Origin: Gayadomonas joobiniege G7
Lineage (GTDB): Bacteria; Pseudomonadota; Gammaproteobacteria; Enterobacterales; Alteromonadaceae
Assembly (NCBI RefSeq): GCF_000300815.1
Contig: NZ_AMRX01000006.1
Span: 1 to 64,000, forward strand
Direction: 5' to 3'
DNA length: 64,000 nucleotides
Part shown: positions 1 through 64,000 of the stretch, piece by piece
Layout: every line of letters begins with the position of its first letter
Numbering within the stretch: the stretch's first letter is position 1
The notes under the pieces: model-generated
Seen by the model: only the letters and a program-made list of their open reading frames with translations
Told to the model about the DNA's origin: nothing
Database searches by the model: none
Made by a program: the position numbers and the translations under genes

Positions 1-2909
1 TTGAAGGTACAGTATCAGAAGGAACTGAATTAACGATAAATGGTGTTTTAATCAGCCATAGCAGTGGAAATTTTACCGCATCAGTGGCTCTTAAAGAAGG
101 TTTGAATACTATTGAAGCTAGAGTGGAAAAAGGCACTCAGGTACAAACCGATAGTATCTCCATTTCACTCGATAAAACGCCGCCCTACATTACTATTGAT
201 TCGCATACAGATGGCGGAATCGTTTATCAAGACAAGGTAACCATTACTGGATTAATTAATGACATAGTTCGTGGAACCGTGGAAGCGAGCCAAGCCAATG
301 TTGAAGTTAACGGTCAGTCTGCCAACATACAAAACCGAAGTTATTCTGCCGCGAATATCCAATTGCTCGAAGGAGACAATGAAATTCAAGTTACCGCGTC
401 AGATCAGGTTGGTAATGTTGCAACTGAATCTATTAATTTAAAATATCAGCCCCCTCAAGGTAAGCAGTTGCTCGTGCAATCCGGTGACGGCCAAAAAGCA
501 GTTATTAATAGTGCATTAGCCGATCCATTGGTGGTTAAAGTATTAAATGATGAGAATCAGCCTGTTGAAAACGCATCTGTGGTGTTTAGGGTAACACAAG
601 GCTCTGGTGAAGTTGGTATTGGCACCCAGTCACAAGGTCGAGCAGTGGTCGTTGAAACATCTAAACAAGGCTTAGCGGAAACGAATTTTAGGTTGGGCGC
701 GCGATCGGGTGCGAGTAACCATAAAGTGTCTGCCGCTGTTGTGGGTTATCCCGGAAATGTCATATTTAGCGCTTCAGCAGAAACCCAAATTGGTAATAAA
801 TTAAGTGTTAACTCTGGCAATAATCAGCGAGGTTCGGTTGGTAACGCACTACCCGAAGCTTTTGTTGTTGTTGTGACTGATGGCGGGGCTAATGTTGTGC
901 AGGGTGCGAGAGTTAAGTTTGCGGTCACAGTAGGTGATGGTCAGTTCGTAGCCAATAATGAGCAAGTGTACGAAGTGGTAACAGACTCAGATGGTCGAGC
1001 ATCTGCCATTTACAAACTTGGGCAATTAACAGGTTTGGATGCACAGCGAGTAACAGCGACACTAATAGACGCTCCAGATGGACAAGTTATCTCGGCGGGT
1101 TTTAGCGCTAGCGCATTTGTGCCGGATGATGCGGGGAAAACAACAATTTCAGGTATTGTTTTAGATAATCAGGATAAACCCATTGAAGGTGTTACAATTC
1201 GGGTTGATGGGTCTAACAGAGAAGCGGTAACCAGCGCAACCGGTGTGTTTATTATTACCGAAGCCCCCATTGGACCTGTTCATTTAATAGCGGATGGTTC
1301 AACAGCGAAACAAGAAGGTGAATTCCCGTCGCTTAGCTACAATATAGTGACAGTGTCAGGGGTCGATAATCCGCTGTCTGCCCCCATTTACATGGTTAAG
1401 TTAAATACCGACAATGCAGTGTACGCAGGCCCTGACGATGCGGTGTTAGAACTAGCAAGCTATCCAGGTTTTAAATTAGAAATTGCCAAAGATTCTGTGA
1501 CCTTTCCGGATGGTAGTCGTGAAGGTTTTATCTCTGTAACGCCGGTCAATGCTGCCACTGTGCCTATGGCGCCACCCAATGGTATGCAACCCCAATTTAT
1601 AGTCACTATCCAGCCGACAGGCACTCAGTTTGACCCGCCTGCGAAGTTAACATTGCCAAATGTTGATGCTCATGAAGCGGGGGCCCAAGTTGAAATGTAT
1701 TCTTTTGATCATGATCTAGAGGAGTTTGTCGCTATCGGATTAGGAACAGTGAGTGAAGATGGCACTTTAGTATCTTCTAACCCTGGTGTTGGTGTGATAA
1801 AAGCCGGTTGGCACTGTGGGTCGCAACCCGGCGGTCAAAGCTGTGCTCATAATTGTCCAATTTGTAAAGACTGTGACGGTGATTGTAATTGTGTCGCTGC
1901 AGATGGTGACCCACGCGTCGCTAGTCTTGATCAGGCGGGCGACTGTAAAACACCTGAATGCCAAAATGGCAGCCCAGAGATGATCAATGACGATTCTGAC
2001 GTACCTGATGATGATAAGGTAGGCGATTGTAAATCGCCGGCTTGTGAAAACGGTGTTGTTACCCAAGTTACTGATAATTCAGATGAAACTAAATGTACCA
2101 CTTGTGGCGAAAATGGGCCTGAACCTAAGCCAGACGGTCATGTTCCTGAAGATGATAAATGTATTATTTGTCAGGGCGGAAAAGAAACTAAAAAACCGGA
2201 TAACGAGTTAGGCAGCGTAAGTGTAAGTTTTCCGCAAGTTAAACTCTTTATTCAAAAAGTGAATCAAGCTTTAGATTTATTTAATGCGGATACCAAAATT
2301 CCAGAAGTTACATTAGAGCTAAGTCGCGCGAAAAAAGAGGTTTGTTGTACCGCACAAAATGGTGCAATGACACTTGAACAAAAAGATCAAGGCGCTTTGA
2401 CGTTTCCGCGCTGGGGCGCTTCATGGACACCTACAGTGCCACCTTGGTCGGGGAATTATACCTTTTCAGTTTTTGGCCGTGAGATTGGTGTTAGATATGG
2501 CATTGAATTTACCGCTTCTTTTGCAGGTAGTGTCAGCGTTAATAGAACCAAGCGAGAATGCCAAGGTGATAATTGCTGGGGAGGGGATATAGGCGGCACT
2601 TTAGGTTTAGGTGGTGGGCCTATTGGTAGCGTACCAAATCCGGGTTCATCTCCGGTTGCCTGTGGTGATGAAGGTAAAAAACGTCCCTGTGATGCCATTA
2701 GAATCGAAGGCAAAATTAAAACCGGTGTAAACATTCAATCTGCGGTCAACTGTGAAAAGATCACGGGTGCTATCGGTCACAGTGGTGTTTCGGTCTCGGC
2801 GGATATTATTTTGGCCGAAGGCTCATGGGTCGAAACAGGTGCATCAGCGTCTTGGGTCATTGTTAACTCTGGACCCATTACCGATATAAATATTCCACTC
2901 GGCGACTGA
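1..2909 (+). CDS. Large exported Ig-like and cysteine-rich protein, 5' end outside window
   Basis: The frame is open from base 3 and the first codons already read as Ig-like sequence, so the GTG at 84 is not the start and the gene begins upstream. By nucleotide position: Ig-like beta-sandwich sequence (3-430); two repeats resembling Big_1/invasin domains (about 463-790 and 800-1120); a carboxypeptidase-regulatory-like fold (1140-1330); a beta-rich region with FDPPAKLTLPN-type motifs (1420-1810); a cysteine-rich stretch with repeated DCK(S/T)PxCxNG units separated by acidic runs (1810-2190); and a C-terminal beta-rich domain with further CC and C-x5-C pairs. No membrane anchor is visible at the C-terminus. 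It is the first visible gene of a close-packed exported-protein cluster. Secretion is inferred from domain type because the signal peptide is not in the window. The function is not known. Confidence 0.85.
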   Translation, partial: EGTVSEGTELTINGVLISHSSGNFTASVALKEGLNTIEARVEKGTQVQTDSISISLDKTPPYITIDSHTDGGIVYQDKVTITGLINDIVRGTVEASQANVEVNGQSANIQNRSYSAANIQLLEGDNEIQVTASDQVGNVATESINLKYQPPQGKQLLVQSGDGQKAVINSALADPLVVKVLNDENQPVENASVVFRVTQGSGEVGIGTQSQGRAVVVETSKQGLAETNFRLGARSGASNHKVSAAVVGYPGNVIFSASAETQIGNKLSVNSGNNQRGSVGNALPEAFVVVVTDGGANVVQGARVKFAVTVGDGQFVANNEQVYEVVTDSDGRASAIYKLGQLTGLDAQRVTATLIDAPDGQVISAGFSASAFVPDDAGKTTISGIVLDNQDKPIEGVTIRVDGSNREAVTSATGVFIITEAPIGPVHLIADGSTAKQEGEFPSLSYNIVTVSGVDNPLSAPIYMVKLNTDNAVYAGPDDAVLELASYPGFKLEIAKDSVTFPDGSREGFISVTPVNAATVPMAPPNGMQPQFIVTIQPTGTQFDPPAKLTLPNVDAHEAGAQVEMYSFDHDLEEFVAIGLGTVSEDGTLVSSNPGVGVIKAGWHCGSQPGGQSCAHNCPICKDCDGDCNCVAADGDPRVASLDQAGDCKTPECQNGSPEMINDDSDVPDDDKVGDCKSPACENGVVTQVTDNSDETKCTTCGENGPEPKPDGHVPEDDKCIICQGGKETKKPDNELGSVSVSFPQVKLFIQKVNQALDLFNADTKIPEVTLELSRAKKEVCCTAQNGAMTLEQKDQGALTFPRWGASWTPTVPPWSGNYTFSVFGREIGVRYGIEFTASFAGSVSVNRTKRECQGDNCWGGDIGGTLGLGGGPIGSVPNPGSSPVACGDEGKKRPCDAIRIEGKIKTGVNIQSAVNCEKITGAIGHSGVSVSADIILAEGSWVETGASASWVIVNSGPITDINIPLGD

Positions 2910-2919
2910 GGATGAACGA

Positions 2920-3522
2920 ATGAAGGTTAAAATTCTGCTTTATGCAAGTTTATTGTTTTGTCCGTGGGGGTATTCAGCCCAGCATTGGGTAATACCTATG
3001 TACCCAACCGGCGCAACAACGCAAGCCGCAATAACCATTGAGACCTTGTATAAGTATCAATTACAAAGTCCTAAAAAAGGCTTTGAAAAAGTACGCCTGA
3101 AACAAAAAAAATATACCTCGATGAAAACACCGGAGGAAGCATTTGTTGCTCGAATGTCAGCGGTCTCCTCATTGGATTATCAATGGTGGATAGAGACTTG
3201 GAGCGAATCGGCAAAAAATATATCGCTTCCCTATTTTCAAAATAAAGGTTTGGATGAAGCATATTGGATTAAAACTTGGAAAAATCAATTTGTCGGTCGT
3301 CAAATTCGCTTTGTACACAAAGTTACTTATAAAGATTATCAGATCATCATCTATAACGTTTCTTCGCCCAATGGTGATTTAGGCGTTTACTATTTACCCG
3401 TTGTTTTTAAACAAGCAGCGGATGGGAATTGGAAAGTTTCCCTTGATTTAAAACAAGTCCCATTACTTAGAATCAGTCCTTGGGTGAAAGGTTTGGAAAA
3501 AAAGGAAGAAGTTTATGAATAA
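2920..3522 (+). CDS. Exported protein of unknown function, paralogue of the next gene
   Basis: This is a 200-residue protein with a signal peptide (about residues 1-19, MKVKILLYASLLF core, cleavage near YSA-QH). I do not recognise the family. A DYQWWIETW motif lies near residue 87, and the C-terminal half is beta-rich. The same layout appears in the next gene (DYQWWLNNW, then a basic or aromatic segment, then DG-W-K/R near the end), so the two are tandem paralogues that have diverged strongly. The start lies 11 bases after the stop of the large upstream gene, and the end overlaps the next gene by 8 bases, indicating one transcript. A small periplasmic accessory protein of the neighbouring giant proteins is my inference only. 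Confidence 0.8.
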   Translation: MKVKILLYASLLFCPWGYSAQHWVIPMYPTGATTQAAITIETLYKYQLQSPKKGFEKVRLKQKKYTSMKTPEEAFVARMSAVSSLDYQWWIETWSESAKNISLPYFQNKGLDEAYWIKTWKNQFVGRQIRFVHKVTYKDYQIIIYNVSSPNGDLGVYYLPVVFKQAADGNWKVSLDLKQVPLLRISPWVKGLEKKEEVYE

Positions 3523-4051
3523 AATCATGTGTGTGGCTTTTCCATTTTGTCTGTTTTTGACTCATTCGGTATTTGCTCAGTCTGATATTTTTGCCGCACC
3601 CGAGATGCAAGATTTTGTTCATGTACAACACTTTAAATATAGTCGCCAACAATATGAAGACGTGGTTATCAGTGATTTTTATGAGCACGCCCGAGACGCT
3701 AATGAAGGACCTGATCGGCAGTTAGTTCAGTTTTTTTCTGCGCTCATTAAAGACGATTATCAATGGTGGTTGAATAATTGGAATGCTGAGACACAGCAAG
3801 ATTTTGCGCAAAAAGTTGCTTTAAAAAAAGGCCGCCGTAGTTATAACTATTGGCGAGCTACCGTCAACAAAAAAGCAGTGATAGAGCTAAAAGATTTTGT
3901 TCTGATGGGCCCCTTTGCGTTGATAGGTAGCCGCATAAACAGCGAATATCATTTGTTTCCGTTTGAGTTAGAAGACGGCCGCTGGCGATTGAACCAAGCC
4001 TACATGAGCAGTCAGGTGTATCAGCAGTTAAAAACAGAATTGCAGAGGTAG
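3515..4051 (+). CDS. Exported protein of unknown function, paralogue of the previous gene
   Basis: This 178-residue protein has a clear signal peptide (MNKIMCVAFPFCLFLTHSVFA, cleavage after residue 21). It shares with its upstream neighbour a central DDYQWWLNNW motif and a C-terminal ELEDGRWRLNQ stretch comparable to the neighbour's AADGNWKVSL. It starts inside the last codons of that gene, with an AAGGAAG ribosome-binding site just upstream. No catalytic signature or membrane segment is seen after the signal. Tandem paralogues with overlapping ends usually act together or on related partners. Here the likely partners are the large exported proteins on either side, but nothing in the sequence proves this. 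Confidence 0.8.
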   Translation: MNKIMCVAFPFCLFLTHSVFAQSDIFAAPEMQDFVHVQHFKYSRQQYEDVVISDFYEHARDANEGPDRQLVQFFSALIKDDYQWWLNNWNAETQQDFAQKVALKKGRRSYNYWRATVNKKAVIELKDFVLMGPFALIGSRINSEYHLFPFELEDGRWRLNQAYMSSQVYQQLKTELQR

Positions 4052-4055
4052 TTGA

Positions 4056-4514
4056 GTGGCGCTGAATGTAAAGCAATCAAGCCAAAATCGAATTGAAATA
4101 GTGTCATTTCCGATATGCTTTTTTTCAATGGTTGTTTTATTGCTGCTTTATTTTTGGAGTTATGCAGTATTTTTTGATAATCAGTTGAAGTTAGCCGATT
4201 ACCTGATTTTTAACTTCGTTTGTATTGTGGTGCTGTGTATCCCGCAATACCGACACACAATAATTGATAAAAAATCTGGATGCTGCGAATTATTTTATCA
4301 GCGTTTGGGCATGAAAAAGACCCAACGGATTGCTTTAAATCAGATAAAGGATGTTTTAGTGATTAAAGGGAAAGGTCAATATATGGGCAGTCATTGTCTT
4401 TACCTGATCACAGATACTAATAAGTATGCGGTTGCTGACTCAGATATTATTCCGGGCAGCAAGGGGCGGGTAAAAAGTATAAGGGATGAGTTAAGTAACT
4501 GGATAAGGTTATAA
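4056..4514 (+). CDS. Two-TM membrane protein with a beta-rich cytoplasmic tail
   Basis: This is a 152-residue protein starting at GTG, four bases after the previous stop. Two hydrophobic helices (about residues 16-38 and 47-62) are followed by about 90 residues of alternating strands (TIIDKKSGCCELFYQRL, RIALNQIKDVLVI, HCLYLITDTNKYAVADS). The layout of two short helices and then a small beta domain resembles membrane-bound PH-like proteins, which I offer as a fold suggestion only. It sits between the paralogue pair and the giant gene with no room for a separate promoter, so it is probably co-transcribed. The function is unknown. Confidence 0.7.
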   Translation: MALNVKQSSQNRIEIVSFPICFFSMVVLLLLYFWSYAVFFDNQLKLADYLIFNFVCIVVLCIPQYRHTIIDKKSGCCELFYQRLGMKKTQRIALNQIKDVLVIKGKGQYMGSHCLYLITDTNKYAVADSDIIPGSKGRVKSIRDELSNWIRL

Positions 4515-4536
4515 ACTCATTTAACGGTAACCTAAT

Positions 4537-7500
4537 ATGAAAACGGTTAAACTTCTTCGGGCAGTTACAATTGCGGCTGTTATTTTTTCGAGCGTGTCAG
4601 CCAAGTCTGCTGAAGGCGATCTAAATGAAAACTGCGTGATTAACATTTTAAACCGTACTATCCAAGTGAGTGAAGATGGTGGTTGGTCTTTGCCCAATGT
4701 ACCATCGAATCAAGGCTCTGTGCGGGCCCGAGCAACCTGTATTGACGAGCAGGGGGCTTCCGTTTCAGGACAATCAGGTTATTTTAATTTATTGACAAAT
4801 GGCATTACGAGGGTCGGGTCTATCGAATTTACTGAACCAGAGCCTGTCCCCGTTTCTATTCGCTTTTTTTCTAATTCTCGTATTAATCTCAATATGGTTG
4901 GTCAATCCTATCAGTTGCAAGTGACTGCTGAATATCCGGGCGGTATTACTGATGATGTTACGGCGGCAAGTACTGGGATCAATTATATCAGTTCTAATTC
5001 GAGCGTAGCAGCGGTTAACTCTAATGGCTTAGTGACTTCTGTTGGCAGTGGTAACGCATTAATAACGGCCAGCAAAGATGGCCAAGTTGTTACTCGGCTA
5101 GTGGCAGTGAGTTTTACTGGTGATCAAGACGGGGATGGTTTGCCCGATGACTATGAAACCAACAATGGCTTAGACCCAAATGACCCAGCAGATGCTTTTG
5201 AGGATAAAGACAATGACGGTTTAAGTGCTTTGGATGAATACCTTGCCGGTACTGATATCGCAAAAGCGGATACCGATGGTGATGGTATCCAGGATGGTGA
5301 AGAACTCGCCGAAGGGGAAGATGGATATATTACTAATCCGTTAGTAACAGATTCTGATAATGATGGTTTGAACGATTTTCTTGAAGTCAGTTTAGGTTCT
5401 TCACCAACCGATTCGAGTTCGGCTGATTACGAGAACGCCATCACAAGTATAGAAGTACGCCCAAGCAATGTCATCATGACATTTAACGGTATTGATAGCG
5501 AAACCAGCACCCAGTTGAGCGTCACCGCTAATTTATTGGATGGTAGCCAGCTAGACGTGACCGCAAAAACAAATGGTACTATTTACCAATCCAGTGATCT
5601 ATCTGTGGTCAGTTTTGGTGCTGAAGACGGCAAGCTATTTGCTGGGGCCGATGGCCAAGCCACAGTGACGGTACAACTTTTTGAACAACAGAAACAAATA
5701 CCTATTATAGTTGAGAGTTTTCAACCGGATGGTGTGGCGAGTTTAAGCCTAAGCAGCTCAGTAAAAGATAACCAGGTATCAGGTGATTATGTTTATATTG
5801 CTGCAGGCAGCAGTGGCCTTATTGTGGTTGATATTAGTGATAAGCAGAATCCTAAAGAGGTGGCTAGTTTAGACCTAGAGGGTGACAGCAGTGATGTAAA
5901 AGTACTTGGCGATTATGTTTATCTGGCAACAGGTAGTTCGGGTGTTCAAGTGATCAATGTCAGCGAACCGACTCAGCCGGTTTTCGTCACGCAACTTGAT
6001 ACGAATGGCAATGCAGTAGACATGGCCATGCAAAACAACTATTTATATGTTGTTAGTGGCGAAGGCGGTTTAGAAATTTTAAATATTGAGCAACCTAACT
6101 TACCTTTTATAGTGTCCCGTTTGGATAACTTAGGCAATTTACTTTCGGTCGATGTCAGTGGCGACCGTGTGGCTGTTGCTGACCGTTCATCCCTGCTTAT
6201 GATTGACATACAGGATCCTGGTAGTCCGATGAGACTTGGCAGCGTGAACATAGGTAATATCCGAGCAGTTGCTTTGTCTGGGGATTATGCTTATGTCGCC
6301 TGTTACACCTGTGGATATAAAGTGATTGATGTTAGTAATCCAAATCGACCTCTAATATTAACAAATGATCAATCCTCTCGTTTTTATCCATCCGATCTTG
6401 CACTAACAAACGGGTTTGCATTTTTTAGCGATGTGCTTTTTGTAAATGCGGTGCCTTTTGTTAATATTTTTGATCCACGAAATACAGTTTTTCAAGGTGT
6501 TATAGATATTCGAGAGTTTGGTGATCGGGATGCAAGTTATGTCTCAGTAGACTCTGCGTATGTTTATTCAACAGGTTACAATCAGCTGTACATCTCACAG
6601 TATCGAGTGATTTCTGATACTCAGGGTATTGCACCAGACGTTGATATTTTGGGGCCGCTGGATGGTGAAGTTGTTGTTGAAAATAGTCGTGTTTTATTAA
6701 CAGCAAATGCCACCGATGATGTTGCTGTTGCTGGTGTGCGGCTAAAAATTAATGACACAGTGATTGCGACAGATACAACAATCCCCTATGAAATCCCTGT
6801 GACCATACCTAGCGGGATCAATCGGCTCAATTTAGTATTGGAAGCCTTTGATTTTGGTAACAATGTAAATGATGATGTTTCGGTTCTGATTGTTGAACCT
6901 GACGGTGATAGCGACGGTTTAGGTGATAACGAAGAGGTTTTTACTTGGTTTACCGACCCTGAAAATCCAGACACTGATGATGATGGTCTATTAGATGGGC
7001 TAGAAATTGAATTAAGCACTGATCCCAACGATACTGATTCAGACGATGACGGTCGTAGCGACGGCGACGAGGTCAACGCCGGTACTGACCCGTTAAATCC
7101 GGATATTACAGCGCCAAATGTCAGTCAGGTAACGCCGGCCCAAGACGCAGTTGATATTTGCGAAAACGTCAATCTATCGATAATTTTTAATGAAACCGTG
7201 CGTTTAAAATCAGTTAATAGTGACACGGTGCAACTAACAGAAGTGGCTGATAACGCCCAACCACTTAATGGATTTATCAATTTAGTGACAGGCAATACAG
7301 AAATTGTATTTAATCCGACTGATTTGTTAAAAGACAATACCCAATATCAAGTGACTGTTGGCGCGGTTAAAGATGACGCAGGGAACCCTGTAAGTCCTAA
7401 TTTTACCAGCACCTTTACAACTGGCGATTGTGTTGATGAAGAGCGGCCAACGGTAGTGCAATTAAGTCCTCTGCATAGTGCTACGGACATTCCAGTAAAC

Positions 7501-10500
7501 GCCAGTGTCAGTATAATTTTTAGTGAGCCTGTTGACCCTGTTACAGTTACATCCGATAGCGCGTACCTCTACGATAGCGTTAGCAATACTCGCGTTGCGA
7601 CCCAAATTAGTTTAACTAATAATAATACATCGTTAACTTTGACTCCGGATACCCCCATGTTGGTCGGACGTCGGCATTATATTTATCTAACGTCAACTAT
7701 TAAAGATAGTTTCGGTAACCCACTAAGTTATAGTCGGCGAGATTTTACCACCGCGTTTGATCGAGATGGGCAAGCACCTCAAATAGATGTGGTGAGCGTG
7801 CAAGACGGGGCGACCGATTTCCCGCTTAATGGTCAGTTAGCGGTTCGATTTGATGAAGCGTTAAACGCTGTGTATTTATCTAAACTTGAAATTATTGATA
7901 GTGATGGCGCGCCAGTTGAAACAACTAAATCTATCACTTCGGGCAATCGTCGGGTGATTTTAAAACCAGTAGAAAATCTAGCTGCAAATAGTCAATATCA
8001 GTTTGTTATCGATGGCGTTCAGGATTTAAGTGGAAATTTATTTGCCAATCCTATGACGTTCACATTCCACACAGGTTCAGAAACGGATACAGAAACGGGT
8101 GGTATACTTGATTGGAGCATTGAAAATAATGAGCGAGATGTTGCGTTAAATGCATTAATCGCTGTCCGTTTTGACGAAGCCATAGACGAGACAAGTATAG
8201 AATCCGATAGTTTTTATTTACAAGACCTAGAAACGAACAGAAAAGTTGCCGGAACCTTTTCGTTAACAGAACAGGGTCGTTTATTAACTTTTATACCAGA
8301 CACCAAACTAAGAGAAAGCAGACGATTTTATATTTATGTCGGACGTTCACCTTACTTGCAAGACTATGCCGGAAATTTTGTTGCGCAAAATAAAGGACGT
8401 TATTTTTATACCGGCATTGAGAGTGATGAGTCTGTGCCTGAGGTCGTATTATCCAGTTTTTCATCAAATGCAACTGGGTTACCCGTTAACAGCCAATTAC
8501 GCATCGATTTTAACGACCGTTTAAGTAAAGCGTGCCAACTTGAATCCAGTGTTAGTTTAATGCAAGGAGATACCTTGGTTGCGGCAAATTCATCATTTAC
8601 CAACGATGAATATAGTATTGTCGTGCAAGCATCTGAAAACTTGGCCAGTAATACCGAGTATCAAATAAGAGTGAGTGGTTTATGTGACCTATCAGGCAAC
8701 CAAATTGATGAGCATCTTTATGTATTTACCACAGGTACAGAAGTGGGTGCCGATACTGTAGCACCGAGCCTGACAGATATTTCGCCGGCAAATAATGTGA
8801 CCGATGTTTCTATCAATAGTGCCATCATAATGACCTTTGATGAAAACATAGCTCAACATGTAAAGCCTGAAATAAAAGGTGCAGGTGTAACCATATCAGG
8901 AAGCTACCAAGTTGATAACAACAAACTCACGTTTACCCCAGATTCGCCATTACCAGGCGACACTCGCTTTACTGTACTTTTGCAATCAAACATTGAAGAT
9001 ATGGCTGGCAATACGCGTTATCTGGGAAATCGATATTTTACTACAGAGGTTACGCAAGATAATGATGCGCCTCAGATTATAGCGGTCTCGCCAGCGAATG
9101 AATCGGTAGACATTCATCCACGGCAAGACGTTGTGGTAACCTTTAATGAACCTATCGACACATCTACTTTAACCGCACAAAATATTGCTTTATTTGTCAA
9201 TGGTAGTGAAATCAATAGCACGGTTAACCGCTCTGTAGATGGCCGCCAAGTTATTTTTTCGGCGTCGTTACCTGCTAATGCTGTTGTTTCTATTGTTGCA
9301 ACCTCAGCAATCAAAGATCTATCTGGCAATAAGCTGCAACCAGCCATTAGTAGCTTTACGACGGGGGTCGAGGATGACGATAATGAGCGGCCAAGTATTG
9401 TCAGTCAACAACCACAAAGTGGCACAGATAATTGGCGGGAAGTGAATGAAATCTATTTTTACACAAGTGAAGCAGTTGATGAAGCAAGCTTAGTAGATGC
9501 ATACCGTGTGGTTGAAAACGGTATTCAAGTGAACGCAGATTTAGAATTGATCGGTGATGGCCGTGTCATTAAATTAACCCCAGAGCAAGCGTTTACTGAC
9601 AATGCGCTAGTGCAGGTTTATTGGTTAACCACAGCAACCGATCTATCGGGGAATCCACTCACTAGTTACAACGGCCACTTTACGATGGCACCAGAGCCTG
9701 AGCAACTGGGCGTCCGCCCGTTTGTGGAAGCAGTTTATCCTGATAACGACAACGTCGCAACGCCCATCAATGTCAATATATTGGTTCGCTTTAGCGAAGC
9801 GATGAGCGCCGCATCATTTGGCAGTGAATCAGTTAAGTTATATGATGTGACTGGGGGCTGGACAATTGTTAATACAAGGCTGCAATTAGATGCATCCGGT
9901 CAAGTTTTATTGATTGAGCCCACTTCAAACCTATTACCAGAAAACCGGTATTACGTGGAGATCACTAATCGTCTTGAAGACACAGACGGCGATACTTTAC
10001 GATCTTCGGTCGGTGATTATTTTACCACCACAGCAACTAAAGTCGCGGATAGTATTGCGCCCGAAATTATACAGTTCAGCCCAGCGTTGAATGAAAAAAA
10101 TGTAGCTATTAATAGCTATTTTTCAGCTCAGTTTAATGAGGTCGTTAATCCCATTAGTTTGTCTGCTGATACTTATCGTGATGTCAGGTTCGCAGAGGGA
10201 AACACCCGAGTACGCTATCATAATCGGGTACCCTTGCAACCGCGCGAAGATGTGGTGGTTGACTATCCTCAGCTAACTGATTTAGCAGGTAATTTGGGGT
10301 TAGAAAAACAGACTCAATTTACTACTAGCAATAGTGTTGACACTCAAAAGCCGCAACTTATTGCGCAGTCCTATGCAAATAATACGAGTGATGTGCCAAT
10401 AAATACTCAATTTAACTGGTTATTCGACGAAGCCATAGATCCGGTTTCAATCACGAGCGGTGGCGTTTATTTATACGATAATTTGGATAAGGTAAACGTG

Positions 10501-13500
10501 GCGGCCACGTTAGAGATTAGCCCTGATGGCAAGCGCATTAGTTTGGTTCCAATTAACAGTTTATCTGCGGGTCGTCAGTATTATGCATATGCTCGTAATT
10601 TAGATGATTTGAGTGGTAACCGAGCATCAAACCTTAGCTCGTATTTTTACACTAGCTATGAAACGGACGTGCTGGCTCCTGTCGTTGTAAGGTCCACGAT
10701 TGCCAGTGGGGATAGCGAGATACCCCTGAACGTTAAAATTAATTTATTATTTAACGAAACGATAGCGGAATGGAAAGATGGTCAAGCCTCATTGAGCTTG
10801 GTTTCAACCGGACAAGAGATCCCCATTGTGATTGGAGAGGTTCGCGCTCAAAATTTAATTAGCATTAAACCACAGCAATTGCTTGAGCCAGATTCGGATT
10901 ATCGTTTAACTGTTAGTGGGGTTACGGATCTATCGGGTAATCAAATGGCCGATACGTACGTGCTTGACTTTACAGCTGCGACCGAAGTAGACCTTGGTGA
11001 AGGGACAATTCTACGATGGAGCCTCCCGCATAATAGTCGAGATGTTGCGCTAACTCCGAGTCTTAAAGTATATTTTAGCGAAGCAGTTGATGCTGCGCTG
11101 ATTAATGAATCCACTGTGCGTTTGCACGACAGCACTACCAATTTGAACGTCAATATTCAGCGAACTTTAAATGACGACCGCACAGTGCTGACGCTTACGG
11201 CTGATGAGCCACTTAAACCTGAACGTAGATATTATATCTATATAGGATACAGCCCTTATTTAACTGATTTAGCTGGAAATCGCTTACCCACCGCCTCGCG
11301 TAGTTTCTACACCGGAACTGAGACGGATACAAGCGGGCCTGCTATCATAGGTGTGAGTAGCCAGTCATCAGCGTCTGAACTCCCGACGAACGCGCGAGTT
11401 GATATTGCTTTCAATGAACGTATTAGTGACAGTTGTGATTGGTGGGACAATGTCAAACTAGTGTCCGGAACACTAGCGATGGATACCTTGGTTGAATTGT
11501 CTGACGACCGAACTCGCTTATTTGTTACGTCTGTTGACGGCTTATCCGCAGGCACTGAATATAGCATTCAAAGCGATAGTTTGTGCGATTATTCTGGTAA
11601 TACTATTAGTGGTCAACTGGCCGTGTTTAAAACCGCCGATGATGCGGTTGAAGATACTCAAGGGCCGGCGATATTAAATTTAAGTCCGGCCGACAGGGAG
11701 TTGGACGTAAATCCGGATATCGCACAATTAACTTGGACATTTAACGAAAATATATCAGCTTTGAGTCACCCCAAAGTCACAGCCAATGGTCTAACCGTAC
11801 CGGGTGCTTATGAAGTGGTTGCGAATGAAATTATATTCAAGCCCGCCATATCATTGCAGGGTAATACTCAGTACAGGGTTGAGTTTTTAAATAACATCTT
11901 AGATTTAGCTGGTAATAATAGGTCCTTAGGATATAAGTACTTTACTACCGCTGCTCAAGCAGATAGTGAAAGGCCTCAGGTGAGTGCTATTACGCCAAGT
12001 GATCAAAGTGCAGACGTCAGTCCGTTGATTGATATTCAGGTTCGCTTTAGTGAACCTATGGCGATAGATACGTTAAAAACAGAGCATATTTCATTATATG
12101 CCAACGGTAATGTGATCACACCGTCAATCAGCTACTCAGCAGATGGTAGAGTCATGACATTGCAGGCAAACTTGCCCGATAATACGATAGTTAGTGCAGT
12201 GATCTCTGATGGTGTGACTGACTTATCAGGCAACCCGGTAACACCTTTTATCAGCAGCTTTACAACTGGATTTGCGTTAACTCGTGATGCAAGCCGACCT
12301 AAGATAAATCAGCAACTGCCTAAGAATAACAGCTCTGGTTGGATTGACCTCTCTGAGATTGTGCTTTACGCCAGTGAGCCGTTAGATATAGAGAGTCTAA
12401 AAGAAGGTTTGGTACTGGTCCAAAATGGGCAGGTGATCGAAGCTGATATTAGTCTAATGGGCGATGGCCGAACCATTCGAGTCACAAATAAAGACGGGGG
12501 GTTTGCCGCAAACAGCCGCATTCAATTACATTTAGATCATGTTGTAAAAGACTTAAATGGCAACCCATTAACAACGTACGATAGTAGTGTATTTACCACC
12601 GCAGAAACAGATGGTTTTGGTGTACGTCCCCGTGTTCAGGCCTATTATCCAACAGCAAGTACGTTAGGGGTACCCAAAAATGCCGTGATCACAGCGCGAT
12701 TTGATGAAGCCTTAGATTCGGCTACTTTAGGGTCTGAATCCGTTTACATTCGTAATGTTACTGACGGTTGGGTAACAGTGCCATCAACTGCGAGTTTGGA
12801 CGATTCTGGCCGAATTATTAAAGTGGAGCCTGATGCGTTATTTGAAGCAGGCAAACAGTACTATATTGATTATCGCGCCAGCATTAAAGACACTGACGGT
12901 GATAACTTGTATACAAATTATGGTCATTACTTCAATGTCTCAGATGATGCTACAGAAGATACTAGGCAGCCTAAAGTAAGTTATTTCAGCCCCTTCTCTG
13001 GTAGTAAAGGGGTTGGGATCAACACTTTATTCTCTGTACAATTTGATGAACCAGTAAACCCGCTAAGTTTTGCGTTAGGTACCGACATTGATATCGAATT
13101 TAGCGATTCTGAAAAAGTGCTGTTTTACCGTAAGCCCCAGCCTCTAAGCTCTTCTCAAACACATACTGAAACCCTGTCAGGGTTAACAGATATTGCTGGG
13201 AACATTTTGATAAATGCCTCAACAACGTTTGAAACTGATAGTGGTCCAGATTATATCAATCCGGAGTTGCAAGACTATAGTATTTCGAATAATAGCCTCA
13301 ATGTATCGCTTAAACCCGTGATGGAGTGGGAGTTGAGTGAAGCAATTGATGTGACTAGAGTCAATAGTAACAATGTATACCTATACAATAATGAAACTAG
13401 ACTAAATGTTCCTACTACGCTAGAGGTCTCTGCTGACGGCAAGTTTATTAAAATGACGCCACTGGAAGTCCTGCAAGAAAATGTACGACATTACGCGTAT

Positions 13501-14874
13501 TTATATAGGATGAGAGACCTGTCTGGAAATAGTCTGTCGAACAAATCGAGCTATTTCACGACCGGCAGTGAGCAAGATACCACGCCTCCTGAAGTTATCG
13601 GGGCGAGTGTGGTTGATGAGCAAGTGGATGTGCCTGTTAATGCGGTCTTTCAAATTCGTTTCAATGAACCTTTGAGTGCACTGAAAGCGGACTGGGTTAG
13701 CCTACAATCGGCGACCGGAGATGCCATTCCGTATACGCTGGCGCTGTCACGAGGCCGCACATTAATGACTATTCGTACAGATACTCTATTAGCAGCCAAT
13801 AGCGAATATAGCTTAAAGGTAATGTCTGCAGTTGATATATCTGGCAATGTACAAATACAAACATACCAAGCTAATTTTGAAACCTCAAATCAAGCTGATT
13901 TTAAACCAGGGTCAGTAGAACTTTGGCCAATGCCGAATAATGCAAACAATGTATCAGCTAACCCGTTATTGCAGGTCCGATTTAACGAAAAAATCAGCGC
14001 TGCTAGCATAGATGGCGACACAGTCTATTTGTATAACAATGCAACGCGATTACGTGTCACTGCCAGTTTGGCTTTAAGCAGCGACCAGAAAACATTAACA
14101 GTGATACCCAACGAAGCATTACAAGCAAATACTCGTTATTATCTTTATATTGGTTATACGCCTTATCTACATGACTTAGCAGGCAACCGGGTGGCTCAAT
14201 CATCCTCTCGTTATTTTACCACAGGCGACTTTGATACGGCCGATGTCACTAAGCCAACAGTCACGCATGCGAGTATGACCAATGGTCAAACAGATCTACC
14301 TGTGAATAGCGAATGGGTGTTCAAGATATCTGAAGGTTTAAGTAACACCTGTCCGATAGCAGAGTCTGTATTACTGACCAGTGATGGTGTATCAATTGAT
14401 AAGTCAGTGAGCATTAACAGTGCTCGTGACCTGTTAACAATTAAGGCAAATCAGGACCTAATGATAAATACCACCTATCAGATAACACTTACCGGGCTTT
14501 GCGATTATGCTGGCATTCAAATGGATGACTATACTCTAGAAGCCAGGGTCGGTGCAGACAGCGCAAAAGATAATTCTGGGCCTAGGTTGATAGCGAGCTC
14601 GCCGCAAAACCAAACAACGGATGTTGCTTTGGATACAGTGATTGAACTCAGTTATGACGAAGTGGTCAGCCAACTGTCAAATCCCGAGCTTTATCAAGGC
14701 ACCAATAAAGTGCCTGTGAACTATACTTATGATGCAGGTAAAATTTCGCTAAGCCCGCTTGAGGCATTGGCGCCTGTAACCAGTTATCGTGTAGATCTGG
14801 GTTACAAAGCAAAAGACTTGTCTGGAAACCAGCGTAGTAACTCAGACATTAATTTCACCACAGTTGCAGAGTAA
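4537..14874 (+). CDS. Giant secreted repeat protein: LVIVD propeller, Ca-binding blocks, 24 Big_5 Ig-like domains
   Basis: This 3445-residue protein has a signal peptide (cleavage near residues 22-25, VSA-KSA). In order: a Big_2-like domain (about 105-190); a thrombospondin-3/EF-like calcium block rich in DxDxDG (195-295); a second Big_2-like domain (300-395); a beta-propeller of LVIVD repeats (400-695; units such as DYVYIAAGSSGLIVVDIS); an Ig-like domain; a second DxDxDG block (788-856); and 24 Ig-like domains of Big_5/SbsA type (859-3445), each about 97-114 residues and ending in DLSGN...FTT. Domain types recur every nine units. No RTX, LPXTG, PEP-CTERM, autotransporter barrel or TM anchor is visible at the C-terminus, so the export and anchoring route is open. 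All 12 cysteines can be paired. It is probably an extracellular structural or adhesive protein. Its precise role is unknown. Confidence 0.9.
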   Translation: MKTVKLLRAVTIAAVIFSSVSAKSAEGDLNENCVINILNRTIQVSEDGGWSLPNVPSNQGSVRARATCIDEQGASVSGQSGYFNLLTNGITRVGSIEFTEPEPVPVSIRFFSNSRINLNMVGQSYQLQVTAEYPGGITDDVTAASTGINYISSNSSVAAVNSNGLVTSVGSGNALITASKDGQVVTRLVAVSFTGDQDGDGLPDDYETNNGLDPNDPADAFEDKDNDGLSALDEYLAGTDIAKADTDGDGIQDGEELAEGEDGYITNPLVTDSDNDGLNDFLEVSLGSSPTDSSSADYENAITSIEVRPSNVIMTFNGIDSETSTQLSVTANLLDGSQLDVTAKTNGTIYQSSDLSVVSFGAEDGKLFAGADGQATVTVQLFEQQKQIPIIVESFQPDGVASLSLSSSVKDNQVSGDYVYIAAGSSGLIVVDISDKQNPKEVASLDLEGDSSDVKVLGDYVYLATGSSGVQVINVSEPTQPVFVTQLDTNGNAVDMAMQNNYLYVVSGEGGLEILNIEQPNLPFIVSRLDNLGNLLSVDVSGDRVAVADRSSLLMIDIQDPGSPMRLGSVNIGNIRAVALSGDYAYVACYTCGYKVIDVSNPNRPLILTNDQSSRFYPSDLALTNGFAFFSDVLFVNAVPFVNIFDPRNTVFQGVIDIREFGDRDASYVSVDSAYVYSTGYNQLYISQYRVISDTQGIAPDVDILGPLDGEVVVENSRVLLTANATDDVAVAGVRLKINDTVIATDTTIPYEIPVTIPSGINRLNLVLEAFDFGNNVNDDVSVLIVEPDGDSDGLGDNEEVFTWFTDPENPDTDDDGLLDGLEIELSTDPNDTDSDDDGRSDGDEVNAGTDPLNPDITAPNVSQVTPAQDAVDICENVNLSIIFNETVRLKSVNSDTVQLTEVADNAQPLNGFINLVTGNTEIVFNPTDLLKDNTQYQVTVGAVKDDAGNPVSPNFTSTFTTGDCVDEERPTVVQLSPLHSATDIPVNASVSIIFSEPVDPVTVTSDSAYLYDSVSNTRVATQISLTNNNTSLTLTPDTPMLVGRRHYIYLTSTIKDSFGNPLSYSRRDFTTAFDRDGQAPQIDVVSVQDGATDFPLNGQLAVRFDEALNAVYLSKLEIIDSDGAPVETTKSITSGNRRVILKPVENLAANSQYQFVIDGVQDLSGNLFANPMTFTFHTGSETDTETGGILDWSIENNERDVALNALIAVRFDEAIDETSIESDSFYLQDLETNRKVAGTFSLTEQGRLLTFIPDTKLRESRRFYIYVGRSPYLQDYAGNFVAQNKGRYFYTGIESDESVPEVVLSSFSSNATGLPVNSQLRIDFNDRLSKACQLESSVSLMQGDTLVAANSSFTNDEYSIVVQASENLASNTEYQIRVSGLCDLSGNQIDEHLYVFTTGTEVGADTVAPSLTDISPANNVTDVSINSAIIMTFDENIAQHVKPEIKGAGVTISGSYQVDNNKLTFTPDSPLPGDTRFTVLLQSNIEDMAGNTRYLGNRYFTTEVTQDNDAPQIIAVSPANESVDIHPRQDVVVTFNEPIDTSTLTAQNIALFVNGSEINSTVNRSVDGRQVIFSASLPANAVVSIVATSAIKDLSGNKLQPAISSFTTGVEDDDNERPSIVSQQPQSGTDNWREVNEIYFYTSEAVDEASLVDAYRVVENGIQVNADLELIGDGRVIKLTPEQAFTDNALVQVYWLTTATDLSGNPLTSYNGHFTMAPEPEQLGVRPFVEAVYPDNDNVATPINVNILVRFSEAMSAASFGSESVKLYDVTGGWTIVNTRLQLDASGQVLLIEPTSNLLPENRYYVEITNRLEDTDGDTLRSSVGDYFTTTATKVADSIAPEIIQFSPALNEKNVAINSYFSAQFNEVVNPISLSADTYRDVRFAEGNTRVRYHNRVPLQPREDVVVDYPQLTDLAGNLGLEKQTQFTTSNSVDTQKPQLIAQSYANNTSDVPINTQFNWLFDEAIDPVSITSGGVYLYDNLDKVNVAATLEISPDGKRISLVPINSLSAGRQYYAYARNLDDLSGNRASNLSSYFYTSYETDVLAPVVVRSTIASGDSEIPLNVKINLLFNETIAEWKDGQASLSLVSTGQEIPIVIGEVRAQNLISIKPQQLLEPDSDYRLTVSGVTDLSGNQMADTYVLDFTAATEVDLGEGTILRWSLPHNSRDVALTPSLKVYFSEAVDAALINESTVRLHDSTTNLNVNIQRTLNDDRTVLTLTADEPLKPERRYYIYIGYSPYLTDLAGNRLPTASRSFYTGTETDTSGPAIIGVSSQSSASELPTNARVDIAFNERISDSCDWWDNVKLVSGTLAMDTLVELSDDRTRLFVTSVDGLSAGTEYSIQSDSLCDYSGNTISGQLAVFKTADDAVEDTQGPAILNLSPADRELDVNPDIAQLTWTFNENISALSHPKVTANGLTVPGAYEVVANEIIFKPAISLQGNTQYRVEFLNNILDLAGNNRSLGYKYFTTAAQADSERPQVSAITPSDQSADVSPLIDIQVRFSEPMAIDTLKTEHISLYANGNVITPSISYSADGRVMTLQANLPDNTIVSAVISDGVTDLSGNPVTPFISSFTTGFALTRDASRPKINQQLPKNNSSGWIDLSEIVLYASEPLDIESLKEGLVLVQNGQVIEADISLMGDGRTIRVTNKDGGFAANSRIQLHLDHVVKDLNGNPLTTYDSSVFTTAETDGFGVRPRVQAYYPTASTLGVPKNAVITARFDEALDSATLGSESVYIRNVTDGWVTVPSTASLDDSGRIIKVEPDALFEAGKQYYIDYRASIKDTDGDNLYTNYGHYFNVSDDATEDTRQPKVSYFSPFSGSKGVGINTLFSVQFDEPVNPLSFALGTDIDIEFSDSEKVLFYRKPQPLSSSQTHTETLSGLTDIAGNILINASTTFETDSGPDYINPELQDYSISNNSLNVSLKPVMEWELSEAIDVTRVNSNNVYLYNNETRLNVPTTLEVSADGKFIKMTPLEVLQENVRHYAYLYRMRDLSGNSLSNKSSYFTTGSEQDTTPPEVIGASVVDEQVDVPVNAVFQIRFNEPLSALKADWVSLQSATGDAIPYTLALSRGRTLMTIRTDTLLAANSEYSLKVMSAVDISGNVQIQTYQANFETSNQADFKPGSVELWPMPNNANNVSANPLLQVRFNEKISAASIDGDTVYLYNNATRLRVTASLALSSDQKTLTVIPNEALQANTRYYLYIGYTPYLHDLAGNRVAQSSSRYFTTGDFDTADVTKPTVTHASMTNGQTDLPVNSEWVFKISEGLSNTCPIAESVLLTSDGVSIDKSVSINSARDLLTIKANQDLMINTTYQITLTGLCDYAGIQMDDYTLEARVGADSAKDNSGPRLIASSPQNQTTDVALDTVIELSYDEVVSQLSNPELYQGTNKVPVNYTYDAGKISLSPLEALAPVTSYRVDLGYKAKDLSGNQRSNSDINFTTVAE
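7441..8103 (+). repeat. Partial super-repeat: two Big_5 domains matching positions 8 and 9 of the cycle
   Basis: Domains 2 and 3 of the array start at 7441 and 7771. Domain 2 (AYLYDSVSNTRV, then RRHYIYL) resembles domains 11 and 20. Domain 3 (FPLNGQLAVRFDEAL, ending in an ETDTETGG linker) resembles domains 12 and 21. They therefore form the tail of a truncated first cycle. Domain 1 (7111-7440) does not fit the register and looks like a cap. Confidence 0.6.
8104..11004 (+). repeat. Super-repeat copy 1: nine Big_5 domains
   Basis: Nine Ig-like domains start at 8104, 8434, 8761, 9067, 9388, 9715, 10057, 10348 and 10675. Each resembles the domain about 2.9 kb downstream more than its immediate neighbours. 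Position 1 carries YIYVGRSPYLQDYAGN, position 2 a cysteine pair with GLCDLSGN, position 5 an RPSIVSQQPQ opening, and position 6 GVRPFVEAVYP and GGW. Copies have diverged at the DNA level, so the duplication is old. Confidence 0.75.
11005..13911 (+). repeat. Super-repeat copy 2: nine Big_5 domains
   Basis: Domains start at 11005, 11335, 11662, 11971, 12295, 12625, 12967, 13258 and 13585. Offsets from the matching domain of copy 1 are 2901-2910 bases throughout. Matching features are YIYIGYSPYLTDLAGN at position 1, the cysteine pair with SLCDYSGN at position 2, RPKINQQLPK at position 5, GVRPRVQAYYP with DGW at position 6, and VNPLS at position 7. Confidence 0.75.
13912..14871 (+). repeat. Super-repeat copy 3, partial: three Big_5 domains
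   Basis: Domains start at 13912, 14251 and 14578 and correspond to positions 1-3 of the cycle: YLYIGYTPYLHDLAGN at position 1, a cysteine pair with GLCDYAG at position 2, and the Cys-free GPRLIASSPQ type at position 3. The protein stops after position 3. Confidence 0.7.
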
Positions 14875-14883
14875 GGTAATGAT

Positions 14884-15324
14884 ATGAGTATAAAGTCTTT
14901 AAAATGGTTAGTGACCTTTGCATTGTTTGTTTTGCTTGTTTATGCCGCGATCTGGTTTAAACAAACAGATCCCGAAGCGACGATTATAAAAAAGCCAGTG
15001 TATAGCTTAGAGCAGCAGGGTAGTTCAGTGCAGATAAAACAAACTGAACGTACAAATTCAAGTTTGTTAAAAACGGACACCGAGCTGACAGAAGTTGATG
15101 CAGCAGGGTTATCACTAGAGTCAGACGCGGCTGCCGTTGATAACGTACAGCAATTAAAAGCTCAACAAGCAAAGATAAAAAAAATGATGCAAGTTTTAGA
15201 TCAAAAAATCCATGCAGGTGAGGAGGTTGCCGAAATCGAACAAAGCCTACAAGCAAGTTTGGCCGAGTACAATAAACTTGCATTACCACTGGCATTAAAA
15301 CAAATGCAGGAAAGACAAAACTGA
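14884..15324 (+). CDS. Single-TM protein with coiled coil
   Basis: This is a 146-residue protein with one N-terminal membrane helix (about residues 9-25, VTFALFVLLVYAAIWF), then a polar stretch and a predicted coiled coil (about residues 88-143, with QQLKAQQAKIKKMMQVLDQK in the middle). It would sit in the inner membrane with the coiled coil in the periplasm. It starts 9 bases after the giant gene, and its stop codon shares a base with the next start (ATGA). This is a strong sign of translational coupling with the thioredoxin-fold protein. I do not recognise the family. A scaffold or export helper for the giant protein is possible but is inference only. Confidence 0.75.
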   Translation: MSIKSLKWLVTFALFVLLVYAAIWFKQTDPEATIIKKPVYSLEQQGSSVQIKQTERTNSSLLKTDTELTEVDAAGLSLESDAAAVDNVQQLKAQQAKIKKMMQVLDQKIHAGEEVAEIEQSLQASLAEYNKLALPLALKQMQERQN

Positions 15325-16169
15325 TGACACTTTATAAAAACTTTTTATCGCTTTTGTTTGGCGTTACTTTTTATTTAGTGTTTAGCTTATCCTCATTGGC
15401 GGTTACTGCTTTGCCGATTCCATCAGAGCAAACAGAAGAAGCCTTTTTACTCAATGGCTGGCGGGCTGATCGTCCGAATTTATTGGTGTTTAAAGATCCG
15501 CATTGCCCCTATTGTGTAAAAGCGGCAAAACAGCTGGAGCAATTAGCTGGTTACAATATTTTTGTATTCTGGTCACCCATTTTAGGAGAAAAAAGTAAAC
15601 AAAGTGTCGCTCAGTATTTTAGATGTGAAAGGCCTGTCTCAAACAGAATTTTAAGAGCTATGGTTACACGCCAGCAGCCAGCATGTGACAGTGCGATTAA
15701 ACAAGATTTATTGGCTATCAATAACCACTTCGTTGAGCAATATCAAATAAACTCAGTTCCTTCATTTTATCTTCAAGGGCAAGGTGTCAGTTTAAGCCAG
15801 TTATTAAAATATCAGCATAGCAAAACCCCCGTTATGGGGATTCAACCGGACTGGAGCAAATTTAACGCATTAAAATATTTACCCGGATGGCAAGCTAAAA
15901 ACCAGATGCTAATCGTTAGTGATGCTGATAGTGGCGCATTACCCGCTTGGTTGGCTCAATATCAGCCGGAGTTTGTTATAGTGAATAGCAGCCAACTCGC
16001 AAAGACAGAAGGTTTTTTTAATTGTAATTCAGCTCATTGCAAAAAAAATAAAATAGCAGAATATGAGCAGCAAAAAGCGCTATTTTATTTGCTATTTGAT
16101 GGTCTTTTAACGCAAAATCTGTCTGTAGTTATTAACAGTCAGGGTAAAATTAATGAGCTTAGACCCTAG
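15324..16169 (+). CDS. Periplasmic thioredoxin-fold protein with CPYC motif (DsbC/DsbG-like)
   Basis: This 281-residue protein has a signal peptide or anchor (about residues 8-28). A thioredoxin-like fold follows, with FKDPHCPYCVKAAKQLEQL near residue 56 and a cis-proline loop INSVPSFYL near residue 145. This matches the catalytic pattern of DsbC/DsbG-type disulfide isomerases, although the DsbC dimerisation domain is not evident. The C-terminal 90 residues form a second alpha/beta region with a C-x4-C pair (CNSAHC). Its start overlaps the coiled-coil gene by one base, placing it in the giant-protein cluster. That fits a role in forming or reshuffling the disulfides of the cysteine-containing exported proteins upstream. 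The thiol-redox function is likely; the specific substrate is inferred. Confidence 0.8.
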   Translation: MTLYKNFLSLLFGVTFYLVFSLSSLAVTALPIPSEQTEEAFLLNGWRADRPNLLVFKDPHCPYCVKAAKQLEQLAGYNIFVFWSPILGEKSKQSVAQYFRCERPVSNRILRAMVTRQQPACDSAIKQDLLAINNHFVEQYQINSVPSFYLQGQGVSLSQLLKYQHSKTPVMGIQPDWSKFNALKYLPGWQAKNQMLIVSDADSGALPAWLAQYQPEFVIVNSSQLAKTEGFFNCNSAHCKKNKIAEYEQQKALFYLLFDGLLTQNLSVVINSQGKINELRP

Positions 16170-16443
16170 TTCCGCTTGGTATGTATATATTATTAAAGCC
16201 AGCGACTCGTCTTTGTACACTGGGATCAGTACAGATCCGCAAAGGCGGTTTAATGAGCATCAAGGCGGTGCAAAACAAGCAAAATATTTTCGCGGAAGGG
16301 CACCTATATCTATTGAGTATATTGAAATGTGCCAATGTCGGAGAACGGCGAGCCAGCGAGAATATGCGATTAAAAAGCTCACTAAAACGCAAAAATTAAA
16401 CTTAATTAAAACTTATCTTCTTGCCCATTCAGTAAACGTTTGA
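16153..16443 (+). CDS. GIY-YIG domain protein (UPF0213/YhbQ-like)
   Basis: This 96-residue protein spans one GIY-YIG nuclease-type domain: WYVYIIKASDSSLYTGIS holds the two YI/YTG strands, R27 and R28 follow, and EYAIKKLTKTQK corresponds to the conserved glutamate helix. Length and layout fit the small YhbQ/UPF0213 proteins, whose biological role is poorly defined. The ATG at 16153 overlaps the end of the thioredoxin-fold gene by 17 bases, and its own 3' end overlaps plsY on the other strand by 38 bases. It probably rides on the transcript of the exported-protein cluster without being functionally part of it. Confidence 0.88.
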   Translation: MSLDPSSAWYVYIIKASDSSLYTGISTDPQRRFNEHQGGAKQAKYFRGRAPISIEYIEMCQCRRTASQREYAIKKLTKTQKLNLIKTYLLAHSVNV

Positions 16444-16981
16444 TGTTATTGCGATGTCGCCAGACAATCAGCAGCGATAAAACACTGTAGGTTATGCTGT
16501 AGTCAGATCCGGCCGCAAATAACAACACAGGACAAGCAAGCACGGCGCAGATAGAAGCGAGTGACGCATAATGAAATAAAAACATAGTAATCACCCAAAT
16601 TACTAATAATGATGAAGCCACTCCAGAGGCAACTGGGAAAATACATCCGAGCGCACAAGCAACGGCTTTTCCACCTTTAAATTTATGAAAAATAGGCCAA
16701 ATATGTCCGCTACAGCAGGCAACAGCCACTAACCCAGTTTGATCTGCCGACAATTCAAATTTGAATGCGGTCCAAATTGCTATTAGGCCTTTTAATAAAT
16801 CCAAGACAAAGGTTAACAAACCGGCTTTAAAACCACCAATTCGGTACATATTGGTCGCACCCGGGTTTTGCGACCCTGAACTGGTTGGATTAACTGTGTG
16901 ATATAACAAAGCAGTGACTCTGGCACCTGAAATAGAACCAAGCAGATAAGCAAGAATACAAACCAGAATCGTTTTTTCCAT
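16406..16981 (-). CDS. plsY: Glycerol-3-phosphate acyltransferase PlsY
   Basis: PlsY transfers an acyl group from acyl-phosphate to glycerol-3-phosphate at the inner membrane, the first step of phospholipid synthesis in the PlsX/PlsY route. The 191-residue protein has five or so TM helices and the family motifs GSQNPGATNMYRIGG (glycerol-3-phosphate loop) and KFKGGKAVA. I chose the ATG at 16981 because MEKTILVCILAYLLGSISGA is the usual PlsY N-terminus. The frame extends 27 codons further upstream, but those residues are not typical. It lies divergent to folB, a common arrangement in Gammaproteobacteria. Confidence 0.93.
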   Translation of the reverse strand: MEKTILVCILAYLLGSISGARVTALLYHTVNPTSSGSQNPGATNMYRIGGFKAGLLTFVLDLLKGLIAIWTAFKFELSADQTGLVAVACCSGHIWPIFHKFKGGKAVACALGCIFPVASGVASSLLVIWVITMFLFHYASLASICAVLACPVLLFAAGSDYSITYSVLSLLIVWRHRNNIKRLLNGQEDKF

Positions 16982-17070
16982 GGACAAAAAAAGGTACACT
17001 GCAATATTAAGGTTTTGCAATGATAGCAAAATCCAATACTTTAAGATAACAAAGACGGGCAAATTTAATC

Positions 17071-17424
17071 ATGGACATTGTGTTTATTCACAATTTTGAA
17101 ATAAAAACAAAAATAGGCGTGTTTGAGTGGGAACACGATATTCTTCAAACACTGATATTTGATATTGAAATGGCTTGGAATAATAGTTTGCCTGCTAAAA
17201 CAGATGATATTACCGCGGCGCTAGATTATTCTAAAGTGACAGAGTTTATTCGCTTTTATTGCCAAAATCACCAATACGAGCTAATTGAAACGTTAGCAGA
17301 GCGTTTGTGTGAAAACATTATGTTATCTTTTGCGGTACCCTGGTTGAGTATGCAAATTAAAAAGCCGGGTGCGATTGAAGATGCGGTGGTTGGGGTAAAA
17401 ATAGAACGAGGACAAAAGGTTTAA
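17071..17424 (+). CDS. folB: Dihydroneopterin aldolase FolB
   Basis: FolB converts 7,8-dihydroneopterin to 6-hydroxymethyl-7,8-dihydropterin and glycolaldehyde in folate synthesis, and also epimerises dihydroneopterin. The length (117 residues) matches the family. The N-terminal strand MDIVFIHNFEIKTKIGVFEWEH carries the conserved IGVFxWE motif. TAALDYSKVTEFI and LIETLAERLCE supply the substrate-pocket Tyr and Glu, and KKPGAIEDAVVGVKIER closes the domain. It is followed after two bases by folK, the next enzyme in the pathway. Confidence 0.94.
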   Translation: MDIVFIHNFEIKTKIGVFEWEHDILQTLIFDIEMAWNNSLPAKTDDITAALDYSKVTEFIRFYCQNHQYELIETLAERLCENIMLSFAVPWLSMQIKKPGAIEDAVVGVKIERGQKV

Positions 17425-17426
17425 AC

Positions 17427-17915
17427 ATGGCGCAAATTGCGATCAGCTTAGGTAGCAATCTGGCACCCGAATTTCACCTGAATCAAGCGATATTTTTGTT
17501 ACGGCCATTCATCGATAATTTATTGATATCACCTGTTTACGAAAGCCAACCCGTGAATACAAGCGGGGAAAACTTTGTTAATTGTGTGTGTGCTGGGGAA
17601 ATTAATTTAAGCTTGCCAGATACTCTGTTTTTATTGAAGTCTGTCGAAGATCAATATGGCAGAGACCGTAAAAACAGTGATAAAAGTCAAATTACTTTAG
17701 ATTTAGATTTATTGTTTTACGACCAGCAGGTTATCGATACGCCTGTGGTTCTGCCTCGCTCGGAGATACTCACGAATGCGTTTGTATTGCAGCCACTACA
17801 GGATGTTTGCCCTGATCGGCTTCACCCAGTGCTAAAAAAAAGTTACGCTTTAATTTGGAAAACATATAATAATCCGGCACAACAACTTTGGCCGATTAAA
17901 TTTAACTGGATTTAA
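17427..17915 (+). CDS. folK: 6-hydroxymethyl-dihydropterin pyrophosphokinase FolK
   Basis: FolK transfers pyrophosphate from ATP to 6-hydroxymethyl-7,8-dihydropterin. The 162-residue protein has the [10 protein letters not shown] start, the YESQPVN strand, and the metal-binding pair in [10 protein letters not shown]. The C-terminal [15 protein letters not shown] replaces the PHxxxxxRxFVL of E. coli FolK. As far as I recall, a PRxEIxxNAFVL variant is typical of the FolK form found beside folB in Pseudomonas and Vibrio. Less usual is SQITLDLD where most members have PRTLDLD, so a conserved nucleotide-contact Arg is missing. It sits in the folB-folK-uppP run with two-base gaps. Confidence 0.88.
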
Positions 17916-17916
17916 A

Positions 17917-18714
17917 ATGACAACATTGGAAATTATCGTTCTGGCCCTGATTCAGGGATTTACTGAATTTTTGCCAATATCGAGCTCTGCACATTTAATT
18001 TTACCTTCACAGCTTTTAGGTTGGCAGGATCAGGGCTTAGCCTTCGATGTTGCCGTACATGTGGGCTCACTCGCCGCCGTTCTGATTTATTTTAGAAAAG
18101 ACGTACATAGAATTTTAACCGCTTGGTTTAAATCACTTGGCGATAAACATCAGACAGATGATAGCAAATTAGGATGGTGGGTTATCATAGCAACTCTGCC
18201 GGCATTAGCTTTTGGTTTATTGTTTAAAGACATTATTGAAGTGTATGCAAGATCTACCGCAGTGATAGCGACTACCACTATCGTTTTTGGTTTACTGTTA
18301 TGGTGGGCCGATGCAAAAGCGAAAAATACATTACCACTTAATTTATTAGGATGGCAAAAAGCGCTGATTATTGGTTTAGCTCAGGCTGTAGCTATGATCC
18401 CAGGCACTTCCCGCTCTGGGATCACCATTACCGCTGGTTTAATGCTTGGATTAAATAAAACAAATGCAGCGCGTTTTTCATTTTTACTGTCGATTCCAAT
18501 TATTTTAATTGCCGGTGGTTATCAAACGTTAAAATTGGTTACTTCAGGTGAAATAGTTGATTGGAATGCACTTATGATAGGGACAGTGTTGTCTTTTGTG
18601 AGCGCTTATACCTGTATTTATCTGTTTTTAGCCTTGATTGAAAAAATAGGTATGTTGCCGTTTGTTATTTATCGTTTATTGTTAGGTGCGATCCTAATTG
18701 CATTTATGCTGTAG
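17917..18714 (+). CDS. uppP: Undecaprenyl-diphosphatase UppP (BacA)
   Basis: UppP dephosphorylates undecaprenyl pyrophosphate at the inner membrane, recycling the lipid carrier for peptidoglycan and other surface polymers. Overexpression gives bacitracin resistance. The 265-residue protein has about eight TM helices and both family signatures: [18 protein letters not shown] (with the catalytic Glu) near the N-terminus and [18 protein letters not shown] in the middle. It starts one base after folK, so it is translated from the folate transcript, and it is followed by a strong hairpin. Confidence 0.95.
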
Positions 18715-18743
18715 TTTCTCAATTGCGCGCAATCTGTTAAAGA

Positions 18744-18770
18744 CAGCTCGCTCAGAGCGAGCTGCTTTTT
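18744..18770. terminator. Intrinsic terminator between uppP and yaaA
   Basis: A perfect 9-bp stem CAGCTCGCT / AGCGAGCTG with a three-base loop is followed on the plus strand by a T run. The genes on either side converge, and the minus-strand reading also ends in a few Ts, so it may serve both. Confidence 0.85.
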
Positions 18771-18798
18771 GTGCGGCACGTCGAACTGAGCCGCCGAT

Positions 18799-19575
18799 TT
18801 AGTCAGCTTGTTTACGGGTAAATACGGGCTTATCGTCACTTGATAAGTCGTCATTGTATTGATAACCATCCAGATCAAATGCTTTTAAGTCGTTTACATT
18901 TTTGATTTGATTCTCTATCACGTAACGCGCCATCAAACCTCGTGCTTTTTTGGCATAAAAGCTGATCATTTTATATTGGTCGTTTTTCCAATCTTTAAAT
19001 TGTGGCGTAATAATAGCTGCGTTAATTGATTTTGCTTTAACTGCTTTAAAATATTCATTTGATGCCAGATTGAGCAAAATTGAGCTGTCACAAGCTTGTA
19101 AATCATGGTTCAGTTTGTCTGTCAGTTTGGTACCCCAAAACTCATATAAATTTTTGCCGCGGCTGTTGGTAAGTTTGCTTCCCATTTCTAAACGATACGC
19201 GTGCATCAGATCTAATGGCTTTAGAATTCCGTACAAACCAGACAAAATACGTAAGTGATCTTGTGCGTAGTCGATTTGAGTAGCGGTTAAACTAGTTGCG
19301 TCTAACCCAGTGTATACATCGCCATTGAATACAAACATGGCTTGTTTGGCGTTTTCAGGGGTGAATTTAGGCGACCATTCCGCAAATCTAGCCACATTTA
19401 ATCCAGCCAATTTATCACTGATTTTCATTAAACTGGCCACATCGGCGGGCGTCAGCTCGCGGCAGATGTCTATCAAAACTTTACTGTCTTCAATGAAGTC
19501 AGGCTGGCTGTGTTTATCAGTGGGAATAGACTTTTGATAATCCAGATTTTTTGCTGGGGAAACAACAATTAACAT
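18799..19575 (-). CDS. yaaA: Peroxide stress protein YaaA (DUF328)
   Basis: YaaA family proteins lower free intracellular iron and protect DNA under hydrogen peroxide stress; in E. coli the gene is in the OxyR regulon. The 258-residue length is standard. Family hallmarks are MLIVVSPAKNLDY at the N-terminus, FNGDVYTGLDA in the middle, LSGLYGILKPLDLMHAYRLEMG, and SFYAKKARGLMARYVI near the C-terminus. It stands alone, convergent with uppP and divergent from ackA across a 159-base gap. Confidence 0.95.
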   Translation of the reverse strand: MLIVVSPAKNLDYQKSIPTDKHSQPDFIEDSKVLIDICRELTPADVASLMKISDKLAGLNVARFAEWSPKFTPENAKQAMFVFNGDVYTGLDATSLTATQIDYAQDHLRILSGLYGILKPLDLMHAYRLEMGSKLTNSRGKNLYEFWGTKLTDKLNHDLQACDSSILLNLASNEYFKAVKAKSINAAIITPQFKDWKNDQYKMISFYAKKARGLMARYVIENQIKNVNDLKAFDLDGYQYNDDLSSDDKPVFTRKQAD

Positions 19576-19734
19576 TTTTATTACCGTGATTTTTTATGTT
19601 GAAACAATTCGATTTCAAACGGGTTTATAAACAAAAACTATGACCATTATAGGAGCATAAAAAGATTTAATGAAGCCGTCTATTGACTATACTATCAAAC
19701 AACGCAGCTTGGATTTGTATTACAGGAGACCGCA

Positions 19735-20937
19735 TTGGAACCAAATAACATATTAGTGATTAACGCAGGTAGCTCGTCACTCAAATTTAAAATTTTTAAC
19801 GCCGGCGAATCTCAAACGCCTGTTTTATCTGGATTAGCCGAACGTTTAAATACCCCTGAAGCCGAATTACAATATCGCAAAGATGATATTAAAGAACAAC
19901 TGAATAAACCAAATGCTGACCATAAAAGCATTCTATTGGCTTTGTTTGAATTGCTTGAGCAGTTTAATTTGAAAAACTCTATCGTAGCGATCGGCCACCG
20001 CGTGGTTCACGGTGGAGAATACTTCAAAGGGCCAGCGTTAGTTAATTCAGATACCATAAAAAAAATTGCTGCATGTTCGGCGCTTGCTCCATTACACAAC
20101 CCAGCTAATTTATTAGGGATAGAAGCGGCCCAACAGGCGGTGCCTGATCTCCCTCAAGTAGTGGTTTTTGACACTGCATTTCATCAGAGTATGCCAGAAC
20201 AAGCCTATATGTATGCGCTGCCAAAAGATTATTATCAGCAGCACAGTATTCGTAAATATGGTTTTCATGGTACTAGTCATGATTATGTCAGTAAAGAAGC
20301 GGCACGTCGGTTAAATTTGGACTTGCACAACAGTGGCATTATTACCGCACATTTAGGGAATGGCTCCAGTGTTTGTGCGGTTAAAAATGGCTTATCTGTT
20401 GATACTTCAATGGGGTTTACCCCGCTTGAGGGCTTAGTGATGGGCACCCGCAGTGGTGATATAGATCCGGGTGTTTTACAGTTTTTGAATAAACAACTTG
20501 GTTTATCATTAGATGAAATTTTAAATGTTCTAAATCGCAAAAGCGGTTTGTTAGGGTTATCAGGCACCAGTAATGACATGCGGACACTGGTTGCTTTATC
20601 CGAGCAGGGCAACATAGATGCACAAATTGCGTTTTCTGTATTCTGCTACCGTTTAGCTAAAACTATAGCTTCGTACATGGCATCATTAGAGCGTTTTGAT
20701 GCGCTCGTTTTCACCGGTGGTATCGGCGAAAATTGTCGACCAGCACGCCGAACTGTGCTTAATCAGCTTAAACTATTAGGATTAAACATAAACGAAGATC
20801 TAAACCTAGCCAATGGTGACGAGCTTGGTCGTATAAGCCAGCCTGATTCAGAAGGTCCAACGGCCATTATAATCGAAACTCAAGAAGAGTGGATGATTGC
20901 TAATGCAACACATCAGCTAACTCAAGCAGGAGCGTAA
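19735..20937 (+). CDS. ackA: Acetate kinase AckA
   Basis: AckA interconverts acetyl-phosphate plus ADP and acetate plus ATP. The 400-residue protein shows all family motifs: VINAGSSSLKFKIF, GHRVVHGGEYF, FDTAFHQSMP, YGFHGTSHDYVS, AHLGNGSSVCAV, MGTRSGDIDPG and FTGGIGENC. The start is a TTG at 19735. A CAGGAG ribosome-binding site sits six bases before it, and no upstream ATG or GTG fits the conserved N-terminus. pta follows after one base, giving the usual ackA-pta overflow and acetate-assimilation operon. Confidence 0.96.
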   Translation: MEPNNILVINAGSSSLKFKIFNAGESQTPVLSGLAERLNTPEAELQYRKDDIKEQLNKPNADHKSILLALFELLEQFNLKNSIVAIGHRVVHGGEYFKGPALVNSDTIKKIAACSALAPLHNPANLLGIEAAQQAVPDLPQVVVFDTAFHQSMPEQAYMYALPKDYYQQHSIRKYGFHGTSHDYVSKEAARRLNLDLHNSGIITAHLGNGSSVCAVKNGLSVDTSMGFTPLEGLVMGTRSGDIDPGVLQFLNKQLGLSLDEILNVLNRKSGLLGLSGTSNDMRTLVALSEQGNIDAQIAFSVFCYRLAKTIASYMASLERFDALVFTGGIGENCRPARRTVLNQLKLLGLNINEDLNLANGDELGRISQPDSEGPTAIIIETQEEWMIANATHQLTQAGA

Positions 20938-20938
20938 G

Positions 20939-23068
20939 ATGAAACATAGTTTTTTTATTGCCCCCACTGGTTATGGAACTGGTTTAACCTCGGTTTGCTT
21001 AGGATTAGTCAGGGCGCTTGACCGTTTGGGTCTGAGTGTTGCTTTTTGTAAACCTATTGCTCAGCATAGCGGCGAAAGTACCCAGCAAGATCCCTCGTTA
21101 TCTTTTTTAAAAACGACTCATGGCATGGAGCCCCCAGAACCTATCAGTTTAGAAACGGCCCAACGCATGCTTGCTAACGGTGACGTAGAGCAATTAATGG
21201 AAGAAGTGGTTAACCTTTGTGAACAAAGTTCGCAACAGGCAGATATTTTAATTATTGAAGGTTTAGTGCCACAGCCTAAAGCACCGTTTACTGTGCGTTT
21301 AAATACCCGAATTGCTAATACGCTAGATGCTGATGTGATCATGGTTGCGGCTAAAAATGAACTTAGCGTTAGTGAGATGAATCAACAGATTAATCTTTCG
21401 GCAAATTTTTATGGCGGGGCAGATAGCCAGAAGGTTTTAGGCTGTATATTAAATAAAGTCGGTGCCCCAGCGGGGAAAATGCAAGCTTTGATGGCATTGG
21501 ATGACGGTGAAGTTTCGCCAGTTGATCCAGTTGCGGATTTAGCTGAGTTGCCAGTATTTAAGCGCAATGGTTTTCGTTTATTAGGTCAAATCCGATACAA
21601 CCCAACTTTGTTGGCTCCCCGTGCGTTAGACATAATGGAGCATTTGCACTGTGATATCTTAAACCAAAATGCCGATCTGAATCGCCGAGTTACAGGCGTT
21701 AGTATATGTGCTCGCACGGTTGCAAATATGCTGCATACGTTAAAAGCTGGGACCTTAGTTGTAACACCTGGCGATCGTGATGATATTTTGCTGGTTGCCT
21801 GTATGGCGGTCATGAACGGTGTGCCTTTAGCTGGTATTTTATTAACTGGGGGGTATAAACCCGAACCTGCGATTATGAATTTATGTCAGGTTGCATTTGA
21901 AACTGGTTTACCCTTGATGTTAGTTAAAAGCAATACTTATCGCACGGCACAGCATCTTGATGAGTTTAATTTGGATGTACCCACCGACGATATCGCTCGA
22001 ATCGAGCAAGTGATGGATTCAGTGGCCGAGAGCATAGATATGGATTGGATTGCTTCACGGGCACAAGTTAAACGTGCTGTGCGTCTATCACCAGCAGCAT
22101 TTCGTCATCAGCTGGTGCAAAAGTCGCGCAGCAATATTAAACGCATTGTGCTGCCCGAGGGTGAAGAAATTCGTACCATACAAGCTGCGATCATTAGTGC
22201 ACAAAAGGGCATTGCGCGCTGTGTATTATTAGGCGAAGAAGAAGCGATACGTCGCACAGCTAAAAGTTTAACTATGGAGATCCCTGAAGCAGTTGAGATT
22301 ATTTCTCCGTCATCTATCAGCGAAAATTATGTCACTGCGTTAATGGAAAAACGTAAACACAAAGGGTTAACCGAGGATGCGGCCAGGGAAATGTTGGAAG
22401 ATACCGTGGTATTGGGCACTATGATGCTTGCTGAAGACGACGTAGATGGTTTGGTCTCTGGCGCTGTGAACACCACAGCCAATACCATACGACCTGCGCT
22501 GCAGTTAATTAAAACTCAGCCGGGTAGTAAAATTGTATCTTCGGTCTTTTTTATGTGTTTACCAGAACAAGTGCTGGTTTATGGTGATTGTGCAGTAAAT
22601 CCGGATCCGAGTGCGGAAGAGTTAGCTGACATAGCGATTCAATCTGGTGACTCGGCAATTGCGTTTGGCATTGAACCTCGTATTGCCATGATTAGTTATA
22701 GCACAGGTGCCAGTGGTATCGGTAGTGATGTTGATAAAGTTCGTCAAGCAACTGCGATAGCTAAAGAGAAGCGCCCTGATTTGTTGATTGACGGACCTTT
22801 GCAATATGATGCAGCCAGTGTTGCCAGTGTAGCTGCTAAAAAAGCACCGGATAGCCCAGTTGCTGGTAAAGCCACAGTATTTGTATTCCCTGATTTAAAT
22901 ACAGGGAATACAACCTACAAAGCGGTCCAGCGCTCGGCAAACGTTGTCAGTATTGGTCCTATGCTGCAAGGTTTAAAAAAGCCAGTGAACGACTTAAGCC
23001 GGGGTGCCTTAGTTGAAGATATCATTTATACAATTGCGTTAACGTCAATTCAGGCGCAAAATCGTTAA
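20939..23068 (+). CDS. pta: Phosphate acetyltransferase Pta, long form
   Basis: Pta interconverts acetyl-CoA plus phosphate and acetyl-phosphate plus CoA. At 709 residues it is the long enterobacterial-type form: an N-terminal P-loop-like region (PTGYGTGLTSVCLGLVRAL, about 9-27), a central DRTGG regulatory domain (about 215-320), and the C-terminal catalytic domain from about residue 385 (RIVLPEGEE, SGAVNTTANTIRPALQLI, YSTGASGIGSDVDKVRQA, FPDLNTGNTTYKAVQR). It starts one base after ackA. Confidence 0.96.
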   Translation: MKHSFFIAPTGYGTGLTSVCLGLVRALDRLGLSVAFCKPIAQHSGESTQQDPSLSFLKTTHGMEPPEPISLETAQRMLANGDVEQLMEEVVNLCEQSSQQADILIIEGLVPQPKAPFTVRLNTRIANTLDADVIMVAAKNELSVSEMNQQINLSANFYGGADSQKVLGCILNKVGAPAGKMQALMALDDGEVSPVDPVADLAELPVFKRNGFRLLGQIRYNPTLLAPRALDIMEHLHCDILNQNADLNRRVTGVSICARTVANMLHTLKAGTLVVTPGDRDDILLVACMAVMNGVPLAGILLTGGYKPEPAIMNLCQVAFETGLPLMLVKSNTYRTAQHLDEFNLDVPTDDIARIEQVMDSVAESIDMDWIASRAQVKRAVRLSPAAFRHQLVQKSRSNIKRIVLPEGEEIRTIQAAIISAQKGIARCVLLGEEEAIRRTAKSLTMEIPEAVEIISPSSISENYVTALMEKRKHKGLTEDAAREMLEDTVVLGTMMLAEDDVDGLVSGAVNTTANTIRPALQLIKTQPGSKIVSSVFFMCLPEQVLVYGDCAVNPDPSAEELADIAIQSGDSAIAFGIEPRIAMISYSTGASGIGSDVDKVRQATAIAKEKRPDLLIDGPLQYDAASVASVAAKKAPDSPVAGKATVFVFPDLNTGNTTYKAVQRSANVVSIGPMLQGLKKPVNDLSRGALVEDIIYTIALTSIQAQNR

Positions 23069-23080
23069 GTCCTAAATTTG

Positions 23081-23100
23081 GGGGCTGCTCATGTAGCCCC
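23081..23100 (+). terminator. Possible terminator after pta
   Basis: A GGGGCT / AGCCCC hairpin with an eight-base loop lies 13 bases after the pta stop. It has no T run, so it may be a weak or factor-assisted stop. Confidence 0.45.
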
Positions 23101-23219
23101 TAATTCAATCCGAGTCTAATTAAACACCGTCAAATAAACTTCATCTCGCTGCAACCAAACTGTTTTATTGAATAATTATCATTTCATAAATAATACTAAT
23201 GGAACTAATTGGAGCTGTT

Positions 23220-25130
23220 ATGAAACCCGTATTTAAACTAGGCCTGTTGGCCTCAACTTGTGCGCTCGTGCTGTCAGGTTGCACGCTTGAAATTAATGAT
23301 GGTGACGAACAAAATGAAGCAAAAGCCATAGATCTAACCATTTTGCATATCAATGACCATCACTCTCATATTACCTCGGATAACTTTGATTTTGATGTAA
23401 GTGGTTTAAATTTAACGGCTAAAACTCAAGCGGATAGCCCAATTGATGAAGTATCTGTGACTTATGGCGGCTTTCCTATGCTGGTTAGCTTGTTTGACAG
23501 CGAAAGCGCGACAAATAAAAATGTATTAAAACTCCATTCCGGGGATGCCATTACTGGCACCTTGTACTATAGCTTGTTTAAAGGCGAAGCTGATGCTGCG
23601 GTAATGAATGAAATCTGTTTTGACGCCTTTGCGTTAGGTAATCATGAATTTGACGATGGTGACTCAGGTTTAGCGAACTTTTTAGATGAACTCAATTCAG
23701 GTGATTGTAAGACCCCAGTCCTTGCAGCCAATGTTGCACCTGCGACGACCTCTGCGATCCGTGACCAATATATTCAACCGTACACCATAGTAGAACGTGA
23801 AGGCGAAAAAATTGGTTTAATTGGCATCGACATTGCCGGTAAAACTAAACATTCATCACAGCCTGATGCAGGCACTATGTTTTTAGATGAAACAAGCACA
23901 GCGCAAAAGTACATTGATGAATTAGAAGCAATGGGCGTTAATAAAATAGTCTTGATGACGCATTATCAATATCAAAATGATTTGGCACTAGCGGCCAATT
24001 TATCAGGTGTTGATGTGATAGTTGGAGGGGACTCACACACTTTATTAGGTGACTCAAGCTTTTCCGACTTAGGGTTTAACCCGGTTGCCGAATATCCCAC
24101 TCAAGTGACAGATAAGATGGGTAATAAAGTTTGTATCGTACAAGCTTGGGAATATGCTCACATTATGGGTAAGTTGCAGGTTAGTTTTGATAAAGAAGGT
24201 TTAGTTACAGAATGTTCTGGACAGCCTATGTTGCCAATCAGTGATCAATATGTTTATGAGTTCAATGATGATGAAGATCGCACCCTAGATACAACCGATG
24301 CAAGCATAGTGAGCCAAGCGCTGACTGCGCACTCTGAAGTCGTTGTTACCGAAGAAGATGCCGATACCAATGCACTGTTAGAAACTTACAACGAAAAAGT
24401 AGATGTGCTTAAACAAACAGTGATCGGAAATGTTGCTGAGGATCTGTGTTTAGTTCGTTTCCCTGGGGAATCCCGTTCTAATATTTGTGCGGTTTCAGAT
24501 ACTTATCAAATGGGTAGTGATATTTCTAATTTAGTGGCCAAAGCATTTATGACAGTTACACCAACCGCAGATATTGGAATTCAAAACGGTGGGGGTGTTC
24601 GAGTAGATGTTGCTGCTGGTGACTATACCATTGCAGATGCTTTTACTTTGTTACCGTTTTCCAATACCTTAGTGACATTAGAGATGACGGGTCAACAAAT
24701 TGTTGATGTGTTAGAAGATGCACTGTCTAGTACCCTAGATAATGGCGGCTCAACTGGCGCTTACCCTTATGCTTCAGGTTTACGTTATAACATAGATGCA
24801 TCAGCGACTAAAGGCAGTCGTATCAGCCAAGTTGAAGTTAACCCAAGAGTATCGGGTAACTGGCAAGCTATTGATTTAAGTGCGACTTATACAGTTGTAA
24901 CGAATGACTTTATTGCGAGTGGCCAAGATGGTTATACCACTTTTGGGGCTGTTTTTAACGCCGGTGATTTTATCAATACTTACACTGAATACGCTCAGGG
25001 TTTTATCGATTATATGGAGATGCTGTCTGAAAACAATGAGTCATTGAAAAAACTGCCAGCGTCTGAATACTCAACACAAAAGTACATAGATGCCAAAGGT
25101 TGTGACCATAGCTCTAATTCAGATTGTTAG
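23220..25130 (+). CDS. Lipoprotein 5'-nucleotidase / UshA-type metallophosphoesterase
   Basis: A periplasmic 5'-nucleotidase-type enzyme that would release phosphate and nucleosides from nucleotides. I chose the ATG at 23220 (GGAGC five bases upstream). It begins a lipoprotein signal (MKPVFKLGLLASTCALVLSG-C, lipobox LSGC), whereas the in-frame ATG at 23199 adds seven unhelpful residues. The metallophosphoesterase domain has LTILHINDHHSH, HSGDAITGT, ALGNHEFDDG and GGDSHT. The C-terminal 5'-nucleotidase domain has IGIQNGGGVRVDVAAGDY and PFSNTLVTLEMTG. The total is 636 residues. The lipid anchor implies the outer or inner membrane face. It stands alone between terminators. Confidence 0.93.
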   Translation: MKPVFKLGLLASTCALVLSGCTLEINDGDEQNEAKAIDLTILHINDHHSHITSDNFDFDVSGLNLTAKTQADSPIDEVSVTYGGFPMLVSLFDSESATNKNVLKLHSGDAITGTLYYSLFKGEADAAVMNEICFDAFALGNHEFDDGDSGLANFLDELNSGDCKTPVLAANVAPATTSAIRDQYIQPYTIVEREGEKIGLIGIDIAGKTKHSSQPDAGTMFLDETSTAQKYIDELEAMGVNKIVLMTHYQYQNDLALAANLSGVDVIVGGDSHTLLGDSSFSDLGFNPVAEYPTQVTDKMGNKVCIVQAWEYAHIMGKLQVSFDKEGLVTECSGQPMLPISDQYVYEFNDDEDRTLDTTDASIVSQALTAHSEVVVTEEDADTNALLETYNEKVDVLKQTVIGNVAEDLCLVRFPGESRSNICAVSDTYQMGSDISNLVAKAFMTVTPTADIGIQNGGGVRVDVAAGDYTIADAFTLLPFSNTLVTLEMTGQQIVDVLEDALSSTLDNGGSTGAYPYASGLRYNIDASATKGSRISQVEVNPRVSGNWQAIDLSATYTVVTNDFIASGQDGYTTFGAVFNAGDFINTYTEYAQGFIDYMEMLSENNESLKKLPASEYSTQKYIDAKGCDHSSNSDC

Positions 25131-25190
25131 TATTTTTTGATTGCGCCCTTATTCATTGATTAAAGTGGGTAAAGGCGTGTTGATTGGGGT

Positions 25191-25220
25191 TAAAGCGTGC
25201 CAACGGCACGCTTTACTTTT
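25191..25220. terminator. Bidirectional terminator between nucleotidase and yqaE-type gene
   Basis: A perfect 10-bp stem TAAAGCGTGC / GCACGCTTTA with a five-base loop is followed by CTTTTT on the plus strand. The flanking genes converge on it. Confidence 0.88.
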
Positions 25221-25225
25221 TGATG

Positions 25226-25384
25226 CTAACGTTTAGCAATAATCCATACTGCGTGCACTATACCAGGGATATAACCTAATAAAGTTAATAAAATATTTAG
25301 CCAGAACGCCCCGCTTAAACCAACTTGTAAAAATACCCCGAGTGGTGGTAACAAAATTGCTAAAATAATTCGAACTAAATCCAT
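25226..25384 (-). CDS. yqaE: YqaE/Pmp3 family small membrane protein (UPF0057)
   Basis: This 52-residue protein has two membrane helices. Its start is MDLVRIILAILLPPLGVFLQ and the second helix ends GYIPGIVHAVWIIAKR. The LPPLGVF and GYIPGxxHAxWI motifs define the Pmp3/YqaE family, small membrane proteins linked in yeast and plants to membrane potential and salt stress and in bacteria to stress responses. Two ATGs lie in tandem. I prefer the second (25384) because the AGGAGG site is five bases before it and only two before the first. It is convergent with the nucleotidase gene. Confidence 0.93.
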   Translation of the reverse strand: MDLVRIILAILLPPLGVFLQVGLSGAFWLNILLTLLGYIPGIVHAVWIIAKR

Positions 25385-25500
25385 CATATCCTCCTTTTGA
25401 AAATTTAACGCTCACAGCTATAACGGGACGGGCAGTAAAAAAGTTTACATAGAGTTCGCATCAGGGTATAAAAAAAGCTTTTATATTAGGGAGACTGAAT

Positions 25501-25767
25501 ATGAATCCGATTTTACAAATTTTGCGAGAAGAAAATATATCAGACGAGCAGATCGTCGCTTTGTTCAACCAGCTAACCGCTAACCCAATGGCGGCTATGA
25601 GCACCATTCAATCATTGGGTTTACCGCAAGAAAAGTTACAACACCTGATGATGACAGTTATGAGTAACCCGCAGTTGATAAAAGATGCAACAGAAGAACT
25701 CGGTTTAGATTATACAAAGGTTGAAGCTGCTAAAGCTAAATTAGCTGAGCAAGGACAACCCAAATAG
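25501..25767 (+). CDS. DUF2999-type small protein
   Basis: This is an 88-residue, mostly helical soluble protein with no signal peptide or membrane segment. The sequence (MNPILQILREENISDEQI..., PMAAMSTIQSLGLPQEKL, ELGLDYTKVEAAKAKL) looks like the DUF2999 family of Vibrionales and Alteromonadales, for which I know no function. This is from memory and would need a profile search. A GGGAGA ribosome-binding site precedes the ATG. It stands alone between divergent and downstream genes. Confidence 0.7.
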   Translation: MNPILQILREENISDEQIVALFNQLTANPMAAMSTIQSLGLPQEKLQHLMMTVMSNPQLIKDATEELGLDYTKVEAAKAKLAEQGQPK

Positions 25768-25822
25768 AGTCAAGCAACTGCTTTCGGCCAGAAGACGTTT
25801 GACACGCTGATATGATCTTTTT

Positions 25823-26965
25823 GTGAATATTAGCGTTATAAAGTTCCAGAATTCTAATAAAACAAGGAACTTCGTTTTGTCTATTGCTCAAATCAAATCA
25901 GAAAATAAAAAGCTGTGGCAAAAATTGCCAGGCTATCGCTTTTTTTTAGTGGTGCTTGTGATCACCTCACTGGCTTTAGCAAAAGATTTTTTATTGCCTA
26001 TTACGCTTGCGTTTATTTTAAGTTTAGTTTTGTCTCCGGCGGTGCGTTTGCTGACCAAGCTTAAAATACCCAATTTGTTGGCTAGTTTAATCATGTTGGT
26101 AGTGAGTGTTGCCGTTTTTGTCGGTTCACTATGGTTAGTAACACCTGCAGTCGCCGAGTGGATGTCCAAAGCACCTGCCAAACTAGAGCAGAGATTTAAC
26201 TCAGATAAAGAAATCCAACAAACCATATCAAAGCTGCAAGAGACCTCTAAAAAGGTTAATGATGCTGTTGAAAAGATGGATATCGAAAAAGACCAGAGAC
26301 AAACTACACAAATCACTGTCGAACAAGAAAGCAATTGGTCTTCTGATATTTTAGCCTCGTTGCAAAAAGCGGTTACCAGTGTTTTGCTGATTTTCGCACT
26401 GACCATGTTTTTATTAACGAGTGGCCAGCAGCTCGTTTTAAATTTAGTCTGTTTGTCCCGCCGTCGCTATAAACGTAAACAGTATATTCGATTGTTTCAG
26501 CGCTTACGCAGCGAAGTTGGACAGTATTTAGGCGCAGCATTTTTAGTTAATTTGACATTGGGTTGTATTGCCAGTTTAATTTTTTGGTACTTGGATGTCC
26601 CTTTAGCTTGGACTTGGGTTGTATTAATTACCTTTTTGAGATTTATCCCTTATGTTGGCATTAGCTTAATCGCTATCTTATTGACCCTAGTATCATTAAC
26701 ACACTTTGATACTTTGATGGAAAGTCTAATGCCCCTTGGGATATTTATGGGACTGTCGACCATATTTGGTTTTTTTATCGACCCTTTAGTGCATGGTTTT
26801 CGCCTCAAAATTAATCCAATCGTGGTTTTTATTTCGGTCATATTTTGGGGATGGTTGTGGGGAGCAGCAGGTGCAATTATTGCGGTGCCTTTGTTAACGG
26901 TTGCATTAGTTGCAGCGGATTGTTTCCGCTGGAAAAAGTTCATTCAAATTGTGACGGCACACTAA
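25823..26965 (+). CDS. AI-2E family permease (PerM/YdgG type)
   Basis: A 380-residue inner-membrane protein of the AI-2E transporter superfamily, which covers quorum-signal exporters, permeases of unknown substrate and sodium/proton exchangers. It has two TM pairs near residues 38-75 and 88-112, a charged coiled coil (about 118-165), and a TM bundle from residue 180, including the family's FLRFIPYVGISL motif (about 270) and PLVHGFRLKINPIVVFISVIFWGWLWGA-type end. The annotated start is a GTG. A TTG at 25877 with AAGGA nine bases upstream is an equally good start and would remove 18 residues. Confidence 0.88.
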   Translation: MNISVIKFQNSNKTRNFVLSIAQIKSENKKLWQKLPGYRFFLVVLVITSLALAKDFLLPITLAFILSLVLSPAVRLLTKLKIPNLLASLIMLVVSVAVFVGSLWLVTPAVAEWMSKAPAKLEQRFNSDKEIQQTISKLQETSKKVNDAVEKMDIEKDQRQTTQITVEQESNWSSDILASLQKAVTSVLLIFALTMFLLTSGQQLVLNLVCLSRRRYKRKQYIRLFQRLRSEVGQYLGAAFLVNLTLGCIASLIFWYLDVPLAWTWVVLITFLRFIPYVGISLIAILLTLVSLTHFDTLMESLMPLGIFMGLSTIFGFFIDPLVHGFRLKINPIVVFISVIFWGWLWGAAGAIIAVPLLTVALVAADCFRWKKFIQIVTAH

Positions 26966-27670
26966 ATGACAAAAAAATACACTAAAAGACCACTTATTGC
27001 GGTCACAACAGACAATAAATACGTGTCGCCGGCTTGGTTAGCAATTTGTTTTGGAATTTGGCTAGCAGGTGGTAAGGCGGTTCGAGTTTGCTCAAAAAAA
27101 CCAAAAGATGCTGAATCCTTCGATGCCTTTTTAATCAGTGGTGGCAGTGATATAGATCCTAAGTTATATGGGGCAAAAGCAGACCCACATAAAAGTTATG
27201 ACATTAAAAGAGATAAACTGGAAAGCGAGTTTATTCATTATGCGCTCTCCGCACAAAAACCTTTGATGGGTATTTGTCGAGGTTATCAATTAATTAATGT
27301 GATTAAAGGGGGTGATCTTTATACAGATATTTCTGAAATGCGAAAAAAAACTAAAAATGGAATCCAGTTGTTTCCCGTTAAACCTGTGACTATCTTGGCA
27401 GACACCAAAGTTTCACGTTGTTTAGGCGGCTTAACACAAACCAAGGTAAATGCAATTCATCATCAGGCAATAAAATCTGTTGCCGATAGTATGCAAGCCG
27501 TTGCTTACGATGCGGATGAGTTTGTGCAAGCCATTGAAAGCCGTACACCCCATGAAGCTGTATTAGGGGTTCAATGGCATCCAGAATACTTGTTTTATAT
27601 TGCCAGCCAACGAGGACTGTTTACATGGCTGGTTGAGCAAGCCATCTCTAATCGACAAACGGATCGATAA
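26966..27670 (+). CDS. Class I glutamine amidotransferase-like hydrolase (peptidase C26, PuuD-like)
   Basis: This 234-residue enzyme belongs to the gamma-glutamyl-GABA hydrolase (PuuD) branch of class I amidotransferases, which cleave gamma-glutamyl amides. Seen in the sequence are SGGSDIDPKLYG (oxyanion/substrate loop), LMGICRGYQLINV with the nucleophile Cys, and GVQWHPEYLF with the His-Glu pair. No other putrescine-pathway genes are adjacent, so the natural substrate is uncertain. It starts directly after the AI-2E permease stop and overlaps the YqaA gene by one base, so the three probably share a transcript. Confidence 0.88.
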   Translation: MTKKYTKRPLIAVTTDNKYVSPAWLAICFGIWLAGGKAVRVCSKKPKDAESFDAFLISGGSDIDPKLYGAKADPHKSYDIKRDKLESEFIHYALSAQKPLMGICRGYQLINVIKGGDLYTDISEMRKKTKNGIQLFPVKPVTILADTKVSRCLGGLTQTKVNAIHHQAIKSVADSMQAVAYDADEFVQAIESRTPHEAVLGVQWHPEYLFYIASQRGLFTWLVEQAISNRQTDR

Positions 27671-28092
27671 TGCTTTCTTATTTTATTTTATTCGCTTCAT
27701 CATTTTTGGCTGCGACAGTGCTGCCGTTTTATTCTGAAGTGATTCTATTTTCTATGTTAAGGCAGGGAGAGCCAGCGTGGTTATTATTGTTGTTAGCGAC
27801 ATCAGGCAATACGTTAGGCTCTGTGGTAAATTTTTATTTAGGTTGGTATTTGCTCAAATTTAAAGATAAAAAGTGGTTTTATTTTAAAGACAGTCAAATT
27901 AAACGCTCACAAATTTGGTTCCAAAAATATGGTGTATGGAGTCTTTTATTCGCCTGGCTGCCCCTCGGTGGTGATGTATTAACCCTGATTGCAGGGATCA
28001 TGCGAGTTAATTTGTGGTTGTTTATTTTATTAGTTGGGTTGGGTAAGTTTTTCCGTTACGTCGTGGTTATGTATGTTGCTAACGTGTTCTAA
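27670..28092 (+). CDS. yqaA: YqaA family membrane protein (DedA/SNARE-associated type)
   Basis: A 140-residue inner-membrane protein of the YqaA branch of the DedA/VTT superfamily. N-terminal helices (FILFASSFLAATVLPFYSEV) are followed by SGNTLGSVVNFYLGWYL, a short cytoplasmic loop and WSLLFAWLPLGGDVLTLIAGIM, which carries the conserved Gly-Asp pair near a re-entrant loop. Family members are linked to membrane-lipid scrambling or proton-motive-force homeostasis, but YqaA itself is poorly defined. The ATG overlaps the previous stop (TAATG). Confidence 0.87.
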   Translation: MLSYFILFASSFLAATVLPFYSEVILFSMLRQGEPAWLLLLLATSGNTLGSVVNFYLGWYLLKFKDKKWFYFKDSQIKRSQIWFQKYGVWSLLFAWLPLGGDVLTLIAGIMRVNLWLFILLVGLGKFFRYVVVMYVANVF

Positions 28093-28138
28093 ATTTAAAT
28101 ATGTGTTTTTACCCTTGAGTCACCTTGGCCTTTTTTGT

Positions 28139-28180
28139 TAAAGTATCAAATTATTAACACTCTAATAACTTGATACTTTA
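28139..28180 (+). promoter_or_regulatory. 42-bp dyad ending on the sulfatase start codon
   Basis: An outer perfect 11-bp inverted repeat, TAAAGTATCAA (28139-28149) and TTGATACTTTA (28170-28180), shares its centre with an inner 6-bp pair TTATTA / TAATAA (28151-28156, 28163-28168). Together they make 18-base arms with one mismatch and a six-base loop. The last base is the A of the sulfatase ATG, and no ribosome-binding site is visible in front of it. It could be an operator, an RNA hairpin gating translation, or an AT-rich terminator of yqaA. Confidence 0.7.
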
Positions 28181-29685
28181 TGCATTTAAACATCAATCAA
28201 CTTATGCTGCTTTGTGCAGCATTGCTGTTGACAGGCTGTTATGCTATCCCTGATGACAGTACAACCGACTCAGCCCAATTTACCCAACCGAACATCCTGT
28301 TTATCTACACAGATGATCAGGCGCCTTGGGCATTGGGCGCTGCCGGCAATGCCCAAGCCTTTACGCCAAACATGGATAAGCTGGCAGCCACTGGCATGCA
28401 ATTTCCAAATGCGTATACTACAACGCCCGTATGCAGTCCGTCTCGTGCGGGTTTGTTAACCTCCAGATATGGTTATGAGTTAGGTATCGATGACTGGATT
28501 AATACCCATTACCCATCAATGACCCGAAAAGAACCCAACTTAGGCGTTGATCCAAGTTTACCTACATGGCCTAAAATTTTGCAGCAACAAGGTTACCACA
28601 CAGGTCTGGTTGGCAAGTGGCATTTAGGTGAATTAGATAAATTCCATCCTACAGCGCAGGGCTATGATGAGTTTGTCGGTTTTCGTTCCGGCGGGAATAA
28701 AACGAAAGATCCTAGCTTAGAGAAACAGGGAAAAGTGAGTCAGTACCAAGGCTTGACCTCAGATATTTTAACTGATCAGGCGATAGACTTTATCCAGCGT
28801 AACCGGCAAAAAAGGTTTGCATTATCGTTGCATTACCGCGCACCACATACCCAGTGGTTACCGGTAGCAGAAGCAGACGCAGCCCCTTACAAAGAGTTAG
28901 ATATCAAGTTACCACATCCAGACTACCCAAACCTTGATGTTAAAAAAGCCAAACGTTTTATGAAAGAATACCTTTCGAGCGTGCGCAGCGTTGATCGTAA
29001 TATAGGGCGTTTATTGGAACAGCTTAAAGCGCTTAAGTTAACTAAAAACACCCTGATTGTATTTACGTCGGACCATGGTTATAACATGGCCCACAATGGG
29101 ATTTGGCACAAGGGTAATGGCCATTGGCTGTTAAAAGATGTTGTCCCGGCCAGAGAGTTTGCGCAAAAGAATCAACGGCCAAATATGTATGACAACTCAA
29201 TTAAAGTACCAACGATAGTAGTTTGGCCCGGAGTGGTAGAAGCTGGCAGTAAAAATCTGTCTACTATTTCAAATCTAGATTGGTTCCCGACACTCGTTGA
29301 GATAGCGCAAGGGCAATTACCGGCTAATGCCATCATAAGGGGAAATAGTTTTTTACCGGCCTTATTGGATAGTCAGCAGCGTTTATCGACCGAGTATTAT
29401 GCTGCTTACACCACCTTACATCAGAGCAAAACACAGATGCGCATGTATAGTGATGGTCGTTATAAATTGGTTAAAGACTTTAGAAATAATAACCGAGATG
29501 AGTTTTATGATCTGCAAGCGGACCCGGATGAAAGCCAGAATTTAATCAATACTAATCAGCCTGAATTAATGCGTATTATTAACCAATTTGACGACATCAT
29601 TTTTGAAAAAATGTTAAAAACAAAAGATCCCGTTTTAAATAAATACTTTCCCAAAAACATTGATACAAAAGGGCATGCTGGATGA
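28180..29685 (+). CDS. Lipoprotein sulfatase of the S1 (formylglycine) class
   Basis: This 501-residue enzyme would remove sulfate esters from carbohydrates. A lipoprotein-type signal (LCAALLLTGC, Cys20) is followed by the sulfatase fold: NILFIYTDDQAPWALG (metal Asp pair), TTPVCSPSRAGLLTSRYG with Cys85 in the C-x-P-S-R formylglycine motif, VGKWHLGEL, APHTQWLP and FTSDHGYNMAHNG (distal metal site). The signal lacks the usual Lys/Arg near its start, and an internal ATG at 28204 is possible. A sulfatase-maturing enzyme is required but not in this window. Its stop overlaps the glycosidase start by four bases (ATGA), so both act on one sulfated glycan, probably of algal origin. The exact subfamily and substrate cannot be told. 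Confidence 0.92.
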   Translation: MHLNINQLMLLCAALLLTGCYAIPDDSTTDSAQFTQPNILFIYTDDQAPWALGAAGNAQAFTPNMDKLAATGMQFPNAYTTTPVCSPSRAGLLTSRYGYELGIDDWINTHYPSMTRKEPNLGVDPSLPTWPKILQQQGYHTGLVGKWHLGELDKFHPTAQGYDEFVGFRSGGNKTKDPSLEKQGKVSQYQGLTSDILTDQAIDFIQRNRQKRFALSLHYRAPHTQWLPVAEADAAPYKELDIKLPHPDYPNLDVKKAKRFMKEYLSSVRSVDRNIGRLLEQLKALKLTKNTLIVFTSDHGYNMAHNGIWHKGNGHWLLKDVVPAREFAQKNQRPNMYDNSIKVPTIVVWPGVVEAGSKNLSTISNLDWFPTLVEIAQGQLPANAIIRGNSFLPALLDSQQRLSTEYYAAYTTLHQSKTQMRMYSDGRYKLVKDFRNNNRDEFYDLQADPDESQNLINTNQPELMRIINQFDDIIFEKMLKTKDPVLNKYFPKNIDTKGHAG

Positions 29686-30755
29686 AATTTTTAATCGCAA
29701 GCTTGTTCAGTTTGAGTTTTATGACGGCGGCAGCTCAATTAGATGCTCATCAACCGCTACCTGAAGACCTAAATCAACACCAGATAGTTGAATCAGATTT
29801 TGTTAAATCTTTAGCGGGTGGTAAACGCATCCTGGAAGAAAAAAATTGGAACATTTGGGGAGCCTCTCCGATCCTTGATGACGACGGTAAAATTCATGTG
29901 TTTTTTTCAAGGTGGCGGGGCACACATGGCGGCTGGTTAAAGCATAGTGAAATCGCCCATGCTGTCGCTGATCATCCTGAAGGTCCATATACTGTGTTAG
30001 GGACTGTCTTGCGCGGACGCGGCGGTGAGCATTGGGACGCTGATACCATTCATAACCCAACGATTCAAAAAGTGGGAGACAAATATGCATTATTTTATTT
30101 AGGGAATAACCTAACAGATGCAGAAAAATATGATGGCCATCATGCCTCAACACAACGAATTGGATTAGCGGTAGCCGATAATATTTATGGACCTTTTAAG
30201 CGTGTTTCAGATCATCCCATTTTGGATATTAGCCAAAATAAAGCGGCATGGGACAGCTATTTAGTGACTAACCCAGCACTGTTGCAACATCCTAACGGAG
30301 AATATTGGCTCTATTATAAAGCTTGGGACAAATATAATGATAATCTTAGAAAAATGGGTGTTGCGATAAGTGAAAAGCTAACGGGTCCGTACCAAAAGCA
30401 TGAAAACAATCCGCTAGTCTCTTTTGCTGATTTAGGTAAGCAGGTAGAAGACGCGTATGTTTATTATCATAATGATAAATTTTATATGATAATGAGAGAT
30501 ATGGGGGTGATTCATCCGCATGTGGGACTCATGTTAGATTCAAATGACGGTTTAAATTGGTCGGCTCCTCAATTGGGTTATCGCACCAATAAGTTTTATT
30601 TAAATGAAACAAAAGTTGAGCGAATGGAACGGCCGCAAATACTTTTTATAGACGGAAAGCCTGCTTATCTATTTCTGGCGTTAATGGGCGGGAAATATAA
30701 AACGTCAACCGCTATGGTTTTGAAGATCGAATCGAAACAAAAAATATCAAACTAA
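29682..30755 (+). CDS. Exported five-bladed beta-propeller glycosidase, GH43/GH117-like
   Basis: This is a 357-residue protein with a signal peptide (MKFLIASLFSLSFMTAAA). The body shows blade-like repeats typical of the GH43/GH32/GH117 propeller clans: WGASPILDDDGKIHVFFSRW, HNPTIQKVGDKYALFYLG, WDSYLVTNPALLQHPNGEYW and VEDAYVYYHNDKFYMIMRD. The last holds a Glu-Asp pair where propeller glycosidases carry the acid catalyst. I cannot assign the family with confidence. Translational coupling to the sulfatase argues for an exo-acting enzyme that trims a sugar from the same sulfated oligosaccharide. A periplasmic location follows from the signal. Confidence 0.82.
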   Translation: MKFLIASLFSLSFMTAAAQLDAHQPLPEDLNQHQIVESDFVKSLAGGKRILEEKNWNIWGASPILDDDGKIHVFFSRWRGTHGGWLKHSEIAHAVADHPEGPYTVLGTVLRGRGGEHWDADTIHNPTIQKVGDKYALFYLGNNLTDAEKYDGHHASTQRIGLAVADNIYGPFKRVSDHPILDISQNKAAWDSYLVTNPALLQHPNGEYWLYYKAWDKYNDNLRKMGVAISEKLTGPYQKHENNPLVSFADLGKQVEDAYVYYHNDKFYMIMRDMGVIHPHVGLMLDSNDGLNWSAPQLGYRTNKFYLNETKVERMERPQILFIDGKPAYLFLALMGGKYKTSTAMVLKIESKQKISN

Positions 30756-30822
30756 ATACTAAAATTAAATGATCGATCTGGCGCTTTAGCCCGAGAAAAT
30801 CACTATGTATCTGCTGAATGTT

Positions 30823-30861
30823 AAATGACAGTTGAAAGGATAAAGTCCTTCCACTGTCATT
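30823..30861. terminator. Terminator after the sulfatase-glycosidase pair
   Basis: A long imperfect hairpin: AAATGACAGT...AAAGGA pairs with TCCTT...ACTGTCATTT across a five-base loop and is followed by T-rich sequence. It lies between convergent genes and can serve both strands. Confidence 0.8.
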
Positions 30862-30885
30862 TTAATAAGTGCCGAGATTGACTGG

Positions 30886-31131
30886 TTAATTGCTTTCGTT
30901 TTCCAACTGCTGGTGGAGAGAATCTTTTAGTTCAGCTCTTTGCAGTTTCATTTTTTTCATATCTATGTCGTCAATCGGTTGATCACGTAGTTCTAATTTG
31001 CGGATTTCTCTGTCAATCGCATCATAAGTTTTGGCTTCTTTAGAAAATTTTTGGTTGGACTCCATCAAGTCCATAATCGTATGTTCATACTCGGGAAATT
31101 CGTTTAACAAAGAATGATTTTCACCTAACAT
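30886..31131 (-). CDS. YdcH family protein (DUF465)
   Basis: This small all-helical cytoplasmic protein (81 residues) has FPEYEHTIMDLMESNQKFSK followed by a second helix rich in Lys/Leu (DMKKMKLQRAELKDSLHQQL). This is the hairpin pattern of the DUF465/YdcH family, whose function is not established. I chose the ATG at 31131 because AGGAGG lies four bases upstream and the conserved FPEY motif then falls near the N-terminus. The frame continues 17 codons upstream without family similarity. Confidence 0.85.
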   Translation of the reverse strand: MLGENHSLLNEFPEYEHTIMDLMESNQKFSKEAKTYDAIDREIRKLELRDQPIDDIDMKKMKLQRAELKDSLHQQLENESN

Positions 31132-31292
31132 AAAGCCTCCTCTTTTAGTGCTTTCAATTTTTTCTACTGCCTTAAAAAACACATGGTTCAGTTTTTAATG
31201 ATCTTTATTATTATGAACCAAGCGCACAATCGACCAGTAGATAATAGTCAAGTGGGATTGCCCCGTTTAACTGACAACTTATTGGAGTCGAT

Positions 31293-32666
31293 ATGTCTAA
31301 GCATGCTACTACTGTAAATCCATTCACCGAAGAAGATATCAAAAAATATACGCTACTTTCAGTTGAAGAAGCAGAACGAGCAGTTGATCGAGCGCATGAT
31401 TGTTTTCAGCAATGGAAATTAAGTAAAATTTCAGACCGTCAACAATGTTTAGAGAATTTAGCTAAATTACTGGATGCGCGCAAAGCTTCTATCGCTCAGC
31501 TAATGACAGATGAAATGGGTAAAGTTAAGGAGCAGGGGATCATGGAAGTCGCAACATGCGCCGAAATTTGTCGTTATACTGCGCGTCAATCGGTAAAGCA
31601 AATTGAAGATGAAAAGCGTTCGGTGGATGAAGGTGAAGCATTAATAACATACCGTCCACTCGGAGTCATATTGGGCATACAGCCGTGGAACTTCCCACTC
31701 TATCAGGTGATCCGTTATAGTGCGGTGACGATAGCTGCCGGCAATACCACAGTGCTAAAACATGCTGCAAACGTCTTTGGCATGGCGCAATTAATCGAAA
31801 AGCTGTTCGAAGAGGCAGGGTTCCCAAAATACGCACTGCAAAGTTTGTTAATTGACGGCAAAACAGCCAGTCAATTGATTGAACACCGACATATACAAGG
31901 TGTGACCTTTACCGGGAGTGATGAAACTGGCAAAAAAGTTGCCAGTATTGCTGCAAGCCAAGCGAAAAAATCAGTTTTAGAGCTTGGCAGTAATGACGCT
32001 TATTTAGTTTTAGATGATGCAGATGTTAAGTTGGCGGTCGAAACCTGCACTCAAGCAAGGGTCATCAATAATGGTCAAACTTGCGTTTCGGCTAAACGTT
32101 TTATTGTCACGGAGAGAAACTATCAAACCTTTAAAGAAGGTTTAAAAGGTGCTATGAGCCAATTAAAAGTTGGTGATCCAAATTTAAAAGAAACAGATAT
32201 TGGCCCTATGGCGCGTAAAGATTTGCGGGATAAATTAGCCGATCAGGTTAAAGCCTCAATCGATAAAGGTGCGGTGCCAGTATTAGGGTGTGAAATACCA
32301 GAACAACCGGGTTATTTTTATCCTCCGTCGATATTAGAAAATGTAACTGCTGGTATGCCTGCTTATGATGATGAGCTCTTCGGTCCTGTTGCGGCGCTAA
32401 TTAAAGTTAAAGATGATGAAGAAGCAATTAAAGTAGCGAACGACAGCCGCTATGGGCTAGGTGGTGGAATTTTTAGTCAAAATACTGCCAAAGCACTTGA
32501 GTTGGCCAAATACCACTTTGATACCGGCATGGTTAACATTAACGGGTATGGTTTAGCTCACCCAAACTTACCATTTGGTGGTGTTAAAGATAGTGGTTAC
32601 GGCCGTGAGCATGGGGGTGCGGGCATCTTAGAATTTGTAAATCAAAAATCTATTATGTTGGCCTAA
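31293..32666 (+). CDS. NAD(P)-dependent succinate-semialdehyde-type dehydrogenase (YneI/Sad-like)
   Basis: This 457-residue enzyme of the aldehyde dehydrogenase superfamily oxidises an aldehyde to the acid. Key motifs are GVILGIQPWNFPLYQVIRY, FTGSDETGKKVA (cofactor loop), LELGSNDAYLVL with the general-base Glu, and NNGQTCVSAKRF with the catalytic Cys. The short length and lack of an N-terminal extension match the YneI/Sad group, where succinate semialdehyde is the usual substrate. No GABA-pathway genes are adjacent, so substrate specificity is tentative. A strong hairpin follows. Confidence 0.88.
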   Translation: MSKHATTVNPFTEEDIKKYTLLSVEEAERAVDRAHDCFQQWKLSKISDRQQCLENLAKLLDARKASIAQLMTDEMGKVKEQGIMEVATCAEICRYTARQSVKQIEDEKRSVDEGEALITYRPLGVILGIQPWNFPLYQVIRYSAVTIAAGNTTVLKHAANVFGMAQLIEKLFEEAGFPKYALQSLLIDGKTASQLIEHRHIQGVTFTGSDETGKKVASIAASQAKKSVLELGSNDAYLVLDDADVKLAVETCTQARVINNGQTCVSAKRFIVTERNYQTFKEGLKGAMSQLKVGDPNLKETDIGPMARKDLRDKLADQVKASIDKGAVPVLGCEIPEQPGYFYPPSILENVTAGMPAYDDELFGPVAALIKVKDDEEAIKVANDSRYGLGGGIFSQNTAKALELAKYHFDTGMVNINGYGLAHPNLPFGGVKDSGYGREHGGAGILEFVNQKSIMLA

Positions 32667-32676
32667 CTTCAATTTA

Positions 32677-32707
32677 AAAGTGCAAAACCCCAACGGTTTT
32701 GCACTTT
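32677..32707 (+). terminator. Intrinsic terminator after the aldehyde dehydrogenase
   Basis: A perfect 13-bp stem AAAGTGCAAAACC / GGTTTTGCACTTT with a five-base loop sits 10 bases after the stop codon. The stem itself ends in a T-rich tail. Confidence 0.85.
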
Positions 32708-32778
32708 ACATCTTTTCCGCTTGCAGCTTATCGATAGGCTCGTTAATCTTTGCGCAAACTTCTTAATTTAATTGATGT

Positions 32779-34764
32779 ATGAAAATTATACCGCGCAAAG
32801 GATATAGGTTTGTGCAGCAACTGCTGGCTACTCGAAGCGCTTTGACCCTGACCTCAGACGCTATCTTAATTGATAAAAATAACCAGGTCAGGGAAATCCC
32901 ACTTGATCAAATCAATAAAATTCATGTGACTAAAGGTTGGTGGTTTTCACGCTTACACATTAATAGCTTAGAGCGACAAACATATGTATGCAAAGGTTAT
33001 TTATACACTGACTTATTGGCATTTCACCAACAAACAATTCAACATTTGATTGCGAGTGTTGCCGATAATGATCGGTGGCAATGGTTTTACCAACAAATGT
33101 TAGGTCATAAATCAGCCCAGTATTATTATTCAAGTTACGAATGGCAAAACATACAACAGCTAAAAACCTTGGCCGCTGAATTTAATAAGCTTGGGGTCAC
33201 AGAGCATGACTTTAAACTATTAATGCACAGGGAGATATTTTTATACGCAAACCAACTGACTAAGGCATCTGTCAGTGAAGCAGGACGGGCGCAGCACAAT
33301 CAGCGTGTAGTGCAGAATTTATTGCAGCGAGACGCTCCTTTTTTTGCCAAGCTCAACCAGCATCCGTTAACACCTGCTCAGCAGTTGGCCTGTGTAAATA
33401 ATAACGATCATACTCTAGTCGTTGCTGGAGCTGGCAGTGGTAAAACTGCTCTGATTATGGCCAAAACTGCTTATTTAGTTGCACGTAAACTGGCTGAGCC
33501 AGAACACATTTTATTATTGGCATTTGGCCAAAAAGCTGCCGATGAAATGCGTAGCCGATTGGACCAAAAGTTACCCCTAATCGCTGAGCGAATCCAAGTT
33601 AAAACTTTCCACTCATTTGGTTTAAGTTTATTAAAACAAAAATATGGTCAGCAATATAAACAAACGAAAGAATCAATTGAGCCACGCCTGTTAGCTGTTC
33701 ATCAAGATTTATTGCAAACCTCCGGAGCTTATCAAAATGCTTTTCAAGCCGTTTGTAAACACTATCAACTCAGCGAAGAAAAATTGATGAAACAGGTTGT
33801 GAATTGTTGGCCAATCATACAGGAAAATGGTTTAAGAGGACATTGTATCTCAGCAGTGCAAACCTGGTTAGACTATTTGGTTAAAGCTGAAGCCGCTGAT
33901 AAAGCCACATCATTTGAATTTTCAGATATGATAAAACAGAGTGCTGAATTGTTAGCAAATGGTCAGGTTTCTCATACCTTTAAATACATTATTGTTGATG
34001 AGTTTCAAGACATTTCTGCAGGTCGGATACGCCTTTTACAGGCATTGTTAAGTTCGTCGGCAAACTGCCGATTATTTGCCGTTGGTGACGACTGGCAATC
34101 CATTTATCGGTTTAACGGCGCTGAAGTTAGCTTTTTTACCGAATTTGATAAACACTTTGCACCATCTGAGCGCTTAACTTTAGATCAAACTTTTCGTTTT
34201 AACGATAAAATTGAAGCTGTATCCAGCCGTTTTATTCGTCAAAACCCCAATCAAATAAACAAACAAGTTAACCCTCAGCAAAAGATTAATGAAGCGGCCG
34301 TTCATTTGTTTCCAGTGCAAGATTATATGGCAGAAGTAAAACAGATATTATCTCATATTAACCAGCAGGCAGGGCAATTGGGGCGCTCTATTTCGCTTTT
34401 GTTAATCAGTCGTAATGCGCTAAGCAAAACGCCTGGACTTGAGTCGTTATACGTCAACAAAGGAGATTATAAGCATTTGCAAATTACGGTGGTGACTGCG
34501 CATGCGAGCAAAGGGTTAGAAGCCGACATCAGTTTGATATTGGGGGTTGAACAAGGGATGTTTCCAAGTACTTACGGGCAGCAAGCATTACAAAATGCCG
34601 TGCTGGCGGCACCCGAAGCTTTTAATCATGCTGAAGAAAGACGGTTATTTTACGTTGCCCTGACTCGGGCTAAACATCAGGTTTATCTGTTATATAAAGC
34701 GGGCCGTGGCAGTGAGTTTATCGACGAATTAAAATCTTACCCAAGTGATTGGATCAATCATTAA
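32779..34764 (+). CDS. helD: DNA helicase IV (HelD), UvrD/Rep superfamily
   Basis: HelD is a 3'-to-5' superfamily 1 DNA helicase linked to RecF-pathway recombination. The 661-residue length is close to the E. coli protein. A family-specific N-terminal domain (about 1-200, PRKGYRFVQQLLATRSALTL) precedes the helicase core: Q motif PLTPAQQLACV, Walker A VVAGAGSGKTAL, motif II VDEFQDIS, motif III AVGDDWQSIYRFNGA, motif V VTAHASKGLEAD and motif VI YVALTRAKHQVY. It stands alone between the dehydrogenase terminator and a DJ-1 family gene. Confidence 0.93.
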   Translation: MKIIPRKGYRFVQQLLATRSALTLTSDAILIDKNNQVREIPLDQINKIHVTKGWWFSRLHINSLERQTYVCKGYLYTDLLAFHQQTIQHLIASVADNDRWQWFYQQMLGHKSAQYYYSSYEWQNIQQLKTLAAEFNKLGVTEHDFKLLMHREIFLYANQLTKASVSEAGRAQHNQRVVQNLLQRDAPFFAKLNQHPLTPAQQLACVNNNDHTLVVAGAGSGKTALIMAKTAYLVARKLAEPEHILLLAFGQKAADEMRSRLDQKLPLIAERIQVKTFHSFGLSLLKQKYGQQYKQTKESIEPRLLAVHQDLLQTSGAYQNAFQAVCKHYQLSEEKLMKQVVNCWPIIQENGLRGHCISAVQTWLDYLVKAEAADKATSFEFSDMIKQSAELLANGQVSHTFKYIIVDEFQDISAGRIRLLQALLSSSANCRLFAVGDDWQSIYRFNGAEVSFFTEFDKHFAPSERLTLDQTFRFNDKIEAVSSRFIRQNPNQINKQVNPQQKINEAAVHLFPVQDYMAEVKQILSHINQQAGQLGRSISLLLISRNALSKTPGLESLYVNKGDYKHLQITVVTAHASKGLEADISLILGVEQGMFPSTYGQQALQNAVLAAPEAFNHAEERRLFYVALTRAKHQVYLLYKAGRGSEFIDELKSYPSDWINH

Positions 34765-34846
34765 AAATTAATTTATTGGCGATCTTTTTAAATTGTGTCT
34801 GCGTAGCAAAAGATGAGTTTTTCTTGAAATCAACAAACAGGAGTGA

Positions 34847-35413
34847 ATGATGACAGTAAAGAAAATTCAAGGCAAAAAAATTGCGATTTTAGCAACCGAC
34901 GGTTTTGAACAAAGCGAACTTTTTGAACCGCGCAAAGCTTTGTTAGAAGCGGGTGCCGAAGTTGAGATCGTGAGTTTAAAAAGTGGCTCTATCAAAGGCT
35001 GGAACGAAACCGATTGGGGTGACAGTATTGCCGTAGACAAAACCCTAGATGAGGTAAAATCGTCAGAGTATCATGCACTTATGTTGCCAGGTGGTTTGTT
35101 TAATCCAGACACCTTGCGAACCGATCAGAAAGCCGTAAATTTCGTCAGTGGTTTTTTTGCCGAAGACGAGCAAAAACCTGTTGGGGCTATCTGCCACGGA
35201 CCTTGGTTATTAGCCGAAGCCGGTGTCGTCAATGACCGTAAAGTCACCTCTTACCCAAGCATTCAAACTGATTTAAAAAATGCCGGCGCCAAGTGGGTTG
35301 ACGAAAAAGTGGTTGTAGACCAAGGTTTAGTGACAAGCCGCAAACCAGACGATTTAGACGCCTTTAACCGTAAACTGATTGAAGAGATTTGCGAAGGTCG
35401 CCACGCAGCTTAA
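34847..35413 (+). CDS. DJ-1/PfpI family protein (YhbO-like)
   Basis: This 188-residue protein of the PfpI/YhbO branch of the DJ-1 superfamily belongs to a group reported as glyoxalase III- or deglycase-like stress proteins, though the exact activity is debated. Motifs are KIAILATDGFEQSELFEPRKAL with the conserved Glu, and GAICHGPWLLAEAG with the Cys-His nucleophile elbow. Two ATGs occur in tandem after a CAGGAG site. It is a single-gene unit followed by a bidirectional hairpin. Confidence 0.92.
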   Translation: MMTVKKIQGKKIAILATDGFEQSELFEPRKALLEAGAEVEIVSLKSGSIKGWNETDWGDSIAVDKTLDEVKSSEYHALMLPGGLFNPDTLRTDQKAVNFVSGFFAEDEQKPVGAICHGPWLLAEAGVVNDRKVTSYPSIQTDLKNAGAKWVDEKVVVDQGLVTSRKPDDLDAFNRKLIEEICEGRHAA

Positions 35414-35421
35414 ACCAGCAG

Positions 35422-35449
35422 ATAATCCCTCGTACGAGCGAGGGATTAT
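35422..35449. terminator. Bidirectional terminator between DJ-1 and PepSY genes
   Basis: A perfect 11-bp stem ATAATCCCTCG / CGAGGGATTAT with a six-base loop lies between convergent stop codons. Confidence 0.8.
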
Positions 35450-35467
35450 TATCATCTTAGTAATAAT

Positions 35468-36580
35468 TTATTTTCGCTCGATATTAATTTTTCGAGTTCT
35501 GATTAACCACATATAAACCCCTGTAATCGACAAAAATAAGGGGATCAAACCGGTAATACACCAGAGCACTTTACTTGTTAAACCCGCAAAATTACCAAAG
35601 TGTAAACGTCTAAAGCTGTCCAAAACTAGGTGTCCAACACTGGCTTGGCGGGCATCTGTTTGCATCACTAATTTACCGCTTTGACCATCAAAAACCTGAT
35701 AACTGGCATATTGGCTAGTTAAAACACTGGTATCTGGCACATCACCATACCAAGTAAAATAGCCACCTGCTTCAAATGGAAAAGATAAATAAGTTGCTTT
35801 GAATCCGGCCATATTCTCTCGCAGTGTGTCTGCTTGGTCGTCTAGTGACAATGTTTGTTGATAATAATAACCCGAGCTTAACATAGGCTCGTGTGCTTCA
35901 TCTGCGTGTTCGACGGTCTCGTGATAGATCTCGATAAAATTAAAATATGCACCAGTAAAAGCGACGATTAGCAATAAAGGCGAGATGATCACCCCAAAAA
36001 ATTTATGGATATCGCTTAACAGAACTCTCAGGTGGGCTTGCCAGCGCACACTGAATAACTTTTTGATAAAACGCCACTGTAAAACTAAACCCGAAATGCC
36101 CAAAAACAATAAAATTAACGAAAATATAAAGCCTAACACTGTGCCAAAATGAGCGCCTAAAAAGCCTTTATCATTTAATAATAAAGTGTAGTGAAGTTTT
36201 AAAATCCAGTCTGTGAGGTAATGATCATCATATATCACGGGTCGGTCAATTAATTCGCCAGTATAAGGGTTAAAGTGCACTTTATACCACTGCTGGGTGC
36301 CACGTTTAATTAAATAAACTCGGTCGGCTTCAATACCATCGTCAAATAATTCCCAAGTCCCTAAGTGATAATCGGGTAATTGAGTCTCTAATTGAGTTTT
36401 AAGCTGGTCATATGGGAGGCGCTGCGACTGAGTCGTTTTAAGGATCACTGTTTCTGGCATTAACAAGCGATCTATTTCGACTTTAAATACTAACAGTGAG
36501 CCAGTGATCGAGATTAAACAAATCGGAATTAACGCAACAAGCGCCAGATAGCTATGCCATTTAAAAAGTGTTTTTTTCAT
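35468..36580 (-). CDS. PepSY-associated TM protein, iron-uptake partner
   Basis: This 370-residue inner-membrane protein has four TM segments (about 11-33, 143-168, 190-212 and 330-360) and two PepSY-type periplasmic regions. Its N-terminus FKWHSYLALVALIPICLISITGSLLVF and the WLIRTR end are typical of the PepSY_TM family found beside TonB-dependent siderophore receptors. These proteins are thought to act as inner-membrane ferrisiderophore reductases or uptake helpers. It lies directly downstream of such a receptor, 54 bases from its stop, and is probably co-transcribed. Confidence 0.9.
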   Translation of the reverse strand: MKKTLFKWHSYLALVALIPICLISITGSLLVFKVEIDRLLMPETVILKTTQSQRLPYDQLKTQLETQLPDYHLGTWELFDDGIEADRVYLIKRGTQQWYKVHFNPYTGELIDRPVIYDDHYLTDWILKLHYTLLLNDKGFLGAHFGTVLGFIFSLILLFLGISGLVLQWRFIKKLFSVRWQAHLRVLLSDIHKFFGVIISPLLLIVAFTGAYFNFIEIYHETVEHADEAHEPMLSSGYYYQQTLSLDDQADTLRENMAGFKATYLSFPFEAGGYFTWYGDVPDTSVLTSQYASYQVFDGQSGKLVMQTDARQASVGHLVLDSFRRLHFGNFAGLTSKVLWCITGLIPLFLSITGVYMWLIRTRKINIERK

Positions 36581-36634
36581 TTATTTCAGCCTAAATAGCG
36601 GCAGAAGGGCTGCCGCTGAACGCATAAAATACGT

Positions 36635-38788
36635 TTAAAAATTAAATTCTACACCCACTTCAACCATGCGTTCGCTGCCCATCCAGCAGTTGCTGGCATC
36701 ATAACAAGCGCCGACATAGCGTTCATCGGTTAAGTTACTAACGCTGGCCGTTAACTTCACATCATTTTGCGTAAACTGATAGGCCGCAACCAAATCGAGC
36801 AAGCCGTAGTCAGAGACAGTATCTGTATTGTATTTGTCCATTTGGGTTTCACCAACGTAACGATAACCAGCGCCTAACATTAGCCCTGGGAAAGACTCGG
36901 TAAAGTGATAATTGGCCCAAAAAGACGCCATAAAATCCGCTACCCAAACTGGCGTTTTTCCGACTAAATTTTGATCTAAATCAGCGGTTACTTCCATATC
37001 TAACCAAGTTAAATTACCTGACAAGCTAACGTCTTTATTTAACTGGCTATTAAACTCTAACTCAACGCCTTTTGCTTCAACTTGCCCTGTTTGCACGCTC
37101 ATGCTGCGAGTCTCATTAGTATTGGGGTCAACAGCTTGCCCTGTGGTGACTAAGTTATCTTTTTTCAGCACAAAATAGGCTGCGTTTAAGCGATTTTGAC
37201 CGTTATCAGACTGGTATTTTGCACCAACTTCTGTTTGCTGCCCTGTGGTTGGTTCAAATGCGAGACCGGTTTCTGTGTCACTACCTGATTGAGGTTCAAA
37301 CGACTCTGCATAATTAGCATACGCGCGCCAGCCATTAGAAAACCTATAAAGGGCCGCTAAACGACCTGAAAACGCGTTTTGTTCAATCTGCGTGGTAGAA
37401 CCATATTCGGAGCCCGCATACACATTATCGGCGATATCAGTGCTTTCAAAACTGTCCCAACGACCATTTAAAATGAAAGTGAGTTGTTGCCAATTAATTT
37501 CATCCTGAAAATAAATACCCAGTTGTTTAATATCAATTTGATGATCTTCTTGATAAAAATCCAACGGTAGTTCACTAACCACTAGCATATTATTATCGCG
37601 ATTTGATAAATCAATACTGGCTGTGTTTTGGCCTAGCGTATCTCGATACGCCACATCGGATTCTGATGTCTGGTAATCAAGGCCTAATAACCAAGCATGT
37701 TGGCTATTTGCAAATGAATAGGTACCGGCTAATTGGTTGTCTAAGGTTAGCCCGCGGATCTGTTCATCGGTTGAATATGCAGAACGAATTAAGGTGACGT
37801 TATCGTCTGCTAGACCCTTATTGTACATATTTTGTTGTAAGGCATCCGCGTCGGTAAAACGAGCTTTTTGTAAAAACGTCCAGCCGTTATCAAACTGATG
37901 ATTAAACTTGTAACCCCACATAAAAACTTCACGTTCATAATGATTCCAGTTTTTATCACCGGCATATGCATCTGCGTCCAGCGCTCCGTAAGGTGCTTGG
38001 TATAAGGTACCAATTGAATGCAAAGGCGTTGAAGGTACCATTTCAGGGTCGTTTTGGTAATAGGCGCTTATTGTGAGGTTGGTTTGCTCAGAAAAATGGA
38101 TGGTCGCAGACGGCGCAAATAAATATCGCTCGTTTTCTGTTGTATCTTGCTGACCGTCACGTGATCGGCCTAGGGCGATTATTCTATACTCACCACTGTC
38201 TGCAAATTGCCCAGTTGAATCTAACCCTAACTCAATTAAGTTGTGAGAGCCAGTGGTGGCTATTAACTTAGTATTTTGCGATTTACTGGGATATTTAGCG
38301 ACTTGATTGACCATACCGCCCGGTGGAACTAATCCATATAAACTAGATGCGGGGCCTTTTAATATTTCGACCGAGTCTGTGGCAAATGCATCAACTTGTG
38401 GGTATAGGTTCCAACTGTTGTTAGATAATAGCGGTAAACCATCATAAAAGCTCTGATAAGTATCAAAACCGCGGATATTAAACTGGTCAAAAATACTAAT
38501 GCTCGGGCGGCTTTCTGTCGTTACCCCAGAAACATAACGAAGGGCTTTTGTAACTGAATCAGCTTGTCTTAGTTTTAGCAGGGCTTGATCTATAATAGAT
38601 ATGCTAGTCGGGGCATCAATCGCTTTTAGAGATGATTTGGTTGCAGTACTGCGATAGCTGGAGTGACTTTGCACTTGAATGCGCTCAATTTCACTGCTTT
38701 CAGCCGCATTTAGCGAAGGTTGATAGGCAAATAAAGTAGCAGCGATGATCGATAGCTTAAATGGTAGTCCATTGGCTCGTGTGTTCAT
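36635..38788 (-). CDS. TonB-dependent siderophore receptor
   Basis: This outer-membrane receptor of 717 residues from the ATG at 38788 imports ferric siderophores using TonB energy. It has a signal peptide (cleavage near SLNA-AES), a plug domain with SLKAIDAPTSISIIDQALLK, a DSVTKALRYVSGV motif and FNIRGFDTYQSFYDGLPLL. A 22-strand-type barrel follows, ending in VEVGVEFNF with the terminal Phe. The frame opens 12 codons earlier, but the internal start leaves a standard signal peptide. A Fur-like site lies about 40 bases upstream and a PepSY partner is downstream. The ligand cannot be predicted from sequence; no siderophore synthesis genes are here. Confidence 0.93.
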   Translation of the reverse strand: MNTRANGLPFKLSIIAATLFAYQPSLNAAESSEIERIQVQSHSSYRSTATKSSLKAIDAPTSISIIDQALLKLRQADSVTKALRYVSGVTTESRPSISIFDQFNIRGFDTYQSFYDGLPLLSNNSWNLYPQVDAFATDSVEILKGPASSLYGLVPPGGMVNQVAKYPSKSQNTKLIATTGSHNLIELGLDSTGQFADSGEYRIIALGRSRDGQQDTTENERYLFAPSATIHFSEQTNLTISAYYQNDPEMVPSTPLHSIGTLYQAPYGALDADAYAGDKNWNHYEREVFMWGYKFNHQFDNGWTFLQKARFTDADALQQNMYNKGLADDNVTLIRSAYSTDEQIRGLTLDNQLAGTYSFANSQHAWLLGLDYQTSESDVAYRDTLGQNTASIDLSNRDNNMLVVSELPLDFYQEDHQIDIKQLGIYFQDEINWQQLTFILNGRWDSFESTDIADNVYAGSEYGSTTQIEQNAFSGRLAALYRFSNGWRAYANYAESFEPQSGSDTETGLAFEPTTGQQTEVGAKYQSDNGQNRLNAAYFVLKKDNLVTTGQAVDPNTNETRSMSVQTGQVEAKGVELEFNSQLNKDVSLSGNLTWLDMEVTADLDQNLVGKTPVWVADFMASFWANYHFTESFPGLMLGAGYRYVGETQMDKYNTDTVSDYGLLDLVAAYQFTQNDVKLTASVSNLTDERYVGACYDASNCWMGSERMVEVGVEFNF

Positions 38789-38830
38789 ATTGGCACGCCT
38801 TGAAATATTATAATTTAAAAACATACTAAT

Positions 38831-38849
38831 GATAACAGTTCGTATTATT
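38831..38849 (-). promoter_or_regulatory. Candidate Fur box upstream of the siderophore receptor
   Basis: GATAACAGTTCGTATTATT matches 11 of 19 positions of the Fur consensus GATAATGATAATCATTATC, with both outer half-sites nearly intact. It lies about 40 bases before the receptor start. Iron repression is expected for this gene class, but the match is moderate. Confidence 0.5.
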
Positions 38850-38886
38850 GTTAATCAATTGAATATTATGTGCGGCAAGGGTAGAT

Positions 38887-38919
38887 TTGGCTAGCTGGAG
38901 TTAACATAGAGCTAGCCAA
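38887..38919 (-). terminator. Hairpin after the sugar kinase
   Basis: A 10-bp perfect stem TTGGCTAGCT / AGCTAGCCAA with a 13-base loop lies 14 bases beyond the kinase stop codon. There is no T run, so termination here is only likely. Confidence 0.5.
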
Positions 38920-38932
38920 TAAATAGATGGGG

Positions 38933-39907
38933 TTAAGCGGAAACAGCCATCGGGTGCTGAATATTATGTAATCTTGGTAGCGCGCTGAAAGAGCCCACCT
39001 GAGTCACAGTATGAGCGCCGCAACGAGTTGCAAAGTCAATGGCAGAGACAAGATTTTTATGATCACTCAGCCAGTTTTTTAAATCGTCGGCTTGCTCACT
39101 TTGACTGATGGCTTGATATAAAAAACCTCCGATGAAAGAATCTCCCGCTGCTGTGGTATCTTGTGCTGTCACTTTTGGCGTTGTGCGTTTTCCGCTAAAT
39201 TTATCATAGATATATTCAACCGCGTGTGGTCCATTAGTTAACAACACTAAGATGCCTTTGGCAGCCCATTGATTAATTAATTGCTCAACTTGTTCGGCAC
39301 CATATAAATCAATCAGTTCATCGCGACTGGCTTTAACCACATCAGATTGTTCAGCGAGTTTTAAAATTTTATTCGGAGCCTGTTGGGTGTCCTGCCAAAA
39401 GGCTGGACGGTAGTTTATGTCTAAGCTAATTAGGGCGCCCGTCTGTCTAATCGTTTGAATGATTAAATTGGTTTGTTCTTCTAATTCAGGTATGGCTACT
39501 GAACCAGAGCAAAAGTGAAATAAACTCTGCGAGCAAAATAATTCAGATGCAACATCCGTTGCACGTAGACGTGTATGTGCTGCATTTTCTAAATAAAAGT
39601 CAAAACTACGCTCATTGTCTTCATCAAACGACACCATGGCAACGGCGGTTTTAGATTTTTTACACAGGCGGGTGCTGCTCAATTCGACACCATAACGGGT
39701 TAATTCTTTGCAAATAAAACGAGCAAATTGATCGTCTCCAAGTTTGCTGACTAATGCGCTTTTACCACCAAGCTTTGCGACTGCAACGGCAACATTCGCT
39801 GGCGCGCCACCAGCACAGGCCTTGTAAGATAAATGACAAGCGTCTTTTTCATCTACTGGTAATGACATCATATCGATGAGCGCTTCGCCGACTGAAACTA
39901 ATTGCAT
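38933..39907 (-). CDS. PfkB family sugar kinase (fructokinase-like)
   Basis: This 324-residue ribokinase/PfkB-fold kinase phosphorylates a sugar with ATP. Signature 1 is in the N-terminal GGAPANVAVAVAKLGGKSALVSKLGDD stretch, here split as GGAPANVAVAVAKLGG. Signature 2 is DTTAAGDSFIGGFL with the catalytic Asp; the usual GAGD is AAGD here. Overall layout fits bacterial fructokinases, but 2-keto-3-deoxygluconate kinases look alike. It is transcribed away from a ROK regulator, an arrangement common for sugar kinase genes controlled by the neighbouring repressor. Confidence 0.88.
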   Translation of the reverse strand: MQLVSVGEALIDMMSLPVDEKDACHLSYKACAGGAPANVAVAVAKLGGKSALVSKLGDDQFARFICKELTRYGVELSSTRLCKKSKTAVAMVSFDEDNERSFDFYLENAAHTRLRATDVASELFCSQSLFHFCSGSVAIPELEEQTNLIIQTIRQTGALISLDINYRPAFWQDTQQAPNKILKLAEQSDVVKASRDELIDLYGAEQVEQLINQWAAKGILVLLTNGPHAVEYIYDKFSGKRTTPKVTAQDTTAAGDSFIGGFLYQAISQSEQADDLKNWLSDHKNLVSAIDFATRCGAHTVTQVGSFSALPRLHNIQHPMAVSA

Positions 39908-39994
39908 ATTGGCACCCTTATATAAATAAGTTTTACTTTTTGTTTACGTTAAGTGGGCGGAATTTAACCATCTGAGTTAATTATTGTCAATAAG

Positions 39995-40010
39995 TAATAA
40001 AAGTTTATTA
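39995..40010. promoter_or_regulatory. Candidate operator: 16-bp AT-rich palindrome between kinase and ROK gene
   Basis: TAATAAA-AG-TTTATTA is a perfect 7-bp inverted repeat with a two-base centre, lying between the divergent kinase and ROK regulator. ROK repressors of the NagC/Mlc type bind AT-rich dyads of TTATTT...AAATAA character, so this is a plausible site. AT-rich DNA gives such palindromes by chance more often. Confidence 0.4.
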
Positions 40011-40131
40011 ATTAAATTTTTCAGTTATAAAGTCTATCAAATATGGAGTTTTGCTTTGGTTTTGTTGTTGAAAGTTAATTAATAGGGTATTTTAATTTTT
40101 ATTTAATAACTAAAGTTGATTGACCTTATTT

Positions 40132-41289
40132 ATGCATGCAAAAAACTTACATGGTGGCCGTAGTCAAACAGGCTTACGAGCTCATAATGAACGTCAAATA
40201 CTGTCGCTAATCAGACGTTTTGATGCGTTACCAAAAGCTCAAATTGCCAAAAGTTTGGGATTATCGGCCCAAGCTGTCACTGTGATCACAAATGATTTAT
40301 TGGCTGCAGGTTTGATAAAAAAACAACCACCAAAAAAAGGAAAAGTTGGCAAGCCGATTGAGCCTTTAAGTCTCTGTGCAAATGGCGCTTATGGTTTAGG
40401 TTTGAGGGTTGATCGCAAAATTTATCAAATGACGCTAGTGGATTTTGCAGGCCAGATAAACGCCCAAGTGAGTTTGCATATTGATTATCCTAAAGTCGAC
40501 TCCTTAATGACATTTGTTAGTGATGCCTATCGGCAAATAGTGCAATCAGTCCCTTCAGAGTGTCAGTCTAGGATCTTAGGTTTAGGGGTGGCAACGCCTT
40601 ATCAATTGTGGGCCTGGCCAGAAGCTGTCGGGGCGTCCAAAGAGGCACTTGCAAGTTGGCAGGCGTTTGATTTTGAAACCGAATTAAAGGCTTTGATCGG
40701 CTTGCCTGTGTATCTGTGTAATGATGATACAGCAGCCTGCTCAGCAGAACTTTGTTTTGCCAACTCGCAGCGGTTACAACATTTTATGTATTTGTATATT
40801 GGCCCTTTTATTGGGGGGGGGCTAGTGCTCAACCAACAAATTTATTATGGCCAAAATAATAATGCGGGGGCACTAGGGTCGATGCCGGTTAGCGGAGATA
40901 AGGGGGCAAAACAATTAATTGAAGAAGCTTCATTATACTTGTTAGAAAACGACCTAAAAGTTGCCGGTTTTGAGGCAAGTTTGATTTATTACCCAGAAAG
41001 CAGTTGGTCTGGATTTGAAAATATTTTAAAAGCTTGGCTGATGCGTGCAGCTAACGCCATTGCGCAAGCCGCACTTGCTTCTATGGCGTTGTTAGATTTG
41101 CAAGCTGTGGTCATCGATGGTGCCATTCCGCCAGCCGTAAAAAGCCAGCTTATTGAAGCGGTTCAGCAAAAAATATCACAATCAGATCAGCGAGGCATCG
41201 CTGGCTTTCGAATTTTACCTGGGACACTTGGTTATCAGGCACAAACCATAGGCAGTGCAAATTTACCTATTATGCAGCACTATTATTAG
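40132..41289 (+). CDS. ROK family transcriptional regulator
   Basis: This 385-residue regulator has an N-terminal winged helix (about 15-75, IRRFDALPKAQIAKSLGLS, AVTVITNDLLAAGLIKK) and a ROK sugar-kinase-like domain (from about 85; GLGLRVDRKIYQMTLVDFAG, YLCNDDTAACSAEL, GPFIGGGLVLNQQIYYG). The zinc motif CxCGxxGCxE that normally follows the NAGALG segment is absent; SMPVSGDKGAKQLIEEAS stands there instead. I chose the ATG at 40132 over the TTG at 40120. It probably senses a sugar and controls the divergent kinase gene. No SD sequence is clear. Confidence 0.87.
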   Translation: MHAKNLHGGRSQTGLRAHNERQILSLIRRFDALPKAQIAKSLGLSAQAVTVITNDLLAAGLIKKQPPKKGKVGKPIEPLSLCANGAYGLGLRVDRKIYQMTLVDFAGQINAQVSLHIDYPKVDSLMTFVSDAYRQIVQSVPSECQSRILGLGVATPYQLWAWPEAVGASKEALASWQAFDFETELKALIGLPVYLCNDDTAACSAELCFANSQRLQHFMYLYIGPFIGGGLVLNQQIYYGQNNNAGALGSMPVSGDKGAKQLIEEASLYLLENDLKVAGFEASLIYYPESSWSGFENILKAWLMRAANAIAQAALASMALLDLQAVVIDGAIPPAVKSQLIEAVQQKISQSDQRGIAGFRILPGTLGYQAQTIGSANLPIMQHYY

Positions 41290-41450
41290 TCGTAAATATA
41301 ACTTGGTAGTAATGGCTAACGAATTAAGAAGCTTCGTGCAAGGACGGCGGTAAGAAGTCAGCAGATATATTTTACAAAGTTCACTGGTAGTTTTTACATT
41401 AATTTAGATAAATAGCTTAAATACTCATTTAAAAACAGTTGCTTAAAGTT

Positions 41451-41466
41451 TGGCTCGCTCTTTGCA
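41451..41466 (+). promoter_or_regulatory. Sigma-54-like promoter before the hemerythrin gene
   Basis: TGGCTC-N5-TTGCA matches the -24/-12 consensus TGGCAC-N5-TTGCW with one mismatch and exact spacing. Transcription would start near 41478, about 55 bases before the hemerythrin ATG at 41534. Confidence 0.55.
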
Positions 41467-41533
41467 GCCTTATTCAGCGCAGGTTTTTGAAAATGAATTC
41501 AGCGTTAACAGTGTTCCCAAAAGGAGAGTATTT

Positions 41534-42016
41534 ATGAGTATTTATACCTATTTGAAAGATGATCATAAAAAGATTAAAGCTTTGCTGCAAAGCATTGAAG
41601 ATCTTGGACCACAGGAAAGCCAACAGCGAGACGAATGTTTTAATGACTTAAAAAAAACTTTGATTCTACATAGTAAAGCTGAAGAAAAGGTATTTTATAA
41701 GCCGTTAAAAAAATCTGCTGACACTCAAAACGAAGTGGAACATGGTGAAGAAGAGCACCAGGAAGCTGAGTTGTTAATGCGTGAATTGACCTCAGAACGA
41801 TTAACAGGAAACGCCTGGTATCAAAAGTTTTTAAAACTAAAATCTGATTTAGAACATCATATCGAAGAGGAAGAAGAAGACATTTTTGCTGATGCGCAAG
41901 CTGTTTTGTCGGATAAAAAAGCCGATAAGATGGAAAAGTCTATGCGTAAAGCAAAAAAAGAAGAGCAGCAAAAACGCTCAATTAGCGAGCGTCACTTTTC
42001 AGATTCAGCTCACTAA
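41534..42016 (+). CDS. Hemerythrin-like HHE domain protein
   Basis: This 160-residue four-helix-bundle protein would bind a di-iron centre. Metal ligand candidates are H11 in DDHKKIKALL, the HSKAEEKVFY helix, HGEEEHQEAELL and HHIEEEEEDIF. A charged Lys/Glu tail follows. Such proteins sense or store oxygen or handle NO and oxidative stress. The ATG at 41534 has AAGGAG seven bases upstream. An in-frame ATG at 41450 would place the promoter inside the gene and adds 28 unrelated residues. It is followed after 15 bases by a short-chain dehydrogenase, so the pair probably forms a stress operon. Confidence 0.88.
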   Translation: MSIYTYLKDDHKKIKALLQSIEDLGPQESQQRDECFNDLKKTLILHSKAEEKVFYKPLKKSADTQNEVEHGEEEHQEAELLMRELTSERLTGNAWYQKFLKLKSDLEHHIEEEEEDIFADAQAVLSDKKADKMEKSMRKAKKEEQQKRSISERHFSDSAH

Positions 42017-42031
42017 GTTAAGGAGTTTGAT

Positions 42032-42889
42032 ATGTCGAGCAATAATTCATTCCCCCCTCAGCACCAATTGCATCAACCAGGTGATGAATCTCAAATGCAC
42101 CCTCGCCCTCAATCATTTATGAAAAATTATCAGCCCGCTGGTAAGCTAACCGGTAAAGTGGCTTTGGTGAGTGGCGGCGACAGTGGCATAGGCCGTGCCG
42201 TCTGCATGGGTTTTGCTAAAGAAGGGGCTGATGTAGCCTTTATTTACCGTGATGAAGACAATGATGCAAACGAAACCTTAGCTGCGGTTAAAGAAGCCGG
42301 AGCAAAAGCAATAGCAATCAAAGGGGATATAGCCAGCAAAAAATTTTGTTTAGATGCAGTTGAGCAAACCAGAAATGAATTGGGTGGGTTAAATATTTTA
42401 GTCAATAATGCTGCTGAGCAGCATGTTAAACAGTCCTTGACAGAGATTGAAGAAAGCCAAATTCGCCGCACATTTGATACCAATGTATTTGGCACTATGT
42501 TTTTAACCCAAGCCAGTTTGCCGCATTTAACCAAAGGAGATTCGGTTGTAAATACAACGTCGGTGGTGGCCTATAGAGGTAAAAGCAGTTTAATTGATTA
42601 TGGCGCAACAAAAGGGGCGATTGTTGGTTTTACCCGCTCATTAGCCAGTAATTTAAGTGAAACTGGAATTCGAGTAAACGCAGTTGCGCCCGGACCCATT
42701 TGGACACCATTGATCCCAGCTTCTTTCAGTGCAGAAGAGGTAGAAACTTTTGGTCAAAGCAGCCCTATGGGGCGTCCGGGTCAACCGGATGAAGTTGCGC
42801 CAGCATATATCTTTTTAGCTTCAAATGATGCCAGTTACATAACAGGTCAAGTGATTCACCCTAATGGCGGGACTATTATTGGCGGCTAG
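42032..42889 (+). CDS. Short-chain dehydrogenase/reductase (YghA/general-stress type)
   Basis: This 285-residue NAD(P)-dependent oxidoreductase belongs to the classical SDR fold. A 35-residue N-terminal extension with QHQLHQPGDESQMHPRP is typical of the YghA/YdaD/GsiB-type stress SDRs. The cofactor loop is VSGGDSGIGRAV, followed by LVNNAAEQH (NNAG-like), TTSVVAYRG with the catalytic Ser, and YGATKGA (YxxxK). The substrate is unknown for the group. A ribosome-binding site AAGGAG sits eight bases before the ATG, behind the hemerythrin gene. Confidence 0.9.
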   Translation: MSSNNSFPPQHQLHQPGDESQMHPRPQSFMKNYQPAGKLTGKVALVSGGDSGIGRAVCMGFAKEGADVAFIYRDEDNDANETLAAVKEAGAKAIAIKGDIASKKFCLDAVEQTRNELGGLNILVNNAAEQHVKQSLTEIEESQIRRTFDTNVFGTMFLTQASLPHLTKGDSVVNTTSVVAYRGKSSLIDYGATKGAIVGFTRSLASNLSETGIRVNAVAPGPIWTPLIPASFSAEEVETFGQSSPMGRPGQPDEVAPAYIFLASNDASYITGQVIHPNGGTIIGG

Positions 42890-42953
42890 TGGTGCGTAAA
42901 CGATCGCAAAAGTTTGATTGAGGTCTTTTCTACGTAATAAAACAGGGATGCTA

Positions 42954-42983
42954 ATGCAGCCAAAACCAATGTTTTGGCTGCAT
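42954..42983. terminator. Terminator after the SDR gene
   Basis: A 13-bp stem ATGCAGCCAAAAC / GTTTTGGCTGCAT with a four-base loop is followed by TTATAAT. The same area may carry -10-like sequence for the next gene. Confidence 0.8.
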
Positions 42984-43049
42984 TTATAATTGTTGGTTTA
43001 AAAAGCTTATGCTATTTTGATAACGATACTAGTAGTCAGGATAGTTAAG

Positions 43050-44792
43050 ATGATAAGCAGATTGGAACAAGGATTGTATATAGCGTTTTGTCTTTTTGCC
43101 ATTTTAGGCGTCACCAAGCTACAAGCAGAGCCCATTTTTGTGAATGAACAGCCGGTAGAGCTGCGTCAATTTCCGACTCAATATTATGTAGATAACTCTC
43201 TACAGATGCCTTTGTCTCGAGTCATGTTTCAAACCTTTCAAGCAGATGACAATCAAATTGCTTTGGGCATTGATAATCGTCGCGTTTGGAATCGGATGCA
43301 AATTTGTAATACCTCGACCCAGCCTCGTACCTTGTATCTGCATCATCCGTTTGCCTACCATACTGAGCAAATTGAGTTTTTCCAATTAGAAAATGAGCAG
43401 ATCATACGTCAATATTATCTAAACATGGATCAACCGGAGACATTTGAGTTTTTGGTTGGCGAAGTGGCTGTATTTTCTTTTATTTTATCGCCTGATACTT
43501 GTTCTCAGTTGTATCTGCAAACTCAAACTTATTCTCACCAATGGTTTAAATTAGATATTTTTGACCAAAAACATTCACTCTCTGCGTTAGTGGGGAGCCG
43601 TACGGATATCGCGTTATTAGTCGGTATGCTAATGGCGTTGATTATTTATAACTTTTTACTTTATATATCGGCTAGGCAAAGAGAAAATATTTTTTATAGC
43701 TTATATCTAATTTCAGGTGCGGTTTGGATAGCGCTTTCGTATGGTTTATTTGCAAACTTTTTCGGCTGGGTGGGATTGGCTGTTATGCAACTCCATATGT
43801 CACTGGTTTGCATGCCCATATTTTTAATACTTTTTATGATGTCGATATTTGAAACTAGACAAAATTATGCGATAGAGCATAAAGCGCTTATGTTTATGTT
43901 GACTCTTTTACTGTTAGAGTTGGTTTATAGCGTTTTTGACATCATTGGAGCCATGAAAATTGCAAGTAGTTTAGCGGCTTTAATGATGCTAGTGACCATT
44001 AGTGTTAGTATTAGTTTGTGGCGAAAGGGTAATCCTTTGGCGCCGTTATTTTTAATCGGTCATATTCTGTTTGTTATATTTAATGGCTTGTCGGTACTCT
44101 ATTACAAGGGCATTTTAGACTTTCATTATATCACCTGTTATGGTGTCGGTATTGGCATCACCTTAGAAGCTTTAATGCTGGCTTTCATTTTATCTTATCG
44201 ATTAAAAATATTAGAAGGTTTAAAAGAATCACAAGAAAAATTAAAACAGCAAGCATCAACAGATGCGATGACGAATTTATATAATCGCCGCTACTTTAAT
44301 GATAATGCAGCTTCTCAGATCAAAGCCTCGCTGGCAAAGCAGCAGCCAGTGTGCATTTTATTATTAGATATCGATAAGTTTAAACGCATCAATGACGGCT
44401 ATGGCCATCAAACTGGCGACGAAGTGATTGTTGATTGTGCGCAAACCATCCTCAATAATTTAAGGGCCAGTGATTTAGCCGCACGTTTTGGGGGAGAAGA
44501 GTTTATTTTGTTACTGCCGAGCTGCCCGTTGGCGCAGGCTGAGCAGATAGCGCAAAAGATCCGAAACTCAGTTAAACAAAATAAAATTGTCAGTTTTGTG
44601 GGGCATGAACTCACTTATACAGTGAGTATAGGCATTACCCAAATAACCGAATTAACGGCAGGCAGTAGTGTTGAAGATTTTATTCATCAAGCTGATAAAG
44701 CGCTCTATCAAGCGAAAGAGCAGGGGCGTGATCGCATTTGTTGTTATAGCGCAAATGATGCGTTAATGGAAATCGCGGGCGCGCGTATCTAA
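43050..44792 (+). CDS. Diguanylate cyclase with 7TM-DISM sensor
   Basis: This 580-residue protein has an N-terminal signal or TM segment (about 8-25), an extracellular DISM-type beta domain (about 30-180), seven TM helices of 7TMR-DISM type (about 184-385), a short coiled coil (LKESQEKLKQQAS) and a C-terminal GGDEF domain. The active site RFGGEEF is intact, and an RASD inhibitory I-site lies just upstream, so product-inhibited cyclic di-GMP synthesis is expected. I prefer the ATG at 43050 (AGGA upstream) to the TTG at 43017. The 3' end overlaps dnaE2 on the other strand by 30 bases. Confidence 0.92.
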   Translation: MISRLEQGLYIAFCLFAILGVTKLQAEPIFVNEQPVELRQFPTQYYVDNSLQMPLSRVMFQTFQADDNQIALGIDNRRVWNRMQICNTSTQPRTLYLHHPFAYHTEQIEFFQLENEQIIRQYYLNMDQPETFEFLVGEVAVFSFILSPDTCSQLYLQTQTYSHQWFKLDIFDQKHSLSALVGSRTDIALLVGMLMALIIYNFLLYISARQRENIFYSLYLISGAVWIALSYGLFANFFGWVGLAVMQLHMSLVCMPIFLILFMMSIFETRQNYAIEHKALMFMLTLLLLELVYSVFDIIGAMKIASSLAALMMLVTISVSISLWRKGNPLAPLFLIGHILFVIFNGLSVLYYKGILDFHYITCYGVGIGITLEALMLAFILSYRLKILEGLKESQEKLKQQASTDAMTNLYNRRYFNDNAASQIKASLAKQQPVCILLLDIDKFKRINDGYGHQTGDEVIVDCAQTILNNLRASDLAARFGGEEFILLLPSCPLAQAEQIAQKIRNSVKQNKIVSFVGHELTYTVSIGITQITELTAGSSVEDFIHQADKALYQAKEQGRDRICCYSANDALMEIAGARI

Positions 44793-47700
44793 CGCCTGCA
44801 GCCAATGACTGATATCCTGCAAGCGCCCCGCAATAATATGGATTACGCCGTCAGAGATTTCTATAGTGCCAGTGACCCTAAGTAATTTGGCTTGAGTAAC
44901 TGCTTTAATTTGCGCTTGTACGCTGGCTTTCCAGACAATCACATTGATACTCCCTGTTTCATCTTCTAACGTTATAAAAGTGATCCCAGCGGCGGTCCCC
45001 GGACTTTGCCGTGCTGTAACCACCCCAGCAACCTGAATGATACTTTTATTTTTCTGGACGGCTAATTTTTCAGCACTAATGGTATTTAATAATGAACCTT
45101 GTTGTTTTAACCAAGCAATCGGATGGTGGTGTAGACTCAAACCAGTTGCTGCATAATCTTCTAACATGTTAGCCAATGGGTCAGGCGCTATTAAATAACC
45201 AGCATTTTCTGTTTTTTCGGCAATACTTTGGTTAAATAATGGCAAACTAGCTTGACTGTCCATCAACTGCCAGCGAGCTTGATACCTATGCTCACTTAAT
45301 TGGTGTAAAGCACCAGCACTGGCTAAAGCGGCTAAATCATTTTCTGCTAATGATAATTGATGTAATTGATTTAGTCGGTGAAACGTTTGTTGCTGGCGTG
45401 CTTGTAGGAGAGTGTCGATCGCAGTTTGACTCAAACCTCTCACTAAGTTAAAACCCAAACGGATTGCAAAGGTGTTTTCATTATTTATTTTTTCTAACGT
45501 ATGTAAACGCTCACTATGGTTAATGCAAACAGGGTTAAATGTTATGCCATGACGTTTGGCATCGGCTATTAATTGAGCGGGAGGGTAAAAGCCCATTGGC
45601 TGACTGTTTAATAAAGCACAATAAAAAGGGGCAGGGTAATAGTACTTAAGCCAAGCAGAAACATAAGCCAGCACCGCAAAGCTGGCCGAATGGGATTCCG
45701 GAAAACCGTACTCAGCAAACCCGCAAATTTGGCTGAAAATACGCTCGGCATAATTTTGCTGATACCCCCGTGCCAACATGCCTGTTAATAGTTTTTTGCG
45801 AAATTTTTGTAATAATCCATGTTTTTTCCAGCTTGCCATTGCCCGCCTTAACCCATCAGCCTCACCACCACTAAAACCGGCTGCAACCATTGCCAATTTG
45901 ATCACCTGCTCTTGAAATACAGGCACGCCCAAGGTACGAGCTAATACTTCGCGAGTGGCTTGTGAAGGGTAATCCACACTTTCTAAACCATTACGACGGC
46001 GTAAATAAGGGTGCACCATATCACCTTGAATCGGTCCTGGCCTTACAATTGCAATTTGAATGACTAGGTCGTAATAACACTTGGGTTTTAACCTAGGTAA
46101 CATACTCATTTGCGCGCGAGACTCGATTTGAAATACCCCAATGCTGTCGGCGGCCTGCAGCATTTGATACACTTTGGCGTCATCTCCTAATGCAGTAATA
46201 TCTGCGAGCTCTAAGGTGCGCTGGTAGTGTTGTTTAATTAAAGCAAAACTTTGCTGTATTGCTGTAAGCATGCCTAGCGCTAAAATATCAACTTTTAATA
46301 AGCCCAAACTTTCAAGATCATCTTTATCCCATTGGATCACAGTTCTATCTGGCATGGCGGCGTTTTCAACAGGTACCAGTTCATGTAATGGCCCGGCAGA
46401 AATAACAAATCCACCCACATGTTGACTCATAAAATTAGGAAAGCCATACAAACCTTCAGTTAATTCGATTAAATGCTGGTAATGTTCGCTGTTTTTATCC
46501 AAAGGCAACTTAGCCAGTTGCTGCTGCCAGCTCAACTCAGACTTGCGATGAATATTTTTTAATAAAAATTCAATTTGTTCGGCGGGTAAAGCCAAAGCTT
46601 TTGCGGCAGCTCTAAATGCGCTTTTAAATTTAAAAGTATGAATACTAGCCGCTAAAGCGGCCCGCTCACGACCATACTTTTGATAAATGTATTGATAAAC
46701 TTCTTCGCGTCTATGATGCTCAAAATCAACGTCTATGTCTGGGGGTTCGCGGCGCTCTTTAGAAATAAAACGCTCTATTAAAACATCAATTTGGCGTGGG
46801 TCAACGGCGGTAATTTTAAGGCAATAACATACAATTGAGTTCGCGGCAGAGCCTCTGCCCTGATATAAAATATTGGCTTGTTGAGCAAAATTTACAATAT
46901 CGTGAAGGGTTAAAAAAAAATATTCGTATTTTAACTCGGCAATTAATTTGAGTTCTTTGACTAGCGTTTTTAGTGTTTTAAAGCGAACTCCATCGGCAAA
47001 TCGACTTTGCATTCCTTGTCGCACTAAATGTCGTAACCAGCGAGTTGCAGTATAACCTTTAGGGACTAATTCAGTGGGATATTGATAACTCACTTCAGAC
47101 AAACAAAAGGCGCACTTTTGGGCGATTGAGCAGCTATTTTTTAAATGTTGGTAAGGGTATAAGCGCGCCAATGTTGTTCTTGCTAATAAACTTTGCTCGC
47201 TATTAGGAAGTAATTGATCTGCAAGTTCTCTCAGTGGCTGATTTAGGCGTTCAGCGGTTAACACATCAAGAATATGGCGACGCTTTTTGTCATGCATTTT
47301 AATAAAACCTGCTACCGTAATCGGCCAGTTATAATTTTGGCATAGCAGTTCAAGCTGTTGTATAAGGTGGTTATCTTTAAAGGTGAGTTGACGTCGATAG
47401 CTTAAATAAACAGGTATCTTAATCATTTGTTTTAATTTTTTTGCTGCGTTTGTTAACTCTGTTTGCCAGTACTCAATGTGCCAAAGCAATAAACAATGTT
47501 TTAATTCTGCAAGATCAGTTAATAATAATTGGTATTCACCTTTGTTACTGCGGCGGCGACAACGAGTGATTAATTGGCATAATTCGCTATATGCAGCTTT
47601 ATTAGGACATAATAAAACGATTAACAGGTTTTGCTTAGTGGTGAGTGAAAAATGAAAATGAGCGCCAATAATGAGTTTAATATTTAACTGCTGGCTTTGC

Positions 47701-47873
47701 ACAGCGCTATAGGCTTTCACAATACCAGCCAACGAGCACTCATCAGTGATCGCCAACGCTTGATAACCCAACTCGGTGCAGCGCTCAACAAGTTCATGCG
47801 GATGCGAAGCACTTTTTAAAAAACTATAGTTTGTTAGGCAAAAAAGCTCTGCATAATCAGGCAAACAAGGCAT
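44763..47873 (-). CDS. dnaE2: Error-prone DNA polymerase DnaE2 (ImuC)
   Basis: DnaE2 is the C-family polymerase that performs SOS-induced translesion synthesis with ImuA and ImuB. The 1036-residue protein has an N-terminal PHP domain (YAELFCLTNYSFLKSASHP, ALAITDECSLAGIV), the palm with the catalytic PPDIDVDFEH motif, a QHVGGFVIS stretch typical of C-family polymerases, a helix-hairpin-helix region and an OB domain near the C-terminus (IIQVAGVVTARQSPGTAAGI). It overlaps imuB by 17 bases, and its tail overlaps the cyclase gene on the opposite strand. Confidence 0.95.
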   Translation of the reverse strand: MPCLPDYAELFCLTNYSFLKSASHPHELVERCTELGYQALAITDECSLAGIVKAYSAVQSQQLNIKLIIGAHFHFSLTTKQNLLIVLLCPNKAAYSELCQLITRCRRRSNKGEYQLLLTDLAELKHCLLLWHIEYWQTELTNAAKKLKQMIKIPVYLSYRRQLTFKDNHLIQQLELLCQNYNWPITVAGFIKMHDKKRRHILDVLTAERLNQPLRELADQLLPNSEQSLLARTTLARLYPYQHLKNSCSIAQKCAFCLSEVSYQYPTELVPKGYTATRWLRHLVRQGMQSRFADGVRFKTLKTLVKELKLIAELKYEYFFLTLHDIVNFAQQANILYQGRGSAANSIVCYCLKITAVDPRQIDVLIERFISKERREPPDIDVDFEHHRREEVYQYIYQKYGRERAALAASIHTFKFKSAFRAAAKALALPAEQIEFLLKNIHRKSELSWQQQLAKLPLDKNSEHYQHLIELTEGLYGFPNFMSQHVGGFVISAGPLHELVPVENAAMPDRTVIQWDKDDLESLGLLKVDILALGMLTAIQQSFALIKQHYQRTLELADITALGDDAKVYQMLQAADSIGVFQIESRAQMSMLPRLKPKCYYDLVIQIAIVRPGPIQGDMVHPYLRRRNGLESVDYPSQATREVLARTLGVPVFQEQVIKLAMVAAGFSGGEADGLRRAMASWKKHGLLQKFRKKLLTGMLARGYQQNYAERIFSQICGFAEYGFPESHSASFAVLAYVSAWLKYYYPAPFYCALLNSQPMGFYPPAQLIADAKRHGITFNPVCINHSERLHTLEKINNENTFAIRLGFNLVRGLSQTAIDTLLQARQQQTFHRLNQLHQLSLAENDLAALASAGALHQLSEHRYQARWQLMDSQASLPLFNQSIAEKTENAGYLIAPDPLANMLEDYAATGLSLHHHPIAWLKQQGSLLNTISAEKLAVQKNKSIIQVAGVVTARQSPGTAAGITFITLEDETGSINVIVWKASVQAQIKAVTQAKLLRVTGTIEISDGVIHIIAGRLQDISHWLQALDTRARDFH

Positions 47874-49269
47874 CTTGATACCATTTTAGGGTTGGGGTTT
47901 TTATTAAACGAATATATTGTTGTTGCTGGTTGATTGCATAAAAATAATCTTGTTGTTGCGCCTCTTGGCTCCACCAATGAGTGACCAAACGTTGCGGCCC
48001 AGCTAATAAGGTGAACTTTTGTTTATCTATCGCTTGGTGTTGACACAAATAGATAGGACCGGCATGTAATTGACTAAAAATCTGATAATTTTTAGGGAGT
48101 TGACTAGTTTGATGCCAAGCGATTGTGCGATAAGCATGTTTAAGGCGATAGTCTTTAACGAGTGCATATTTTGATATTTGTCGGCAGCGGCTACTTAAAC
48201 GAGCAAATAATGTCTGTTTAGAGTGGTGGTCTTGCTGACTGAATAAATTTGTTTGGTTATTAGCTGCGGTTATAAATGTTTGACAATTCAATGTTAAATT
48301 AAGAACTGGGGCTGTTAGTTGAATTTTTTCTAGTTGATATTTGACTAATTCTAACCAAAGTCCGCTTTGTGCGCTTGCTTGCTGGCTGGTAATAACAATC
48401 TTTTTGGCTGGCTCTGTTCTAAAATGCAAAATTACAGATAAACGATCTGTGATCACTGCACGACGAGTTAAATAATTTTGTAATTGCATAAATAAACGAC
48501 GCAGCGGAAATAACAAAGCTTCGGCTTGGCCAACTTCATACATAAGCTCTAACTCAGCAGTAAAATGTTCACTTGGCTGGTAATAGGTCGCCAGCTGCTG
48601 ATCTGCTTGAAGTTCGGCGATCAGTTGATGCAACTCAGAGCCTAAATGACGACCGACCTGATAACTGGGCAAACGCTGCAAATCGGCAATGTTTTTAAAT
48701 CCCATTCGGTGCAAGTTTTTTAATTGTTTTGCGGTCACGGGCAAACAGTTAATACTCAGTTTTGCCAGTGTTTGGCTACTTTTTTGTGTCTGCAGGCACA
48801 AATGACGAGCGGGCGCATGCTGAGCTAATAAACACGCTGCCAACTGGCTTGTGGCGCTGGCACTTTGATATTGATAATTAAAAGACTGCAAACAATCTTG
48901 AATCGCTGTGAGTAAGGAGGTTTCTGTTTGATAATATTGCAGCATACGATCACAGCGCAGAAGCAATCGATCACAACCTCCCACAACAATATCGGCGCAG
49001 ACTTGGTACAGTGTTTGTGCCATCGTTTGAAGTTGTTTACGAGCAATCTCAGGTCGATATAACAAGAGTTTAGCGTCACTGAGCAATAAACAAGCCTGCG
49101 CAAAGTGACAGCCGGGCAGCACGCCTTTTTGCTGAGCCAAACTGCAGCTTTGCACGACTTGATAACTTTGTTTATCAACAATAATTACAGGGTGGTTTAG
49201 CGGCTCAGATTGCTGCAGCAAATAAGCATCTAATTGAAGTTTTGGAAAATATAACGCTAACCAAATCAT
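47857..49269 (-). CDS. imuB: ImuB, Y-family polymerase-like protein
   Basis: ImuB is the adapter of the mutasome. It has a Y-family polymerase fold that has generally lost the catalytic acids and links ImuA, DnaE2 and the beta clamp. The 470-residue protein begins MIWLALYFPKLQLDA, where catalytic Y-family enzymes would have an Asp in the first strand. It has the RMGFKNIADLQRLP helix-hairpin-helix segment and a little-finger-like region. I do not see a clear beta-clamp motif by eye. It overlaps imuA by four bases (ATGA type) and dnaE2 by 17, so it is the middle gene of the cassette. Confidence 0.92.
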   Translation of the reverse strand: MIWLALYFPKLQLDAYLLQQSEPLNHPVIIVDKQSYQVVQSCSLAQQKGVLPGCHFAQACLLLSDAKLLLYRPEIARKQLQTMAQTLYQVCADIVVGGCDRLLLRCDRMLQYYQTETSLLTAIQDCLQSFNYQYQSASATSQLAACLLAQHAPARHLCLQTQKSSQTLAKLSINCLPVTAKQLKNLHRMGFKNIADLQRLPSYQVGRHLGSELHQLIAELQADQQLATYYQPSEHFTAELELMYEVGQAEALLFPLRRLFMQLQNYLTRRAVITDRLSVILHFRTEPAKKIVITSQQASAQSGLWLELVKYQLEKIQLTAPVLNLTLNCQTFITAANNQTNLFSQQDHHSKQTLFARLSSRCRQISKYALVKDYRLKHAYRTIAWHQTSQLPKNYQIFSQLHAGPIYLCQHQAIDKQKFTLLAGPQRLVTHWWSQEAQQQDYFYAINQQQQYIRLIKTPTLKWYQDALFA

Positions 49270-49901
49270 CTGCGGTGACCTGCTAATTGTTCAAAAATAT
49301 CTAACTGTAAAGAAGTGCCTGCCATGGCTCCGGTTATTTTGGTCACTGTGACCAGCAAGTGTGGCGGAGCTAATTTTAGTTTTAATTTAACATTAGCCTC
49401 GCTGTTTTTTTGTTTTGCATCGAGTTGGCTATCATGCAGCCAGAAGCAACGGCTGTTGCCTTTTTCCGATGCTAGTTTTAAGCGTCGGCACTGCTGGCGG
49501 TTTAAATGGCCATGCCATAATAAAACCGCTTCACACAAAGCATGGCTGAGGGCTTGCTCTGTCAACCACAGGGCATGTTCGGGCTCGTTGCAAATATAAA
49601 GTTGATTTAGATTAAGACCCTGTTCATTTAGCTGCCAAGGATTCAGTAAAAAAGGGGGGTTAACCATAAAAATCATTTTTTCAGCGGCCACTGTTTGCTG
49701 GGTAAGCGAAGGCAAAACGAGAGCTAATTCGCCACTGCCTGAGCCTTCATAGCCAAGTTCAATCAGTCCACTCTGCGGCCATCCACCCATGAGAGCATGA
49801 TCAAGCCGGGCAAAACCAGTGGTCCGTTTAGGTTGATGGATCTGGTGCTGGCGTGCATACCAGATCTTGGATGATTTAATTAGGTTATTTATACTGTTCA
49901 T
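49266..49901 (-). CDS. imuA: ImuA, RecA-like accessory protein
   Basis: ImuA is a RecA/SulA-like protein needed for DnaE2-dependent mutagenesis. The 211-residue protein has TGFARLDHALMGGWPQSGLIEL at the region where RecA-like folds carry the P-loop; the loop itself is degenerate, as is usual in ImuA. The C-terminal LLVTVTKITGAMAGTSLQLDIFEQL is typical. The ATG at 49901 is forced: no other ATG, GTG or TTG fits before the conserved core. A LexA box overlaps this start, and no ribosome-binding site precedes it, so the mRNA may be leaderless or nearly so. Confidence 0.9.
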   Translation of the reverse strand: MNSINNLIKSSKIWYARQHQIHQPKRTTGFARLDHALMGGWPQSGLIELGYEGSGSGELALVLPSLTQQTVAAEKMIFMVNPPFLLNPWQLNEQGLNLNQLYICNEPEHALWLTEQALSHALCEAVLLWHGHLNRQQCRRLKLASEKGNSRCFWLHDSQLDAKQKNSEANVKLKLKLAPPHLLVTVTKITGAMAGTSLQLDIFEQLAGHRR

Positions 49902-49909
49902 GTATACAG
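49894..49909 (-). promoter_or_regulatory. LexA (SOS) box over the imuA start codon
   Basis: CTGT-N8-ACAG with perfect outer arms (CTGTATACATGAACAG on the coding strand). The ATG of imuA lies inside the spacer. This places the whole imuA-imuB-dnaE2 cassette under LexA control, as known for this cassette in other bacteria. Confidence 0.88.
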
Positions 49910-49986
49910 TATTTTATTTTTTTACTCATTTTGCAAGTAGATTTTGAGCCTCAAATACATTAATAACCAGAGTAGAAGCAAAAAAA

Positions 49987-50011
49987 AGCCCGCTGGTTTC
50001 GGCAGCGGGCT
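49987..50011 (-). terminator. Intrinsic terminator of amtB
   Basis: A perfect 9-bp stem AGCCCGCTG / CAGCGGGCT with a seven-base loop is followed on the minus strand by a run of eight Ts. It separates amtB from the imu cassette. Confidence 0.9.
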
Positions 50012-50035
50012 GGATAAAAGATTCAGTAGTATTTT

Positions 50036-51316
50036 TTAAAGGTTGTAGCCTCTTTCTTCGTGGCTGACAATGTCTAAACCTTGGTTTTCTTGCTCGTGTT
50101 CTACGCGTAAACCTTGTGTTAAACCACTAGTGAGCTTAAGTAAAATAAAGCTGACCACTGCGGTATATGCAAAGGTAGCTAAAATCCCAATTACCTGAAC
50201 AGTCAGTTGATCACCAATTGATTGGTTATCGCCACCAAAACCGTAACCGCTGAAGATCCCTAAATCAGGCGAGCAGAAAATGCCTGCGAGGAAGGTACCC
50301 AAAATACCACCGACACCGTGAACTGGAAACACATCTAAGGAATCATCAATTTTCCATTTGTGTTTAATGGCATTGGTGGCGTAAAAACAAACGATACCTG
50401 CTAATAAACCAATTATTAATGCAGCTGCTGGACCCACAAAACCAGATGCCGGTGTGATCGTACCTAAACCCGCAACCATACCAGTGACAATCCCTAGTAC
50501 TGACGGTTTACCAAACTTTTTCCACTCTAACGCAGCCCAAGTTAAAGAACCTGTAGCGGCTGAAATATGGGTTACTAAAATTGCCATTGCGGCATCTCCA
50601 CTGGCTGTTAATGCACTGCCGCCATTAAAGCCATACCAACCGACCCATAACATACCAGCGCCGGCTACTGTCATAGTCAGGTTATGTGGTATCAGGTTAA
50701 CGCTACCAAAACCATGGCGGTTTTTAATGACCATAGCTGCCACTAAAGCGCCAACCCCTGCGGTAATGTGGACGACTGTACCTCCGGCAAAATCTAATAA
50801 GCCCATATCGGCTAGCCAGCCGCCACCCCACACCCAGTGGCAAATAGGTAAATAGACTAATATTAGCCAGCTGGTGGTAAAAATTAATACCGAAGAAAAC
50901 TTCATACGCTCAGCAAAACCACCAACAATTAATGCTGGGGTAATAATGGCAAAAGTCATTTGAAAGACAAAAAAGAGGACTTCAGGGATGCTACCCGAAG
51001 CTGTGGTTTTGTCTATACCATTTAAAAAAGCTTTAGAAAAATCACCAATAAAAGCATTGCCTTCACCAAAGGCTAAACTATAGCCAAATGCTAGCCAGAT
51101 AATAGAAGCAATGCACGCAATTGCAAAACACTGCATCAGCACCGAAAGAACATTTTTACTACGCACTAAACCGGCGTAAAAAAAGGCTAAACCTGGCAGG
51201 GTCATAAATAATACTAAAGCAGAGGCGGTTAGTATCCAGGCAGTATCACCTGTATCTATGGTATCGGCAACCGCCGACATCGGCAGTAAACTTAGTAGGA
51301 TTAAAAATACTCGCAT
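50036..51316 (-). CDS. amtB: Ammonium transporter AmtB
   Basis: AmtB moves ammonium across the inner membrane. The 426-residue protein has an N-terminal signal-like helix (cleaved in E. coli AmtB) and eleven TM helices. Family motifs seen are DTAWILTASALVLFMTLPGLAFFYAGLVR, given here as GLAFFYAGLVRSKN, then GGFAERMKF, FAGGTVVHITAGVGALVAA, WVGWYGFNGGS and PVHGVGGILGTF with the pore His. No glnK (PII) gene is adjacent, unlike the common glnK-amtB operon, and I could not find a sigma-54 site in the upstream gap. It is divergent from acs. Confidence 0.95.
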   Translation of the reverse strand: MRVFLILLSLLPMSAVADTIDTGDTAWILTASALVLFMTLPGLAFFYAGLVRSKNVLSVLMQCFAIACIASIIWLAFGYSLAFGEGNAFIGDFSKAFLNGIDKTTASGSIPEVLFFVFQMTFAIITPALIVGGFAERMKFSSVLIFTTSWLILVYLPICHWVWGGGWLADMGLLDFAGGTVVHITAGVGALVAAMVIKNRHGFGSVNLIPHNLTMTVAGAGMLWVGWYGFNGGSALTASGDAAMAILVTHISAATGSLTWAALEWKKFGKPSVLGIVTGMVAGLGTITPASGFVGPAAALIIGLLAGIVCFYATNAIKHKWKIDDSLDVFPVHGVGGILGTFLAGIFCSPDLGIFSGYGFGGDNQSIGDQLTVQVIGILATFAYTAVVSFILLKLTSGLTQGLRVEHEQENQGLDIVSHEERGYNL

Positions 51317-51550
51317 TTTATGTTTCCTATGGGGTTAAAAATAAAATTTATTTACGGCAGTCAATTTTATGGCTGGCACTATTTTGTTGTTATTTTAAGC
51401 ACAAGTGAACAGAGTTTGCTCAAATGCGGTGCGTAGAATAGCAGAGTTTGCACCTTTTGGGATCAATTACATTAAACGAAAATAAATCGTTGAACTATTG
51501 TTATAACTGTATGACTATATTTAAAGAAGTGACTAACAAAGGGAGAAAAA

Positions 51551-53494
51551 ATGAATCAAAATAAATATCCAGTCAGTGCCGCTCAAGCTGAACAAAGTTT
51601 AATTAATAACGAACAATACCTAGCTATGTACCAAGCTTCAGTCGACGATCCTGAAGCTTTTTGGGCTGAGCAGGGTAAACGATTAGATTGGATCAAACCT
51701 TATACCAGCGTTAAAAAAACTGAATTTAATAAAGCTCAGGTAGCTATTAGTTGGTTTAGCGATGGCCAGTTAAACGCTTGTTATAATTGTATTGATCGAC
51801 ATTTAGCTGATAAAGCCGATCAAGTGGCCCTTATTTGGGAAGGGAATAGCCCTGAGATTGATAAGCGTGTGACTTATCAGCAAATGCATGATGAAGTGGC
51901 AAAAATTGCGAATGGCTTAAAATCTCTTGGCATTAAAAAAGGCGATTGTGTTGCCATTTATATGCCGATGATTTGCGAAGCTGTTTATGCCATGCTGGCT
52001 TGCGCCCGTATCGGTGCTGTGCATACTGTGATATTTGCTGGTTTTTCACCCAATGCAATTGCTGATCGTATTGTTAATTGCCAAGCAAAAGTTGTGATCA
52101 CATCCGATGAAGCCAAACGTGGTGCTAAAGTTGTTACATTAAAAGATAAAGTGGATGAGGCGCTTGCTCGGCAAGACGTCAGCACAGTGGAACATTGTTT
52201 GGTATTTAAAAATACAGGAGCAGACATCAGCTGGAACGAATCAATTGATGTTTGTGCCGACAAGCTAGTGGCCGAGCAATCAAATGAATGCCCTTGCGAA
52301 GTGATGAATGCCGAAGACCCCTTGTTTATTTTATATACTTCAGGTTCAACTGGTCAGCCAAAAGGTCTTTTGCATACCACTGGGGGATATTTAGTTTATG
52401 CATCTATGACTCATGAGTATATTTTTGATTATCAGCCAGGCGACATTTATTGGTGCGCAGCTGATGTAGGCTGGATCACTGGACATTCTTATATAGTGTA
52501 TGGCCCACTTGCAAACGGCGTCACTCAGGTGATTTTTGAAGGTGTACCTACTTACCCTGATTGTGGCCGCATGGGCGATATTGTCGATAAGCATAATGTG
52601 AGTATTTTATATACTGCACCAACAGCCATTCGAGCTTTAATGGCGAATGGTGATTTAGCTTACAAAAATAATCATCGGAAAAGTTTACGGTTATTAGGTA
52701 GTGTGGGTGAGCCAATTAACCCTCAAGCCTGGCAGTGGTATTATGAAAATATCGGTAATAGCAAATGCCCGATTGTTGATACTTGGTGGCAAACTGAAAC
52801 AGGCGGAATAATGATCACCCCACTTCCAGGGGCTACCGCTCTTAAACCTGGTTCGGCAACTCGGCCATTTTTTGGCATAAAACCCGCGTTGGTGGATGAA
52901 AAAGGCTGTGAGCTCAATGGTCAAGCGGAAGGTAACTTAGTGATAAAAGATTCATGGCCTGGCCAAGCACGAACCATTTATGGCGATCATGAAAGATTTA
53001 TACAAACTTATTTTTCGACTTACCCAGGTTATTATTTTAGCGGTGATGGCGCACGTCGAGACGAAGATGGTTATTATTGGATCACGGGTCGGGTTGATGA
53101 TGTGTTGAATGTTTCTGGCCATCGTTTAGGGACAGCCGAAATAGAAAGTGCATTGGTTGCTCACCCTAAAGTTGCTGAAGCGGCTGTAGTGGGTTTTCCG
53201 CATGATTTAAAGGGGCAGGGTATTTATGCCTATGTGATCCCAATGGCAGGCACTGAACTAAATGATGAACTGAGCAAAGATCTGGTGGCTTGGGTACGTC
53301 AAGAGCTCAGTCCTATTGCCACCCCAGATAAAATTCAATGGGCACCGGGTTTGCCAAAAACACGCTCTGGTAAAATTATGCGTCGTATCTTACGTAAAAT
53401 TGCCGAAAATGATTTTCAGGCATTGGGTGATACTAGTACTTTGGCCGACCCCAGTGTGGTTGATAAACTGATTGAAAATCGTTTAAACCGTTAG
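51551..53494 (+). CDS. acs: Acetyl-CoA synthetase Acs
   Basis: Acs activates acetate to acetyl-CoA through acetyl-AMP. The 647-residue protein carries the ANL-superfamily signatures: [20 protein letters not shown] (P-loop), [34 protein letters not shown], and [17 protein letters not shown] with the regulatory acetylation Lys. With ackA-pta elsewhere in the window the cell has both low- and high-affinity acetate routes. A GGGAG site precedes the ATG. It is divergent from amtB across 234 bases in which I see no certain operator. Confidence 0.96.
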
Positions 53495-53502
53495 CTGGCT
53501 TG

Positions 53503-53523
53503 CCCGGCTGCGATCCAGCCGGG
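53503..53523. terminator. Hairpin between acs and the hydrolase gene
   Basis: A perfect 8-bp GC-rich stem CCCGGCTG / CAGCCGGG with a five-base loop lies between convergent genes. No T run follows, so confidence as a terminator is moderate. Confidence 0.55.
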
Positions 53524-53532
53524 TCAGCAAAG

Positions 53533-54525
53533 TTATAATAGGTGTTTTAATAACTCGCGATGAAAACGCTGAGGTTGCTGTATATGAGGAGAGTGGCCAA
53601 GATCTGAAAATTCGATTAATTTTGCATTCGGAATGTGACTGGCTGCTTGTTCCCCCAACACTGAATAATCGCCTAAGGTTTTTTTAACGGCATCAGATGC
53701 ACGATTTTTACCAATTGCGGTGTTATCTAATTCACCAATTAATAATAAAGTAGGGACTTGTAGCTGTTTAAATTCATGCACCACAGGTTGGGTAAAGACC
53801 ATATCTGAGGTGAGTGCTTGATTCCACGCGATTATTTTTTGCCCAGGCCCAGCATACATGCCGGCTAACATATCAACCCATTGATCATATTCAGGCTTCC
53901 ATTGGCCGACATAATAAGTGTTTTGCTGATAGCTTTTTATGCCCGCTCGGGTTTTTTTAAGCTCAGCATGATAGTTTTGGGAAACCGTTGCATATGGCAC
54001 TCCTTTAGCCTGCCAGTCTTCTAAACCAATAGGATTGACTAAAATGAGCTGATTAGTGTGCTCTGGATACATAAGTGCATACCGGGTGGCTAACATCCCC
54101 CCCATGCTATGCCCCATAATGCTGGCTTTTTTAATATTTAAATGCGTCAATAATTGATGGGTATTAGCTGCCAGTTGATGCAAACTAAACTGATATTGTT
54201 TTAGTTTAGATGATTTACAAAACCCAATTTGATCAGGGGCTATGACTCGATAACCGGCTTGGCTGAGTTGCTGTATACTGGTTTGCCAAGTCGCGGCGCA
54301 AAAGTTTTTACCATGCAATAAAACAATGGTTTGGCCATTGGGATCTTTTGCTGCAACATCCAAATAGGCCATTTTTACCGCTTGTTGCTGCGAATTAAAC
54401 TTAAAAAATTTCACTGGGTAGGGGTATTCAAACCCGGTTAATTCTGGACCGTATTTTTTTTGTGCGCTGGCTGTAAAAGTCAGCAGTAAACATAATATAC
54501 ACATTAGATAACGATTAAACTGCAT
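53533..54525 (-). CDS. Exported alpha/beta hydrolase
   Basis: This 330-residue protein from the ATG at 54525 has AAGGAG six bases upstream and a signal peptide (MQFNRYLMCILCLLLTFTASA). The alpha/beta-hydrolase fold is clear: IVLLHGKNFCAATW (oxyanion loop), IAPDQIGFCKSS, the nucleophile elbow ASIMGHSMGGMLATRYAL with Ser, LLIGELDNTAIG with the acid, and DLGHSPHIQQP with the His. The substrate is unknown. It lies 68 bases downstream of a siderophore-interacting reductase on the same strand, so a role in breaking ester bonds of an imported siderophore is possible but unproven. Confidence 0.88.
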   Translation of the reverse strand: MQFNRYLMCILCLLLTFTASAQKKYGPELTGFEYPYPVKFFKFNSQQQAVKMAYLDVAAKDPNGQTIVLLHGKNFCAATWQTSIQQLSQAGYRVIAPDQIGFCKSSKLKQYQFSLHQLAANTHQLLTHLNIKKASIMGHSMGGMLATRYALMYPEHTNQLILVNPIGLEDWQAKGVPYATVSQNYHAELKKTRAGIKSYQQNTYYVGQWKPEYDQWVDMLAGMYAGPGQKIIAWNQALTSDMVFTQPVVHEFKQLQVPTLLLIGELDNTAIGKNRASDAVKKTLGDYSVLGEQAASHIPNAKLIEFSDLGHSPHIQQPQRFHRELLKHLL

Positions 54526-54593
54526 CTTAAACTCCTTTTGGTTTACCCCATGTGACCATGAGCGGCTAAGATAGTTCGCCAACTGTATGTTAC

Positions 54594-55364
54594 CTAACCC
54601 TGCTGCTTTAATTCAGTTAATTTGTCAGCATTGGTGCCCAGCTTCCAATAGGCACTGGCGTACAAATTACGCCGTGATAGATTCACGTCCTGTTGCAGGT
54701 AATTTTTAACTAAACGCAAACAGCCAGCTTCAGTGGCAATAAAAGCTTTAGTTTTTTGTGGTAACTGGGGGATTTGCGCCAGTGATTGCAATAATATTTG
54801 ATTACACTCGGTTTGCTGCGGATTTATGATCCAGTGAATGATTTGATGGTTATTGTGAGCTTGCAGAGCATCATTTTGATAAGCCATTGCATCTGCCTCT
54901 GTTGGCACCATCAGATAGACTTGCGCTGGTGTGTTTGCGGGTAGTAAGTTTAAATAGGCTCGAATGGCATTTATGGAAGTGATATCACCGATGAATAAAT
55001 AATGCTCAGCACTAAAGTTATCTAACTTCTTTTTACCCGGCCCGGCAATATATAAAGTTTCACCGCCTTGGAGCTGTCCAATTAACTGAGTTGCAGGTCC
55101 GTTGTGGCGATTGACCACGGCATCAAAAACCAATGTTTTGTTTACCGCATCAAAGCTATGTACAGTATAAGAGCGCTTTGGACTAAATAAATTCGGTTTT
55201 TTTCCTTGATGAGTAATAAACAACTTAAAGTACCGCCCCTCAGTGTCAGCCGGCCAATTGGCGAATGCATCAGCGCTGATCGTGATGCGCTGGATATGAG
55301 GTGAAAAACACTCACAGTGCAGCACTTTAGCTGCTATTAAATTTGCTTTTTTGGGAGAAATCAT
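54594..55364 (-). CDS. Siderophore-interacting protein (FAD-binding ferric reductase)
   Basis: This 256-residue protein of the SIP/ViuB family uses a flavin domain and an NAD(P)H domain to release iron from siderophores in the cytoplasm. Seen are RITISADAFANWP, GRYFKLFI, the flavin motif KRSYTVHSFD (RxYT type), RHNGPATQLIGQLQGGETLYIAGPGK, and the C-terminal ASAYWKLG typical of the family. I use the ATG at 55364; a TTG at 55424 would add 20 residues. It is divergent from marR with a two-copy palindrome in the gap, pointing to shared regulation. Confidence 0.87.
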   Translation of the reverse strand: MISPKKANLIAAKVLHCECFSPHIQRITISADAFANWPADTEGRYFKLFITHQGKKPNLFSPKRSYTVHSFDAVNKTLVFDAVVNRHNGPATQLIGQLQGGETLYIAGPGKKKLDNFSAEHYLFIGDITSINAIRAYLNLLPANTPAQVYLMVPTEADAMAYQNDALQAHNNHQIIHWIINPQQTECNQILLQSLAQIPQLPQKTKAFIATEAGCLRLVKNYLQQDVNLSRRNLYASAYWKLGTNADKLTELKQQG

Positions 55365-55388
55365 ATTATTGCTAGCCTTTAAAAATAT

Positions 55389-55407
55389 TAGTTGATAAAA
55401 TCTACCA
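55389..55407. promoter_or_regulatory. Palindrome copy 1 (candidate MarR operator)
   Basis: TAGTTGATAAAATCTACCA follows the pattern T-n-GT-n-GA-n5-TC-n-AC-n-A. It lies in the gap between the SIP gene and marR, and its mirror copy lies 37 bases away. Confidence 0.65.
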
Positions 55408-55425
55408 ATTAAAGATACGAGCAAA

Positions 55426-55444
55426 TGGTAGACTATGTCAACTA
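55426..55444. promoter_or_regulatory. Palindrome copy 2 over the marR start codon (candidate MarR operator)
   Basis: TGGTAGACTATGTCAACTA has the same T-n-GT-n-GA-n5-TC-n-AC-n-A pattern as copy 1 and is its inverse. The marR ATG starts at its centre (55435), so binding would block marR expression directly. Confidence 0.65.
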
Positions 55445-55920
55445 AGAAGCAATCACAGTCAGCCGATTGGTTGCACGAAACTGTTTTTAATTTAGTTCAT
55501 GCGTATAAAACCCGTATTCGGCAATCAATTAACGCGCAAGCTTTAGGGTTAAATGGTATGCATGTGCGGGTGTTAAATGTTTTAAATGCGGATTCAGATG
55601 TCTGTACCGCCAACGATATTGTGCACAAGTTAAATCGAGATAAAGCTCAGGTGGCGCGATTGATTAAAGACCTCATAAAGTTAGGGTTTGTTGATAAATG
55701 CCAAAACCCAGCCGACAAACGCAGCCAAATAGTGCGATTAACCCAAGCTGGACTGAGCTTGATTGAGCAGGTCAGCGCAGCCCAAGATAAGGTACTCGAT
55801 TGTATGACAAAAGATATACCAGATGAAGACTTACACCAATTTAAAAACATCATGGACAAACTCGTTGTCAATCTGCAACGGGATGAAAGCAATACTGATT
55901 CAATTTCGGAGTCTTTATGA
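55435..55920 (+). CDS. MarR family transcriptional regulator
   Basis: This 161-residue winged-helix regulator of the MarR type carries NALGL-like dimer helices at the N-terminus, VLNVLNADSDVCTANDIVHKLNRDKAQVARLIKDLIKLGF (helix-turn-helix region, residues about 43-82), and the wing CQNPADKRSQIVRLTQAG with the conserved DKR. Such proteins bind short palindromes as dimers and often repress themselves and a divergent gene. Two matching palindromes lie in its upstream gap, one over its own start codon. Its stop overlaps the nagA start by four bases, so regulator and deacetylase are co-translated. Confidence 0.9.
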   Translation: MSTKKQSQSADWLHETVFNLVHAYKTRIRQSINAQALGLNGMHVRVLNVLNADSDVCTANDIVHKLNRDKAQVARLIKDLIKLGFVDKCQNPADKRSQIVRLTQAGLSLIEQVSAAQDKVLDCMTKDIPDEDLHQFKNIMDKLVVNLQRDESNTDSISESL

Positions 55921-57065
55921 CAATCACTACTTATCGTCCAGAAAAGATGTTTGATGGTGAGGCTTTTTATCTACAGCCATTTATTAGTGTTAAAGACGGG
56001 GTCATTATTGATATACAGACACAAGGTGCCAACCACCTAGGTCCTATCATTGAACTCGATGGCGTATTGGTACCAGGGTTTATTGATGTGCAAGTGAATG
56101 GTGGGGGAGGCGTACTCTTTAACAATGCGCCACAACCAGAAAGCTTGCTGCAAATGATAAAAGCTCATAGTCGGTACGGCACAACTGCGCTGCTAGCCAC
56201 TTTGATTACCGACGACATTAGCGTTATGCAAGCGGCTGCAGATGCAGTTGCTTACGCACGCAAAAAACAATTTCCCGGCATTTTAGGCATCCACTTTGAA
56301 GGCCCGCATTTATCGGTCGCTAAAAAAGGCGTGCATCCGGCCAACCTGATACGGCCGATATCGACGGCTGAATGGCAATTATTTGAACGAACTGATTTGG
56401 GTATAAAAAAAATTACCGTTGCGCCAGAAAATATCTGTCCTAGGGATATTCTCAAGCTCACTGAGCTGGGTTGGGTGGTTTCGCTGGGTCATAGCAATGC
56501 CACCGCAGAGCAGGTGAATGCAGCATTGGCTGCTGGTGCAACGGGGTTTACCCACTTGTTTAATGCGATGTCGCCGTTAACCAGTCGTGAACCCGGCATG
56601 GTGGGCGCTGCGTTAGAGGCAGAAGCAGCCTATTGCGGTATTATTTTAGATAATCATCATGTGCATCGTCAGTCTGCGCGGTTAGCATGGAAATTAAAAG
56701 GTTCTGCTAAGTTAGCTTTGGTTACAGATGCGATGGCGCTTGTGGGTAGCCATCAAAATAGCTTTGAGCTATTTTCAGAAACCATAACACGGCAGGAAGA
56801 CAAACTCACCACTTATACGGGCCAGCTTGCTGGTTCACACTTATCTATGGCTCAAGCTTTAAATAATGCCGTCAATCAATTTGGCATTCCGTTTGCGGAT
56901 GCGTTAATTATGTTAAGCCGGACTCCGGCAGCCTGGCTTAAACAAAGTGATTATCTGGGTCAGATAAAAATAGGTCGGCAAGCTGATTGGGTGTTATTAG
57001 ACAAAGAATTAAATGTTCGCCAAACATTTATTAAAAATCAGCCAGTCGAAAAGCTTTTTACCTGA
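55917..57065 (+). CDS. nagA: N-acetylglucosamine-6-phosphate deacetylase NagA
   Basis: NagA removes acetate from N-acetylglucosamine-6-phosphate in amino-sugar use and cell-wall recycling. The 382-residue protein belongs to the amidohydrolase superfamily. Motifs are VPGFIDVQVNGGGG, GIHFEGPHLSVAKKGVHP with the metal Glu, VSLGHSNATAEQV and FTHLFNAMSPL with metal His residues, and LVTDAMAL with the catalytic Asp. It has no nagB, nagE or nagC neighbour and is instead coupled to marR (ATGA overlap), which is not its usual setting. Confidence 0.92.
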   Translation: MTITTYRPEKMFDGEAFYLQPFISVKDGVIIDIQTQGANHLGPIIELDGVLVPGFIDVQVNGGGGVLFNNAPQPESLLQMIKAHSRYGTTALLATLITDDISVMQAAADAVAYARKKQFPGILGIHFEGPHLSVAKKGVHPANLIRPISTAEWQLFERTDLGIKKITVAPENICPRDILKLTELGWVVSLGHSNATAEQVNAALAAGATGFTHLFNAMSPLTSREPGMVGAALEAEAAYCGIILDNHHVHRQSARLAWKLKGSAKLALVTDAMALVGSHQNSFELFSETITRQEDKLTTYTGQLAGSHLSMAQALNNAVNQFGIPFADALIMLSRTPAAWLKQSDYLGQIKIGRQADWVLLDKELNVRQTFIKNQPVEKLFT

Positions 57066-57226
57066 TTGTTATGAAACTTTCATTTATTGAACCTAAGCTA
57101 TATGCAAAAAAGGGTTTTAACCTGCATGAAAAATAATCAAAAGAGAGTGTTTGGTTAAACAATGCACGTATATCGATTAAAAAATAAGTAAACAACCAAA
57201 AAGTTTGTCTTTTTTCTAAAAAAGGT

Positions 57227-57254
57227 TTGACAAGATTCTCAGAATCATTAATAT
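57227..57254 (+). promoter_or_regulatory. Sigma-70 promoter of the tRNA cluster
   Basis: TTGACA and TAATAT are separated by 16 bases and followed by a GC-rich discriminator (GCGCCCC), the usual stringent-control pattern of stable RNA promoters. The tRNA-Ser gene begins 16 bases after the -10 element. Confidence 0.8.
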
Positions 57255-57269
57255 GCGCCCCACGAAAAC

Positions 57270-57362
57270 GGTGAGATGGCCGAGAGGCTGAAGGCGCTCC
57301 CCTGCTAAGGGAGTATAGGGTTTGTAGCCCTATCGAGGGTTCGAATCCCTCTCTCACCGCCA
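57270..57362 (+). tRNA. tRNA-Ser (GCT)
   Basis: This 93-base gene includes an encoded CCA. The acceptor stem is GGTGAGA / TCTCACC, the anticodon loop CTGCTAA gives anticodon GCT at 57304-57306, a long variable arm follows as expected for tRNA-Ser, and the T loop is GGTTCGAATCC. It reads AGC and AGU codons. Confidence 0.96.
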
Positions 57363-57375
57363 TTTTCGTAATAGT

Positions 57376-57452
57376 GCGCGTGTAGCTCAGCTGGATAGAG
57401 TACCTGGCTACGAACCAGATGGTCGGAGGTTCGAATCCTTCCACGCGCGCCA
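57376..57452 (+). tRNA. tRNA-Arg (ACG), copy 1
   Basis: This 77-base gene has an encoded CCA. The acceptor stem is GCGCGTG / CACGCGC, the D arm carries AGCTCAGCTGGA, the anticodon is ACG in loop CTACGAA, and the T arm is GGTTCGAATCC. The first A is expected to be converted to inosine by TadA, reading CGU, CGC and CGA. Confidence 0.96.
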
Positions 57453-57474
57453 TTTTCTTCTTGTTTTACGCAGC

Positions 57475-57551
57475 GCGCGTGTAGCTCAGCTGGATAGAGT
57501 ACCTGGCTACGAACCAGATGGTCGGAGGTTCGAATCCTTCCACGCGCGCCA
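57475..57551 (+). tRNA. tRNA-Arg (ACG), copy 2
   Basis: The sequence is identical to the previous tRNA-Arg across all 77 bases, separated from it by 22 bases. T-rich DNA follows and probably ends the transcript. Confidence 0.96.
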
Positions 57552-57753
57552 TTTTTCCCTCTTTTTATTACATCAAATCTTTCTTTTTTTACTCCCGGAT
57601 ACGCGATAGGTGGCAGAAAAGCTTTATCATCAGCTATGATGCTTTTTCGTGTAATTCTCTGCTATGATTAGCATCAGACGGATCTGAAACCAATAGACAG
57701 TTTATTTAGAACCCTTGGCTGAAATCAGCCATTAGTAATAAAAGAGACGGTAT

Positions 57754-58014
57754 ATGGAAAACAACTTAGGTGCTTTATTATTCGAAGCAGCCAATCTGTT
57801 ACTCATTGGCATGGGTGTGGTATTTATATTTTTGACTATCCTCATCTTTTTAATCAAATTGATGTCTAGTCTGGTTGGTAAAAATGCGCCAACGCCAGCC
57901 GCACCTGTCGCGACCCCGAACATCAACAGAAATACTGGAAAATCTGCTCAAGATAAAAAAGTCGTAGCGGCAATTAGCGCTGCGGTTCACCAGTATCGTC
58001 AAGATAATAAATAA
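57754..58014 (+). CDS. oadG: Oxaloacetate decarboxylase gamma subunit OadG
   Basis: OadG is the small anchor of the sodium-pumping oxaloacetate decarboxylase. It assembles the complex and may bind the metal that takes part in decarboxylation. The 86-residue protein has one N-terminal TM helix (about 12-35, [20 protein letters not shown]), a Pro/Ala-rich linker and a C-terminal helix [13 protein letters not shown] typical of the family. It starts the oadGAB operon; a GAGACGG site precedes the ATG. Confidence 0.9.
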
Positions 58015-58031
58015 TACTCAGGAGATATCAT

Positions 58032-59825
58032 ATGGCTAAACCACTTGCGATAACGGAGTTGGTATTAAGAGACGCCCATCAATCATTGTTAGCAACTCGT
58101 TTTCGTTTAGACGATATGTTGCCGATTGCAGAAAAACTAGATCAACTTGGCTACTGGTCAGTTGAAAGCTGGGGTGGTGCAACGTTTGATTCTTGTATCC
58201 GTTACCTTGGGGAAGATCCATGGGATCGTATCCGCGAATTAAAAAAGGCTATGCCAAATACCCGTCAACAAATGTTATTGCGTGGTCAAAACTTGTTGGG
58301 ATATCGCCACTATGCGGACGATGTAGTTGAAAAATTTGTTGAACGTGCTCATAAAAACGGGGTTGATGTATTCCGTATTTTTGATGCAATGAATGATGTT
58401 CGCAATTTACAAACAGCGGTTAAAGCAGCGATCCAAGTTGGTGCTCATGCACAAGGTACTTTATCTTACACAGTGAGCCCTGTGCATACCATGGATATGT
58501 GGATCGAGATGGCTCGTAAGCTTGAAGACATGGGTGTTCACTCAATTTGCATTAAAGACATGGCGGGTTTATTAAAACCTTACGTAGTTGAAGAGCTGGT
58601 GACTAAATTAAAAGAAGCGGTTGATGTACCAATTGCCATGCAATGTCACGCAACAACAGGTTTAAGTACAGCAACCTATATGAAAGCCATTGATGCCGGC
58701 ATTGACATGTTAGATAGCGCGGTCTCGTCTATGAGTATGACTTATGGTCACTCAGCGACTGAAACTTTAGTTTCTATTGTAGAAGGCACCGAGCGAGATA
58801 CTGGCATCAAACTCGATGAAATGGAAGAAGTAGCTTCTTATTTCCGCGACGTCCGCAAAAAATACGCGAAGTTTGAAGGGGCTTTAAAAGGTGTGGATGC
58901 TCGTATTTTAACCGCTCAGGTACCTGGTGGCATGTTAACCAACATGGAAAACCAATTAAAAGAGCAAGGTGCAGCCGACCGTTTAGATGAAGTGCTAAAA
59001 GAAATCCCGCGTGTGCGTGAGGATTTAGGGTATATCCCTTTAGTTACACCAACTTCACAAATTGTTGGTACTCAGGCGGTCCTCAATGTTTTGACCGGCG
59101 AACGATATAAGTCGATCACCAAAGAAACCGCAGGTGTGTTAAAAGGCGAATATGGTCAAACTGCAGCGCCAGTGAATAAAGACTTGCAAGATCGTGTATT
59201 AGAAGGTGGTCAGCCAATTACCTGCCGTCCAGCGGATAATATCGAAGCTGAATTAGAAAAATTAACCGCCGAGTTAGACACAGCGGCAAGCGAAAAATCT
59301 ATCAAACTAGCCGATGAAAAAATTGATGACGTGTTAACTTACGCATTATTCCCACAAATTGGTCTTAAGTTTTTAGAAAACCGCAATAACCCAGATGCGT
59401 TTGAACCTGCACCAAAAGCAGAAGACGCACAAGCAGATAATAAAGCTCAGCCAGCCGCCAGCGTGACGCAAGCCGGCCCTGCTGCTTACAGTGTACGAGT
59501 GGATGGCAAAGTTTATCAGGTTGAAGTGGCACCGAGTGGCGAAATTACCGATATCAAAGGTATGACAGGTGGCAGCGATGAAACTGTACCACAATCAACG
59601 TCGGTATCAGGTGCAGAAACTCTAAATGCGCCTTTATCGGGTAATATTTTTAAAATTAACGTAAACCCAGGTGACCAAGTGGCCGCAGGTGATGTTGTTA
59701 TCATCATGGAAGCCATGAAAATGGAAACTGAAATTCGCGCAGCGAAAGACGGCGAAGTGGTGAGTGTTCACGTTAAAACAGGTGACTCAGTGCAATCTGG
59801 CGATCCTATGATCAGCCTGGCTTAA
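58032..59825 (+). CDS. oadA: Oxaloacetate decarboxylase alpha subunit OadA
   Basis: OadA carries the carboxyltransferase and the biotin. It moves CO2 from oxaloacetate to biotin, giving pyruvate. The 597-residue protein has an N-terminal HMGL-like TIM barrel ([44 protein letters not shown]), a conserved carboxylase domain, an Ala/Pro-rich linker (about 475-500) and a biotinyl domain with EAMKMETEI near residue 563. It follows oadG after 17 bases and precedes oadB after 9. Confidence 0.96.
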
Positions 59826-59834
59826 GGGAGCGTT

Positions 59835-60968
59835 ATGGAAGGATTAATGACACTCTGGGCCTCCACAGGTATCGCAAATTTTCACTATCAACAACTGATA
59901 ATGATTGCGGTCGGTTTTGGCCTATTGTACTTAGCTATTGCAAAAAAGTTTGAGCCATTATTGTTATTACCCATAGGGTTTGGTGCGGTCTTAACCAACA
60001 TCCCGGTAGCCGGTTTTAGCGATCCGGGTGGGCTTTTATATTATGTTTACCATATCGGCATTGATACCGGCGTATTCCCACTATTAATCTTTATGGGTGT
60101 TGGTGCGATGACAGATTTTGGTGCGCTGATTGCGAACCCCAAAATGTTGTTATTAGGGGCAGCGGCGCAAACCGGTATTTTTGCCACTTTATTTGGTGCA
60201 ATTTTATTAAACTTGATCCCTGGATTTGAGTTTACTTTAGCCGATGCGTCAGCTATTGCGATTATCGGTGGCGCTGATGGCCCTACCGCTATATTTTTAG
60301 CTTCGCGCTTGGCGCCAGACTTATTAGGTGCAATTGCGGTCGCAGCTTATTCATATATGGCTCTGGTTCCAATTATCCAGCCGCCAATTATGAAAGCGCT
60401 GACCAATAAAGAAGAACGTAAAATCGTGATGGAACAGTTAAGACCTGTTAGTCAACGAGAAAAAATTATCTTCCCGCTGATGGTGCTGGTTATTAGCTTA
60501 TTATTGTTACCTGAAGCAACACCGCTTGTTGGTATGTTTTGTTTAGGTAACTTAATGCGCGAATGTGGCGTGGTAGACCGTTTGAGCAAAACGGCTCAAA
60601 ACGAGCTGATCAACATAGTGACAATTGCGCTTGGTCTAGCGGTGGGTTCTAAACTCTCTGCAGAAGCGTTTTTAACCGTTGAAACTTTAGGTATCTTAGC
60701 ATTAGGTGCTGTTGCCTTTGGTATTGGTACTGCCTGTGGTGTATTAATGGCCAAACTTATGTGTAAACTGAGCGGTGGTAAAATTAACCCACTGATTGGC
60801 GCAGCTGGTGTTTCTGCAGTGCCAATGGCCGCCCGAGTGGTGAATAAGGTTGGTTTAGAGGCAAATCCTCATAACTTCTTATTAATGCATGCTATGGGGC
60901 CTAACGTAGCCGGTGTACTAGGTTCAGCGGTTGCCGCTGGTATTCTGTTAGCTCTAGTCAGCCCATAA
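59835..60968 (+). CDS. oadB: Oxaloacetate decarboxylase beta subunit OadB
   Basis: OadB is the membrane subunit that decarboxylates carboxybiotin and pumps sodium outward. The 377-residue protein has about nine to eleven TM segments. Key stretches are [30 protein letters not shown], with the conserved TGVFP and GAMTDF, plus [20 protein letters not shown] with the Na-coupling Asp, and [18 protein letters not shown]. The length is shorter than the 430-residue enterobacterial form but within the family. It ends the operon. Confidence 0.95.
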
Positions 60969-60991
60969 GCTTAGCTTGTTTAATTAGTTTT

Positions 60992-61019
60992 AAAAAGGGA
61001 CCTCAAGGTCCCTTTTTTT
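60992..61019 (+). terminator. Intrinsic terminator of oadGAB
   Basis: The stem AAAAAGGGACC / GGTCCCTTTTT has a four-base TCAA loop and a seven-T tail, 23 bases after the oadB stop. Confidence 0.93.
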
Positions 61020-61146
61020 GATCTCCTTTTTTGATCACAGTGTTAGTTAAATAAATTTAACTAGACTTTTGGTGGTCAAAAAATATACTAAATCAGGGGT
61101 GAATAATTTTTTAAACAAAAACGGATGTTAATATGTCGGAGGGAGT

Positions 61147-61734
61147 ATGCTGTTAAGGGGAAAGTGGATTCTGTTAAGTTTATTGATTGTTTTAAACTTT
61201 AACGTTTTGAGTTATGCCAAAGATAGGGTGGCCAATACCCCGCGTGAACGGCTAATGGAATGTTTTCCTGAGCAGCAAGCGGTGGCGCAAGCCCAAAGGT
61301 GTGTTGGTGCCTGCCGGGTGCCTGAAAATGCCAGCCAAACACGGCAAAACCGCTGCTTGCACGCATATTACGACTATCGTAAAGCGGTTGGCAAATCCAT
61401 TGTTGGTTTAGATTTAGCTGCGGTTGAATCTTTTCAACTTGATCAATTAATTGCGACTTTTTCAGTGCGCAATGGCCGCATTAATCAATTTAAGCTGGTC
61501 GGTGAGCAGTCTAAATTGGCTAAACGAGCCGCCAAGGTTTGTTCGTTTAAATTACCGTCAGCACAAAACAAAAGCTTTACTCATTTTCATCGTCAATTTA
61601 ACGAGCAAATCCGTGCATTTCGTCAGCAAGGAAAGCAGGTTGCTTACAAACTGTCTGATATTCGTTGGTCGGAAGATGGTACAAAAGAGCGTTATCTTTG
61701 CCAAATCGGGCAGATTAGTGTAGTCGCGATTTAG
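61147..61734 (+). CDS. Exported protein of unknown function
   Basis: This 195-residue protein has a signal peptide (MLLRGKWILLSLLIVLNFNVLSYA). The mature part is basic and helical, with five cysteines (near residues 39, 52, 56, 69 and 132 by rough count, plus one near the C-terminus) and a C-terminal RYLCQIGQISVVAI strand. I do not recognise a family. A GGAGGGAG site precedes the ATG. It lies alone between the oad terminator and murL, transcribed in the same direction. Confidence 0.75.
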   Translation: MLLRGKWILLSLLIVLNFNVLSYAKDRVANTPRERLMECFPEQQAVAQAQRCVGACRVPENASQTRQNRCLHAYYDYRKAVGKSIVGLDLAAVESFQLDQLIATFSVRNGRINQFKLVGEQSKLAKRAAKVCSFKLPSAQNKSFTHFHRQFNEQIRAFRQQGKQVAYKLSDIRWSEDGTKERYLCQIGQISVVAI

Positions 61735-61828
61735 CGACAGGAAAAAACCATCAGTTTGCGATATTTGACCATAAATTTTTTCACAACTCTTGTTACAATA
61801 GTGCTATTCGTTGCATGGAGTATTTAGC

Positions 61829-63178
61829 TTGAGTCATCAGCAAACATTTAGTTTTTTACCGGCAGACCTTAGCGCACAGGGGTTTACATTAAATTACCAA
61901 TTAGGCGAAACCCTATTTAAAGAGCATTACCAAATTGAAGGCAGAGCGACTGACGTTGCAGCCGCTCTGTCAAATGACGAAGGGCATAAGCGATTAACTT
62001 ATTTAAGTTTGGCCGCTGGGGTCAGTTATTTTAAATTAGCGCCCTTCAGTCAAATTAAAACGCCAATTAAAGATTTAGAGCGTGCCGAAAGTGAGTTTTT
62101 TAATAAACTTTATGTCAATGGTTTAGCCGAATTTGCTTATCGTAACCAGCTCGACTTAACGCAAGCTTGCCAATTTCCGGTGGGGCAAGGCGTGTCGGAA
62201 AATGCTAAAACCCGATCGCTACAGGATGCCAGCAGTCAAAATGAACAAAATGCATTGGTTTTGATCGGTGGCGGCAAAGATTCGCTCGTTTCTATCGAAA
62301 AACTAAAAGCCGCAGGCATCAAACAAACCTTATTTGCCGTTAACCCAGCGCAGCCTATTATCGATTGCATTAAAACCTCCGGTTTACCTTATATTTTTGT
62401 TCGCCGTCAGTTAGATCCAGAGTTATTTAAATTAAATGAAGCCGGTGCTTTAAACGGTCATGTACCTATTACTGCGATCATTAGTTTTACTGCTATGTTA
62501 GTGGCTTATTTGTTTGGCTTTACTGCGGTGATCACGTCAAACGAATCTTCTGCAAACGAAGCCACTTTAATCTTTAACGGTAGAGCAGTGAACCACCAAT
62601 ATAGTAAATCGTTAGAGTTTGAACAGGATTTTAAAGCGTTTTCGGTGTCGCATTTAAGCGATGACATAGATTATTTTTCGTTGTTACGACCCTATAGCGA
62701 ATTTAATATTGTCAGTCAGTTTATTCGCCAACAGCATTATGATGACGTCTTTACCTCCTGTAATAGAGCATTTAAGCTGTACCATGAAAAGTCCAAAACA
62801 CGCTGGTGTTTGTCTTGCCCTAAGTGTCATTTTGTTTATTTAATGTTTGCGGCACAACCGCTTTCAAGCGAACGCCTGCAGGCTATTTTTGCCGGTAACC
62901 CCTTATCTGATATTGGCAACCTAGACTCTTTTACCAGTTTGGTTGGACTAAGTGAACATAAACCCTGGGAATGTGTCGGTGAAAAATTAGAGTCTGCTGC
63001 CTGTTTGTATTTACTTGGACATAAGCCAAACTTTGCACAAAGTTCAGTGGTTAAAGCGCTATTGCCTGAAGTCATTGAGCATTATGGCGAGCCGCAATTA
63101 GAGCTTGCTGTGAAACACTTAACTCAATTACACGACCATTATATTCCTGACGCCTACTTGGAGGCATTAAATGGATAA
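61829..63178 (+). CDS. murL: UDP-MurNAc-L-Ala-L-Glu epimerase MurL
   Basis: MurL, first described in Xanthomonas, uses ATP to epimerise the terminal L-Glu of UDP-MurNAc-L-Ala-L-Glu to D-Glu, replacing glutamate racemase in peptidoglycan synthesis. This 449-residue protein has LVLIGGGKDSLVSIEKLKAA (a PP-loop-like GGGKDS), FTAVITSNESSANEA, and the cysteine motif WCLSCPKCHFVYL, all as I recall for the family. I take the TTG at 61829 (GGAG eight bases upstream). A TTG at 61811 is also possible. It overlaps a murD-type gene by eight bases, which is the expected partner. Assignment rests on sequence memory and context. Confidence 0.87.
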   Translation: MSHQQTFSFLPADLSAQGFTLNYQLGETLFKEHYQIEGRATDVAAALSNDEGHKRLTYLSLAAGVSYFKLAPFSQIKTPIKDLERAESEFFNKLYVNGLAEFAYRNQLDLTQACQFPVGQGVSENAKTRSLQDASSQNEQNALVLIGGGKDSLVSIEKLKAAGIKQTLFAVNPAQPIIDCIKTSGLPYIFVRRQLDPELFKLNEAGALNGHVPITAIISFTAMLVAYLFGFTAVITSNESSANEATLIFNGRAVNHQYSKSLEFEQDFKAFSVSHLSDDIDYFSLLRPYSEFNIVSQFIRQQHYDDVFTSCNRAFKLYHEKSKTRWCLSCPKCHFVYLMFAAQPLSSERLQAIFAGNPLSDIGNLDSFTSLVGLSEHKPWECVGEKLESAACLYLLGHKPNFAQSSVVKALLPEVIEHYGEPQLELAVKHLTQLHDHYIPDAYLEALNG

Positions 63179-64000
63179 GATATTAATTTGGGGATATGGG
63201 GTCGAAGGGCAAAGCAATTTAGCTTATTTGCAGAAAAAATACCCTAAGAGTGAATTTTTTGTATTAACGGATGAACATCAAAGCTCGCTTTGCCAAGCGC
63301 CGGATTCGTTAACTCTTCAATTTAACTATCTTTATGGCGACCAAGGTTTGGCTCGCTTAGCTGACGGAGAATTTAATTTAATTGTTAAGAGCCCAGGCAT
63401 TTCTTTATATCGGCCAGAATTGCAACAAGCGTTAAAAAAAGGCAGCAAGCTGAGCTCTGCTATTAACCTATGGTATGCGGATAATCCAGATGCAAAAACC
63501 ATTATAGTGACAGGGACCAAAGGAAAGAGTACCACGGCCAGTTTATTAAATTATTTAATGGCAAAAGCGCAACTGCAATCCACTATAGCCGGTAATATAG
63601 GTGTACCAATTTTGGCAACAGCCGCAGCGCCTGACTATACTATTTTTGAGCTATCTTCCTATCAATTAGCGGACTTACAAGCTCAGGTTGATTGTTTTAT
63701 CGTATTAAATCTATATCCTGAGCATATTCCTTGGCATGGCAGTGAAGAGCAATATTATTTAGACAAACTGCAACCTTTATTAAACCAGCGTATTGAACAT
63801 TGTATATTACGTGCAGACTCAAAACGTTTGCAGCAGTTGGCCAGTCCTCTTAAGGTTAAGCGCAGTGAGTTTAATTCGGTTATGGGTTTTCATGTAACAG
63901 ATGGTCATTTGTATTTTAAAAATGAGCGATTAAGGCATAATTTTGCGTTAAAAGGCGAGCACAACTTACTTAACCTAGCGGCGTGTTTAACACTTTTAGT
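63171..64000 (+). CDS. murD2: UDP-MurNAc-L-Ala:L-glutamate ligase (MurD2), 3' end outside window
   Basis: The frame runs open to the window end (276 codons visible; MurD-type ligases are about 440-450 long). An N-terminal Rossmann-like domain (ILIWGYGVEGQSNLAYLQ) is followed by the Mur ligase ATP loop IIVTGTKGKSTTASLL (about residue 108), the AGNIGVPIL strand, FELSSYQLADL and NLYPEHIPWHGSEEQYY, all typical of MurD. MurD2 adds L-Glu rather than D-Glu, giving the substrate of MurL. The coupling by an eight-base overlap and a GGAGG site supports this over a plain MurD. Confidence 0.9.
   Translation, partial: MDKILIWGYGVEGQSNLAYLQKKYPKSEFFVLTDEHQSSLCQAPDSLTLQFNYLYGDQGLARLADGEFNLIVKSPGISLYRPELQQALKKGSKLSSAINLWYADNPDAKTIIVTGTKGKSTTASLLNYLMAKAQLQSTIAGNIGVPILATAAAPDYTIFELSSYQLADLQAQVDCFIVLNLYPEHIPWHGSEEQYYLDKLQPLLNQRIEHCILRADSKRLQQLASPLKVKRSEFNSVMGFHVTDGHLYFKNERLRHNFALKGEHNLLNLAACLTLL

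What the first reader, a model, noticed from the sequence alone, without database searches (positions are those of the whole stretch)
7441..14874. Nine-domain super-repeat inside a giant Ig-like protein
The 24 Big_5-type domains are not a simple tandem array. Domain n matches domain n+9 better than n+1. The offsets are nearly constant: 2901, 2901, 2901, 2904, 2907, 2910, 2910, 2910, 2910, then 2907, 2916 and 2916 bases across eleven comparable pairs. Position-specific marks recur three times, such as YIYxGxSPYL at residues around 1270, 2238 and 3208 and the LCDxxG cysteine domain one unit later. DNA copies have diverged, so an ancestral block of nine different domains was duplicated and then kept in register. 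A conserved order of nine distinct Ig domains suggests a defined long-range architecture, such as a filament period or a spacing ruler, instead of drift in length.
Basis: seen in the sequence. Interest (0 to 1): 0.78.

Follow-up and report, generated by a model that had tools for sequence, protein, structure and literature searches.

The report
Nine-domain super-repeat in bacterial giant protein
A giant secreted bacterial protein is built from 24 immunoglobulin-like domains whose nine different types recur in a fixed order, as in the muscle protein titin; relatives in other bacterial families keep that order and mostly that number although their sequences have diverged widely, which suggests a rod of fixed length with regularly spaced sites.

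Summary
ORF 4537-14874 (3445 aa) ends in 24 Big_5 domains; domain n resembles n+9 (mean score 165.8 against 69.3 +/- 9.6 for shuffled orders), and in a tree 8 of 9 position classes are single groups.

Lag nine is the best lag in 24 of 24 family proteins; 18 of 24, and 8 of 12 lineages, have exactly 24 domains = 1+9+9+5. Position models trained on other lineages place 234 of 253 domains correctly. The blocks are not frozen copies: in five lineages the two blocks are each other's closest relatives, and one relative has a sharp 666-base, 98-99.7% identical tract exactly nine domains apart. Recombination is active, yet the count rarely changes. In d2-d24 of the window protein cysteines occur only in d5, d14, d23.

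Best reading: a fixed-length exported rod with docking sites every nine domains, analogous to titin super-repeats but not related to titin by any sequence match. Period and register are shown; the ruler function is inferred. New variant of a known kind.

The parts
4537..14874 (+). Giant protein, 3445 aa: Sec-type signal, N-terminal region, 24 Big_5 domains
   Evidence: ORF, translation, Pfam; signal peptide judged by eye
4537..7110 (+). N-terminal region, residues 1-858: signal, LVIVD repeats, Big_7, TSP3 repeats (TSP3 just below Pfam's cut-off)
   Evidence: Pfam; alignment of 15 relatives
7111..7443 (+). Domain d1, cap outside the nine-fold cycle, with its own cysteine pair
7444..10347 (+). 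Block A, domains d2-d10 (types t0-t8), 968 aa
   Evidence: AF2 model of this block
10348..13257 (+). Block B, domains d11-d19 (types t0-t8), 970 aa
13258..14871 (+). Block C, domains d20-d24 (types t0-t4 only), 538 aa; the array and the protein end here
8095..8433 (+). d4, type t2, first copy of the YIYxGxSPYL motif (others in d13 10999-11334 and d22 13906-14250)
8434..8760 (+). d5, type t3, cysteines at +33 and +83
11335..11661 (+). d14, type t3, cysteines at +33 and +83
14251..14577 (+). d23, type t3, cysteines at +33 and +83
3..2909 (+). 3' part of the upstream gene (Glucodextran_B and CarboxypepD_reg above cut-off, Big_1 below); its 5' part, with a lipoprotein-like signal, is probably L175:8316-9464 on another contig (G000:C6)
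   Evidence: 70-73% identical in six congeners
2920..3522 (+). 200 aa protein with a signal-like start, found in six of six congeners examined
   Evidence: no Pfam hit or NCBIfam hit
3515..4051 (+). 178 aa protein with a signal-like start, found in six of six congeners examined
   Evidence: no Pfam hit or NCBIfam hit
4056..4514 (+). 152 aa probable membrane protein, found in six of six congeners examined
   Evidence: membrane stretches judged by eye
14884..15324 (+). 146 aa protein with one N-terminal membrane-like stretch; matched in five of six congeners
   Evidence: membrane stretch by eye
15324..16169 (+). Thioredoxin-fold protein with FKDPHCPYC motif, possibly DsbC/DsbG-like thiol oxidoreductase
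   Evidence: Pfam Thioredoxin_2, DsbG model far below cut-off, motif, neighbourhood count

Best explanation
The protein is a long, exported rod of 24 Ig-like domains with a true higher-order repeat: one cap domain, then nine domain types t0-t8 in fixed order, twice, then t0-t4 again (1+9+9+5, which can also be read as three five-domain modules separated by two four-domain spacers). The order is ancestral: it is exact or nearly so in ten of the twelve lineages examined and still detectable in the other two. Block copies recombine with one another in register, so in several lineages interior types are made alike, while the first two domains of block A stay distinct (shown). I infer that selection holds the number of domains near 24 and the nine-domain spacing, because the rod must have a fixed length (about 96 nm at the roughly 4 nm per domain reported for titin) and must offer the same docking surface, most likely the t2-t3 pair with the YIY motif and the cysteine pair, at three places about 36 nm apart. 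The partner may be encoded in the same cluster: the lipoprotein-like upstream protein, or the FG-GAP/HEAT protein next to a five-haem cytochrome. A CPYC thioredoxin-fold protein encoded downstream probably handles the phased disulfides. Disulfide formation, length, spacing, partner and export route are inferred.
For: Lag nine is the best lag in 24 of 24 proteins. 18 of 24 proteins and 8 of 12 lineages have exactly 24 domains, including relatives of 28-40% identity, some with N-terminal regions about 240 aa shorter or 270 aa longer. Leave-one-lineage-out position models: 234 of 253 domains correct, 23 of 23 in six lineages; 13 of 23 and 15 of 21 in the two most distant ones (chance 1 in 9). Block tree: A and B sisters in five lineages (four at 100/100, one at 100/99), six label changes forced. 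Tract at lag 2904 bases in L074: d4/d13 99.7%, d5/d14 98.2%, flanking domains 59-62%; L047 d9-d10 against d18-d19 91-92% with an exact run of 76. Types t0-t1 of block A are only 24-42% identical to their next copies in 12 of 12 proteins, whereas t2-t8 reach 63-96% in L047. An insertion in d9 recurs in d18 of Pseudomaricurvus (130 and 130 aa). Cysteines of the window's domains d2-d24 lie only in d5, d14, d23. A protein with a CPYC or CGYC thioredoxin-type motif follows in 18 of 23 relatives (motif search) and in the window. dN/dS is 0.04-0.12 in the four of six pairs where it could be estimated. In seven of seven control Ig-array giants the best lag is one or two domains.
Against: The eight lineages with 24 domains may all have inherited the number from one ancestor, so constancy alone does not prove selection. 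Four lineages differ: 15 (L074), 14 (L051), 22 (L026 and L028, with L027 split), 22 (L075). No partner binding, localisation or filament is shown. AF2 pTM is 0.46, so no curvature or twist can be read. In L083 the third block lacks the cysteines and its last two domains are not assigned to t3-t4. In the g14 paralogues the t3 cysteines are absent. L050 has the cysteines but no such oxidoreductase within 4 kb downstream. Some lineages (L050, L026) show no homogenised interior, and some lineage-specific cysteines are single, not phased (L047, L048). One control protein has a ten-domain lag nearly as strong as its one-domain lag (0.276 and 0.285), so block duplication is not unique to this family.
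Confidence: 0.45

Rival explanations
1. Largely neutral history: an ancestral block duplication, then in-register exchange, which happens only where DNA is similar, that is nine domains away. Register and number persist because divergent neighbours cannot recombine; nine has no meaning for function beyond making a long stalk.
For: Tracts at lag nine; neighbours are 26% identical, presumably too different to recombine; the number can be inherited; one unrelated giant shows a ten-domain lag.
Against: The nine types remain recognisable at 28-40% overall identity; cysteines and some length marks stay phased; t0-t1 of block A stay distinct although interiors homogenise; unequal exchange, expected with the same DNA similarity, has rarely changed the number.
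Confidence: 0.33
2. Folding safeguard: neighbouring Ig domains must differ to avoid misfolding together, so the array evolves as blocks of different domains; the super-repeat is a by-product of lengthening an array without making neighbours alike.
For: Lag-one identity is 26% in the window while lag-nine identity is 27-63% over 20 proteins. [quoted passage not shown]
Against: Would not fix nine, the end types or the number 24; some other giants of the same bacterial family have similar neighbours (residue identity up to 0.435 at a one-domain lag over the scanned part).
Confidence: 0.15
3. Ordinary fibrillar adhesin stalk projecting an N-terminal head (LVIVD and TSP3 region) from the surface; the length matters only roughly.
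For: Signal-like start, Ig array and TSP3 repeats; hits far below cut-off to parts of the myxobacterial gliding protein CglD and cohesion protein MtsD.
Against: No anchor recognised at either end of the window protein and no RTX, autotransporter or SLH domain among its Pfam hits; the start of the abstract of PMC8201768 describes a bacterial stalk whose gene length varies, unlike this family.
Confidence: 0.3
4. Assembly or prediction artefact.
For: Repeats can be mis-assembled; the 15-domain count of L074 goes with two near-identical tracts and could hide a collapse.
Against: Copies in the window are only 56-64% identical in DNA, the frame is open over 3445 codons, and 18 of 24 proteins from separate assemblies agree on the number.
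Confidence: 0.02

Closest known systems
Titin A-band super-repeats (7-domain D-zone, 11-domain C-zone)
   Same: Fixed order of different domains repeated as a higher-order unit; deletion of the first two C-zone super-repeats shortens the thick filament, and MyBP-C stripes are spaced by 11 domains (PMC7427331, passages read). A titin fragment ranks second among Foldseek PDB matches to the block model.
   Different: Eukaryotic Ig and Fn domains, 11 or 7 per unit, many more units; here all domains are Big_5, nine per unit, about 2.6 units; no sequence match to any PDB chain at E <= 0.001. Analogy, not membership.
Giant bacterial Ig-array adhesins: Mobiluncus 51-domain adhesin (PMC10619420, passages read), Marinomonas MpAFP (PMC4083281, start of abstract seen)
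   Same: Very long tandem Ig-like array in a bacterial protein.
   Different: MpAFP has about 120 identical copies; the Mobiluncus homologues differ by large insertions. No nine-type order or constant number in what I saw.
Periscope proteins (PMC8201768, start of abstract seen)
   Same: Bacterial surface proteins whose tandem-domain number sets projection length.
   Different: Those vary in length; this family keeps 24 domains in 8 of 12 lineages.
Acinetobacter BAP (PMC4647330, start of abstract seen)
   Same: Giant protein of 80-110 aa Ig-like modules.
   Different: Described as highly polymorphic; here order is kept and number mostly so.
S-layer proteins SbsB, SbsC, Sap, EA1
   Same: Ig-like domain chains that match the block model in Foldseek.
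   Different: Whole-chain TM-scores 0.10-0.18; no SLH hit in the window protein.

Membership tests
Big_5 domain family (PF13205) | Pfam match above the gathering score | tested here: met
   899.1 bits against 23.6; 24 stretches
Higher-order (super-)repeat protein of titin type | Different domain types recurring in fixed order, similarity at the block lag and not at lag one | tested here: met
Higher-order (super-)repeat protein of titin type | Super-repeat matches a physical period or a partner bound once per unit | not testable with these tools
   No partner or filament data; AF2 pTM 0.46
Titin family itself | Sequence homology to titin domains | tested here: not met
   No PDB sequence match at E <= 0.001 with the block profile
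RTX / type 1 secreted adhesin | C-terminal RTX repeats, no Sec signal | tested here: not met
   No RTX family among Pfam hits at E <= 0.01; the chain ends with a Big_5 domain; the N-terminus looks like a Sec signal (by eye)
S-layer protein | SLH or comparable anchor and lattice formation | tested here: inconclusive
   No SLH hit; lattice formation not testable
Fibrillar adhesin | Surface exposure and binding function | not testable with these tools
   -
DsbC/DsbG-type thiol oxidoreductase (15324-16169) | Thioredoxin fold with CPYC in an exported protein | tested here: inconclusive
   Thioredoxin_2 above cut-off and CPYC motif; DsbG model far below its cut-off (16.7 of 124 bits)

The most novel reading that the evidence does not exclude
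A bacterial molecular ruler of titin type: a 24-domain rod with docking modules repeated every nine domains that sets the length of, or spaces parts along, an envelope-spanning or extracellular assembly linked to a membrane five-haem cytochrome and an FG-GAP/HEAT protein, and whose number and register are kept by selection while gene conversion keeps the docking modules alike.
Probability: 0.2. Interest if true: 0.88.

Novelty: new variant of a known kind. Interest (0 to 1): 0.68.

Why it matters
Bacterial tandem-Ig stalks are often pictured as strings of like domains whose number drifts. Here nine different domains keep their order, and mostly their number, over large divergence, while recombination between blocks is evident. 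That makes 'does domain number act as a ruler in bacteria?' testable by removing exactly nine, or some other number of, domains. It is also a natural case of in-register exchange inside one gene, and an independent comparison for titin.

Tried and rejected
Simple tandem array: rejected, no excess at lag one. A single old duplication with free divergence: rejected by block trees (deep forks of 49 and 99 are weak). Whole-block re-duplication from a 15-domain ancestor in each lineage: considered; B+C sisters in t0-t4 for L046/49, L047 and L083 and A+B together in t5-t8 fit unequal exchange, but the short sharp tracts fit gene conversion, so I leave the mix of the two open. Inter-domain geometry from AF2: not usable (pTM 0.46). 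N-terminal model: poor (pLDDT 54.4), not interpreted. Named relatives: scanning genome contigs with the array alone gave none; with the N-terminal alignment (80 loci kept of 148) three looked like true relatives: L081 (the same protein as L048), L083, and L082, where I found no Big_5 domain in the three forward frames; the other 77 I judged TSP3-type matches from their matched residues and E-values, without checking each. L081 segmented without the manual drop gave 25 pieces and a best lag of 10, an artefact of the insertion in d9. Rows dropped before counts: partial hits at W 332, L047 2122, L048 1804. Cytochrome as an obligate partner: not established; 13 of 15 giant-bearing genomes also carry it, but relatedness weakens this (by genus 4 of 6), in G067 and G100 it lies far from the only giant found there (a paralogue), and two cytochrome hits without a giant (G042, G234) are weak. 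Prior description: of which only the top rows were listed, showed nothing on this family or on a nine-domain bacterial super-repeat; most subscription papers are not in that library.

Full report
WHAT IS THERE. The window carries one open frame of 3445 codons (4537-14874). It starts with a signal-like stretch, has an N-terminal region with LVIVD repeats, one Big_7 domain and TSP3 repeats, and ends in 24 Big_5 domains. No domain follows the last Big_5 domain.

THE NINE-DOMAIN PERIOD. Global alignment of all domain pairs gives mean score 165.8 at lag 9 (34% identity), 59.0 at lag 1, and 69.3 +/- 9.6 for 100,000 shuffled orders with a maximum of 118.2. Residue-level autocorrelation peaks at 968-970 residues. 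Offsets for all 15 lag-nine pairs are in the observation check. A tree of the 46 domains d2-d24 of the window protein and one congener groups each of eight position classes together; class t0 is split because d2 lies apart. Deeper in that tree t1 pairs with t3 and t0 (d11, d20) with t2, so the first four types may have arisen from an older two-domain duplication; identities in eight proteins point the same way for t0-t2, less evenly for t1-t3. The array reads: cap d1, t0-t8, t0-t8, t0-t4, i.e. 1+9+9+5, or three five-domain modules separated by two four-domain spacers.

CONTROLS. Seven other giant proteins from the same bacterial family, the seven longest frames outside this protein family in the capped list, were scanned by residue autocorrelation; each was fetched as about 20 kb, so the longest (7107, 6093 and 5236 aa) were seen in part. 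Best lag is one domain in 6 of 7 and two domains in 1 of 7. One of them (L161) also has a lag of 908 residues, ten domains, nearly as strong as its one-domain lag (0.276 and 0.285). Four members of the present family scanned the same way peak at nine domains with no comparable one-domain peak. So higher-order repeats occur elsewhere, but among these eleven proteins a long lag without a one-domain lag was seen only in this family.

RELATIVES. In the window's genus 6 of 7 other genomes carry a full-length orthologue (3444-3473 aa, 47-52% identical) in the same gene neighbourhood. Counts that follow include the window's own genome: 15 of 295 genomes of the bacterial family at 1e-30; 5 of 394 in the order at 1e-60, two of them from two other families; 2 of 369 in the class; 2 of 398 in the phylum with the block profile. 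A scan of named genomes added Pseudomaricurvus alcaniphilus, Cellvibrionaceae. In all 24 proteins examined lag nine is the best lag (20 of 20, 3 of 3, L083); in L051, with only 14 domains, it does not exceed the largest shuffled value. Domain counts: 24 in 18 of 24 proteins; 22 in L026, L028 and the distant L075; 18 in the first frame of the split L027; 15 in L074; 14 in L051. Counted by lineage (paralogue groups counted apart), 8 of 12 have 24. Position models trained without the tested lineage assign 234 of 253 domains to the expected type, tested on one representative per lineage.

RECOMBINATION BETWEEN BLOCKS. Among the 17 24-domain proteins then in hand, lag-nine identity within proteins ranges from 35% (window) to 66% (L047), whereas same-position identity between genera is 29-55%. 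In a tree of nine-domain blocks, A and B of the same lineage are sisters in Pseudomaricurvus, L047, L048 and the g14 paralogue (100/100) and in the main g14 protein (100/99); in the window's genus with G309, G138 and the genus paralogue, A and B are old separate groups. The call warns of long branches, the window's among them. Direct traces: in L074 d4-d5 and d13-d14 are 99.7% and 98.2% identical over 666 bases at a distance of 2904, with flanking domains at 59-62%; in L047 d9-d10 and d18-d19 are 91-92% with an exact run of 76; in Pseudomaricurvus an insertion making d9 130 aa recurs in d18. Types t0-t1 of block A are 24-42% identical to their next copies in all 12 proteins compared, and t3-t4 of the last block are often divergent too: the ends are kept apart where the interior is homogenised. 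L050 and L026 show no homogenised interior. The near-identical tract means that a collapse in the L074 assembly is not excluded, so its 15 domains need long reads.

CYSTEINES AND NEIGHBOURS. In the window's domains d2-d24 cysteines occur only in d5, d14 and d23, two each at the same offsets; three of 23 domains sharing a phase has chance probability 0.003. The same three domains alone hold cysteines in d2-d24 of L020-L023, L025, L050 and L071; L024 has an extra pair in d22. L046-L049 have the same three plus others: phased in L046 and L049 (d6, d15, d24), single in L047 (d12) and L048 (d9). L074 has d5, d14 and d6, d15. L052-L055 lack the t3 cysteines and have d4, d13, d22 and d10, d19, with d24 out of phase. 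L083 lacks the third pair, L026-L028 depart in d14, L075 has a single cysteine (d19). A protein with a CPYC or CGYC thioredoxin-type motif follows within 4 kb in 18 of 23 relatives (motif search only; in L052-L055 it is a different, lipoprotein-like protein) and in the window; none was found beside L026, L027, L028, L050 and L075. Upstream lie small proteins with signal-like starts and a large protein with Glucodextran_B and CarboxypepD_reg domains, whose start looks like a lipoprotein (by eye) in the window genome, G005, G001 and G309 but not in the other genera seen. Divergently upstream in the window's genus are a five-haem cytochrome with a membrane part and an FG-GAP/HEAT protein; the cytochrome (five CXXCH) lies in the stretches fetched around six loci. 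In the window genome these lie on a 9466-base contig that ends inside a gene like the start of the upstream gene; the two contigs are probably adjacent, but I did not prove it. In calls of 295 family genomes each, giant and cytochrome are each found in 15, and in 13 together (Fisher 7e-19 ignoring relatedness; by genus 8e-4). In G067 and G100, however, the cytochrome is far from the giant found there. One genome of the genus, G006, lacks both.

STRUCTURE. AF2 of block A gives beta strands throughout (pLDDT 84.2) but pTM 0.46. Foldseek finds Chlamydomonas FMG1B, titin, S-layer and other Ig chains with whole-chain TM-scores near 0.1; this supports a chain of Ig-like domains and nothing finer. 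Phage Ig proteins also match.

WHAT IT DOES. Shown: a conserved nine-type order, mostly constant number, in-register recombination, distinct first domains, phased cysteines. Inferred: a rod of fixed length with a docking surface every nine domains. At about 4 nm per domain, as reported for titin (PMC7427331, passages), the period would be about 36 nm and the array about 96 nm. In titin, deletion of two super-repeats shortens the thick filament (same source). The neutral rival, that register and number persist merely because recombination acts only between similar blocks and the number is inherited, stays serious; I give it 0.33.

NOVELTY. Tandem-Ig stalks are known, and higher-order repeats are known from titin. 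A bacterial family with a conserved nine-domain order and near-constant number did not appear in the rows listed by eight literature searches of the open PMC library. I call it a new variant of a known kind.

Noticed in passing
L175:2861-8090 (G000 contig 6): A five-haem cytochrome with a membrane region and an FG-GAP/HEAT protein; the cytochrome's occurrence follows the giant across the bacterial family (13 genomes shared, 15 each, of 295).
   Followed up: partly
L075:27-3641 and 4878-13916: A distant member of the family, 22 domains with lag nine, lies downstream of an RHS-repeat gene with a pretoxin HINT domain.
   Followed up: partly
L026, L027, L028: A paralogue with a much longer N-terminal region and 22 domains in genomes of the window's genus; in L027 the frame is split in two (3476 and 423 aa).
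   Followed up: partly
L161: Another giant Ig-array protein shows both a one-domain lag (91) and a ten-domain lag (908), so super-repeats may be commoner in bacterial Ig arrays than recognised.
   Followed up: no
L077:620-1246, L078:6375-7058, L080:6016-6543: A small protein with a PEP-CTERM match below the cut-off lies just upstream of the cluster in three loci.
   Followed up: no
window:4537-14874: The window's own array has end branches near 1.0 in the block tree against 0.04-0.28 for congeners, and the lowest lag-nine identity among the 24-domain proteins.
   Followed up: partly
window:1: The window begins at a contig end inside the upstream gene, whose start is probably on contig C6.
   Followed up: partly
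G004:C9:155020-157041: The cytochrome match in one congener contains one in-frame TGA.
   Followed up: no
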